Of a stretch of 64,000 nt of DNA, positions 1 to 64,000 are shown one piece after another (the first letter of the stretch is position 1; each line of letters opens with the position of its first letter). This stretch comes from Nymphaea colorata (taxonomy: Eukaryota > Streptophyta > Magnoliopsida > Nymphaeales > Nymphaeaceae): contig NC_045145.1 of the NCBI RefSeq assembly GCF_008831285.2, forward strand, positions 22,752,802-22,816,801. The letters are read 5' to 3'. A program made the translations under genes and the position numbers. The notes beneath the pieces are model-generated. The model was not told the DNA's origin. It ran no database searches and saw only the letters and a program-made list of their open reading frames with translations.

Positions 1-3000
1 GAAGAGAACTTGCTGAAGCTTTGACACAGAGACTTTCATGGGATACCTCTCCTGTTTGGGCTTGATTTGAAGGTTTAAAGACAAGGCCACTAGTATCAGA
101 TTGTTCAAGTGGTTGAGGATGTTCTGATGTAGGGATTTTCTTTGGAATTTTCTCATCATTCATAATTGGTTTTCCAGCCTCAGTTTGATGTATATTATCA
201 CCCTGCTTCTCAGTTTCTGAAGTGGAAAATGGATGGAGGTCAATCTTTATACCATCTGTATGAGTAGGTTGCCCTTCCCCAATTTCAACTGCCCCACAGG
301 AAACCTGATGGTTAGACATTCCAGTACTCAGCATTGTTCCATGTCCAGTTATGTCTTCAGGTATACTTCCCTTAACAGTAAGCACATGGTTCACCAGCAT
401 CTCCTTGTTAGGTTCGGTAGCACATCCATCAGCTGCTAATTTCTGCTGATTAGACTTTTTATCACTAGTCTCTATTTTGTTCTCCATAGATGATTGTGGA
501 CTATTCGCATTTGATAGTTTCGGCACATCAACAAGTTTCCCGATACGGCCATATTTAAGTGGTAATGGCTTTCCATGGTTTGAAATCAAGCATTTAGGGC
601 AATTCCATTCACCTTGAGGAATGCTTTTCTGATTGTATGCATGGAGGCACCTCACGTGGACACCCTTCTCACAAGCATCACATACAAGTAAACTTCCAAC
701 ATCAGTAATGGTAACTTTGCATATTTGGCAAGTTAGAGGTGCATCCATGTATGCAAGTGAAGGAGGTGACCACACTGGATGACTATGAGATCCAGGTTGT
801 AATAATTTCTGAATGTCTCTCACAATGTCACTATGGCTAGCTCGTGCAATGCCCAATGAACTTGCATGTTGCACAGTCTGATGAATAGAATAAGGACCGC
901 CTGACGCATGATGAGGCACTCTAGAATCCTTAACATCAGGCAGTTGAGAAGTTGCTAATGATGTAACGTCTTTATGTATTCCCTGATCCATTCTAGAGCC
1001 ATAAATTGTCTGCTTCAATCCTTGAGAAATCTTATCCCGTGAAACAGAAGAAAATTGCACAGAGGATGAACCAGGAAAAGCACCAAGCACTTGATCACCG
1101 GCAGATGTTGCTGCATTAGAAAGAAGAAGAAAAAGAATAAGAGAAAAAAAGAAAAGAAAAGGATTTTCTTTTTTGAAAAATTACAGCAAGATAGTGAGAA
1201 TAATAATCAGTGTTTCCATGGACTAGCAATAAAAGGATTCCATATGCAAAAGAAAGTCCATAGCATCTTCCAAATCAGAAACAACAAAACAAGTAAAAGA
1301 TCATTGATTTTCAAGAAATTTTTACAGAACAAACATGCAGAAGATACGTAAGCAGACATCACTGGAGAAGTTAGTAACCCAGACTGACATCAGAAACACA
1401 ATATAATGGGGAAAGAGGAAGCAACAAACATACCTCTTAGTGATTGAGCAGAATGAGACATTCCACCATAACGTATCTCGGTTTTTACTTGCTGAGAAGA
1501 ATCAGTTTCTAACTGACTGCTACTAGTCACCAGTGGTTCATTGGCTTGTGCATGATTGTGACTTGCAGATGCTGAAACTGGCCTAGTTTGATTAACAGGT
1601 GTGAATGGTTGAAAACCTGTCAAAGATGGCGCCATGGAATTGAGCTTGTCAGCAGTTACTTTGAGATTTGTGTTGGATATGCTTTGACCATTTATGCTGG
1701 TAACCAGTCCATTATGTGGTGTCTGAGAAGATGATGACTTTGCCGCAAATTCCTTTGCTTCTTCTATCTGCTAGAGATGAAGATATAACATCTGAAATAA
1801 GTATGGTAGCACACGAAAACGCTGCACTGTGCAGAGCTGAAATGGCAACTAAAAGTACAGCTTTGGCAGGTCAACATCACAGAGACACTTGGTGTTCATG
1901 ACAAAGCAACTTGACTAACAAATGAGTTAACATCAGATGTGTTCCAGTGTCTTTACTGCTTTTTTCTTTTAGTAAAAAACTTGATTATGGTTGCTGCTAA
2001 CCATGAAAACATTGACAAATGGTGGGTTTAGGGTACCCCGCTTACACAGTAGGCTCAATGTTACGAGCATGTGCAGGTAATCCATGCACGGCTTAAGCAT
2101 TGTCAACTATTTTATTTGGATTGCGTCCAGCATTGTAGCAAAAATCATATCTATGAACAGGCTCCAGACTTTGTATTCATGGTTAGATATCATGACCCTT
2201 CCCGAGGTACAGAATCGTTACTTGAAGGAACAGACCCAGGAAATGCAAAGATTGATAGAAAGGCCAGCAGATTCCATAGGAGATGTCAAAGGCAGAGAGA
2301 AATGTGGCTTGCTTTAGTAATATGGAGAAAATCATGCAACGCTTAGGAAGTGCTTAATAAATAGTAGTGGATCCATTTGGATCATTTCAAAACGGTTTCT
2401 ACCGTTTGCCTGCCTCCCTACAGCAATCCAAGGATGTTGGAAAATAGACACCCCAGAAGAAAGGACACAGTAAATATTTATCTGAAAAAAACAAGTCTAC
2501 TCCTCGAGCTCAAGAATTTTCAATCGAGCAACTATGGCTGAAGTGCGGAGCCGCTCACATTTTCTCTCTCTTTTTGGCCGTGCCGATAGAAATATCTCCA
2601 TAGCCCCTTTCTTCGTAACCATTACTACCTGGCCATATCTCAACAAGCACTATGCTCATTTAAAATTATTATAAATAACTGAATCATATGTTATACAACA
2701 GAGTTAATAAGCCTCAATTTTTACTGTTAAACTAAGAAAACCAATTAAAAGGCAGCTGACTGTATATCGCACCAATACTTAAATGCAACTGTATATCAGA
2801 CCAATAAGTAAAATCAATGTCAAGTTGTCATAAAAGCATGACGATGGTCGCACCAAAGTGAACGAAGAGAAATGCAAATTCAGGAAATAAATTTGTAAAC
2901 AAATAAATTGGCAATTTGCATAATTAGAGCCAACCAGAACCTTTTTCATGGTGAGCCGCAGCTTCTCCGCAATGGAAAGCCTCGGCCGACCGAGACCCTT

Positions 3001-3369
3001 CTGATCGTTCAACCTATTGAGACCAAGATCTTCAACAAGAACCCCATAAGCGTCCTTCGATAGAAGCTCTCTCGGAGGCAAACTCTCGCACATGCAAGCC
3101 AACTTCCTCCGGGCCTCCGCCATGAGCTCCCTCTCCACGTCCACCGGGCTCCGCCCGCCTCTCATCCGACCCATCCCCGCCAAGACAATCACGATCTCCG
3201 CGACCCTCTTCATGTCAGCATCAAAGTCAGCAGCCTTCTCGGACTCCCCAGAAACCTTCGCCCTCTTGGCCAACCGAATCCCAGGTTCCTCGTCTGCTTT
3301 CTCGACCCCGTTTCCGCTCGTCGACGCCTCCTCGGCCTTCACCCGATCCATCGTCTCCTCCTCTTCCAT
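1..3369 (-). CDS. PHD-finger protein, 3'-truncated by window edge
   Basis: Probable chromatin-associated PHD zinc-finger protein of a plant-specific family (similar to the Arabidopsis RING/FYVE/PHD-superfamily protein At3g20280, by recollection). Proposed exons on the minus strand are 3369-2941, 1767-1434 and 1110-1 (open at the edge). Phases are 0 then 1 and every junction is GT-AG, giving at least 624 residues. The N-terminus (about residues 1-143) is acidic, then carries a conserved stretch ending in GRPRLSIAEKLRLTMKK. The middle is Ser/Gln/His-rich and low in complexity. A C4HC3 PHD finger occupies about residues 382-428, with ligands C382, C385, C398, C401, H406, C409, C425 and C428. It is followed by a conserved GKPLPLKYGRIGKL segment. 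The start is the first ATG of the frame; upstream in-frame codons before it lack ATG. PHD fingers of this type commonly read histone H3 tails, but the ligand here is unknown. The rest of exon 3 and the stop codon lie left of the window. Confidence 0.85.
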
Positions 3370-3850
3370 TCCCCAGCAATTCCCCACAGATCTCTCCAAC
3401 AACGGGCCCTCTCGCTCAAAATTCGACGCAGCAAAGCCCCCGCAGGAATCGAATCGGCCTCTACAGGTCACGTTCGGAGGAAACCCTAATCGGAGACCGC
3501 ATGAGACTTGACGGAGGAGTGGGAGCCGAGTCAATCAGCCCCTCGCGACCACGAAACCTCGGAAGAGAAGGGAAGGAGAAAGGGAAGCGAAGCAGTGAAA
3601 AGAAGAAGAGGGAGAGAGGAGGGAAGATTTTTGAATGATAACACTGATTTGAAAAACTATACAAAAGAAAAGAAATGGAGCGAGAGAGCTGGGGGCAGTG
3701 AAGAGAGAGAGAGCGTTTGGTGACGCCCTTTTTTTCCCCGCTTGTGAGCGGAACTTAAGAACCCTCTATCTCTCTCCCGTCTCTCTCTCTCTCCCTTTCT
3801 CTCTCCTGTTCACTAGGGTTTTTTGACACGCATATACCATGCTAAGTTCT
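3370..3850 (-). promoter_or_regulatory. Upstream region of the PHD-finger gene
   Basis: The stretch just upstream of the PHD-finger ATG is GC- and purine/pyrimidine-rich. On the plus strand it contains AAACCCTAA at 3481-3489, a telo-box-like element, and long GA/CT-rich runs from about 3540 to 3810. Telo-boxes and CT-rich tracts are common in plant 5' leaders and core promoters. No convincing TATA box was seen on the minus strand, so this may be a TATA-less, Y-patch type promoter. The transcription start is not determined. Confidence 0.4.
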
Positions 3851-4712
3851 TTTTCGTTTTATAATAGTCACATGTCTCGTTTCAAGGTAGATCTCGATCA
3901 TGGAAGTTCTTGCCACATTTCGTGATCTTGGGTATCTCTAAAAACCAGGAAAATAATAGAAAAACAAATAAATATGGGCAAGTTTTAAAAAATATATGGT
4001 TTTTCGGAATAAACCTCCCTTGTTTTCCTAAACATGTTTTAGTAAAACAAAAATCGGATCTTAAATCTATAAATCTTAAATTCTAGGATTTAAAATCAGA
4101 GGCAATAAAACACCCCTAGATGAAGTACCAATCGGCTTTAGAATCCATTCAGTCAAATTTGGTAAAGAAATTTAGGTTTGGTTACCAATTGAATTTAAAT
4201 GCAGCATGCAAGTTCATAATTGAGATCCAACAAAAAACTTCTATAGTTACGCATGAATATCAAATGCTATGCTGGTCGAACCAAATATGGAAGCAATAAA
4301 TCTGTCTGTCCAAACAACTAGTGTAAAAAGTTTTAATTTTGCCATATGAAATATGTTGGATGCAGTTAAGGAGGTTGAGTAGCAGAATGCAAATACGAGT
4401 ACGGTTGAAAGAGTGCTTCAGCTAACTTCATTCGTCAATTCAATTTGGGTTGTTGGTAACTCCGGTTAAATAGATAAAAATGTATTTTTTTCATTCATGG
4501 CACCACAAGCAGGTTTCTTTTAGCATTATTCAAAAACTTGAGCATGCTTTATATTATACCAAAACATCAAGCGTGTCTTTGAAAAAAAAAAACAGTTGTT
4601 AATGTAGATTATAGACAGATCTTATCAGATTGTGCTAACATATGTCAAGCTTTGTAGTCATTTAATTTGAAGCTTTAGAATCGGAGACCCTAAATCATGT
4701 CTCCATACTTAA
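3851..4712. other. Intergenic, no gene seen
   Basis: This AT-rich intergenic DNA lies upstream of the PHD-finger gene. Reading frames are short and none resembles a conserved protein. A poly-A tract near 4580-4592 may be repeat-derived. I see nothing else that can be supported. Confidence 0.5.
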
Positions 4713-4874
4713 AGGGTGTTTGGCAGCGGGGACACTTTGTGAGTGTCACATGAATCTACTCGAAATACTAAAGTAGGTTCAAGGAACAATAGTTTTGTCA
4801 TTCGATTAACTTGTTTCAATCTTTAGGACAGATTCATGAAATACTTACAAAGTATTTTACTACCAAATGACCCT
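4713..4874. mobile_element. MITE, PIF/Harbinger (Tourist)-like
   Basis: This is a 162-bp non-coding element with terminal inverted repeats. The left end reads AGGGTGTTTGGCAG and the reverse complement of the right end reads AGGGTCATTTGGTAG. Similarity continues inward for about 45 bp, both ends including ACTTTGT(G/A)AGT and CATGAATCT. The element is flanked on both sides by TAA (4710-4712 and 4875-4877), matching the 3-bp TWA target preference of PIF/Harbinger elements. The GGGTGTTTGG end is typical of Tourist-like MITEs. It has no coding capacity and would have depended on a transposase elsewhere. The ends have diverged, so it is an old copy. Confidence 0.7.
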
Positions 4875-5613
4875 TAAAGTTTCGTTGGACAAACAAAATA
4901 GTATGTCTGTTTTATAAATCTTGCCCAAAGATTGAGGTAGTTTCATGTAATACCTTAAAATGCATTTGATAAATCTACCAAACTTTCAAGACAAATTTAT
5001 TATACTGTTTCATTTACGAAAGGACCAACATTTTTAACTCATTTTTATCCTCCCTTTTCCCTATTTGAGAGGGTGTGTATATTTTCTTTGAATTTGAACT
5101 CCATATGTATTTGTTCAATCCAGATCGGATCTTATTGAACTCCTCCGCCGCCTAAGGCCTTTTTAGTTCTATCCCCTTCCCTCAATCCAAGGCCCCTTGG
5201 GGTCCTAATGCCAAAAAACTAAAATTTTAGTTCGGAATTAGCTGAAATTAATTCAGAACATGGCATGTTGTCGATGTCATTTTACGGGGACTGGTTTGTT
5301 TGCTTGAGGAGAAGGGAAGATCGCCTTTTGACTCAGCATACCTAAGCTTTGAAGGTTAAGAGATAGTAATAAAATAAGCTCATCTTTGATAATTTGACAG
5401 TTGTAAGAAAAAGTCAGACCTACCAACAACAAGTTTTTCCAATTTATAACTGCCATCTTTCACATGCAGTAGGTGACCAAAATAAAATAGACGGCTTGAA
5501 TCTATATAACAAATGGCTCACCGCGCTTTCTGCATCCAATTACATACATCTTGCATATTTGACCCTAAAACTCCATTGTTCAATTGTCAGGGTGTTGCTC
5601 TACAAGAATAAGA

Positions 5614-5616
<3 letters not shown>

Positions 5617-5682
<66 letters not shown>
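5617..5682. repeat. (AG)33 microsatellite
   Basis: An uninterrupted AG dinucleotide tract of 66 bp lies between the PHD-finger gene and RAP74. A shorter imperfect GA tract lies at about 6124-6157. Perfect tracts of this length are normally highly polymorphic. Confidence 0.97.
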
Positions 5683-5683
<1 letters not shown>

Positions 5684-6123
5684 ATCAACATTTTGTCTGT
5701 TGAGAGTGGAAGAATACTCGGCAAACTTAAAGGAGAAGACCGCATCATTTACTCGTGAGCTGCCAATTAGCATCAGTGTTTTGGAGGAAGATTAGTGAAA
5801 TTTTTGCCAACAAATTGGCCAACACAAATTTACATTCAATAAATATTTAAAGAGTGCTACAAGCACAATTTCAATATGATGGCTGTTGGCTTACTACGAA
5901 TGTTCGGGAATATCAGAACGGCGTCGTATTTGAAAATGTGTGCATTGCAGGATGACGTACTGCGATGTTAGTGACCTTGAAGCTTCTACGCATTCAGCAA
6001 CCCCAATGCATGGCCATCCCAAACAAGTACTGTAATTTCAAGTGACCTTGTTCAGCTAGATTGGTCTTTGATGGTAGTGTGAAAAGAGAAATGTATAAGC
6101 ATGGTATTTTCTGGTTGGGGTCT

Positions 6124-6154
<31 letters not shown>

Positions 6155-6355
6155 GATAGAAATGAAAAACAGAATCTACCAAAGCGAGGATCGCCCATAG
6201 GTTAGCAAGAAGAAATCACTTGAAAAACAATAACAACGATATAAACACGCCTAGGAAGGCCCAATTTGTTATATTTTGCTTGAATCTCCATGGTGGTTAT
6301 AGATAGATTACATGTACCCACTAGCACTCAAAACAACTAAAAACTGTTGTATATT

Positions 6356-6419
6356 GCATCTCATAATACTACACTTGGTCTTAGCCAAAAGGCCGAGAAG
6401 GACATGCATCTCATAATAC
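6356..6419 (-). pseudogene. Retroposed U2 snRNA 5' fragment with 14-bp target-site duplication
   Basis: The insert at 6370-6405, read on the minus strand, contains TTCTCGGCCTTTTGGCTAAG followed by ACCAAGTGTA. This matches the first 36 nt of plant U2 snRNA at roughly 32 of 36 positions by my hand comparison, starting at U2 nucleotide 1. On both sides sits the same 14-bp sequence GCATCTCATAATAC (6356-6369 and 6406-6419), a perfect target-site duplication. The outer GTAT of the duplication also continues the U2 sequence (GUAGUAU), so a few bases are shared between insert and target. The remaining roughly 160 nt of U2, including the Sm site and 3' stem-loops, is absent. The USE and TATA promoter elements of plant U-snRNA genes were not seen nearby. 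It is therefore a non-functional relic about 380 bp downstream of the RAP74 stop codon. Confidence 0.85.
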
Positions 6420-6798
6420 AAGCATCAGAGTCATAAAGGCCCATATGACGTGCAGATGCGGGTTGCTGTGTTACCCAGGAGAGCACTAATACAGGGACAG
6501 AAACTTTTAAGGCCCTTGGACCAAGATAAGTATCCATTAGTACATTGTTCCACGTTTCATCCATTTTCTGTGGAATGTTCAAATACCTCTGCCTTTTTTG
6601 AAATATTATGAGCTGTTCGCTAGGACTCTGCGAGAGTACACAGAATATGGACTTCTTATGCAAGTACAAGATCAGCTGTTGTGCAACAAGACAGAAACCT
6701 AGTCTATAAATGTGTCGATGCAACCCAAAAGAATGTAATATGTTTGTATTTCTCCATGAACACGCAATGGATGGACGGTAGAAGCTTTGCCGCATTAC

Positions 6799-9700
6799 TC
6801 ATTTCTCTCTCAATACAACGAAATTGGCCCCATTTGTCTTCTGTATTCTGGAGATTTTCTTCAGGATCGCAGCAAAAGATGACTTATCCTGAAAAAAAAA
6901 AATCATAACCATAATAACAGTATCAAAACATGTTATAAAAGTTGACTGACAAAAAATGCAAAAGTAGAATCTGACATTTTTTCCTAGGCACGGCAGAACT
7001 CAAAATGCAAAGCCAGAATATTCAAGGTTTTCAGTTCTTCTCCAGCATCAAGACCAGACCGCCTACCGTGCTGGTAAAGAAAGGTTTAATGTTGCATAAA
7101 AGGACCTACATTTTACCATTTTACATGTTCAAGCACACAATCGTCATTTCTAATAATATCTGAATAGCCTTTTGTTGTACCAGCATCAGGAACAGCAAGC
7201 TATTTTCAGTGGATTATAAGATATATATGGGACAATTCTTGAAGTGACCATGAAAAACAACCAAATCATATCCCAGTGTTCAAAGAGTAGATTCTGAGAA
7301 AGTCTGGAACATCAGCATATTCTTCTTAGACATGAAAGCTGTAGCTTGTAAGCAAGTAGCTAGGATTCCTCTTTCCCTGGACTGTGCCTTCAAGTAGTTT
7401 TTGGTGTCCTTTTCTGGTGGTTTTCCCTTATAATCAGCAACTATTACTGTCATATTCATTCCCTCGAGAACTTAGAACACAGGTTTGCATATACACTTTT
7501 TTGGTGCATACCAGGCACCTCATATTGTTTCCAGGTTTTCCATCTTAACTCTAGAAAGACTAAGCACACACAACTGCACTGTGTCTACGGATATTCAACC
7601 CTTCTGCATCTACTGCTCCTTTTTATTGCTCCAAAGCACATGGCAAAGGTTTCTGTACCACACTAGTCATGATTTTTTTTTTTTCTCATCAGCATGTGTT
7701 GCTGCCGGGTATCACATTGCTCAGCTAATATGAACTTTAGTATAGCCCAACTGAAACATATGTTTATCAGAACCTCAAGAGACTTAATATTTGCAAGAAA
7801 GCAGAACAGAACATACCTCAGGCGTCTTTAGTCTTGCCTTGAATTTGGCCACAAGATCTTGTGTTGTTACTGGAGCAACCTGCAACAGCACAGCCCTGAT
7901 CTCTTCTTCGCTAACGGATCCTGTAGCTGGTGCACTTCCACTTTTTGCAGCAGATGGTGCAGGAACCTTTTGTGGAGCATTAGTTCTTGAAGCCGGAGTC
8001 TCATCTTTGGCAGATGCAGCTTGTCTCGTGTCCTATGGAAATGTCAAAGATAAGATTAGGAGGGCAGATGCAAGAACTAAAGGTACGTGTAACCTCATCA
8101 AGTGAGTGAAAGTCGTTCATTTTGTACACATAACATGAAGACCACTGAATTCCATTGTCAGATAAGAATTCATATAACTGTATATTTAAAAAAACTCATA
8201 CATTCTCAGTTTTCAGCTTCTTTGCTGTACCAGAACCAGCAGGCTTCACATCATCGCTACCAGATTTTCTTTTTGCTTTTGAAGACTTTGCTGAAGAAGG
8301 AGTGCCACGTGTAGATCCAGAAGCAACTGGTTTTGTAGGTGTGACATCAGGCTCCTCCTTTAAAGTATCCTTCTGCTTAGGAGCTAAGACTGGGGATATG
8401 CCAGACTCATCCTCCTGCAAAGGCGAGAAAAGAAAATCACAAGAATTCAGGGTGAAAAGTTGAAAGACAACATTGGTTTGAATAAACTATGAGATAATTA
8501 ATACTCAACTTTTTGTCATCTCTCCCTAAAGAAAAAAGAAAGCAATTCTGATTCGCTACTCATTATGATAAAAATCCTAAAGATCTACCTGTCATGTTTT
8601 TAATTAAATGAAACACGAGCTATAATTCTGAAGCACTGCTTGTACTACATAAATTTAGCAGACAATCTGATCTGATCCAACAAATGGTGATCACAATTAA
8701 TTTGTCTGCTGAGACTTCCTAATGAAGAAGCAATGATGCCAGCAGAAGACATTAATAAAACTAGCATTCATCAAGGTTGACTTATTTCAGCTTACTGCGG
8801 TCTCAAGCTTAGACTCTAGCTCAGGTTTGAGGACACATCCACATGCATGCACCTACATGTAGGCAGGCAAACAAAGGTTCTACGTATGTGTATATCCATT
8901 CATGAATCACATAAAAACAACACATAGAGATTTGACAACCATCTATATGCACACGTGTGTGTGTGTGTGTGTGTGGAGAGAGAGAGAGAAAGAAGAGACA
9001 CAGGGAGAGAATAATCTCCTAATATGCAACTTACCTCTTCCTCCTCCTCCTCCTCCTCAGCATCTGACTCATTTAGTCCACCTGCTCGGCCAAGAAGCTT
9101 CTTCAACTCTTTCCCAGATTTGCTCAGACCTTCTTCATCTTCCTCGCCCTCATTCTCATCCTCGTCATCCTGAAGGATTGTAGAGAAGTTCAGTTTTCTA
9201 GTTAGATTAGTCCTTGCATTTTCAGCTATTTGACAATTAGAACAACATTTGCATGAGAACAATAAAGAAGAGGAGGCAAGTTATCATGAACCAGAAAGCA
9301 CTTAGCCAGTGCAAGAAAGGTTAATATAATTTTAAATGCATACACTTTTTCAATGAACCCAGATACCCGAAGTAAACCACATAAGTGTACACTGTTAACT
9401 CTATCTGGACAGAAAAACCATCCAAGGCCGAATTTGAAGTAACCCTTCACCTTCGTTCAGACAAGATGGTGGTCTTAACTTGGGAATAAGATTTCGACAA
9501 ACCCTTAGGCTCTGTTGACATTGTCAGAAGAAGAGCAGTTACTACAAGCTTCATCAAATTTGCCTCTGAGGAATTTATGCCATTCCCTTTCTGCAAGAAC
9601 TATGGTCAGAAGTCTATCTGAAAAAGCTACCACTGACTTTTAAAAGTTTCTGCATTCTGCGTACTTTGTAATTTAAGGGTCAAATTTCATCAAATGATTT

Positions 9701-12700
9701 AATCAAGCTACCAGTGACTTATAAAAGTTTCTGTATCTGGAGTACTTTGCAACTGAAGTGTTAAATTTAAGACTTGAAATTTGCATATACCTACCTAATA
9801 ATCTACTTCTGCAAGGAAAACCTTTCTCAATTCTACCATTGTTGCGTTCAATATGATAGCTTTGACCTACAGAATCTTTTTTACTTAAATATAAGCTGAA
9901 AGAAGTACCTTATCAGATAAGTTTTTCTCTTTTCAACAGTTATATATAAAGACCGGTTTTCCATCCCCTTCTCTGACCATATAAGGACAAAAAAACATCT
10001 GAAATGTCACCTAATTTTCAAATTCATTGGAATATAAACTCAAAAGAGAGCATGAATCTGTCCTAAATTACTTTTTTAATGTTTTGATTTGTACAACATT
10101 TTCATGGCATTTTCCTGGCCAGTATTGTCCCAAGAATTACATTTTTTAGTTTCTGATGTCTGAGATCTTAGGTCTTGAAAATAACATCACTAAGCCCACT
10201 TGCTGAAGGAAACTCAAGTCATCTCAATGTTCTTGTAGTCAACAACGAACAAGAAAATAATGAACATCTTTGAGACATTTTTTGAGTTCAAATATCCCAA
10301 ATATTCTGGCAACATGCTCGTTCAGGCAGAAAGGGTCCAAATCCTTCCAAAATATCATTAAACATGCAGGCCAATATCCTGACAGGTTTACACAGATTTT
10401 ACACCTCAATGAAATAATGAGATTATAGTCCAGGTGATAAATCTCATAACACAAAAGTATAATCTTATACCCGTAGTAAACCAACAAAAGGATGAAGGAA
10501 AGGTTCATAAAGCATTGATGAGCTAAGCAAGAATGCTGATTATCATGATGGCAATGACAGTGGTAACAACAATGAAAATGCTACCAATAATGACTGTGAG
10601 CATAAAAAATAAGAATCAGAGTATCAATGATGAATCTGTATGACTTATTTCTGAAAACAGATACAGTCCTTTCCTTTATAGTTTATCCTAACATATCATG
10701 AATGAAGCCATCAGTCAGAACTCTATATGAGAAATTTGCACAAACAAATAATGTTTTTCATATAGTTTAAATTTTCAAACATATAGTGAAAATGATGACG
10801 TCAAGAACTTAAAACAATAAACTCATTTCCCAAAACAAGTCAATTCCTTCACTTTTTTCAACATATATAAAAACATCAAAGATGATAAGACAAGAACAGA
10901 CGTTCTGCCTACCTAAGCAAGCTTCCAAGCTAAATTATCTGTTTGCTTAGGTTAAGAATTAAGACATTAAGGTAATTGAGATAGGACACCTATTATAGTC
11001 TATTATGTTATCAGGCATAAAAACTGCACACTCAAGGTTGTAGGACTCAGAAATGTCAGTAATGCCCCTTTACAATCTAACCTGCTTAATCTCAGGAGGC
11101 GCTGGAATTTCAGGGTCTAAATCTTCTCGTTCCTCAGGATCATTACCAACAGCCTCATCATCATCCGTAAATATTTCTTCATGTTCCCAGTCATCACCTA
11201 CACAAAAAGAAAAAAAGAAGTAGAATTAGCATCAAAAGTACAAGTGCCTAACAGGAACAGCACATACCAAGTAACTAGTCATCTAGTTTTGCAATTATAC
11301 AAGCACCCATGAAATATCAAAGAAATGTCTGATAAATTAAATTTTAAATAAAAACTTCGGATATTCATGGAGAAGTGGGATTCTCATGAAGAACATTCAA
11401 GCAGGATCTGTTTGACACGTGAAGTTCAAAGACGAATTACTAAAGCATTTTCATTCTTTGACATCCTCAATATTTCCTTCTGAGTAGTATGTTCTTCCAT
11501 CTGCTAGGTACAGCAAATACTCAAGCATTGAAGCCTTCATGGCCCTCAAATTGCCAGTCCAATTCATGCACATGGAACACATATTATATTTTTGTGTTGT
11601 TCATGTTGTTTGGCATTGAGCTGTTGAATTACTCATATGCAGGCTTCCTATTAATAATTTGCCTTCAGAGACTGCAATTTAACAAAAGTACCATCAAAAT
11701 CTTCCAACAAGAGAATTCTACAAATATAACATCAGGATCCAAACTCAACGTGATTCATTGCCATCACTGTCATATTCAATGCAACATAATCCATTATTTA
11801 TTTTCCTGAACAGTCTACTGTAAGACGCAAAGATTATTCAGTAGGAGAAGATAATTTGATAAACCTGCTCAAGAGGAGAACATCCGCTGGTCGTCTGCTA
11901 ACCTGCCTCTCCGAGCAACACAGGCATGGAATAGAGGGAAAAACCATAGATACAGAGAGGAATAAGGAAGAAACAAAGGCCTACCCTAATTCAAGAAAGA
12001 GGGGAAACCTCCAACTTTAATTTCTCTTCATTATCCATGAACCCTAATAGAAAAGAAGTAAGATCTAGATACTTGAGCACGGTGAGTGTTTGGTTCAGTC
12101 CCTCATTCAGGTCTGAAGTCTAAAAACTCTGAACCTCACATTGTGACCTGACCCAGTTATTCCCACTAAGATCCTAAAGGTCTATATGACTATTTCTCCT
12201 CTCTTAAGAAGCAGCTTGTCCTCAAGGTGTGAATGTCAGAAATTGTCGCCGCACCATAGAAGCATCTTCTCAGGCAAGAGTATTTGAAGCTCCCAAGCAC
12301 CATTAAATCAGCCTTCCCTTGAACCAGTGCGCCTTGCTCATGAACTCTGCATGAGCCTGTCTCTGTGCATGGTAGCAAACTGTCCTGACATTCACCTTTG
12401 TAGAATTTGAGTCAAGAAGCACAAAAAACCGGGTATATGGGGAGGGCCTTTGGCAAAGCTAGACAAACATAATCTTTTATGTGACTTAGTCGGGCCCAGA
12501 GAAGCGGGGAGAGGATAGGTGTCTGCCTGTCCTCCAATTTTATTTGGCTGTTCCATGGCGTTTGCCTACAACCCAAACCCATTGACCACCTGGTAAGCAA
12601 CTTCCTTGTCTATGAGCATCATGTGTTGCTTCATTCTCAGCCGAGCCCTTAGGTTCCATATCATTTCTTCCACAATGGTACCTGAAAAGTAAGGCAACCC

Positions 12701-15366
12701 TTCTACCTATAGTTTCAACATTTACACCTTTTGGTCTGATGGCCTTAAAGTAAACTGGGACACCAACCTACAGGTAATGAAGTTCATGCACTCATGATTC
12801 CTGTTTGATAATTTGACTATAAAAACCCTTGTGATCTATGAAATTAAATCAGTTTTTTGGCTCTTATTACTGGGCTTTCCGTTTAGCTTCACAGAATTTT
12901 CAACAGCATAGTTAAGGTGCATGCTAGAGGCTATCTAAAAGCCTTATAAGGTCCAAAAAAACACCTGAAAACATAGATGATGGTGGTGCATATAACAATA
13001 TCTCTACGTGAAATTATGTCGAACACTTTGCATGCAATCTCTACACATCTATGATTCATTATTCATATAATCTACCCCTATAAAATCCAAGTTCCAGAGC
13101 ATCAATATCAATCACTTCAGTGTATGTATTATCACGTCTTCCTTCATACTAGAATACAACCTCAATGTCGGGGATACAGCTCACTATAACTGAAGACGGT
13201 GGCTCCCAGAAGACAACAGATGACAGAGGGAAAATGACTGGCCTCACCTGCCTACAGCATTTTCTGAGAAGCAGCGACACAGAGGATCAAGGATGCAAGG
13301 ACTGCCCATCCTGAAGTAAAAGAAAGCTGGGCAATCAAACTTGCCCTTCAAGTGGCAACATTGTCCCCCTCTGTGTGTGTGTGCGTGTGTGTATATATAT
13401 ATATATATATACAGAGATAGAGAGAGAGAGAGAGATTCTTGTTCAGCTATATTTATTAGTATCTTTTGATACAACGTCAACACTCTTATTATATCTTCTG
13501 ATACGACGTTAACACACACCATGTGAACTAACTAGACATATTTCCTGCTTTTAATCAGCAGGTTCCATAACCTGTCAATTCATCATCAGCATTTTACTTG
13601 CTTAAGGTTCTCTTGAACATTCAGCAACATCCATAAAAAAATGGCAGACAAGCATTTAAACAATAAACCATTTGAACGTTTTGGAGAAGGAAAAATGACT
13701 TGCAAAACATGATCTCCAATAAAATAGCAAAAAAAAGTAGAATCATACAACATTGAAGAAAAATAAAACTTACCTTTTTCAATATCATCATCATCCATAT
13801 CAAGATCACCCCCTCTAGGGCCTTCCTCGTCATCATCTGCATTCCTTTTGTTCAGTCCCAACCTATTTTTCCTGTCCTCTTCGTCCTCCTCATCTTCCTC
13901 CCCCTTATCAGATCCTACTGCATTATCTTCTTCTTCTTCATTGCCTTTCTTACGACGCCCTCCACCGCCACTGGCACTGCCACCACCGCCGCCGCCAACA
14001 CCACCATCACCATCACGACTAGATCCTAACTTCTCCACTTCACCAAAAGCTGCAGCTCCATTGTTTGCAGCTTTCATCATCCATCTCTCATAGCCATCTG
14101 CCGTCCTCCTCCTATTTTTCATCTTTTCTTCAGCTTCTTCCAGTGTAAGTTGCTTATATTGAGCGACTTTATTAAAATTGAACCTAAAAAGTGAAGGATA
14201 AAACAATTGTCACCAATTCCAAAGGCTGAAAGCGCAAGAAACAGCAATTCCACTTAGTCAACATGCAACAAAAGGAAATCCTAGGAACAGTGAGCACTAT
14301 AACCACAATAGCATTAACCTTCTCATGCAAGACTTCCACATTAAAGTTATGGAAAGAGATCGAGTAAAACTACATACCAAGAGCCTGCAGGGATGGCCGT
14401 AAACTCCTTTCCCTGTAAAACTAGCAAATAATAAGTAGCTTGTTGTGCACCCTCTAGCTGACCTTGATATTGATATTGGCCAGTTTCGTCCTCTAGAAGC
14501 CATGGTTTATTCTTCAGTTTCTCCTGCAAAGAAAAAAGGTGGAAGAGGCACCATAACACAAGATGAAAATTCCAGACAACGATAACAACAACATGCATTT
14601 TCCCAGCCGTTTTGCCATGGAAAATGTCCTTAATCAGAACGACTCATGTTACGCTCCGAAATACCTAAGAGCCTCGAAGAGACATCAAAGTATCCAGAAA
14701 TTTGGACTATGGAGGTTCCTACTCCGAATGTTCAACATGAAAATCTACTGTCTTCATGCCATGATCCCTATTCATCTTTCCCCATTTCAGTCTTGAAGCT
14801 CATCAACTAAGCGTTCCAGGTTAAACAAATAATAACAAGTTCAATGTGCACCGTTGCACCTCCAACCTCTTTTAGAGGCTCAATCACAGACACAGTATAA
14901 TTAATACGGGAAATACTGAACATTATTCGACAACCCATACCCGCAAGGTTTCGGTCATCTGGCGTCCTTGAAGCCCTTCTTTCTGTAGCGACCATCTAAC
15001 CTCAGCGTTCTTTCTCCTCGAGAAGACGGGCAATCCCGTCGGAAACCGGCCAATGTAGAAATTCTTGTCAGCGCTGCTGCTTGCCCTAACATTGTATTCC
15101 TGCAAGAAGTGCAGAAAAATCCTCGCCCAATCAATCACTATAAAGAAGCCAAGGAGACCGGCATTCAAATTAGCAAGAATGAGGGAAAGGGAGACCCTAA
15201 TGAGCTTGGTGATGGGGACGCCGCACTCGCGACACTTGGATCGGGTCTCCGCCATGGTTTTGCCGCATGAGAGGCAGAGGGTCGTGTGCTTGCAGTTGCT
15301 TCCATAGAGGTCAGAGGTCGACCCGCACCCGCCGCACGACGGCTTCAGAATCAGGTCCATCGACAT
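6799..15366 (-). CDS. Transcription initiation factor IIF subunit alpha (RAP74)
   Basis: This is the large subunit of TFIIF, which binds RNA polymerase II, stabilises the pre-initiation complex and supports early elongation in the nucleus. Nine exons on the minus strand: 15366-15196, 15099-14941, 14523-14378, 14183-13774, 11197-11082, 9169-9035, 8414-8202, 8032-7817 and 6888-6799. All introns are GT-AG, the phases agree, and the sum is 1656 nt (551 aa plus stop). Residues 1-57 carry a plant-type cysteine cluster (C11, C14, C25, C31, C34, C45, C48). Exons 2-4 contain the TFIIF-beta dimerisation core, with motifs EYNVRA, GRF.TGLP, EKLKNKPW.LEDETGQ.QYQG, IPAGSW and FNFNKVAQYKQLTLEEAE. The middle is an acidic, Gly- and Lys-rich disordered linker. 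Residues from about 490 to 551 form the C-terminal winged helix (TTQDLVAKFKARL, then ILKKISRIQK.NGANFVVLREK). The start is the first ATG in frame (MSMD); an internal ATG two codons on is an alternative. Length is close to that of the Arabidopsis protein. Confidence 0.95.
13372..13437. repeat. Compound (GT)n-(TA)n-(GA)n microsatellite in RAP74 intron 4
   Basis: Adjoining GT, TA and GA dinucleotide runs form a compound microsatellite inside the 2.6-kb intron between RAP74 exons 4 and 5. A similar GT-then-GA compound tract lies at about 8954-8990, just beyond the donor of exon 6. Confidence 0.9.
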
Positions 15367-17400
15367 ATCTGCTCCCGCTTCGCCAAGAACGACGGATAAA
15401 TCAACCAATCGGCTGCCTTTTTCTCCTTCGAATCGCCAATTACCGCGAATTCCCTACCAAGGCATGCCAAATGGTCGGAAACCCTGGGTAATCAATCGGC
15501 GAAGCAAGAAAACGATGGCTATCAGGGTGCAAAACAGGCAAACAAAGATCTTCCTCTTGTAATCTCAATCAACATGCCGTACCGAGAGAGAGAGAGTCGC
15601 AGTCGCCGGCAGAGCTGCAGAGGGGAGAGGGGTTCTTCCGGGCTTCCAGAAAACAGACAAAATACGTACACGTACGTATATTTTGCAAGTCAAGCCGCCA
15701 CCAACAGGGCTTGAAACGGATCCGATGAGTCGGAACCAATCCGATATTTCGCGTTTCACAAGGTTCGGGGCAGCGCGGGAAAAAAAAGTAGGGCTTCAAC
15801 GTTCTTCCTACGATTCTATTAAACAGACATCTCCTTCCTCATCAGCGCTTGGAGAACTTCAAAAAATATCGTCTTGCTCAACGCAAACGCGGTAACACTT
15901 TGATGGTGTTCGACAGTGCAAACACGACGGTTTCATGACATACTACTTGTTTTTAAAACATTGTATTTCGTTTCATAAAATATGGTGTGATTAGTGTCTA
16001 TTTGATTTAGAAACATTACATTATAAATATTTCCATTCTGCTTTTTAAAATGATAGAAGAGTTTGTTCTTGAATGATTGATGCAATGGACGGGATAAGAA
16101 CTCATAGCATCAACTCTATGTATTGTAAAAGGAGAATCATCAATGTGCAACTTAAAACATGGTGAGGCCAATTGTCTAAAAGTAAGTTATGTACCATAAA
16201 AGTTGAGGGGTTGAACGAAGACTTCGACCTTTAACTGGGTGGTAAGCTTCTCAAGATCACCAAAAAATAATGAAATAATTAAACTTAAATTATTTTAAAA
16301 TAATTTTTTAATCGACTGCTCACACCAACCCCCATGTATCTCTGCCATGCCCCGATATAAAGGGAATCCCCACTAGACTAAAGCAAAGATTTTCACTTAC
16401 TAGCTAAGGCAACTATAGTTTTGTAGATAGACTTATCAAAAACACCAAGTGGAGTAATGGAAGACTTTGTAGGATTATCATGATGCCTACTTTCCATTTA
16501 ATTTTTGTAAAGGTGGGCATTGTGTTTTGATCAATCACTGTATTTACTCCATGTATGACTATAATATCATCATGAAAAGCAACAATGGGTGAGAGGTGGC
16601 GCTATCATCTCAATATTGGAACCTACATAGGAATTATGCTCTTTAATTTTATGATAAGCATTTCTACAATGAAAAGGAAAAGGGAAGATCTGAGAGAGCC
16701 CCGCCTCAAACCTTCATGAGTAGGAAAAAATGTCTCTCTACCCAGTCATTAGTTTGTGATAAATCTATCTTATAGGGCATAGTGGTCCAGCCTCTAATAG
16801 TTCTTTATACTATTGCCTAACTCATGTGTCAAGAGGTTCTGGTCATAGTTGGCCAACTCACTAAGTTGGCTCGAGAATCGCATGAGTCAGTTCGGATTGC
16901 TAAGAAACCTGCCCACGAGTCAATGTTGGCTCGACTCGCCCCTGATTTTGCCCCTAACTCGACCCGACTTGGCCTGATTCGACCCTAACTAGTCCTCAAT
17001 AGAAGATTGAATGAAGGACCTTTTCCATTGATCAATGCATTGCCTAGTTATGTTTCAATGAAGGTAGAGCAAGCATCCCATACTCAAGACAGAGGGACGT
17101 CCCAATAATAATGAAAGAGAAACATTTTTTTCTTCATCATAAGATTTGCTTGAGCATGAAAGAACTTGGTGTTTTGTCTCCATTAGAATGTTTGAATCCA
17201 GAAAAGAGAATCCCTTTTTAGTGCCAAATCAAAGTCTAAGCATCAAGTCCAAACTCCAACCACAAGCCACAGGCGAGTCCACGTTGGAATGGATGCTTTA
17301 TCATGTAAGGTGCTTGATTTGCTCCACTAGAGTGCTCCACATTTCTCGTCTTTTTTGTCGTGAAACAAACTTGCCCGAAGACCTGTTATTTGTACATTAA
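15367..17400. other. Divergent intergenic region, RAP74 side
   Basis: This is the upstream region of RAP74. The first 400 bp are GC-richer and hold an ACGT-rich palindromic stretch near 15664-15680 (TACGTACACGTACGTA), a plausible bZIP-type site. At about 16850-16990 lies a degenerate array of ACTCG/TGGCTCG-like words that looks like decayed repeat DNA. No gene with a conserved product was found. Confidence 0.4.
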
Positions 17401-17402
17401 AT

Positions 17403-17593
17403 TAGTGTTTGGTAAGAAGAAGAACATAGTGTTCTTCAAACGCGTTTGGTAAGAAAAACATTGTGTTGTTGAAACTCGTATCGTTAAGACAAGTGTTGGA
17501 AAAATGTCATGTCGTGTTCTAAGAACAATATGTTATCTTTATTATGTCGTCTTTGATATAGTGGAGAAAAAGAAATATATATATCAAACACCT
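17403..17593. mobile_element. Possible small non-autonomous DNA element
   Basis: The left end reads AGTGTTTGGTA and the reverse complement of the right end reads GGTGTTTGATA, giving a short imperfect terminal inverted repeat about 190 bp apart. The interior is non-coding. No clear target-site duplication was found, so the boundaries and class (hAT-like or PIF-like) are uncertain. Confidence 0.3.
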
Positions 17594-17599
17594 TGTTTT

Positions 17600-19217
17600 T
17601 AAACATTTTTGTGTTCACCCAAAGGGCAGGTCGACATCCCGATGTCGTCTAATTAAGCCAGGGAACTTAAAACCTTCTAAAAACAAGCATATTTGTTTCT
17701 TTAACTATGTACTTTAAATTCAAATTTCAAAAAAGTTTGTGTGCTTTTTCATTCTTTAGCGAAAAAAAAAACATTTGCATTTATGAGTGGTAATTTTAAA
17801 ATTTTTTATTTCTAGAGTTGCATTTTAAAATTCAGTGTAGATAATGTACGTTTTGTTTACAACAAAAAATTATTCAATGGCAGATAATCAGTTTTTTTTT
17901 TTTAAAAAAAAAATCTTAAGCATATATGTATAACAATTCGAAGTTTTTAATTAAAAATAATTTTAACAGAAATTTTGAAATTATTTTAAGGATAGCTACT
18001 CTTGTAATTTATCTATAATGCAAATAAAAATGACATTGGGGACACGAAATATGCCTCAAGCGACACTTTTCAAAACACTATTACGAGCGCTTCTTTTGCC
18101 CTTAAGCCCACTTCATTGAGTTAGTTTGGACTCAATAAATTAATAATTTAAAAAATTTTAATTTTCAGTGTAAGTTTATTAAAAACAAGGAAAATATACT
18201 TAATTAACGAATAATTATAAATTTGTTCTTTATCTAGTCAAATATTAATTAAGTAAAAAACACATTTTTTAACCTCATAACCAATACAAAAGAAAATATA
18301 CTTTGCGAATATGTAAGTTTGTCTCGTCTAACTTATTTTTATCAACATTTTTTGGGTACAGACTCACAACTTAGGTACAATTAAGGATATTGCTTTTAAA
18401 GTCTTAACATAGCTGGTTGGGTATGAAGTCGCACAAAAAAACAGGTACTTGGTTCGATTTGTATTAGTTTTATTCTCTTGAACTGCAAACAATTAGATCG
18501 GGGCACTCTACCTTAGTAAGTATATTGAAAAAAGGGGAATGGAGTGCTTCTTTTTTTAAACCGTTGGTTGTTAGCCTCCCACTTACTCCAATCCAAGGAC
18601 ATGCTGCTTCTGGTAATGATGCGCTTCTTTTGTCATTAGCAAAAAAGTTAGGAAATCTTTAATTGAAATATCAAAGCCTTACGTCTAATTATATTTTGCA
18701 GTTATATACCTATATATATTGAAAAATACATGTATGTAATATATGGATATAAATTAGTCGTATGCATTAAAAAAAAAGTTTAAAAAAGAGTTTTAATACA
18801 CTTACACAAGCCTCACCATTTGAATATGGTAAAAGTTGGCTAGAGCTCAAAATTTGGGATTTTTTTTTTTGTATAAAAAAGCAAATTGTTAGGTTTCAAC
18901 CTTTCTTTTTGCACCAAAAATAATTCCAGGTCCCTGTTTTAAAATGTATTAAGCGAATCCGAATCCGCAAAAAACAGGCTCTTTGGTTGGTAAGTAATCA
19001 GAACATTGTTGGTCGTCAATCTATCTCAACTTCCATCAATAAAACAATTCATCAGCTCCTAAAATATGCAAGAAAGAAGAAATTATTTACAAAAACGATA
19101 TTGTAAATGACGATGGTTGTACCTAAAACGAGTTTAGATCTTAGAGGTCTGTTGATGGTCGATTGCTCAACTTCGTATCAGATTGAATTTAAATTGCTTA
19201 AACGTTTGATTAACAGT
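17600..19217. other. AT-rich intergenic DNA, no gene seen
   Basis: This is low-complexity AT-rich sequence with many A and T homopolymers. No open frame of note, RNA gene or intact mobile element could be recognised. Confidence 0.5.
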
Positions 19218-19434
19218 CTTAAATATTTTAAGTTGCATATATAAAAGGATTATATCTAGGTTCCATATGATTAGTGGCTTGCCAAATTCCAACTTATGAA
19301 CTGTTTCTCAAATCAGAGGTTATCAAATGCCCCAAAAATTTTGTTATCATTCTTAAATATTTTAAGTTGCATCTAAAAAAGGATTAGGTCTAGGTTCCAT
19401 ATGATTAGTGACTTGCCAAGTTCCGACATATGGA
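19218..19434. repeat. Tandem duplication, about 134-bp period, two units
   Basis: The words CTTAAATATTTTAAGTTGCA and CTAGGTTCCATATGATTAGT occur in the same order in two blocks, the first beginning at 19218 and the second at 19352, offset by about 134 bp. The copies have diverged by several substitutions. This is a local non-coding duplication upstream of the RRP6-like gene. Confidence 0.85.
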
Positions 19435-19675
19435 CTTATTGCACTTAATCTATGTATATTGACATCCATACACTAATAAATTCATTTAAGATTTTTTATT
19501 AGCTGTGTCTTACCGGATCTGGATTCAGATCTGGTTACGAGTCTCTCAAACCTGGAAGCCCATTCTGGAGCCATCTGGATCGGGTTTAGTTCAGAAAGCT
19601 TGACGAAACGGAGGATGCCCATACGTCAGATGAAAAATGCTGGACTTGATCTCTGAGTGCGCTCGGAAGTTAACT

Positions 19676-19888
19676 AGCTATTTATTAATAGTGACACGAA
19701 CCGAAGCTGCCCCTGGCCGAAGCTTCTCGCTCTGTGTCACTGTAAGAACAGAGAAAGCGGAGGAGTAGGGGGACAGAGACGGCGGTAAATCGAGTCTTCT
19801 TCCTCAACCACCGCAAGGCAAAAACCCTAACCCTAATCTTGGTCCAAGCAGAGGAAGAAAGAAGTACAAAGAATCCTAAAAAGGTGTA
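19676..19888 (+). promoter_or_regulatory. RRP6-like promoter and 5' leader with telo-box
   Basis: A TATTTATTAAT stretch near 19680 is the best TATA-like candidate. The leader then carries AAACCCTAACCCTAA at 19822-19836, a double telo-box about 55 bp before the ATG. Telo-boxes are frequent close to the start of plant genes for translation and RNA-processing machinery, which fits this gene. The transcription start itself was not determined. Confidence 0.5.
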
Positions 19889-22800
19889 ATGGAGGAGAAT
19901 TCCGACGCCGACAAAGCCGCCGCCATGCAGAATCTCGTTGCCGGCAAGCTCGCGGCGTCGGTGTCGCGCCTCTCCGGCTCATCCCGGACACTCCCTCATG
20001 GCCGCGACTTCCATTTCTATCGAAACTTCCAAGAGTTCAGGAACCCCATCAAGGAGCTGTCAGAGACGTCGACGGCCCTTCTCAGGGAGATTGGCGCGTC
20101 TCCGCTTCTCTGGGGCGGCCATCCCCCGGCCTCGGCCTTCCCGTCGGACCCAGACGACGCTTATGACTGGCTCGTCGACGTCCATGATGATGTCTTGGAG
20201 CGGCTTGCAATGTCTCTTGACGAGTTCTGGAGGATGAAGAAGAATATGGGAGGGATGGAGAGGGAGGAGTTCGAGGGAGGTTTTCAGACTGTTTATGGGA
20301 AGAAGAAGAAGAAGAAGGAAGCTGACACGGCGGGGTATTTGGCTTCCGGTGGCGACTTGGAGGCGAATAAGACGAAGGCGCCTGGAGGCCGTACACGTAT
20401 GCCGTTCCATGTCCCCAGTATTCCGCGATCGCAAGATGAATTCCATATCTGGGTTGATAATTCGAACGAGCCGTTCAATCATGTATGGTTGGAGAAGAGC
20501 GAGGATGGGTCGAGATACATACATCCCTTGGTATGATACAGTTTGTTGCTCGTTAATTAATTATTTATGCGTCAGATTTCTGCGCTAAAAGTAAAACCTC
20601 TCCATTCACAGTTCTTGAAATTTCTTGTGTGGTACACTGTTTGATCGTCCCCATTTGTCCAAATAAGGAAGGATGCAATGGGCAAATCGCATCGTGCTGA
20701 ATACTCTCCCATCTTGTCCATATTTTGCCGGCAAGCGGGTTTTCTTTATGCGATCGTTGGGTTTGCTTCGTAATGCGTAACGACGTGGAGGTGCTGTGTT
20801 TCCCGGTTTCATGGTTCCTTGATTTCACTAGTTTATGGTTTACTTAACTTCACTGTTCTATTGGTTCTTCAATTTTTACACTTTCACGGTTTGGGCTTCA
20901 TGGGTCTTTATTTTTTGCATGACGTTTATTGGATACAATCCTTCGGTAGTCTGGTACTGTGGTGCATCTCACTATGTTTTACAATTTCCTGCACTCAGAT
21001 TGCCCTATGTTCTCTAGCAAAGATGTTATACTTCTACGAGCTCTCCCCTCAGATGCTTTTTTTGTATGGGTTGTCTATAGAAACCACAAATTGGATCGGG
21101 TGCTATGGGCTTTCTCAATCATGATAACTTGGTGTGTAGAAAGATTCATGGAGTGCTTAAGCAACCTGCATACACCTTTTTGGACCATTCAGAGCTTATC
21201 TTTTACTAAAAGGATCATGTAGATCACAGTTGTTAATATGGTTAACAAAATAGAGAAGAGAAAAAAGTTCAAAATGGATGGTTTCTGCTAAAGGGTAATA
21301 AGAGTATTGTTTTCTTGCCTTTTGATGGGGGTATCATTTGTTATGCTTCTTCAACATATATGGAGTTATAGGTCTTTACGATGGTTTCTGCGAGAGGGTA
21401 ATAAGATAACAGTTTTTCCTTACCCATGAGTGTGAGTAATTGTTTATCGTGGTTCGTATGTTTTTACATGAGGTTATAGGTCTTCAGCAATATTCATTTA
21501 TCTGAGTATGCACATTTAATATTGATTGTAGATGAGGTGTAATGCATGTGAGGCAAGCTTTATGAAACCATAAACCAATATGGAGGGAGTGTGATTTTGC
21601 TTAAGCAACCACCGTGTAGAAAAGTTAGTCTATGCTGCAGGCATACAGTGGGTATTAGAAAAAATATTTGTTATTTATATATGATGTTTGCATACTGTGG
21701 ATACCTTTAGTGGATACCATTATTTGCAGATTGAATGCTTGTATGTGTGTTGCACCCACATGCATGTAGTCACCAACTTTCTTGAATTCCTTGACTATTC
21801 TGGACATTTTGCATGCAAATGGTCACACATGATGCAGCAAATTCTTCCTCTATGCCCATGTGCATGTGCACGTGAACGTTCAAGCAATCTGTGCATGCAT
21901 GTCTGTTCAAAACACATGGTAAATATTGCACTGTATTTGTTAGCATGCATAGCTGGATGTGATTCCTATTTCTGAACTGACACTTGGGGTTCAAGCTGCG
22001 TGATGTTTATTTAGATTTGCAACATTCCATTTGTTAATTTGTAGCTTTCAGTCAACAGTTTATTAAGTTTTTCCTTTTGTAGAACAAAATTCATTCAATT
22101 TGGTTAGTTCAAATTCGATTAGCCTCACATGGTAATTAACATGATGGTGTAAACGGCAAAACATCATCACAATATGTGTGGTGTTACTTTGTTTTGTGAA
22201 ATGAACAGTTTCTAGCTTTGCAGTTGAAAAACTTATAGATTTGTATTATTAGATATTCCATTTCCCTCCTTGTACGATGCAGTTTGCGAGATTGTTGGGA
22301 TGAAAATTGCTTCTTTTTCACTTTGATAAGAAAATGTCAAGCACCGAAGTCATGCTTGACATTTCTAATTTCCAGGTTGCAGAGATCTACTATTAGGATC
22401 TGAATGAATGTTTTGGTGGGTAGCTTGTAGTTCTCGTAATGTTCTTGTTGTTTTCATTGCTTTCAGTCTAACCTCACAATCTGCAAGGCTTTGATTAGGA
22501 TTTTTATTTTGTTGCTTTTGTTTCATACATTTATCTAAACTGAGAATTCAGAAGGTTTATTTAGGGCTTTGCTTTTTTGTTACTTTTGTTTCTTATGTTA
22601 TAGATTACATTTTGCCAACTAAGGCTTCTAATTGTTTGTGTTGACCTTTTATCCTTCTTTTTCTAGCTTAATTAGTTCCCAAGGTCTGGTTTGTAGCTAA
22701 TCAAATGCTATGCATCCTCTTCTGTCTTACGCAATTCCAGTATTATTAGGTGTCTTTTTTTGGCCTTTCATGACCTAGTTCATATTTGCAGGAAAAATAC

Positions 22801-25800
22801 TCTCCACAGGACTTTGTTGATAGAGATGTTCAAGCCATCAAGCCAATATTGCCACTTCCTTTGGCGGATACACCATTTACACTGGTTGAGGATGTTCGTC
22901 TTTTGAAAGCTTTGGCTGCCAAGTTGCACGATGCCAGTGAGTTTGCTGTAAGGACTGTTGACTGTGTTTCTTAATGGTTGTTATGAGCTGTTATTTAATT
23001 CACTGTGATTTTGAGTTTTATGTTTTGCACATATGTTCTTTTTGACATATTCATCTATGATAAATACTCCCTCTTATGAAGCTATGCTTTTCTTGATAAC
23101 ACATATTTGCACACAAACATATGCATGCCTACAGTTGCTTAATAGTTAGAGGCTATACCTCCTTTGTCTTTGATGTTGGAACTTGGAAGCTTCTTAATCG
23201 TTATTAGTACATGTGCCAATTTATTGTGTTTTTTCATTTACTTCAGTCTCAAGACTCTGAACTGATGCTCTGCATTTTCTACTTAATCATATGTCATTAC
23301 AGATGATTATGCATGATGGGATGCATTTGTTCTTGATATTGATTTTATAGGCTTTCCTCTTTGTTTCAGCAATTGTGATATCTCACTTGTATATTTCTTG
23401 ATTATTTTCTTCTTTGTATAGGTTGATTTGGAACACAATCAGTACCGGACATTTCAAGGGCTTACTTGCTTGATGCAAATATCCACAAGATCAGAGGACT
23501 TTGTGGTTGATACTTTGAAGCTGCGTGATCATATTGGTCCTCATCTAAGGGATGCTTTTTCTGATCCTTCCAAGAGGAAGGTGCTTTTTTTTACATTATT
23601 TTATTATTTTTTATTATTATATCCTGTCAATCTACTCGATAATGTCTTAGCTATTTCTTTTTATTCTTATGGGCATCGTTTGGACCAAATAAATGGCTCT
23701 GCTGTAGGCTTTTACTAGTCAGTACAAACCATGGGCACACATATTTTTATGTTTTTTTGATGGCGAGTCAAGAGAGAGAGAGAGAGTGCCCTTTTAGACC
23801 TTACCTTTCATGTCTTTATAAATTTATTTGTTTTGCTTGTATTTTGCGTATATTACAAAAATAGACTCAAACTTTTAAAAGCTTATAGATCATACAAAAC
23901 ATTTTTTATATTTTATGAAGTTAGTTAAGTTGTCATTGTTTAGACTTTAAATTTAAATTAAATTATTTATGGTTGTTTTTATCATCCCTAATACAATATT
24001 TTTGTCATTTTATTTAATTATTTATTTTTATGTCTTTTTGTTAGTTTCTCATTTATTTTTTTACCTAGTTTTTTTTCATTTTTTAAAGAATTGCTGAGAT
24101 TTTTTGAGAAAAACAACTTTGAAGAATGCCCGGTAAAAATCCCCCTGTAAAAAGCCGAGAACAATATTTGTGGCTATGGTTCTAACAAGAGCACCTTTTT
24201 GGGTGCGCTTGTCCCACATGGTCTTTCTGCAAGGTTTGACTGTTTGGTCCTTTTTTTTCCTCAGGTCATGCATGGAGCTGATCGAGATGTTTTATGGCTT
24301 CAAAGGGACTTCAGTATATACGTTTGCAATCTGTTTGACACTCAACAGGTTTTAAATCTTGAATCATCATTCTGTTGTATGTTGCAGGTCCTGTTTTGAT
24401 GCTTAAATGCGAAGATGTTGTTAACATAGCTTTTACTGAAATAATCTAATGGGAATTGATGTCCAGATGTCCTGCCTAGCATTGTTTAGTATTACTTTGA
24501 CGAGGTGGGAACATCCAGACAATCCATTCAGTTATTTTTGTTAATTTTTTAACCCATTTGGAAGTTTGTCCAAGCTTTAGAGCTGCTGTTGGGCATAATG
24601 GTACTGTGTTCTTGTTAAACTCTTTTGGTGCCATGTCAAACATGATCGCCACTTTGACTTGAGATGATCACCTTTTCTATCTTGACAGTAGTATTGGTGG
24701 TTTGGTGATTGAATGGTTGCATTTGTCTTTACTTTAATAATTTAATTGCTTACATTTGGATGGCTTTCTAAGTTTTACAATTACTGTTGGGTGTAAGTTT
24801 TTCTGTGCCTTTTTCTTGAAAATGTTCTATACTGTCTTAAACATGAGTGCTATTTTGGTTTGAAAGGATCATTTTGACATTTTAACATTAGAATTGGTGA
24901 CTTGGTCAATAAATTTTTGTGTTTATTGATGTATAGGCATCACGTCTTTTGCAACTGGAGAGAAACAGTTTAGAGCATCTCCTGGGTCACTTCTGTGAAG
25001 TGACTGCCAACAAAGAGTAACTTCTGCACCACAACCTGTTAACTTTTTTTTTTTTTGGTATGTTTGTATTTTCTTGGATCAATCTGTTTGTCTATTCTTT
25101 TATATGGCTTTGGTGCAAAGTTATTGGGAAGTTTTATTTGTTAGAGACCTACCGAATATAAGCAAGAATGCATTTTCATCACATTTTGGCATACAATATC
25201 AATCAAACTGATGGTGGAATGTTGATTTTTGATCTGCAATTTCCTTTCACATGGATAATCCTGTTTTATGTTTCCCTTAATAAAAGCTGAGACAGTAATG
25301 AAAAAGCGATCACAGTTTAACCATGGTAAAACTTAGTTAGTTGAGACTCTGTTGATGAGTTGCTTGCCTATGTATCATTAACTAAGTGCATATATTATTT
25401 GGCTTACCTAGAGAATCTTAGTTACTAGAATGATTAATGGTTCTAAAAATGTCGCATTATTATCATCATTTTGAAATGAGGTTATAAACAACTGATAAGT
25501 GGGACACTTTAGAAACTGATTTTGTGAAGGTGTGGTCTTTGTCTTTCTGTGACATATTGAATAGGTTTCCCATTTCAGTCTAATGCTTTATTTTAAGCAA
25601 GTGGTTGGGTGCCTTAAGCAGGAAGGAGATATCAAATCTGGTTGAGCTCTGAATATCAGATTTTTTTTGGGAAATGCAAACTTTGTAGCACTGACATCTG
25701 ACTTGTGTGGTGCCGATTTGTTCAACATAACTGCCAAGCATGTAGAAAGTTATTAGTCTACACTTTAGTTGTGAAAATTCTGACTAGTCCATCAAGTCGG

Positions 25801-28800
25801 TTATTGACTGACTTGTGTTTCAAACCTAGGTCAGAATTTTTGGGAAGTGCAAACTTTCTAGCACCGGGGTCTGATACGTGTGGGTGCAACCAATTTGTCC
25901 AACTTAACTGTGCAAGTATGTACAAAGTTATTTGTCTACACTTAGTTGTCTAAATCCTGACCAGTTGGTAAAGTCGGTTGTTGACTGACTTGTGTTTCAA
26001 ACCAACGACCTATCAGATTTTTTTGAAGTGCAAAGTTTGTTGTTTTCATGGGGCATAGCATAAGACAAGGATATCACTTTACCTATGCATCTGGATGCAA
26101 ACCTGTTCTTCACCTTAATACATGCTGCTTATTGCCATATTATGCATATCATGTGGATTTTTATAGCAGATTCTCAACTGTTCTACTTTCAATTGATACT
26201 GAAAAAGCTTTTATATAACATGATTTCATCCTACAAATGCCACCTGCAACTGCTAGTAATAATTCTTCCGGACATGTTGACAACAATTCTCAAAATGTGG
26301 TACCTTATTTGTTAACTGTTCTGAAGTCTGTGACAGTAGTTTGCCTGTTGCAGTCTCTTTTTGCTGTTAGGAAGATGGAGGTACTAATATTGACATCGAT
26401 GATTCACAAAGTTATGTTGATTTTCAATGAGTAAGGAGTGACACATTAAAAACCTTTGGACCCTCATATAAGTTCTGAACAAGATGTGCCAAAAATTTTG
26501 ATCAACATGAATGTATAAAGTAAATACTAAGACATCCTTCTATTTGCTTCATATGTTGAGGCTGTTAAATGTTGTTGAAAGCATGAGAAGGGTCCCCCTA
26601 ATTGTACTTTAGATGGCGTGAAGTCCTTGTCATTCTTAATAAATAAATAAACCTATCTTCTTTTTCCGAGAGTCAAAATTTGGTTCTTATAACTTGATAG
26701 TGTTTGTTGTAAGAGATGCATGAAGTATGAGGATTAACTTCTTCTCTCTTCTGTCCGTTTATTCAGATATCAGACTGCGGATTGGCGATTGAGGCCTTTG
26801 CCTGACGAGATGATCAAGTAATGAGTGTTTCATTGAGTGCCTTCCTATTCATTTTTTTGGTAACGCTAGTAAAGTGACATGAATTATTGTGTCCTACCTA
26901 ATATTATCTGTTTCATCACGTTTGTAGATATGCCAGGGAAGACACACATTATCTATTATACATATATGACTTGATGCGAGTGAGGTTGACATCCACTAGC
27001 AATGTTGGTGAAAATAAGAATGATTTATTGGAAGTATGAAGCCTTCTCTGTTTTGTTTTTCTGCAATAGAATTGACCATGTGGAAAGAGGCTGCTAATGT
27101 CCAACCTAACTACAGATAATTGTTTCGTACTTGATTTATTGAGTAGTCCACTCCAGGCCCCAAAATCCTGGGGATGCTACTATCTTTAGCTTTTGCGTCT
27201 TCATGGAAATGAGTTCTTGAGAATGCTTCTGGGCTTTGTGTTACTGCTGAGTGCTGAATCTGCTGATGACTATATATCTTTCTAGCTTTGCCTCTGCATA
27301 TATTCATATTTTAAAACATGGGGTGCCATACTTCAGTTTATCGATGATTTTTCTAAAAACTTGTATTTAATTCTGTAGTCTATTGCTCGACTTAAACTAT
27401 GTATGTGCAATTAAAGTATTTCTTCCATATTTTCCATCAATTTTCCCCATTTTGAAGCACTTCTGGACATTTTAATATGTAAAAGCTAAAGTGTATCTCC
27501 AAGCTACAGTCCAAGTACTGCAGGCATTTGGCTACTGCGAGACTTTTTTTGGCCAATAAGTCTTAGTCAGTTCTAAGGCTATCTAAATGGAACAAAGAGA
27601 GGATAACATGCTGTAAACATGCACCTACGTGGCCAGCAACTTTTGACACGTATGGAAAACTTGATTCTCTGCTTCATGAGAGAAAAAGCTGCAAGTATGC
27701 TGCAAGATGTAATCATATGCAAAAATATCTTTTTCTTATGAGGATGGTCATGACTGATCCAATGATCCTCATTTATGAAATTAGCCAGGGGAGTAAAATG
27801 CGGAATGTGGTACGACTGGTACCCCTTAATAATAGATAGAAAGGAAGCTGATTAATACCATGCTGGCATGGAAAGCATGGCTGTCAGTTAAAAAACTGTT
27901 GTTGAAATGCATTCGTACCTCAAAGATTTCCTAACTAATCCTGTCTTTTCCTCTTCGTCGATTCATAGAGGCAATCAAATAGGTTGCCCCAGACCCTCCA
28001 AGCATGGAGTCAGTTTGTGACTTTGGTTTTGGATTGGCAATGCTACTTGGATGTGTCAACTGATTGTCTTGGGGAGACATTTAAAATTTACATTTAATGG
28101 AAAATAGACGTACAAGGCAGTAGGGTGTGATGCAAAAGTTCCATCTCCATCACAGCAAGCACACCCTAGATATGGAGACAGAGGTGTTGTGGGGTGTTTG
28201 TGGTGTTTTTTTTTTTTTTTGGTTGGAGGGGGGGGGGGGGGTGGAGGTGATGTGAGCAGTGTTTTTGTGGAGAGGACAGTCAAGAAGTTGTTGCCTTGCT
28301 AGAAGTGGATAGTTTGAGGGTGGGAAGGTTGGGGTTGGGGAGCATAGAATATTACTTTTCTAACTGCTGCATAATTTGTTCTGGCGCTCTCCTATTCATG
28401 TAACTGATTTGTACGTCTAAGTTAGCCATGTCTCCTAAGTTGGTGCTCATTGTGCCTGTTGCCTAAATTTATTTTTCTGTTTCCAGTAAGTATTTGATAT
28501 GAACTATGAATCTGTGCATCTTTTTTGCTCATCCTTGTTGCAATTTAAATATAAAAAAATCTTTTCTCATGGTGGAAACGTGATTTGTTCATTTTGCATT
28601 ATCTTGGCATCTCATTTACTAACCAATAAAGTTTTTACTAAAAAGCAGGTTTACATCCGCAGCTATGACATATGCATGCAACTATATGAAAAGGAGCTCC
28701 TGACAGATGCGTCATATCTTCATATATATGGGTCTTTTCTCTTGATCTTTTTGCTTTAGATGCTGGCTAATTATATCACTTCTTCAATATTTGAAATAAT

Positions 28801-30939
28801 GCTCTTGACACAGGGTGCAAGATGCCGATCTTGATGCAAAGCAGCTTGCAGTAGTTTCGGTTAGTCCTGAATTTGTGTTTGTGCTATTTTCTTTCCTTTT
28901 CCTTTTTCATTATTTTTGAATTTACATGTGCTTGTGGTTCTAATAAACTTGGTCTGCTTGTGCAGGGACTCTATGAATGGAGAGATAAGGTTGCCCGTGC
29001 AGAGGATGAGAGTACAGGCTATGTATTGCCAAATAAAATTTTGCTTGAAATCGGTATTCAAAGATCTCAATGCAGTTCCCTATATAGAAACTAGCAATGC
29101 AGTTTTTGTAAATTTGTACCTTCTTCCTTACATAAGTTCTTAGTTTCTGCTATTGTTTTGACTATCTTTCTTGTTTCTTTGAATTTAAAGCCAGGGAAAT
29201 GCCCGTCACTTCTAGGACTCTGCGAAGAATAATTAAATCAAAGCATACACTTGTTGAACATAATCTTGGTGCTGTTGTTCAAGTGATCAAGAGTTCAATG
29301 GAAAATGCAGCTGCTTTTGAAAGTGCTTCTGAACAATTGAAAAATGGGCGCATGGAAATTGTAAGACTCCCTTTTATCAACTTACAGGTGCGTATCTGTT
29401 TGATATCTAAAACTTGTTCTTATTTGACAGGTACGCCAGTTAAATGAGGAGACAGGAGTATCCAACCCTGAATCATTAGATGCTCCCCAGGACCCTACAA
29501 ATTTATCTCTTCAAACAATACGTAAAGGTAAGTGGTCTGTTGTTTTGGGTTATTTCTCGTTTGAGAGAGAGAAAGAACCAAAAATTCAGTTCAGTATTAA
29601 AAAAAAAAAATCCACCCTCAATGGGAACAGGATTTGAGTTTTACAATGTTGGCAACCTTCAGGTGAACCATTTTCTGGGCAATACTCGTCGGAAGATAGA
29701 TTACCTTCTGATTCAAAGGGGCTTGTATCCTCATTTGTGGCAACTCGTGATGCTGGGGGAATTAATCAGGTTGCGAGCCAGAGTCCACCTGAGAAGGTAT
29801 CAAATTTGCATTCAGGGAGGTTGAATGAGAGCACGGAGTCATTGCCACTGCTCAAGCACGTATGTTTGTTGGCTAATTCTTCTGAAATTATTTATTATGG
29901 TTGTTATTCTGCTTTAAGTTGTGTACTTCTGGTCTTCATGCCTTCATGGTATTGAACCAACTTTAATAAAATCTCTTTGCAGATCGATGTGGCTTCCATT
30001 CCTGTGCTAAAGAAACCAAGCCGGTCTTTTGGAGCATTGTTAGGAAACCCATTATCAAAAAGAAAATTGGGAGATGATTCGAAAGTACATCCTGCAGGGC
30101 AGGTAATAGATGAGGAGGAAAACATAATTCTCAGCATCACTTTTTTCTGAAGCACTGTGTTGTGTAAATTCTCTGGCTAACCTTTGAAATGAAAAAATTT
30201 ATTGCAATTGCCTATTCACTATCTACAAGGTGATTGCATTCTGAGAAATTGGATTGTTTTCTTTCACTTTCTGAAGGCGCATTCTGTGGTAGAACAAATC
30301 AAATCTTCTGTGGTCCTTCCATTCCACAAGTTCGCTGGTGAAAATGAACGCATTACTTCTGCACCGGAGAGCAGCATGGATGAGGTTGAAGCTTCACCTC
30401 TTCACGTTGAAGAACCCAAAATCGACAACTTGGCAGATATTATACCATTGGAAAATTCTCCAGAATTGTCATCCGAAAATTCATTGGCGGATAAAGAGAC
30501 TAAACACAGGGGATGGTTTCCACCCTGCATGGGGAAGACAGAGAGTGGACGTGGCAAAGATGAACAGATTGAAACAGCAGATGTTTCCATGTCAGATTTG
30601 TCCTCTAGTTTCAGAAAGTGCTTTCAATCTGTCACTCCAGAAAAACTTCCCAACAGCCAAGATGAGCGCTCACCATCTGCAAGTGATGACGGCTTAAAGT
30701 TTAAGCCTTTTGACTATGCTGCAGCGAGGCAACGGATGCAGCTTATCAATAATAACGATGCTCCCAGTTCCGAGGATAAAGAATGCAGAAATGGGGTCAA
30801 GGATTTCGGGAACTCTAAAAACAAGGCCAGCCAGCATGTGCGTCGACTAGCCGGAGAAGATGGAAAGAGGGATAATCGAGCACCAAGACGTAGGCAAGCT
30901 TTTCCGGCTTCGGGTAATCGGAGTGCGACATTTAGGTAG
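19889..30939 (+). CDS. RRP6L2: RRP6-like nuclear exosome 3'-5' exoribonuclease (EXOSC10 family)
   Basis: This is a catalytic cofactor of the nuclear RNA exosome that trims and degrades rRNA spacers, snoRNA precursors and aberrant transcripts. Fifteen exons: 19889-20530, 22792-22947, 23422-23580, 24265-24348, 24937-25016, 26767-26817, 26928-27033, 28649-28731, 28814-28859, 28966-29053, 29191-29360, 29431-29527, 29663-29859, 29983-30102 and 30277-30939. All are GT-AG with consistent phases, total 2742 nt (913 aa). Exon 1 encodes the PMC2NT region, which binds the RRP47/C1D partner. The DEDD-Y exonuclease residues are present: D268 and E270 (VDLEH), D327 ([12 protein letters not shown]), Y392 and D396 (YARED). 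The HRDC domain lies at about residues 470-555 ([18 protein letters not shown]). The tail is long, charged and disordered, with a conserved [10 protein letters not shown] motif near the end. Full length and the tail favour the RRP6L2 class over RRP6L1, but a tree would be needed to be sure. Confidence 0.94.
23990..24180 (+). repeat. Dispersed repeat copy in RRP6-like intron 3
   Basis: This T-rich segment ends in a recognisable module at 24129-24179 that begins CCCGGTAAAAATCCCC and continues through CCGAGAACAATATTTGTGGC. The same module, in the same orientation, appears at 58835-58886 inside a SEC8 intron, and T-rich sequence before it is also alike. The two copies therefore belong to one dispersed, probably transposon-derived family. 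Class unknown. Confidence 0.65.
25650..26040 (+). repeat. Tandem repeat, about 177-bp period, in RRP6-like intron 5
   Basis: The words TGCAAACTTTSTAGCAC, AAAGTTATTNGTCTACACTT and TTGACTGACTTGTGTTTCAA recur in order in two units offset by about 173-177 bp. A partial third start (GAAGTGCAAAGTTTGT) lies at 26025-26040. The copies are diverged and non-coding. Confidence 0.85.
28201..28330. repeat. Homopolymer T and G tracts in RRP6-like intron 7
   Basis: A run of about 19 T residues is followed shortly by an almost pure run of about 14 G residues (28226-28241) and then further G-rich DNA with many GGG triplets up to about 28340. The G-rich strand could form a G-quadruplex in RNA. No gene lies here; it is inside the 1.6-kb intron. 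Confidence 0.7.
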
Positions 30940-31687
30940 CTTGATGAATTTGACGATTTGTAATAGTGTGCATTTAACAAGCTGAGGCTTGTTGGTGCAC
31001 ACGGTCTTTTCATAGTTTTATTTTTCTAGAAGTGTAGTTAGGAACAAGATTTAAGTGAAATCAAGCGATTAAAGTCCAGCTAGTTTTGATTGTCGATTAC
31101 CTCTCTCTCTCTCTCTCGCAATGTATATATATATATATATATATATATAGAGGTTGCTTTCATGTAATGTTCTGCCATTATCGAATACTGGATAGAATGA
31201 ACACCTTTTTGTTCATAATTTCGTCAAATAATGGTAGATATTCACTGCTCGGTTTACGGTGACAGGACAGAACTGGATGTCCCAGTTCTTCCTGTGCCAA
31301 AATCTCCTATCGGACGTCCCTCATAAGAAACTAACGGTACTTCTTTTGTTTGTTTTTCTTTTGTTTGTTTTGCTTTGTTTTTTCATCTAAACCGATTTGA
31401 AACAGACAGATCACATCCATACCAGGCTAACACTAAATGTTGGATTTTGGAAGTGTAAGTTCTCGCTTCGTCGGAAGTTCACACTTTCTATCGAACCACA
31501 TTGCATCTCATATGTTCTCTATGGACCGAGCCGAACCAGGCGCCAACTGCTGGCCTTTGGTGCAGCTTTTGAGCTTCAGTTATTATTGTCAAAATCGGCT
31601 GATTTGAGTCGAATTAGTGCCAAATTTGATTTGTTTGTTTTGCTTTAGTTGGCAGTGGCAGCGTTCCGGCGCTCATAAGCCAATGCC
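30940..31687 (+). other. RRP6-like 3' flank and PPR gene upstream region
   Basis: This is the 748-bp gap between two genes in the same orientation. A (CT)n tract followed by a (TA)n tract occurs at about 31101-31149. The upstream region of the PPR gene is T- and TTTG-rich (31330-31380), with no clear TATA box. The 3' end of the RRP6-like transcript probably lies in the first 200 bp. Confidence 0.5.
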
Positions 31688-34261
31688 ATGAAACTTCCGC
31701 AGTCTGTGCGTGCGCTATCGCCATTATCACCACCAGCACCATTACCTTCACTGTGTTCGTGCCTACCTTCCTATAATGTCCTTCAATCCCATGGGTTCCC
31801 CTCCCCAGTGGATTACGATGGTTTTTACGACTCGGCCTCTACACCAGTCTCCTCTCAGAAACCACGGAAGCCATTGATTGCTATCTCAAAGCAGAACCGA
31901 GACCTGCATCCAATCCCAAGAGAGAACCCAGATTTACTTGATTGGATGCTAAAGCGTTGTGTGAATTCAAAAGATTTGGTTGGTGGGACGATCGTGCATG
32001 CTGCCTGCATTAAAACGGGATGCACCAATGTCTTCTTCTGCAATAGTTTGATCAGCATGTATGCCAAATGTGGAGGCCTCCAGTCTGCACACCGAATGTT
32101 TGACGGAATTCCTGAAAGAAACGTCGTGTCATGGAACACCGTAATATCTGCCTATGTTGAAGCCGGACAGGCGGCAGAGTCCATCGAGCTCTTCAATCGG
32201 ATGCAGCAAGATGACGGCCTTGTCCCTGACCAGTTCACTTTTGGAAATATACTCAGAGGGTGCACTAGTTTCCGTAACCTGGACATTGGAATGCAAACTC
32301 ATGGCATGGCTATCAAATCAGGTGTTGAGTCCAACGTTTTCATAGCAAGCACACTCGTCGACATGTATTTTAAATGCCAAAGCATCGAAGACTCGTGGAG
32401 AGTCTTCTGTCAAACACCTATTAAAAACGCAGTTACTTGGACTTCCATGATCACAGGCTTTATCCAGCACGGACATAAAGAATGTGCTCTTGCTCTGTTC
32501 AGAGAGATGCTTGATGCGGGGGTTGAGCCTGTGAAATTCACGTTTTCTACTCTTGTGAAAGTTTTTGATGAACCCGTAATGTTAAAGCAGGCAAGGCAGG
32601 CTCATGGTTGCATGGTGAAGCTCGGAATTGAAATTGATGTTCTTCTATGGAGCGACATGATTACAATGTATCGCAAGTGTGAATCAATGGAAGATGTGGT
32701 GAAGCTTTCTTCAAGGCTGAGGAATAAGGATTTAATCTCATGGACCGCATTATTGGTGGCATATTCTCAAAATGGATACCGCAAAGACTCGTTGGATATT
32801 TTTCGGGAAATGATCGAGGACAGTACAAGTATCGACAGATTTGCACTTGCTGCAGCAATTGGGGCATGTACTGGTTCAGAAGCAACTGAATTAGGAAGGC
32901 AGCTCCATGCTTATGCCATGAGGACGGGTCAGATGTCAGATGTATCTGTTGGAAATGCCATGATTACTTTATATTCTAAATCGGGACAGATTTGCAAGGC
33001 AGAAAATTTATTCTTTCAGATGCCTTGTCAAGACATCATCTCATGGACGTCGTTACTCACTTGTTATGCACAGAATGGCCATGGAGAAGAAGCACTGCTA
33101 TTGTTTCGAGACATGCTACGGAAAGGATTGAAACCAGCCATGTTTTGTATAAGCAGTGCCGTTAAAGCCTGCTCATCGATTGCATCCTATTCTCTAGGTA
33201 AGCAGCTTCACTTAAGTGCTGTTAAATCAGGTTTTATTACAGAGATATCAGTGGGAAATGCTCTTGTTACTATGTATGCAAAATGTGGAAGCATATATGA
33301 TGCATGGAGGGCTTTCAGTTACATGCCATACAAGGACATCATTTCGTGGAATGCAATAATAGCTGGTTTTTCACAGCATGGATTTGCCAATGAAGTTCTC
33401 GATCTGTTTCACGAGATGCAACAAGTAGGTCTTCCACCTGATGATTTCACCTTCCTCAGCATTCTTGTGGCTTGCAGCCATTCTGGTTTACTTGCTGAGG
33501 GTCTTTCATGTTTCGAGTTAATGAGGGACACCTATGAACTTGAGGCCAAGATGGAGCATTACGCAAGTATGGTTGATATGTTCGGCCGAGCTGGTAAACT
33601 AGGCCATGCAATGAAATTTATTAAAACAATGCCGTATGAGCCTGACTTGTCAGTATGGGAAGCATTACTGTCATCTTGTAAGTTTCACAAAAATGTAGAG
33701 TTAGGAAAATTTGCAGCAGAGAAGATGATATACTTGAAACCAGAGGATCCATCTGCTTATGTTCTTTTGTCAAGCATACATGCAGAATTGGGCATGTGGG
33801 ATCACAAAGCTCGCTTGCTGAGAATGATGAAAGATAGAGGTGTGAAAAAGGAACCTTCTAGAAGTTGGGTTGAGGACAAGGGCAAAATACATGTATTCTC
33901 AGTTGAGGACAAATCCCATCCACAAACACATGAGTTATATATGAAGCTAGAGGAGCTCAAGATGAAAATGATAGAAGCTGGGTACACTCCAGATATAAAC
34001 TGTGTTCTGCATGATATTGAACAAGAACAAAGAGAATACTCGGTGTTCCACCACAGTGAAAAGTTGGCCGTAGCCTTTGCACTCATCAACATCCCCGAGG
34101 GATCACCTATTCGAATTATGAAAAACCTTCGTGTTTGCAGGGATTGTCACACTGCAATGAAGCTGATTTCGCATATTGAGAATCGGCAGATTATACTAAG
34201 AGATGCAAACCGTTTTCATCATTTTGTTGATGGGGCCTGTTCTTGTCATGACTACTGGTAG
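31688..34261 (+). CDS. PLS-class DYW pentatricopeptide repeat protein
   Basis: This 857-residue intronless gene fits the plant DYW family, whose members bind organelle transcripts through PPR repeats and convert specific cytidines to uridine. The first 60 residues are Pro/Ser/Leu-rich with few acidic residues, consistent with a mitochondrial or plastid presequence. About 15 PLS repeats follow, recognisable by VVSWNTVISAYVEAG, FIASTLVDMYFKC, AVTWTSMITGFIQHG, SVGNALVTMYAKCGS and DIISWNAIIAGFSQHG. The E region follows (KMEHYASMVDMFGRAG, EPSRSWVEDKGKIHVF). The DYW deaminase domain is intact: H789-S790-E791 (zinc ligand and catalytic Glu), C817-x2-C820-H821, then H844/H845 and C851/C853 for the second zinc, ending in DYW at the stop codon. 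The start is the first ATG of the frame. There is no sign of decay. The target editing site cannot be named from sequence alone; reading the fifth and last residues of each P and S repeat would predict it. Confidence 0.96.
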   Translation: MKLPQSVRALSPLSPPAPLPSLCSCLPSYNVLQSHGFPSPVDYDGFYDSASTPVSSQKPRKPLIAISKQNRDLHPIPRENPDLLDWMLKRCVNSKDLVGGTIVHAACIKTGCTNVFFCNSLISMYAKCGGLQSAHRMFDGIPERNVVSWNTVISAYVEAGQAAESIELFNRMQQDDGLVPDQFTFGNILRGCTSFRNLDIGMQTHGMAIKSGVESNVFIASTLVDMYFKCQSIEDSWRVFCQTPIKNAVTWTSMITGFIQHGHKECALALFREMLDAGVEPVKFTFSTLVKVFDEPVMLKQARQAHGCMVKLGIEIDVLLWSDMITMYRKCESMEDVVKLSSRLRNKDLISWTALLVAYSQNGYRKDSLDIFREMIEDSTSIDRFALAAAIGACTGSEATELGRQLHAYAMRTGQMSDVSVGNAMITLYSKSGQICKAENLFFQMPCQDIISWTSLLTCYAQNGHGEEALLLFRDMLRKGLKPAMFCISSAVKACSSIASYSLGKQLHLSAVKSGFITEISVGNALVTMYAKCGSIYDAWRAFSYMPYKDIISWNAIIAGFSQHGFANEVLDLFHEMQQVGLPPDDFTFLSILVACSHSGLLAEGLSCFELMRDTYELEAKMEHYASMVDMFGRAGKLGHAMKFIKTMPYEPDLSVWEALLSSCKFHKNVELGKFAAEKMIYLKPEDPSAYVLLSSIHAELGMWDHKARLLRMMKDRGVKKEPSRSWVEDKGKIHVFSVEDKSHPQTHELYMKLEELKMKMIEAGYTPDINCVLHDIEQEQREYSVFHHSEKLAVAFALINIPEGSPIRIMKNLRVCRDCHTAMKLISHIENRQIILRDANRFHHFVDGACSCHDYW

Positions 34262-36285
34262 TGGTAACTGAAGATCAGCACACTACTTAAAGAACCTCCT
34301 CAAAGGACATATTCTGATCTATGTTTCTATGCAGTGCAGGCAAAATCCAGATAGTTTTTATCTGTAGTCCAACTAGAAAAATATCTCAAAATTGATTTCC
34401 ATTATTAAAGAGCATTAGGAGAAATACGTGAAAAGGACAATCATGGGGAAATTATCATTTCGGCTGGATGAACTAGTTGATGCTCAATTTCTGGTTCTTA
34501 TGTCTACGGATATTGTTCATGCCACCTAGAGGGAAACTTAAGACTGACTGGTGCAAACATTGTTATGCTGGCCAACAAAGGCGGATGTTAAAAATGTGTG
34601 ATCATGATACCAAGAATGATAGATTTCTTATTACTTGAACATTTGTATGAAGCCACTTTTTAAGCAGTTTGAGAAAAAGAACTTCAAAGCTTGGGAAACA
34701 GGCCAAAACTTCTTGAACTGGATCGTAGTTCTTAAAAATGCTCTCCTACGTTTTCCTACAGATGTTCACAGGTCAGTATTTCGGATACATTATCTATTTT
34801 TTTTTCCTGTACCAACTTCTGGTGTTTTTTATTTCTTCAGCATGCTCCAGAATTAACTGACTTAGCTTAAATACTATCCAGGATAATGTGGTGAACTTCA
34901 TCGAGCCTTTCGTGGAGTTTACGAGAGGAAAAGCGAAAATCTTCCAGTATTATCAAGAAAGTGGTACCGACGTTTCTGTTTCTCAACCCTATACGAGCCT
35001 CCCAAGTATATACGCAGCAGAGGTTTTGAAAATATAAAATTAAATAAAGAGAAGAAACCAAAGCCAATCATGGATAAGGGGCAGAAAATTGAAAAAGAAG
35101 GAACTGCTTCTAGCCTTTCCTCAATATATTGGTGGATGAGGCTGACGAGCATTGGTTGGTTCATGTGAATTTAAATATTTAAACAAGGTACATGAGGTGA
35201 TTCACCGATCTGCTCAACAGCAGAAACATGGTCTGTGCGAGAGGTGGCAGCAGTGTTGAATAACCGCTTGCCATGTAAGCTCTAGAAGAAGTAGACTGAC
35301 ATGTGATGCCTCCACAATATTTCTCAGTGCTTTCTAGGCAGAAAACTCAGGTGCAGTGGCCACAGTCCGGAGCGAAGCAGAGGGGCCTGCTGATCATGTC
35401 ACAGGAGTTCAAGTGACTATTCCTGTATCCGGTAAGTTCACAAATTTCGGAGTCTCTATATTATTAACTTGTTTAATTTTTAGCATGGAGACCAAAGAAA
35501 TTTCAACTGACATCTGTTCCACCACGTGCCTGAAGACGACCTTGTCAACCCTTCAGGCTCCAAAGGGCTTTGTTTCAATCTTCAATACCCGTAGCTCATG
35601 CTTCCCAGATGTGCCCGAAGCACATCCAAGTATTCTCCTAAAGAAGGCTTTCTCTTGGTATGGAAAAGTGGTGGGGCTAGAGATATTAGAATTTTTGAAT
35701 GTTCTTCTTTGCAATTCGATTGGATCTATTGCTTTAGTATGAGTTCTAATTGATGGATATACAGATCTTTTCTTGTTAGCGTTATCTTTTAAACAAACTA
35801 TTACAAGATAACTTTGAGGTGAATACTCGGGCGTTTACATGGAACTCCAGGTTAGAGAACAGTAAGCATGTGCTTTCAAACCAGTTCAAGAAATTCCATG
35901 GTTTTCCTTGGCATTGGAAAAGGGAACATGAATAGGTAAGTCGACTACAGAGTTTGGATTTGAATGTTCAAAGGTGGGTCTAGAACATCAGTAACATGGA
36001 TTAAGAAGAGTTAACAGAGCCTTGTGAGCAATACCGTGAGGGACAATATGAGCTGCATGTGAGCACAGCTGGTTTGCTTGCTACTTGTTTTGATCAGTAA
36101 AGCAAGCTTGATGACAAGTGACATGAGCTCGCAGGGCATAGGTGCGTCAAGAATGGTGAAGTACACAAGCTGGGTAGGACTGTTATATTTCGCATATATA
36201 TTATATATTATCCATAGAAAGATTTTATTGGCAAAAGTGGTTCGCATTGGCTTGTAATGAGCTTGCATTCAGTTGGCATGCAATT
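34262..36285. other. Intergenic, no conserved gene seen
   Basis: This is the 3' flank of the PPR gene followed by ordinary AT-rich DNA. A few frames of 60-130 codons exist (for example one at 35356-35742), but none has a recognisable motif and none forms a splice-consistent model. I call nothing here. Confidence 0.45.
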
Positions 36286-36355
36286 TAGCTTATGAGCCAA
36301 CACAGAGCAGTTCAAAGTCTTAGCTTATGAGCCAACACAGAGCAGTTCAAAGTCT
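36286..36355. repeat. Perfect 35-bp tandem duplication
   Basis: Two identical 35-bp copies lie head to tail at 36286-36320 and 36321-36355. Each begins TAGCTTATGAGCCAACACAG. No mismatches were seen, so the event is recent or the assembly has duplicated a short segment. Confidence 0.95.
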
Positions 36356-39300
36356 ATGTCTTTACTTAAATTACCATGTATTGACTGTTATTGGTTGCTT
36401 TGGCGAAGTGAATGATATGAGACATTCACTTGGTCAAGCTAGGTATTGCTTAGAAACCATGTACAATCAAATCAAGTCAAGCGACAAGCTTTACACTTAA
36501 GGATATGCATTGCCATGGTGCAAAGACAAAACAAATGGACTCAAAAGGCAAAGCACCGATTCTCGTTGGAGGTATAAACTGTGGATATGCTAATTTCCAA
36601 GCATGTAACATTTGGTTTTTCCGTGGGTGTGGGTCAAGCTAGTTGCTTGTGGCTGCAATTACACGGACGAACAGAGGGTGACGGTTTGTCTCATTGCCTA
36701 TAAGATTTTAGATGGCAACTATGTTCGGCTGGGGACTTTCTCAAGTGTCTTTCCCTTCATTCGATTGGATGGTGCAAGAGCATTTGATTGAATGATGTTA
36801 GCCATTATTCAATTCATGGTCAGCTGAGTGCCTGTGTTGTACTCTTCGTTCAGTTTAAAAGAGTAAAATTTCACGACTTTAACATGAGCTAAATGAAGTG
36901 GGCTGAAGGCTTGAATTGCAGGAATTAAATGATCAGCTCGTGACAAGTGATATTGGAAATTTTGAGCTACTTGGTTATATTATCCAAATTGGTCTTTGAG
37001 AACCATGATAATTTCAAATGCAAGTTGATTTCTCATGCAGTATAATGCAGAGTCAAGAATCAGCTTTCCATAAGAAGAGTGACTTGAGAAACGAGAATAA
37101 AAATTTATTAGCTGTAATGTGGTAGTTGCCTTGGTTTTTTCCTCGATTGCGAGGCAAATCTGTTAAGCACTTAAAAAATGGCTTAGATGTTGCTGATTTT
37201 GGAAGGTTGCTTAATGATATCTGAGCGTTCAGGGAAACGGCTACTAGCATGGAATGTTATGGTGCAGGCATTCAGCTGTCATGAGACGTCTAACGTGAAA
37301 GGCCAAATCGAAAAAAGCTTACAGTAACTTCACCAGATGGCGGTTAACTAAAGACGTGACAGGTGGTGGATTTGGCACAAGTTGAAAACAATTGAAATTT
37401 CGTGCTAAGACTCATGGGCTTGGGAAATTCCATTGGGTAGAAAGCGGCGGAAAAGCAAGTCGTGGACAAAGAAGAGCCACAAAAGCTTCAACTGATGGGG
37501 CAATCATACTTCTACTTCGGTAGGCATATAGTAAATGGGGTGGCGGATAATTTGGTGGTGAGAGGGTGCTTTCGATCGACTTTATCAGCTTCAGTCAAAT
37601 GAGTGGTATGAGGCATTTACTCGACTTAGGGAGCAAATTGTTTGGAAAAGACGAGAGTAATTAGGAAACTAGGTAAAGCTGTTGAACAATCGACAAGAGA
37701 GAAAGTGTTTCATGGATCTGCCTCAATATTTGTGCAGATTCTTGAAACATCCACGCAGTGTAGGGTATTGCCAAGCAGGGTCTTAATGACCAGAAAACCA
37801 CCGAGCTTGTGGACTTATCAGACTTCCTAGTTCAAGTACTCGTTCCTTACCAGGAAAATCGTCTTACCGCTTCAGCCGTGGGCACTGGCAAAAGGTGCAT
37901 ATAGTGAAAAACAGTAGCATGGGCTCCTGCCTGTCTAGATGGTCACCTTTTTTTTTTTTTGGTTTGTCCTTCATCGTGGCTCTTTCCAATAAATAGACTG
38001 AAAAAAGAGATGTGCATATGTGCACACTGGAAGAGATCATTACAGGCATCATAAAAGCCTAACTGAACATGCAGGTTTGCTGCTTTTGAATTTTTTTTTT
38101 TCAAATTCAACAACCCGAGGTGGTTTAATTCTATTTATTTAGTAATTATGTTTCATTAAATGTAGTTCGTTTATCTTACTATCGCTATTAACTGGAATTC
38201 TATCTCAGGGTAAACATTTGGTGTAAACTAAAGTTATACAACCAAATTCTGTTTTTAGAAAAATTTCATTCTATTTTAGATTTTTAATGAAATAATTAGT
38301 ACTGATCTAATATTCTTGCAATTTACAACTTCATATGCAATCTATTATAAGTCTGTGGTCTCTATAATCGAGCTCATACTTTGATGTTAGAACTGTCAAT
38401 TTTTTTTTCAATGGAAAAGACACAAAAGGAGAAACAATGAAAGCTTCATTTCAGGAGGGAAAAGTCTAGTGATGCTAGGCCAACCTTCTCCTGTTGCAGG
38501 TCTCTGTGTTGAGCAGAAACTATGGAATATCAATCAACACGTTATTTCCATTTTTTTTTTCGCTGTGATGAAGAAGATGATGATAAGGGTGAGTTCAATA
38601 TCTAAACATTATGTGACAAACCGAGGGGCTAGCTGGAAGGCTTAGGCAACAGGTTGGACGTTACAACCTGATCTAGCATCCTCAACTTGTGACTGTTCAC
38701 GTCGTTCACTTTGAGAAGCATAAGACACGTATTGTTAAATAACTTTTAACATGTAACAGTTACTGTACAGAACATTTTGGTAGGGAAGCATTTAATCACA
38801 TAAGAGCCTGTAAGCCGAGGTCATGTCGAATAAGTGGTGCCTTCGACTGCGTTCTTTAATTCCTTCTACCAGTGTTTAAAAGTTCACTGAGTCAAACTCT
38901 TGATTCGGCTTGACTCTGCAGTTTAATACAGTAAGGGGACTCGGTTTTTGTTAAAACTCAAAAGTTCTCGTTTGACTGAGTGTAATCCTGTGATAAATTC
39001 TGTATTTTGTAATTAACAATATGATTTGCTTATTAATTACTTATTTTTTGATAGGGATATTCTAACTTATTGAAATATAAGAATTTAGAATTATTGTTCA
39101 TTTATTAAAGTTACATGTTACAAATGAAAAGATAAAAATAATTAAGTTTAACTTCATGTACGGTGTATTTATTTCAAGTTTTAGGACATTGGACTCTTTA
39201 CTTTTGGATTTTTGGTTTTATATAATATTGACATATATGTCAAATTTATTAGCCATTAGATATAGCTGTAGATGTTGGATATATTAATGTTAGCGTTTGA

Positions 39301-40624
39301 TTTTTATTGACTTATATTGGTTCTTGCACACTTTTAATTTTTAATTTTTTTTTTGAAAGGTGCAATTATAGATCTTTCTATCAATTTCTTGTTATCAAAC
39401 GAGGTAATATATAACTTGGTTATTGCTTGATGTTTTGAATTATACATGTATTCAAGCCATTTTACAACTTTGTTGTATTCAAATGACAAGTTATATATTG
39501 AACAACATGATGTTGTTTGTTCTTGGTTGAATAAAGGAAGATAGGAGAAGATGATTAATTAGCTCTGCACCGCAGCCGTCAGGTTTAGTTAATGTCTAAA
39601 CACGCCCAGTTTTATAGCAGAACGTTTTATGAGGTACATCTGATTTTTAAATTGGACGCTCGGTTTAATTTTTTAAAAAATTAAAAAAAAAACAAAAGAA
39701 CAAAAGGGCATTGAGCTGGTTATGTGTACGCCTATGTGGCAAGAAAATAACCAAAATACCTCCATTTCAATAAAAAAAACTTTTTAAAAAAGATTAAAAA
39801 GTAACAAGTCTAAACTACCTATTATTTTATTAAAAAAGCAACAAAAATACCATCTAGTACTTTTAAGGCATATTTGTATTTGAGTGGTTCAACTGATTAT
39901 ATAACTTCCAAAAACATACACATTCCTTCCAACATTAAATAAATAAATTCCAAGATGGGTTAGTTGAAAACTCTAAAAATACGTCAAACGTAGTTTAAAT
40001 TACTAAATTATTAAATAAAATTTGATTTACTTGTGTTTATTTAACTATTTGGTACCATTTAGCCAACCGTTTTGGAGCCTATCCAACTAAAGTGTAAATG
40101 GGTCGGATCTTTTTAGAATCAAGATCTGCACATGGATCAAGGCAGCGGTTTCGGACACCCACTAAACTATAGTAATGTTTTTTACATTTAAAATTTGTGG
40201 AAAAAGTCCGATTAGATTCTGACCAAGATCCAAAAGTTTTATATGCTAAAATACATAATGAAAATTGCAAGGTACTCAGATTCAGATTCTTCAGCAACGA
40301 CTGTCAACTTCATTCGATCAAACAAGACGTATCCAAATCTGAATTGGCTTTGTGTCAAAAGTTCGGATATAATCTGATATCCCATCTGAATCCTCCCTCT
40401 AGTAAATGCATCGAGTAAGGAAATTCAGGTCTATATTGTAAAAAGATCTATATTGCACTATTTTGTCATTTTTTCTTGTTTTTGTTCAATAAAGAGCTTG
40501 ATTTGAAGGACAATTTAGCAGATGCATATAAATGCTGCCATTTTCTTTTTTTGTTCTCCCTTCTCTGATGAGCCCTTATATCAGTTAATGAAAACTAGAC
40601 TGTCTTAACTTGAATTGAAAGCTT

Positions 40625-40626
<2 letters not shown>
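36356..40626. other. Intergenic, no gene seen
   Basis: This is AT-rich DNA with poly-T and poly-A runs. The part from about 38860 onwards resembles decayed repeats, such as the GACTCGG/GACTGAGT words near 38890-38980 and GATCC/GATCTG words near 40100-40400. No open frame could be tied to a protein family and no RNA gene was recognised. Confidence 0.5.

Positions 40627-40700
<74 letters not shown>
40627..40700. repeat. (AT)37 microsatellite
   Basis: An uninterrupted AT tract of 74 bp lies in intergenic DNA. It is self-complementary and could extrude a cruciform. Shorter (TA)n tracts occur at about 51666-51686 and at 57847-57884, the latter in a SEC8 intron. Confidence 0.97.
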
Positions 40701-40702
<2 letters not shown>

Positions 40703-41280
40703 TTGGACGTTTCATGTTTCTAAAATCATGAAATTTTAAAATCAAAATGCTCATTTTTTTTAAGAAATTCAAATTATTAAACAAATGAGGAGATTTTTTT
40801 TCCTAAAGTTCAAAAACTGAAACTTGGAATTTTAATTCCATTCCAGTTTGAAGAAGAATTATGATTTGAAGTTTTCGGTTCTTGAATCAAAATGCCAAAC
40901 CATCAGATACCCCCATTATTTTTTACATAAATGCAGTGGTGATTTTGGCCACCGAATTTTTTTTTGGTTAACTAGGCATCTAATTCAATCTGTTATTTTT
41001 TTTTAAACCAACCAGTAGGTATTTGAAAAAATGTCAAAGCTGGTTATATGCGTCATTCTAGCGCAAGAAATTTCGTGCACCAAATGACAGAAGCATCACT
41101 TACGCAAATTTTTGGTAAGATAAAAATAAAAATAAAAAAATGAAATGATTATAGAAAACTTTTTTTTTTTATTACAAAAGCATCTGCCTTCGTTTATGAT
41201 AGGGACCAACCTGACCCCTGATGCAACGAGTGCAGCTAGAAGAAGGACAATTGTTCATTTTTATTATTATTTTTTAATAG

Positions 41281-41645
41281 AAGGTGAGTGAGCTGCAACA
41301 GCTCACGCAACCTTAATTAAAAAAATCCGACGAGAGTCTCCCAGGACCGGACGGGCTCGAAACTCCGGTATAGGCCCGGCCCCATATTCGGATACCGTGT
41401 TTGGGCCCGGCGCGGCCCGACCGGTTACTAATAAAAAAATTATTTTTAAAATTATATAATATAAATTTTATGTTAAATAATAAAAATATATTATTAAATT
41501 TAAAAATAATAAAAAATATTTTTTTTAATATTACTAGGTCTCGGTCGGTCTAAACAGTCTAGCCGACCTGGGCCAGCCCACCGGGCCCGGGCATGGGCTG
41601 GGATTTTTCAGCCCGAACCCGGCCTCGTCTAGTGCCCACCGCTAA
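41281..41645. repeat. GC-rich repeat island split by AT-rich core
   Basis: Two blocks rich in GGCCCGG, GCCCGGC and GGGCCCGGGC words (41330-41430 and 41535-41645) flank an AT-rich core of about 100 bp. On the minus strand the right block reads TAGCGGTGGGCAC followed by GGGTTCGGGC-type sequence, which resembles ends of decayed plant DNA transposons. A small hairpin GTGAGCTG-caa-CAGCTCAC sits at 41288-41306. No coding capacity is present. The transposon assignment is only a suggestion. Confidence 0.4.
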
Positions 41646-43344
41646 GTCACCCCTTGCTTCTTGGCCCCTGCTCTGTCATTCGCTTCTCTTTGCCCACGTT
41701 CGATCCACCGAATGAGAGGCAACAACCGCAAACTCCATTTGGTTTGATTGGGGCTCCGTGAGACTGGCTCAATTCTGCTAGATTATTGGTCTTGTATAGG
41801 TGGCCTTGGTGAAGAAGCTGACGGCAGATTGACTCGGCCTCTCCCATTGGGCAGATGGCCTTCGTGCATATAATCATCTCTCCTTGCTCCAAAGTCTATG
41901 ACCCATGAATTTGGAGCGGCCAAACTCATGCCAACATATAATGGGTCTGTTTGGCAAACAGCGCAGTATGAAACTATTTTTTCTTGATATTTTTGTTTAA
42001 TTTTTTCTTTTCTTTTGCTTCTGGTTGCGTTCCTTGTAGCTTTCATATCATGCTGCCATTAGCGTGGTGTGTGCCTAAGAAAATGAAAGACAAGAAGCAG
42101 AAGCAGAGCAAGGATTCACGAGAGGGCGAGGGCCATGAGGTAACAGGTAGGATTGTCTTGTCCGACAGGCGAAGGGTGGGAAGGACGTCGCCGTCTCCCA
42201 ACCCACGAATTCTGTGTCATTAAATATTGAGGGGAAGGAAGGAGTGGGAAGTGCTAGCTGTTTCCTTCTCGTGGGGGAGAGCGCGGTTTTTCTTTTACAG
42301 TAAGAAGAGAGCGCCGTGGGTATCACTCCTGCAATTGAATGAAAGCAACTGGAAGATGAAGAAGTCTATAAACAGGTTAATCAACGGGCCAGCTGCATCA
42401 ATTAGGACTGGAGATTCCATTAATTGCATCAAACCAGTACTTGGGTGGCCTTCATCAAACATGAATCTCAGTTTGTGGGTGGGCAATTGACCACTTGGTG
42501 GCGATGTGCTTGTGATGAACAAAATTATGGTAACAGTTAGAGAGAGAGAAAGAGAGATTATGTGTATAATATGGTTTAAAGTTTATGAAGTTGCCATGAA
42601 AAACATAGGCTTAGTTGGGGATAGAGGATATCTTAGTAAGTGGTTCCAAACCTAACTGACGTGCGGCTAAGGGTCCTGCCGGCCACTCTTTCCCTCCGCC
42701 CCTGTTAGGGCTAAGACCGGTCACTTGTTTCTTGTTGACTAGCAACAAAATATACCAATGACTGTACATGCATGTACAGTTTTCGAATAAATTCCCACTT
42801 TCTCTTTGAACTTTTTCCTCTTCCTTATGTATTAATTTTCTTTGTTAGTTGTAATCGACAATGTTTATCATTATTTTCCAATAGTTTTCATCTGCCGCAG
42901 GCCAAGCTTTAGCTGTTGTAGCATTGGATTTCAATGGTAAGAAGATAAGCAAGTATTGAACTCTCCTAATTAATTTACCTGTGACACAAGATCGTTTGAT
43001 GGTGGTCAGGTGCCGGTTGCTTTAGCCTGCTGATGGCAACTAAGACGCCTCCCTTCCATCCGTAAGCCGGATCTCCAAACTTTCTGCTGCTTCATTTTCC
43101 CTTCTCCCTCTGCAAAATCAGACCAACATCATCACACATTTGTAAACTAAGATCTAAGCTGAACAGATATTGATTAATCAACAAATCAGCTACATCGGGC
43201 TTTTCTGTCCATGAAACTGAAAAACTTGGGGACTGATTGGGATAGGTCTTACTTTTTGCTGCCCAGCTTCTGTCCTTAGGTTTTGATAAGGATGCCAGCA
43301 TCATGATAAGGATCGTTTGGAAAGGATCATGGCAAAAATCAAGG
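41646..43344. other. Intergenic, no gene seen
   Basis: This is mixed-composition DNA with short frames on both strands and no recognisable product. A GA tract lies at about 42540-42556. Nothing else could be supported. Confidence 0.45.
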
Positions 43345-43989
43345 TGATGGATTATGGAAACAGTTACAACAAAAAATCAAGGAACGGTTTTGTTGATAAT
43401 AAATATTTTGTAACAGCTCCTTAAAATAAGGAGTTATCTCATCTGTAATGCCTATATAAGGGATTGGCATACTTTGTCAATGTCAAGGCCAATGGCCTTC
43501 CGTGGGTAAAGAAAATATGCTCCACATTAATCTCCTAAGTTCTTTTATGTTATTGCTTTATGTTTTTCAACATGGTATCAGAGCAGGATGCTTGAAGAAG
43601 AAGATCAAAGCCCAAAGATGGCTTGCAGACGGCCAAAGAGATCGCTGCTTTCTTCATCAAAGCGAGGACTCGATCCTGTGAACAAAATATTCAAAAATCA
43701 AGCTTGAGATTTCTGAATTGCTGCCAAAGCATGAAATGCCTCCACAAAATCTCAATCAAGGTGATGGATTATGGAAACAGTTACAGCAAAAAATCAAGGA
43801 ACGGTTTTGTTGATAATAAATATCTTGTAACAGCTCCTTAAAATAAGGAGTTATCTCATCTGTAATGCCTATATAAGGGATTGGCATACTTTGTCAATGT
43901 CAAGGCCGATGGCCTTCCGTGGGTAAAGAAAATATGCTCCACGTTAATCTACTAAGTTCTTTTATGTTATTGCTTTATGTTTTTCAACA
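43345..43989 (+). mobile_element. TRIM-type miniature LTR retrotransposon
   Basis: Two direct repeats of 228 bp each (43345-43572 and 43762-43989) begin TGATGGATTATGG and end TTTTTCAACA, giving the TG...CA ends of plant LTRs. By hand comparison they differ at five positions (about 98% identical). Directly after the left LTR is TGGTATCAGAGC (43573-43584), the classic primer-binding site complementary to initiator tRNA-Met. The 189-bp interior has no gag or pol coding capacity, so the element is a terminal-repeat retrotransposon in miniature that needs enzymes from an autonomous relative. Each LTR has a TATATAAG box (43453-43460 and 43870-43877) and a small CTCCTTA-aaa-TAAGGAG hairpin. No matching 5-bp target-site duplication flanks it. 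Both LTRs are instead preceded by ATCAAGG. Confidence 0.9.
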
Positions 43990-45900
43990 AGTCCATGGAT
44001 TTATCGTACCGATTATTCCAATTTAAAGATGCAAGAAAGGTTGAGTTTCAAAAAAGTGTTCCATACATATATATTAAAAACATCGTGAACTATATACAGA
44101 TTGGACACTTCAATTGAAACTTAGAGAGTCTCACACTTAACCTTCAGATCTCTGAGATGAACCAGAACTAGTGAACTGCATGATTCTTCTTCCTCCATTG
44201 ATGAACGATTCGATCCTCCTCCGCTTGAGAGTTTCTGAAGTCTAAGCTCCAAGCCATGGGGCTGGAGCTCGATCCTGTTGGCAATTTATGAAACGATGCT
44301 TTCCAATCATGTCGATGAAATTGAAGTAGGGAGCAAATTAAGCAGACATGGTTTGGAAATTAAGCAAGGCAGACAGTAACTGACAATGGCAGAGCCATCA
44401 CCTGGCAAAAAAAGTATTCTAGACTTAGCTTCACTCTCCCAATAGCCTCCCTGCTCCATACCAGCTAGCCCTTTATCCTTCACTGATCAAGCTATCTCTT
44501 CCCTTTTTTATTCTCCTTCCACCTTCAAAAGGGGAATATTCAGTTTTTCTGGTGTTCATATATTCGGATTCGAATGTTAAAAGGGACACGCTGTCCAAAT
44601 CTAAATTCACAAATTGAAATCCTATCCAAATCTAATTTTTAGAATGGTATCGGAATCCAAATCTGAGTTTCAAACCAAATCCAAACCACAGTCTAGAAGT
44701 TAAATTTTGTCTGATCCAAATTTAGATTTGACCACTTATTAAGTTAAATCTAAATCAGAGTCGGATTAGATATCATTTTTAAAAACTGAATCCAATTGAT
44801 TTGTTAATCAGATATCTAATAGGACAGAACAGGAAATGGGTGCTTTAGGTTTGAAATGACCAAAAAGCCCTTCATGCTCGAACTATAAATGCTAATTTGA
44901 GTCCAATCACATCACATGTCATCGAATTAAGTCCAAGTTGGTAAAGGACGAATACAATCTAAGAAATAACTATGCACTGCGTTGACCAAGTCAGGGAATA
45001 ATCAATTACCCTTTTAACACAACGATAATCCAATAGTACAACGATAATTCAATCAGCCTAAAACATGAAAACTAAGCCGATTCGTTCATGATCAAATTTG
45101 AACACCATTTGAGCCAATGCGTTTAGTGTATAAATTTTCTATAGTACACATTTTTAATTAAATCAAACATTGTCGTTGATAAAGATGATCTTTATATTTA
45201 GACTTTGAGGTCACATTGATGCACTAAAAAAATATTACTTGAGACTATAATCAAACTTAAGAATGAAAAATAATGTGACTTAGATTTCGATTTGTACAGC
45301 TCCAGTTCTAAATTACATATGCGACAAAATCGAGCACTAGAATAGCTGCGTCTCAACTTCTATAGCTTGAAAGATGAAATTGTCCAGCTACAATATTTTT
45401 TTTATTTGTATTTTACAGATACTAACTTCTTTACATATACACATATATGTAAACCTCGCAAACCTTTGAATAAAATATAGTATAAAAATTTTAAAAGTTT
45501 TTTTTTTTTTTACCTTATTGTGTTTTTTGAATGTGAGTTCAGTTTAGTCCTAATCAAATTCAACCCACAAAACCCAGCCCCCAATGAAAAAAAAAATTTG
45601 GCTCCACCCTAGACATGTTGACTTAAAAAAACAAAATCATATGATTTTGCAAAGTGTCCCACTTCGCAGGGTTGAATGTGTAAATTTCAAAGTTTTTAGG
45701 CAAAAACGAACAGTGTTATTTTAGAGAAAATAAATAAACGAAGAAAAAGCGCTTGGGCGGAGGAAATTAAAGAGTCAGACCAAAACGACGGTGGGACCCA
45801 CAGCCGTCCTCCCACACCGCTGGTTGGTGGCCCTTAAAAGGGTGGGGAGCCCACGAACGTAAGCCCAAGAGCAAACGCCCGAGCGTCGCCTCCCTCTACC
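43990..45900. other. Intergenic with decayed repeat words
   Basis: The stretch 44560-44830 is built of degenerate CCAAATCTAAAT/GGATTCG words, typical of decayed transposon DNA. The rest is AT-rich and without a recognisable gene. Confidence 0.4.
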
Positions 45901-46079
45901 TCTTGGCTTCCCCCCACCTCATCACTATAAATATCAACTCCGACCTTCTTGCCCTCTTTTTCCTCCCACTTCCGTCTTTTCACCGCGTCTGCCTCCGACT
46001 TCCGTCATTGGATTTGACGGGGTCGCCGGAATCTGGCCCGGCAGCTTTTGCGTCGCCAGCTGTCAGCAGACCTCGAGGT
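45840..46079 (+). promoter_or_regulatory. Orphan TATA promoter with spliced-leader-like first exon
   Basis: A sharply GC-richer segment contains CACTATAAATATC (TATA box at about 45926-45932) followed by a pyrimidine patch rich in CTCTTTTTCCTCC and CTTCCG. About 150 bp downstream is a strong donor, CCTCGAG|GTGAGC, at 46077/46078. The segment between TATA and donor contains no ATG. This is the architecture of a plant Pol II promoter with a noncoding first exon, but no downstream coding exon was recognised on the plus strand. It may belong to a long noncoding RNA, a MIRNA host gene or a lost gene. Confidence 0.45.
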
Positions 46080-48712
46080 GAGCCTCTGAGTGCGTCTTTC
46101 CTGCCTTTCGTCGCTTCTTTTTACTATGTCCGTGCGCAGATCTCGATTCTTTATGGGAGGGGAAGACTCCGTTCTTTATGGGAGGGGTTCTTCGCCTGAA
46201 CGTTTCTCGGGGTTTCTTTCTCGTGTCGCCGTGCGATTGCTTTGGCGAGGTAGGCGCGGGGATTAGAAAGGGAAGGCGCGGTCCCGGGTTCTTGGATTCT
46301 TTGAGTCTTGGATCTTGCCGATGAGTTCTTGCGCGGTCGCGCTAATGTGGCTTCTTTCCTTTTCTTGATCTTTCATGAAAATGAAAAGGGCCTTTTCATT
46401 CCACGAATCTAAGAGAAGGACTAGACATGCTTCTACGTTTCCAGGCCCACTACCAAACATGGAACCTGGCTGCGGATAGCGGCTCTCTTTCTCTCTCCCT
46501 CGTACTTCTATTTCTCTCTTCCTCCCCCCCTTTGTTTGGCTTTCGTTTTCATTTTCTTTGTCGCCTGCAGCTTCAGATATCTGTGCCGGTGGAAGTGCAA
46601 CATCAAACATCAGATATCTCTGGTCTTTGTCTCTTATTGAAGTGGTATGGTTTTTGTCTCTTAATGCCCACAGAATATCATTTAATCTCATGAATGGAGT
46701 TACTTTCATGCGTGGTGGTATAATTTAGTCTGGAGTCACTTTCTGTCTTACAAGCATTTGCAACATGAAGGTCATGTTAAGCTTAGCCCATCTTCATTTT
46801 AATTTGAAAAGAAAGGAAACCCTTAGTGGACTGAGACGTTCGTGGTTGTAGCGGATGGGCCATTCCTGCCTGCTCCATCAACTTCCTTGCCATTTCAAAG
46901 CAAACTCTGTTGCTACTCGAGGCTTGTCACCTGAGTGGGAGTGAGGGTGACGCGGCCGCCTTAGTTGAAGAAGATGGTGTGAGCCAGAAAGAAATGCACC
47001 GATCGCTTGGGAAGGTCGGGCGGATCTGGGGTTTTAATAGTAATATGTAAACGATTGGTGTTCTGTAATTTAAATACTGTGGTACACGATCAAATTTTAG
47101 CACTTCTCATCCTTAATTAATATGGTGCTCCTTGCCTCAAAATAATGCATTTGCAGTTAGTGTTCGTTTGCCTGGCCTGAGTGTTCGGGACACCTTGTCT
47201 AATCATCCCAAACTCGCTAGGACCTTCTGTTCAAATTGCAGGGATGAAGCCAAGGTGGGAGTCAGCCCCAGGAAAATGGGAACTAATTAAGACCTGACGT
47301 GCCCCCAGAAAAGCGTGGGCTTCAGTTACCACTTCTAAGCTGGTTTAGACTCCAAACCAAGCAGCACAGCAAACTGGTCAAATTTGGTATAAGGAGGTTG
47401 GGCGGCGAAGGAGACGACTCCATCGCTTCCGGCGACAACTGAGAGAGAAAGAGGAAAATGTTTTTGTGTTGTTTCCTTCACCTTTTCTTCTCTCTGTTCC
47501 TTTTTACTTTATATATTTTAATTTATGTAAATGGTAAAAAAAGCGACCGCCCTGAACACTCTGTTCTATCCTCATTTCAGAATCCCATGTTTTCCTCCTC
47601 TTTTTTTTTGTTCGTCTTTGTTATCTATTTTCTTGTCAACTACTAATCCACATGTTTGACATTGGACCAAACATATGTATCACCGGTTTGGAGTCTAAGA
47701 GAGTTTTGCTTCTAGGGGTCACAAGTCAAAGCCTAATCTGAGATGTAAAACCAAACAGTCTCAGGTTACCAACCTGCATCATATTATTTTATTAATATAT
47801 ACCTTCACCGCATCACAATTTTTTGACTACGCACTGGTGACATAGATTTTTTCATCAATTTTTGTGCCATATCTCTATTCATGATGGAAGTGGCATTACT
47901 CTTAATCAATTTCATACATCATAGTACAAATTTGCTGAGTGATGATCTAATTTTCCTCATGAAACGTTTAAAGGACTACTTACACCAACTTTATGTTTGT
48001 TCTTTGCTGTCTGCTACTGGTCCGCATTCCATTGATGCATGATTTTATTATACGACACTTACAGAGATTTAATTGTCAGTAATAAAAAAAGTAAACTAAC
48101 TTTAGCACCTAAGGCTTTTGTCCTTAGTTAAAAGCATCGGCCATAACTTTATTTTTCCCAAGTTAGTAACGATAGTCAAAGATTACTATCTTACGCTCCG
48201 AAAAGAACATGATAGTTGTCCAACTTTAAAATTAATATACTGAAGACTTTCATGCATAACTTTCTGACATTGTGCAAAAAAGTTTCCCACTGACATTGAT
48301 ATTAAAAAAACTATTATTCACATATATAAGTATCTTATTCACCTTATCTCATGGACTCAGCTTCAGCTAATTAGTGACAATAACAGAAGATTTCATTGAT
48401 GAATAGCACATAATTTAATTATGCCTAAGTGTTTTTCAATCACATTGCCTAATCACTAGGCCGTGTTCTTTGAATCAAACTTCCGTTTATTTTATTATCT
48501 TAATTAGAAGCACATATTTAGCTCTAGCAGGAAGCTTTAAACTAAAGTTGTACACTTGGTAAACATAAGTATTTATAGTTTGAATGTCACATTTATACTT
48601 AACCCAAAATATATTATTGAATCATAATACATGGATGTTGGGGTGGGTGTTGCTGAGCAGGATAACCAGAGGAGTACAAAAGAACCATCTGGCTAATTAT
48701 AATCCTTGTCAA
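46080..48712. other. Intergenic, possible noncoding transcript body
   Basis: Sequence downstream of the orphan promoter. Composition falls back to AT-rich after about 47450. Frames of up to 148 codons occur on both strands but carry no known motif. No conserved microRNA hairpin was confirmed. Confidence 0.35.
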
Positions 48713-49215
48713 AACTAGCACATCTGTCTGCAATAAATGATATCTTGTCTGCACCAACAGCAAAAGCCCCCACAAATGCACAGTTAGGACCTGAAAAATG
48801 GTAGTTATATGTTATTTCGCAACGCAGTGTTGCCACGAACCGAATCGCCCGGTAAAGTACAGCTGCTCAATTACTCACTAGTAACCTGAAATTTCACAAA
48901 AAAAAAAAAAACTTAGTGGTCTTCCTACAACCGTCTATATATGCATATAAGGGATTCAATCTACCAAAATCCAAGTTATTGGGAAAGAACTATATGTTAA
49001 ATGAAAGTTGTTTGAAAAAGATTGAATTTTATGACACGATTGGGGGAAAAAAGGCTACTAATTCCACGGCACAAACTTGGGTGAAGTAGAAGCATCTGTT
49101 CAAAAAATTATGGAGAGAATTTGATGACAAATTTGTGAAAAAAAAGGAGTACTAATTCCATGCTAAAATTGGGTGAAATAGACACATCTTTTCAAAAATG
49201 TGTAGGGAGATGAAA

Positions 49216-49809
49216 TTAAGAGTCGAGGACACAGATATTAGACTCATATATACTTCTTGGCAGTTGAAGGATGATGAGATGAGCCATGTCTGTTCCGACG
49301 GCAATCATCAAAGAGAGTTGCATAAGGACTATAGAAATCTTCATAATTTGGTTTCGACGGCCCTTATTAGTTCCAAGTCCCATAAGAGGAGTAAATATTG
49401 AGAGCGCATTCGCTGATAAAAAGAACGAAAGGATGAGCAAGCGAATCACCGAAATCAAAGGGAAGACGAGCCAATCCACCGACAACTTCTCCACGAAGCA
49501 AATCTGCAGAAGAATAAAAATACCAGAGAACTGTATGGGCATATAGATTTTTACAACAGACTTAAGTGGGAGACCCTCCTCTCTTTGGTTCATCATCGAA
49601 GAGGAATTGTGCATCAATTCGGGAGCGATCTCTATGTTTGCTTCTGAGTTTGGATGTAAAGGCTCAAGCACAATTTCTTGCTGCTGCGGTGTTGTGGAGG
49701 GAGGCACAGGTGTTGCGCCAACAAGCTGTGAAATAATTATCACAGTGGCTTTATCCCATAAGCGTTTTAGAAACCATAAGCTTTTTAGAAAAGAAGCAAT
49801 GATAGACAT
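49216..49809 (-). CDS. Hypothetical membrane-protein-like frame, left arm of the inverted duplication
   Basis: From the first ATG (49809) this frame runs 197 codons and reads outward from the centre of the inverted duplication. The N-terminal third is Pro/Gln/Glu-rich. The rest is strongly hydrophobic with two or three probable membrane segments (around IQFSGIFILLQICFV, LVFPLISVIRLLILSFFL and ISIVLMQLSLMIAV) separated by a short GTNKGRRNQ loop. I do not recognise the family. The sequence may be one exon of a former multi-exon gene, because an acceptor-like CTTTGCAG sits in the loop between the arms. Whether it is expressed is unknown. Confidence 0.35.
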   Translation of the reverse strand: MSIIASFLKSLWFLKRLWDKATVIIISQLVGATPVPPSTTPQQQEIVLEPLHPNSEANIEIAPELMHNSSSMMNQREEGLPLKSVVKIYMPIQFSGIFILLQICFVEKLSVDWLVFPLISVIRLLILSFFLSANALSIFTPLMGLGTNKGRRNQIMKISIVLMQLSLMIAVGTDMAHLIILQLPRSIYESNICVLDS

Positions 49810-49916
49810 TTTACTGTTGTCCGGTGGCGCAGAAACAAGCAAAGAGAAGCTATTACAGATAAATAATTTTCTCTTTCTCTCGTCTTTGCAGTAATGGCTT
49901 CTCTTTGTAGGTTTCT

Positions 49917-50531
49917 ATGCCACCGGACGACAGTAAAATGTCTATCATTGCTTCTTTTCTAAAAGGCTTATGGTTTTTAAAAGGCTTATGGGATAAAACC
50001 ACTCTGATAATTATTTCACAGCTTGTTGGCGCAACACCTTCGTCTCCCTCCATAACACCTCAGTAGCAGGAAATTGTGCTCGGGCCTTTACATCCAAGCT
50101 CAAAAGCAAACATAGAGATCGCTCCTGAATTGATGCACAGTTCCTCTTCGATGATGAACCAGAGGGAGGAGAGTCTCCCACTTAAGTCTGTTGTAAAACT
50201 CTATATGCCCATACAGTTCTCTGGTATTTTTATTCTTCTGCAGATTTGCTTCGTGGAGAAGTTGCCGGTGGATTGGCTCGTCTTCCCTTTGATTTCGGTG
50301 CTTCGCTTGCTCATACTTTCGTTCTTTTTATCAGCGAATGCGCTCTCAATATTTACTCCTCTTATGGGACTTGGAACTAATAAGGGCCGTCGAAACCAAA
50401 TTATGAAGATTTCTATAGTCCTTATGCAACTCTCTTTGATGATTGCCGTCAGAACAGACATGGCTCATCTCATCATCCTTCAACTGCCAAGAAGTATATA
50501 TGAGTCTAATATCTGTGTCCTCGACTCTTAA
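49917..50531 (+). pseudogene. Mirror copy of the membrane-protein-like frame with a premature stop
   Basis: This is the right-arm counterpart of the left-arm frame. It is alignable over the whole length, but a TAG at about 50063-50065 replaces a Gln codon of the left copy and interrupts the N-terminal part. From 50076 to the shared stop at 50531 the frame is open and differs from the left copy at only a handful of residues, including a Gly-to-Arg change near the C-terminus. Most likely a disabled duplicate. Confidence 0.55.
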
Positions 50532-51037
50532 TTTCATCTCCCATACACATTTTTGAAAAGATGTGTCTATTTCACCCAATTTTTGCATGGAATTAGTATT
50601 CCTTTTTTTTTCACAAATTTGTCATCAAATTCTCTCCATAATTTTTTGAACAGATGCTTCTACTTCACCCAAGTTTGTGCCGTGGAATTAGTAGCCTTTT
50701 TTCCCCCAATCGTGTCATAAAATTCAATCTTTTTCAAACAACTTTCATTTAACATATAGTTCTTTCCCAATAACTTGGATTTTGGTAGATTGAATCCCTT
50801 ATATGCATATATAGGCGGTTGTAGGAAGACCACTAAGTTTTTTTTTTTTTTTGTGAAATTTCAGGTTACTAGTGAGTAATTGAGCAGGTGTACTTTACCG
50901 GGCGATTCAGTTCGTGGCAACACTGCGTTGCGAAATAACATATAATTGCCCTTTTTCAGGTCCTAACTGTGCATTTGTGGAGGCTTTTGCTGTTGGTGCA
51001 GACAAGATATCATGTACTGCAGACAGATGTGCCAGTT

Positions 51038-52920
51038 ATGGGCTGTGTCCAACTCCAATCTAAACTCAGTCTAGGCTTGGTGGGTTTGAACTCACTGAGC
51101 TTAGTTCATACTAGCTCAAGCTAGGTTAGGTTCTGGGTTAATTATTCTATGTTCAACTGCGCTTGTTTCTAAGCTCAGAATTTCGTGCATGAGCAAGACT
51201 TGGGTACATGTGGCTAGAACTTAGGTTTACATGAAGAAGTGACATATAATGCATGTATTAAAGTTGGATAATTTTGTCCCTTGCATGAAAACCAAAATAC
51301 TTTGAGCTCTGTTTAGTAGATTTAGAACCAATCCTGCTAGTTTTGCCCTGGGCAACATGGGCAAGTCAGCCATAGCTCAGAAAATTTAAAATGGGGCTAT
51401 CACCTCGAGTCCTGGTTGGTTACAATGAGTGCTAGCCAAGATTGAAAACAGTAACTGATTTTGTCGGCATGTTTATCGAAACAGAAGGAAGAAGGATAAA
51501 AAGTACAAAGCAAACAAGAAAAGCATTGCAGTACAAGGATTTGCTATGCACTATGATATTTTTCATCTAGGTCAAATGGGTGCGGCTATGATTTGGGTAT
51601 GGATATGGAGATATGGGTATGAATACAGTAACTTTAGAAAAATATGAGTACAGGGATATGGCAGGATATATATATATATATATATACTCAAAACAACATC
51701 AAAAATCAAAATGAAAGCAACATTTAAATAAACAAGTCATATAAATAAAAACATTATAAGTTAAGGAACAATAGCTCTAAAAAACAGAATGAAAACTAAG
51801 TTAAAAAAAAAAATGAATCAAGTAAATTAAATAGTTTGGATCAGTATTAAGCTAAAAAGTACCCAAGTATATCCAAGGGTATGGTGACAAAAGGACGTAG
51901 ACCTTACTGAAGTACCTATATGACTTTGTTTTTCATATTTTGTAAGTCAAATTACTACAGAGGCTGTCGAATGAATAATGCTACTGCTCAACAAGCAACA
52001 TGGAAAATATTTTAGGATCATTTCTAATTTGGAGATGCTAAATAGCACAATTTTTTGAAAGTCTAGACGGACCTGGGCCTTCTTCAATTTGAAAACGTTT
52101 GATGCCATGTCACTTTAGCCAAGCATGTAGAGACCCGATCTCTGTGGGTAAGAAACAAATACCATTGACCAGTCATCAGCGTTTTGGTGCTCCTGTGCCT
52201 GACAATGTCAGGCAGTGCATCGTGTTGACTGGTTTCAGGCTTGCAGCAGGACGGTGTCCGTGGCAACCAGCATGCTAGGACGTCCATTCATAATCGTGAG
52301 CTAGTTTTGACTGACCAGAAGTCCAAGAAAAGTAGTTGTCTTGAGTCACCGGGTAGGTTGAGTGCGGAGGAGTGGATTTCGTTTGATTGAGCCATTGATA
52401 AGCTGCATATTGGCGTGTTGCCCCTTTCCCTGCTTGGTCTAGAGCGCAGAGGTATGTCTTTTCCGGCTCCGTCCTTAATTACATGCCATACTGCTCCTAC
52501 GCAATTACATTTGTGTGTCCCATGAATCTCTCTTGTTTGTGTGTGTGTGTTCAGAACAGAATAAAAGAAAATAGTAGGCTATGCCTAAAGATGCAGAGAA
52601 AGCAGCAGTCACTTCTTTTCTGACAGGGTGGAGATAAATTCACATTGATATTAACAAATAATGGCACATCATCTACATGCAGAAATGAAGTCAAAACGCT
52701 GAAAACAACCCAAAAAACAATTCGATGATGATGATCATGACAAGGATAAACCATCATCCTCTAGTAAAAAATAAAGACCACATTATACTATACACTGCCA
52801 AACGCTACAAAATTTAAGGGAACCCATAACAACAACAATCTCGTAGACACCATAGACTATTTGACAAACACATTGACGCTGACTCCCCTGACGCCAGCTA
52901 CTTGCTCGTCAAATTAGTTA
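51038..52920. other. Intergenic, SEC8 3' flank
   Basis: This is AT-rich DNA with a (TA)n tract at about 51666 and degenerate GGGTATGG words near 51590-51660. The GC-richer stretch 52090-52300 includes a perfect 8-bp hairpin, GCCTGACA-a-TGTCAGGC, and looks repeat-derived. No conserved gene was recognised. The SEC8 3' UTR should lie in roughly the last 300 bp. Confidence 0.4.
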
Positions 52921-55900
52921 TCACCGAGCAAAAATCTCAGATACACGCTGGATGGCATGTACAGGGATTTCTCTACCTGGGACGTTGACCTTTAAAAGGT
53001 TGGAAAACCTGTCAAGCATAACAGATGCAGAAATGCTCATTTCGCATTTAACTGAAGGCATGTAACAATAAAATAAAACAACAGTTTTCCCACTTACTCT
53101 GCTTCTGTGAACAAGTACTGGTGTTCTGAGATGAAAGCTAGCAACGCCTGTAGCATCATAACATTATGGAACAAAACTGGTGCAAAAAAAAAAAGGGAAA
53201 CATGGAAACTGCTGAAGTGAAAACTTTACCTCAAATGGTAGGTTCAGGAGTTCAAAATATGTCCGACTACGATCAAGCCTCTGTTGGACAAATTTGCCAT
53301 CTAACGATGGTATAGCAGCAAGTGCCTACAAAGACATGAACATGATATAAGTCGTGCATGGTCTGAAAAATGCGGAAATTATGCAATATCTAAAAGAAAC
53401 GTTCAGCTACCTTAAATCGATCTGCAATAGATTTAGAAACAGGCAGTCAGTTGTACATATATGCACTATATTTCAGCTGTCATACTTGAAATGTTCAACA
53501 AAATGCACAGGTGAAGCTCATCCTTTTGTTTTACCATTCAAAAGGGATTTATTGTCCTTGATCTGTTTTCCCATTTCCAGCCATTTAAAAGTCCCAGGAA
53601 TCAACAGGGTTGACTCTTGACTCAATCTATGCTTATGAACCTTGACATGGTATCTGGACAACAATACAGGTGCATCCTAGAAAAACTCTTAACACAGCAA
53701 TAAATCCAATACAGAGATACAAAATAACTGTAAATCCAATACATAAATACAACATAACTCTAACAATAGCAGTTGCAGAGTGTGAAGAACATTGAGATGA
53801 TTATTCCAATAAAAATGTATTATAGAGGTTATAGACTCCTAGTCCTGAGAATAATTTACCAAAGAAGCAACTTTTGGGGCGTGCAATTTCTGGTAGCATG
53901 GAGCTGGCAGTTTTTTTGGAAATAAACCTGTTAGCAGTGCTGGAACAAAAGCACATGGTGATAAGACTGGTCACATATTCATGGAGAACATGGTTATCAT
54001 ATCACCGATCATAGTCACCTAACAGCTGTTAGAAACCATGGGTCAGAGTTTCATTTTTTAGTCAGGTTTGTGAAATGTATTCATGATAATTTAGTTATAG
54101 AACTCATCTTTTGGACTGTGCTTTGACAACCAACAGTGGTGACTTTTAGACATGAAATTCGGGGTTGTTCCCCTGCCCTGTATGTCAAGCAAGTTGTGAG
54201 TCTTGTGACTAATGAGCGACTGACTTTTCAAGATCATAAAAGTCATACATGCATGTCATTATCATACTAAGCCATACATGCATTTCCCAGTCGTATAATC
54301 TCGTTAATTTCTATCCTTTCTGTAAGGTTTGCTAGTCTGGAATAAGAAAGAGGTCCAATATATTAAATAACTGAGACAGTATCAAAGAAGAACTGGATAG
54401 GACAAATTGCTACGAGTATATAGCATGCGTATGAAAGTTGTGAATACACCAACATGAAAACTGTAAATGCACCAAATGAAGATTAGGGAAATCAGAAGCA
54501 AAGAAGTGCAGTGCATAAGGATTCATTCCATATAGTATACCTGCTCCAATGCAATTGAATTGCGGCAAATCTGTTGAACTCCAAAAAGGTTGATGGATTT
54601 CATTTCAGCTAGAGCCTACACAATGAAAGTTTATGATTTCTTATAACATGGAAAAACATGTACTTAGTCATCAAAAAATAATTTATTTTAATTGAGAAGT
54701 AGAATAGTAGAGAAGACCTTGATTGACATATTTGCTGCAACACTGCATATTCCACCAAATATGTAGCTTCGTTTTACTTCTGCAACAAAGGGAGCAATTT
54801 CCTCATCCCTCCGTGTTATCTGCAAAAAAAATATACATTGGAAGAATAAATCTTTTCTCTTTGAAAATCTATTAACTAGAAAAACAAAGGCAAAAAAAAG
54901 ATGAAGTAAAACAAGTGATGCGATACTTACGCTCAAGAACAAAATTTAAATGCTATGACAGTTCAACTTGCATTTAAGAACACATTAGATGCTAATGTTA
55001 AATACAAGGCAACATATGAACATTCTTGAATTGAAGATTTAAGTACACAGTAAAGTATTATGCTTCCTTCACCACATGATACAGGAAGAGGATGTCTTGA
55101 GTAAACATAGTCAAGAGGATATAGGAGTGCCATCATTATTGTTTATAGATCTAATAAACTAATTGATGATGTGATGATGATCCTTGATGAATAATTAAAA
55201 ATAAAAGACTACGATCGATTAAGATTTTTTTTTTGTCATTTAAATTAATCATTGAAAAGGATCGATCATATGTCAAATGTGAAATGTAGAAACATATCTG
55301 TTAGTGCAACTTATTTCTTTCATTGACCTTAAAATTTGAACCTCCTGCTCTTAAATAGGTATTGCTTATTTGCTTTTTTCATCATAATATTCAATTACAG
55401 TGATTTGCTCCTCCTTTAAAATTGTTTTTACATGATAATAATTGATGTGCCTATGGGCAATGTTATTCATCGTACCTCATCAAATAAGGATGATCACTAT
55501 TCTTTTTTCTGGATTTCCATTGAAAACGTTTATGGGCAGCATGGTGTAGTCATGAAAGGGCTGTTAGCCTGTTAGTTCTATTAATCTTACCTGATATCGT
55601 TCTAGGAAAAGGTACACACTACACAGGGTTACGAACCATGTTTATGGCAGCATGGTGATAACTCCAATCATGAAAGAACTGTTAATTCTATTAGTCCTAC
55701 CAGTATAGGCATTGGAGGTGAGCCATTTGAGGAACAAATACAGAGGGCTGGTTTATATTGATCACATTGGAAAGTTGTGATCTTTTGCTGGTGTTTGTTG
55801 TCATTGTAGTTAAAATAAGAAAACACAATAAACCAGGTTAACACCATATCAGCTGATATTGCAGCAGGTCTGCATTGGCATGCACCTCGCTACAGTGAGT

Positions 55901-57845
55901 AATGGATATGATGCATACCAGCTGATACTGATACATGTTGACACTGGAAGCGATAAGCATCAGTGCTCACCAATCAAGGAACTTTCATTGCTAAAGATGT
56001 CATTCATAAAGTTACCTCTTTGTCCAAAATGGCTGGTGCTTAACTAAAGTGCAGCTGGTTTTTCCAACAAATTAACGCAGAAGATGGATGAGAACAAATA
56101 TCAGATCTGCAGGATTGGTCCATGATGCTATAATACCAGCCTCTAAGATTTTTTTTTTTTTATCTGAACATGCAGATACTATCCATGTATTTTGATGGTT
56201 GCCTTTAATCATGAATTCCGCAGGTTCCTAAAGGAACCAGAAGAAAAGAAATAATGCATCAATTTTATATTAAAAAGCACGAGTGCAACTTTAACTTTCT
56301 ATTAGGTAGTATGGCACTGATAATAGGCTAATAGCACAATAGTTGGGGATTTGATCTGTGAGATAGAACTAAAGATGAAACAAATTCAATTTACTAGGAT
56401 CACTGGATCCGTGACCTGAATGATGATCCTATTGGTCCCAGTTCCAGCACATATTAAAAAAAATTCACAGAAATATATGAAGTGACATCGCTACAAGAAT
56501 TTTCATCCTCCTCATAAAATGCGTTTAAAAAAAATAATGTTCTCCAAACAATCTGTTGCATGCATGAATTTAGCAGTAAGAAGAGAGTAAAAAATTGAGA
56601 AAATAGTTAAATACCAACAAAGTATCATTCGATGGATGAAAATGAAAAAATATGGGATATGTTGGTTTTTCTTCCTTATTTCAATCCAACTTCAAGAATG
56701 TGCAGTAAGTATGACATATGAAGTTCATGAGTAAATAATATTGCTTTCAAACCTGCGCTGTCAATGAAATGACAAAATCATCCGGCTCTTCAGCATCTTG
56801 ATCCTCTAAGTACTCCCTACCAGCCATTTCCTGCCACCATACAAGTTGGATCAAGCAAAAGATGCAAGAAGAATGTCCAGATAGAGAACGTTTAATAAAC
56901 AAAAGACACCAAGAAAAGAGATTCTAACCTGTAAATGGAAAATGGTCTCCAACTGCATCTCCACACGTAAGACCTTAAGGCATTCAATGGACAAGCTTCT
57001 ATACTCGTTGGCAAGAGAAGCAAGGCTTTTTGTGAGTGGACCACTTTGTTTATTATCCTCAGATAAAGGATCAGAGCCACTTTTTTCTGGCTGACTTGTT
57101 GATCTTGCTGAGTTCTGCCCAAGCCTATTTTCCAAGTGCAGTTCATTCATTTAACCACATAAATCAGCCCAGAAAACTAGTCATTTTGAAGTAATAGAGG
57201 AATTGACTCTTTTTGATTGAAGAACTTGGACCTTGGAATCAGATTTTTCTTTTTCTTCTCTACTAGAGAATATGAACTAACTTAAGCATGATGCAGCCAA
57301 AAGAGTGCAACATCATTTAAATCAAAAGATGAACCCATTTAATATAAGATTCTGAACATATTTTGTCATATTAAAGGAGATCCAATTTGCAGTCAAAAGG
57401 GTGCAAATGCAGCATGTATAACGGAGGAGAAGAAAACATTTGTTTGATATATCATGGAAAGATGAACATGTTTACTATGTCAATGACAGCCTTTAATCTA
57501 TGTCACAAGGGTGCGGAATGCGGGTGTTGGCATAGATGTAGATGTGGGTGCAGCGAGGATGTATATATATGTGTGTGTATGTATATAAATCATTTGTTAC
57601 ATAGTTATTTAACTGTTTAGTAGCTTTATTTATCTAATTACATATTAACTTTTTGTATTAGAGATAGTTTAGTTATGTGAACATTTAAAATGGTCAGTTT
57701 TGACCTGGTTCGACTAACCAAACTGGATGTGCTGTGTTGAAGAAACACCAGCACCAGCGTTGACACGGGTGCGGCAGCCATTTAGAAGCACCGATGTGAC
57801 ATAGCCTTTAATTGAAATAGAAGCCACAAACCTCCAACTTACCAG

Positions 57846-57886
<41 letters not shown>

Positions 57887-60800
57887 TGAAGGGTGAAAGG
57901 AAACAAAACTATGTTGTTGACTGATTTAGTACCTTTCAATAGAATCTGCCAAATATTCTAGTGAGTCACTGAGAGAAGCAAGCAGAATAAACTTATGATC
58001 ATCACGAATAAGATTCTCCTGCTCAAAGAGAAAGAAAAGGAAAAAAAAAAAAGGAACCAGATAAGAGAAATGCATGGATATCAATGCTAGAGGAACTAGA
58101 TAAGGAAAATAAATTCATGAAGCTAATGTTATAAGCATTTCTATTCATGAAGTTAATGTTATAAGCATTTATAGAAAGAGATAATAGAAGATATAACTGA
58201 CAAAAAGGAAATTGAATTCCTTACTCACATATCTTCACCAAGTTTTCAATATCTCGTATTGTTTTTTTGTGAATTATTTACAACACATTCATTGTGAAGC
58301 TGTGATGTCATTCTCAAAATCTTGCTCAGGTTGAAGAAACTGTGTGGAGTACTCTTTTGTTCTTTAAGATGAACTCGTAAATTTTCTGTCAAATGTAACA
58401 GATCTCGACATTAATGTAGACGCAATGCGTGAAGCCTGACTGGTTTCAGAACAGGGAATTCATTCGGGGAATCCCTACATATACTGCTGACCAGAAAACA
58501 CGTCTTTTTGAAAAAAACAAAAAAAAGCGATAAATTAAATGGCAGTTTAAAACTTTAAAAAATGCGTTTTTTTGAAAAAAACGTTAAAAACGAAAAAAAA
58601 ATTGTTTTTAACGCGTTTTTTCTTGTTTTTTCACTTCTTCATTTTTTTCAGTTTTTTTAATGCCAAACAGTTTTTTTTTATTTTCTATTTTTCATTTATT
58701 GCAAATCTACTTATCTTTTGATGTTTGTGTTACTAGTTTTTTCTCACTTATTTTATTTTCCCCCCATTTTTAGTTTTTTAAAATTTTTAAAAATTTACTG
58801 TAATTTCCCTTTTTTTTAAGCTCGCCGTATTATACCCGAAAAAAACCCCACCGTTTAAAACTCCGAGACATTATTTGTAACTATGCTGATGAGTGATCTT
58901 GGATTATTTAATAATTAGATTAGCCAAATACTTGATTGAAACCCATATTATGCATGATATATGGTTATTAAATAAGTAGTAAGCTCATTATTGATTCATT
59001 GCAGATATATGAAAACTTTTTGTTGGTGGTAGACATATAATTACTTATAATTCTTTTATTATTTATAATTTTTACATAAACTAAGATTTCCTATAGAAGA
59101 TAATAATTTGAAAATCTCCAAAACTTTTCACTCTTGAGAAATTAAAAAGAAAAATGCAAGACTACCTGCTTGATTGGCAGCAAATTCAATAGTAGATTAC
59201 TTAGTTCCATCTCCAACTCAACAGTTTCTGCATCTGAGCCATATTGCTCAAGGATTCCCTGGCCGGATGAACTAGACAAACATGCACTCGCTGGTTCATG
59301 CTTCATAAGGTTCTCAATATCTTGCCTCCCCATAAGCTTGTAGCTTTGTTTTTCTAGAACTGCCTGCAGATTTTTTTTTTTATAAAGAATAGTTACTTTA
59401 GATTTGCATCAAATAGTGGCTTTCCCTAGTAACCAATATCAACAACTTCGTAGTATCATAAAGAAAGATGCAACATGCAGGACACATTCATGGCAATGAA
59501 ATGGTAATATTACAGTTTAATATTACAGTTACCATTTTAATATTTCAGATTTCTGGGTAAGATGCTAGCAGAAGGGATCAGTATATAACTTCTGCTTGAA
59601 TTGAACGGAACTATGCACAATAAGTTCAATAACTGTACATCAGGACCCATGTGTACAGCAGTTACTTTAAAGGCACATGTAACCAAAAATAAATGATGCC
59701 CAAAAGACCTTCTATATCCCTGAAAGTTGAAACACTTGAAATGCAAACATGACAGTTGTACAACATATCTTCATTCAACATATTTACATTTATAAAAAAC
59801 AGTACTTCAAAAATACCACTTAAATTGAAAATCAGACACTATTTTATTAAATTATTGACAAAATGTTATGATATTTTTCCCTCGCCTTGCTTTTTGAAGC
59901 AAAAAAATGCTCAACAGCCTGCACTTTACTAGAGTTGGTGTGCTGCTACATCACATGGAAATTTCTAAGCATAAAGCGTCAATGACTTACTTCTCTGGTT
60001 GTGCCAAGCATCCTGTTTATCTTTGGGAAAAAACTTCAAAGTCACTTCACAATAAACACATCTAAACATTTGATAAAAACATGCTAGATTTTTTACTGCC
60101 AACTAAAAAGACCAAAAAGTTTAATTCTGTTAAGTCAGCTCTTTAACTAGTAAAAAGCTACTATTTTACCCTTAAAAAGAACAAGAGAGTGTATGTAACT
60201 TTGACAATTTCTCTTATATAAGGAAAAAAAAACCCCTAACTGATTTTGATATAAATTAAAAAACAGTTAATTTGGATGTAGTTAAACATGTATTTAATAT
60301 TATTTGGTAAAGATAAATAGGCCAATGCAAATTATTAAACATAAAATTTATTATATAAAGGGTATTTTAGTCAGTTTGTCTCTTTAGCCCATCTTAAGTT
60401 AGTGTCAATCTATGGTCAAGTGACAGGTTATCTTTGATTAGCAGTGCAGGACATAGGTATCGTTTTAACTTTTAACAATATAAAAAGTTAGTTGCATTCT
60501 TATTATTGCCAAATATTTAGGATGTTTTGAAAATTTCCCTTTCCCTTTTTCTGATTTCATACAAAAAAGGAGGCTGCCCTCTTTCTATCAAATCAGAAAG
60601 AGAAAAAAAGAAGGTGGGTATGTACTATGGAGGTGCTGCCCCTCTTTCTGTCCTTTTGTTTAGATGAGAAATGGAAGGACTTTGTACACTATTTCCTTTT
60701 CTAATCTCTTATGGATTTAATAGCTTCAACAAATAGTCAATAAAAAAACTGCTATATAAATACACATACAGCAATCATCTTAGTGCCCATGCAACATAGT

Positions 60801-63140
60801 TGTGCAGACAAATTTTGTGAAAATAAAGAAGCTTCGACAAGTGAAGGACCCTGCTCATTTTCAAAGTGCAGGAGAGTGGAAGGTCTTTCTTCTTTTTGCC
60901 TCCCCCTACAGGACTATCCCTATATAAACACATTATCCTTGTCATTGTAATGTTCATAGTTCTTATATAACTATTTTGTAAATAATTCTCATACTAACTG
61001 ACAATTGTACTCTCTTTCTCAAAAGTCATCCTTAAGATATTAAAACTGTAAGAAAACCCCTAGTAAATGGCTGCATTCAATATGGCCCTTCTTCATTCAG
61101 ATTAATGTGTCAATCCATTGGTACAACTCAAAAATCTAACAAAAATAGATGCTACATATTGTTAATGTGCTTTTCGAGGACACTAAATATTTTCTGTTTC
61201 ACAGCTATAGTTGTTTGGTTCACATATAAAAAATGCAATAAACTTTTATTATGTAAGAACAACAATCTCAAATATTGCAGATAGGTTGAGTGCTCTACCT
61301 CCATGTATGAGGTTCGACAACGTTCATAGGCACGCTCGAGGAAAGTTTGTACATACTCCACAAGTTCACCAGCATATTTTGGCATTGCTTGTGCCCAACA
61401 AAGGACCTGGAGAGATAAATTGATTCTCAGACACTAATTGAAATTCCATTATACAGAAATTTTCAATGATCAAATCCTACTGCGTGGGTGGGAAAATAAT
61501 ACGATATTCGAATAATTAGCTTACTAAAAATACCTCCTTTGCCAAGAAGTCAATAGCCAAAAGACCCTGAAGTACAAGCCGCCCCTTACTGACTATGGGG
61601 GTATAAGCAGATGTAGCATGTGTCCTTGGTCTAAAAGCAGCAGGACCTACATAAATTTACAAAACTATATGAGATTTTATACCGCCACTTTCATACATCC
61701 ACTACAAATATGTAGAGTTCCAAATGCCCGATGATCAAATATATTACTAACAATATGATGGAATCAGAAGTATTTTCAAGTTTTAACATTTAAAATTGCC
61801 GAACAAATTAGTTCCAAAAATGTGCTTTGATCAGTCACAAAATCTGCACATAACATTTTCGAAGCTAGTTATATACACCACCTCCATGTATGTAATTTCA
61901 TGCGCCATTTTAAGTATGACAAAAAAGCTCATAATTAATACAAAAAGAAACTTTTTGTAGGGATAAAAAAGAAAATCACAAAAAGAAGATTTAGAGATTC
62001 GATAAAGGTAAAATTTGTCAGTCCGTATATGCATATCGTTATGACCAATATACCTCTTCAAGCAGTAAAAAAACATTTTCATTTTTTTGTCCCGCTTATA
62101 GCGTTATCTCATTATCTCATAGATATTTTATTATCTCATATTTACGTATAATGTTACCTTGTAGATCCGTCCATTATCTCATACATATTTTATTATCTCA
62201 TAAACATTATCTCATACTTATGTTTAGCGTTATCTCATGCATCCTTCTGTTATCTCATTATCTCATAAATTTTTTGTTATCTCATAAACATGATCTCATA
62301 CTTATGTTTGATGTTATCTCACACATCTGCCCGTTCGTTATCTCATAATTTTTTTGTTATCTCATAAACATTATCTCATACTTATTTGTTATTTCATACC
62401 TATTTGTTATCTCATGCACATGTATATGCAATGTTTAGACATGAAAGCAAATGTACATGTTGGTAGTAGGGTCCACCCCCAGCATACGCTAGTTGTGTAC
62501 GCCCGATGGCACATGTAACTCGGTCTCTAACATTTTAAGGAAACTAGTTCTTGTGATGAAAATCTTACCAATATGTGAGCAGATACATCAAGAATAATGA
62601 ATACAAATACATAAGTATATTCTCTGTCTCTCTCTCTTTCTCTGGCGTGCATGTGCGCATGGATGTGTAGATAAATATGAAGGGAAAACCACTAGAAAAG
62701 GTATCAAGAAATTGCATGATAAAATTGTGATCTCAAGAAAGGCATACATTTTGAAGCAACTATATTTGGAAAAGCACTTTACTAGGAATTCGGCTTAATG
62801 GAGGCACAATGAAGAACATAGAGTTTACCACACATGTCCATGTGGCATTCAAATTGTGAAGCATCAAGAAGATGTACACTAGTGTACTCCTTAACTATGC
62901 ATTTGCATCCTCAAATGCAAAAAACTTGTCAAACACTAATAAGGTTCATCTTCATTTGGAATGGATCTTCAATTTTCAATGTTGCACTTAATAATGGGAG
63001 AAGTTATTGTACTTTTCATGCTTACACACGAATACTCACTTGATATGGCTTGCTGTACGCATTTCCTATAATCCACAAACATGGCTGGCAAGAAGTGATC
63101 CTTCAAGAAGTTCTCTACAAATGCTTGCAGGCCATCATTG
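52921..63140 (-). CDS. SEC8: Exocyst complex component SEC8 (EXOC4), C-terminal part; 5' exons beyond window
   Basis: SEC8 is a core subunit of the octameric exocyst, which tethers secretory vesicles to the plasma membrane in tip growth, cell-plate maturation and wall deposition. Twelve minus-strand exons are visible: 63140-63040, 61646-61534, 61406-61299, 59363-59166, 58018-57933, 57124-56929, 56830-56753, 54819-54718, 54615-54541, 53325-53230, 53147-53098 and 53008-52921. All junctions are GT-AG and phases agree throughout, giving about 429 residues ending at a TGA (52921-52923). Diagnostic stretches include NFLKDHFLPAMFVDYR, GRLVLQGLLAIDFLAKE, YVQTFLERAYERCRTSYME, SLSDSLEYLADSIERLGQ, NREYL-like GREYLEDQDAEEPDDF, KSINLFGVQQICRNSIALEQ and NLLKVNVPGREIP. 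Plant SEC8 is about 1050 aa, so roughly the last 40% is present. The most 5' exon seen begins mid-codon at 63140, and no further exon was recognised between there and the window edge. Confidence 0.93.
58486..58890 (+). repeat. A/T-homopolymer palindromic repeat in a SEC8 intron
   Basis: The left part is made of CG-punctuated A and T runs (GCGTTTTTTTG, CGTTAAAAACG) with a perfect stem CGTTAAAAAC/GTTTTTAACG at 58582-58591 and 58604-58613. It ends in the CCCGAAAAAAACCCC module (58835-58886) shared with RRP6-like intron 3. The whole looks like a transposon relic. No coding capacity. Confidence 0.6.
62100..62420. repeat. Degenerate ATCTCA minisatellite in a SEC8 intron
   Basis: About 320 bp contain roughly 16 copies of ATCTCA, usually as TTATCTCATA or GTTATCTCAT. 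They are arranged in higher-order blocks such as TTATCTCATAAACATTATCT and CATACTTATGTTTA, which recur about every 60-90 bp. It lies in the intron between SEC8 exons 63140-63040 and 61646-61534. Confidence 0.9.
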
Positions 63141-64000
63141 CTGTAACACTAGAATAAAATTCCTCAGGTACACGCTCAATAGGAAAATGTCTTCAAACAG
63201 GAAATGAAAATCCCAGGACTATTCACAGAGATTCATATTACAAATAAAAGAAATGTATAGCAGTAGAAATTTTGCACGTTTCACTAGCATTTTAACATGT
63301 GAGCAGCACATGTTCCTAATATGACAAGCTTGTCAATTAATCCATGAATTAAAATTTAGATAACCACTGAAAAGAAAACTGCTCTAAACTATATCAACAT
63401 AACTAAGACCTAGAAATACAAATGACATCCAGAAAGAAAAAGAGAAACCAAAACATGATGCACGCTCACTTGAACAGTTGTCAATTAGTTTCTAAGGCAG
63501 TAAGGTGTCAAGCCATGTCACATGAACATGGGTAAATAGCCAACATGCTTGTGCCAACACAGTTGGATGTGGGTGCAGATGTAGACTTTGATTCAACCCA
63601 GACATGGTCAACACCGTGTTGAGGACAGTCTCTATACCCACACTTTTTTGTCCAAACTTGGTCCTAGTCAAGTCTGATCAGATCCAGATTTGTCCATTTC
63701 TTTAGAGTTCAAAGAAATTAAAAGAGGGTTGCGGCCATCTTCTTCTTCCGTCTTCCTCTATTTACTCTTCCTTTGTCTCCCCCATAAGCACGAAAACATA
63801 TTCAGTGCTAGCAAAACATCAGATCTGGCTCTCTCTCTCTCCCCTCTCTCTCCCTCTCTGGGTCTTCATTAACGACCCTTCATCACTCCCTCTCAAAGGT
63901 TTCAGACATTCTGAAATTTGAATAACAATTTTTTCTTTTTAACCTTCTTGTTGCAACAATTTCTGTGTTTCAAAGTGCCTGCAATGCTAGTTTCTCAGTT
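63141..64000 (-). other. SEC8 intron sequence to window edge
   Basis: This is the upstream continuation of the SEC8 gene. I could not recognise a coding exon here. A (CT)-rich tract occurs at about 63829-63858. GGATGTGGGTGCAG-type words at 63560-63590 resemble words at 57520-57550 and are probably repeat-derived. Confidence 0.5.

Follow-up and report, generated by a model that had tools for sequence, protein, structure and literature searches.

Within the 64-kb stretch of Nymphaea colorata DNA analysed here (the window), positions 48710-51040 form an inverted repeat of two arms and a loop, a palindrome that is real and belongs to a known kind, any function of which is putative. The explanation that best accounts for the whole, and towards which we lean modestly, is that a gene fragment was duplicated locally in inverted orientation and later homogenised in part; the locus would give rise to siRNAs of the endo-IR class if it is transcribed. 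The first-pass annotation had placed an inverted duplication at 48713-51037, with arms of about 1.15 kb and a loop of about 30 bp; the coordinates agree with ours to within three bases, and the arms and loop measure 1147, 1150 and 34 nt (Table 1). Its description of the arms as near-perfect was overstated, as local alignment of one arm against the other yields 1101 identical columns out of 1150 (95.7%), and the share of aligned windows that are perfectly paired is 511/1127 (~45%) at 24 nt and 556/1130 at 21 nt. The 46 mismatches comprise 32 transitions and 14 transversions, the three gaps are each of a single base (two of the three in A-runs), and the K2P distance between left and right arm is 0.041.

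Table 1. Features of the palindrome, in window coordinates
Feature	Coordinates	Strand	Description
Left arm	48710-49856	.	1147 nt; from inverted-repeat listing and arm alignment
Loop between arms	49857-49890	.	34 nt
Right arm	49891-51040	.	1150 nt; reverse-complement copy of left arm
Tandem duplication within arm	49024-49198	.	two ~83-nt copies, 77% alike; mirror copy 50550-50725
18-bp tandem repeat inside frame	49756-49791	.	mirror copy 49956-49991
Middle zone of left arm	48805-49574	.	10 of 770 sites mismatch right arm
Left-arm frame	49216-49842	-	208 aa from TTG; reads outward from loop
Right-arm copy of frame	49911-50531	+	in-frame stop 50064-50066; open remainder 50067-50531

Inverted pairs of at least 40 nt number 45 in the whole window. 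Among the longest 25 of these 45, which were examined, the top four are pieces of the palindrome, and the remaining 21 are matches of 40-53 nt in AT/GA-rich simple sequence. The palindrome is not a chance match. The arm-to-arm match covers the full arm length and its ends coincide; comparison of the 2-kb flanks on the left and right detected no relatedness (best match 17 nt, E 0.041). The ~83-nt and 18-bp tandem repeats are present in both arms, and thus probably predate the inverted duplication.

Divergence between the arms is zoned, with 8 mismatches in the outer 95 nt, 10 in the middle 770 nt and 28 in the inner 282 nt. None of 300 permutations reached the likelihood ratio of this two-break partition, and the longest mismatch-free run between the arms, 214 nt with gaps ignored, has a p value of 0.0034. 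The simplest reading of the zoning is that gene conversion between left and right arm homogenised the middle zone; alternatively, the arms could be mosaic from the start, in place of a single event followed by conversion. Plant substitution rates are 1.5e-8 to 6.5e-9 per site per year, at which the K2P distance corresponds to some 1.4-3.2 million years, a figure that is rough because the arms are zoned.

Both arms contain the unrecognised frame that the first-pass annotation had described as that of a membrane protein; it is membrane-protein-like, with several hydrophobic stretches in its C-terminal half. A longer version of the left-arm frame spans 49216-49869 (217 aa, P0001), and the stop-free run to which it belongs, 49219-49914, crosses the loop. 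Within the left arm this run extends over 212 codons, a length that 1 of 2000 arm shuffles attained; when only the inner 657 nt were shuffled, 0 of 2000 attained the stop-free run. Left and right frames are separated by 8.5 synonymous changes and, with those to stop codons included, 23.5 non-synonymous ones, giving a dN/dS of 0.82 over 209 codons, so that no clear constraint on the frame since duplication is apparent. A conserved protein encoded in the arms is unsupported, given this ratio and the stop in the right copy.

Searches with the frame returned little. Pfam gave nothing at or near cut-off for six arm frames (best DUF2706, E 0.16), and the PDB gave three matches only, all at chance level (E 0.73-0.83), with no meaningful relative in either. 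A similarity of 16 residues between an arm-end peptide and three HisF or HisF-derived PDB chains (best E 0.014) was dismissed as chance; against the best HisF-type chain, each matching stretch alone has an E value of 53. AlphaFold, run on the single 217-aa sequence, returned a helical model of unusable confidence (mean pLDDT 48, pTM 0.26). Pattern matches to the 217-aa frame were found in 36 stretches of genome contigs and 7 of viral contigs, and no relative was confirmed among these prokaryote and viral collections, a result that says little because they hold no plant genomes. We infer that the frame is a decayed exon from a plant membrane protein that has not been described. A pair of divergent genes sharing one promoter was also considered and is unlikely, as the loop has 34 nt and the frames open within ~20 nt of it.

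In the origin that we prefer, a 1.15-kb unit with a decayed membrane-protein-like exon would have been duplicated locally and head-to-head in a single copying step that left the 34-nt loop, such as a fold-back or a template switch in the course of repair or replication, and the arms would have been partly homogenised afterwards. A possible though less probable origin is a foldback or long-TIR (MULE-like) DNA transposon copy, in which the TIRs would make up all but 34 nt and the transposase would lie elsewhere. Foldback and long-TIR MULE elements likewise have long terminal inverted repeats and almost no interior, and the palindrome resembles foldback elements in that the repeat spans the entire element with a tiny loop; MULE-type elements can carry gene fragments, and the arms hold a gene-like fragment. 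The palindrome seems, however, to depart from such elements in its ends, its boundaries and its copy number in the window. Its termini (CAAAACTAGC.../CATAACTGGC...) are not known to resemble any transposon end, in keeping with the earlier claim that known ends are lacking. The same holds for the claim that a clear target-site duplication is lacking: immediately beyond the arms, 1 of 9 bases is shared between the two sides, and the best near-matches in the boundary zones (8/10, 7/9 and 7/8 bases) belong to classes that occur in 156, 265 and 178, respectively, of 300 random window zone pairs. Near-matches resembling a target-site duplication are therefore at chance level, and an old, decayed one is possible. 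Neither blastn with the arms nor tblastn with three peptides from them found a second copy in the 64 kb, and no transposase domain was found by Pfam in the arm frames tested, a domain that a non-autonomous copy would lack in any case. Taken together, the full-length arm match, the unrelated flanks, and the lack of a target-site duplication above chance, of a Pfam transposase and of a second window copy favour local duplication over a foldback transposon. Should the unit prove to be dispersed in the genome, the transposon reading would gain.

That the palindrome is an assembly or sequencing artefact, in the form of a chimeric fold-back read, has a very small chance of being correct. Fold-back chimeras do produce short-loop palindromes of this shape, but they are expected to be nearly identical or indel-rich, whereas the arms here are neither identical nor distinguished by indel-type read errors; they show 4% divergence that is transition-rich and zoned, with three one-base gaps, and the flanks on the two sides are unrelated. 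The share of transitions among the mismatches (32/46), together with only three one-base gaps, argues for biological divergence and not read error, and on the kind and pattern of the arm differences an artefact is unlikely. Two independent insertions of one element are likewise unlikely, since the match extends across the full arms and their ends coincide.

The consequences of the palindrome for any transcript were assessed by RNA folding. The plus strand is predicted to fold into a 2331-nt hairpin with an energy of -2021 kcal/mol, in which 1118 inter-arm pairs make up a stem of 27 helices, the longest of them uninterrupted over 234 bp; the corresponding minus-strand prediction is -1985 kcal/mol with 1112 inter-arm pairs. 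For 20 dinucleotide shuffles of the plus strand the mean was -580 kcal/mol (SD 10). The first-pass annotation had stated that transcription would give a very long double-stranded RNA, and the predicted fold agrees, giving a kilobase hairpin if the locus is read through. As in the endo-IR class, the predicted stem is long, nearly continuous and intramolecular, and because of this long paired stem a dicer substrate would exist upon read-through. Members of the endo-IR class are transcribed across both arms and yield 21/22/24-nt siRNAs that are DCL2/3/4-dependent and RDR-independent. Judged by its arms and predicted fold, the palindrome is shaped like an endo-IR siRNA locus, and could yield siRNAs if it were transcribed. 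The 34-nt loop leaves hardly any room for a promoter, so RNA could arise only via read-through from a neighbour or from a cryptic promoter. A read-through RNA would fold into a double strand of ~1.1 kb, the duplex would be diced by DCL2/DCL3/DCL4 into 21-24-nt siRNAs of the endo-IR class, and these would act mainly on the palindrome locus itself and on close relatives of the fragment.

A neighbouring gene could supply such a transcript. Minus-strand exons at 52921-63148 resemble the 3' half of the SEC8 gene of the plant exocyst; the joined exon pieces gave no Pfam match near cut-off and no PDB support. The SEC8-like stop codon (52921-52923, minus strand) lies ~1.9 kb to the right of the palindrome, and the gene is oriented towards it. 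Between this stop and the palindrome the minus strand contains no AATAAA or ATTAAA, which may be a hint of read-through; beyond the far side of the palindrome, that strand carries AATAAA at 48496, at 48491 and at more distant positions. On the plus strand, a TATA-like motif lies at 48323 and an AATAAA at 51727. Motifs of this sort are weak indicators in AT-rich DNA. It is conceivable, at the level of a guess, that read-through from the SEC8-like gene would be the source of a hairpin RNA.

Elsewhere the window contains genes and further repeats. Its gene content, which includes a PPR-DYW protein, TFIIF alpha and a PMC2NT domain, marks it as plant nuclear DNA. The PPR-DYW frame (857 aa) lies in one piece at 31688-34261 on the plus strand, and just upstream of it, at 30202-30939 on the same strand, is a 245-aa open frame with no Pfam match. 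An open frame with a PHD finger occupies 20-1180 (minus strand) at the window edge, and 45771-46724 has open frames of 142 aa (plus strand) and 153 aa (minus strand), neither with a Pfam match. A 236-bp direct repeat (43337-43572 and 43754-43989), 97.9% identical with its copies 181 bp apart, possibly represents the ends of a small element. Diverged tandem arrays are located at 62105-62415 (~84-bp units, rich in TTATCTCATA) and at 25664-26038 (~177-bp units).

A scar of cytosine methylation in the arms was evaluated as evidence of silencing and was not retained. With transversions left out of the counts, 17 CG/CHG arm sites are changed and 118 unchanged, compared with 15 changed and 310 unchanged CHH sites, an enrichment of transitions at CG/CHG (Fisher p 0.004; zone-stratified odds ratio 3.1, p 0.005). 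Five other window repeats, pooled with 37 transversions left out, give a weaker result of the same sign (14 changed and 42 unchanged at CG/CHG; 33 and 172 at CHH), and CpG observed/expected is 0.69 and 0.61 in the arms versus 0.54 in the window. Because other repeats trend likewise and the arms are not CpG-poorer than the window, the enrichment, while present, is not specific.

Several described loci resemble the palindrome. According to two accounts, DCL2, DCL3 and DCL4, assisted by DCL1, process long inverted repeats in plants, and IR71 of Arabidopsis forms a ~3-kb dsRNA giving siRNAs (PMC12825306, PMC4687873). Like the palindrome, IR71 and the Arabidopsis endo-IR loci in those accounts are kilobase foldbacks far above the standard MIRNA stem (PMC12825306, PMC4687873). 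The palindrome differs in stem length (~1.1 kb versus ~3 kb for IR71), and IR71 is described there as being transcribed, with DCL2 and DCL3 as its main dicers, DCL4 as a secondary one and DCL1 assisting, whereas for the palindrome both steps are putative. In soybean, one report describes a 621-bp inverted repeat of the aquaporin NIP6-1 on Gm14 that gives siRNAs; this repeat and the CHS inverted repeat cluster of the I locus likewise consist of inverted gene pieces (PMC3534067). Related genes are reported there, as are ~400 unique small RNAs in or close to the region, and the loop is ~1000 nt, against 34 nt in the palindrome (PMC3534067).

Inverted duplication has also been proposed as the birth state of MIRNA genes, and the first-pass annotation had suggested this status for the locus. 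The palindrome would then be an early MIRNA founder whose hairpin silences a living membrane-protein gene family, a reading that we consider improbable. The model of Allen and colleagues, as relayed in a later source, starts from inverted duplication of a gene fragment and, as here, involves adjacent divergent copies of that fragment (PMC3237417); another source likens transcribed inverted repeats to proto-MIRNA loci (PMC12825306), and the arms would form a long duplex. Founder status calls for a living homologue and small RNAs, and a MIRNA gene for a precisely cut miRNA/miRNA* pair. The stem of the palindrome, however, is not shortened, and both a miRNA and a target gene are hypothetical. A published tool issues a warning and not a fail for plant MIRNA hairpins longer than 300 nt (PMC12594335), and the predicted hairpin, at 2331 nt, is far above that length. 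Moreover, no relative of the frame was found in the window, in Pfam, in the PDB or among the prokaryote and viral contigs, collections from which plant genomes are absent, and a scan of the whole window with Rfam gave no match at gathering scores. What stands of the suggestion is the fit of an inverted gene-fragment duplication to the model; the hairpin length makes the locus a very early candidate at best. We give still less credence to a lineage-specific silencing locus at an early stage, in which a decayed copy from an undescribed family of plant membrane-protein genes, duplicated head-to-head and part-homogenised, would form a hairpin via SEC8-like read-through and silence living members of the family. 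If correct, this would constitute a natural RNAi hairpin between an siRNA locus and a MIRNA gene.

It has been proposed that siRNA and MIRNA loci of plants are built from gene fragments duplicated in inverted orientation. If silent, this palindrome is ordinary genome debris; if transcribed, its measurable arm divergence would let the decay of a long foldback be watched.
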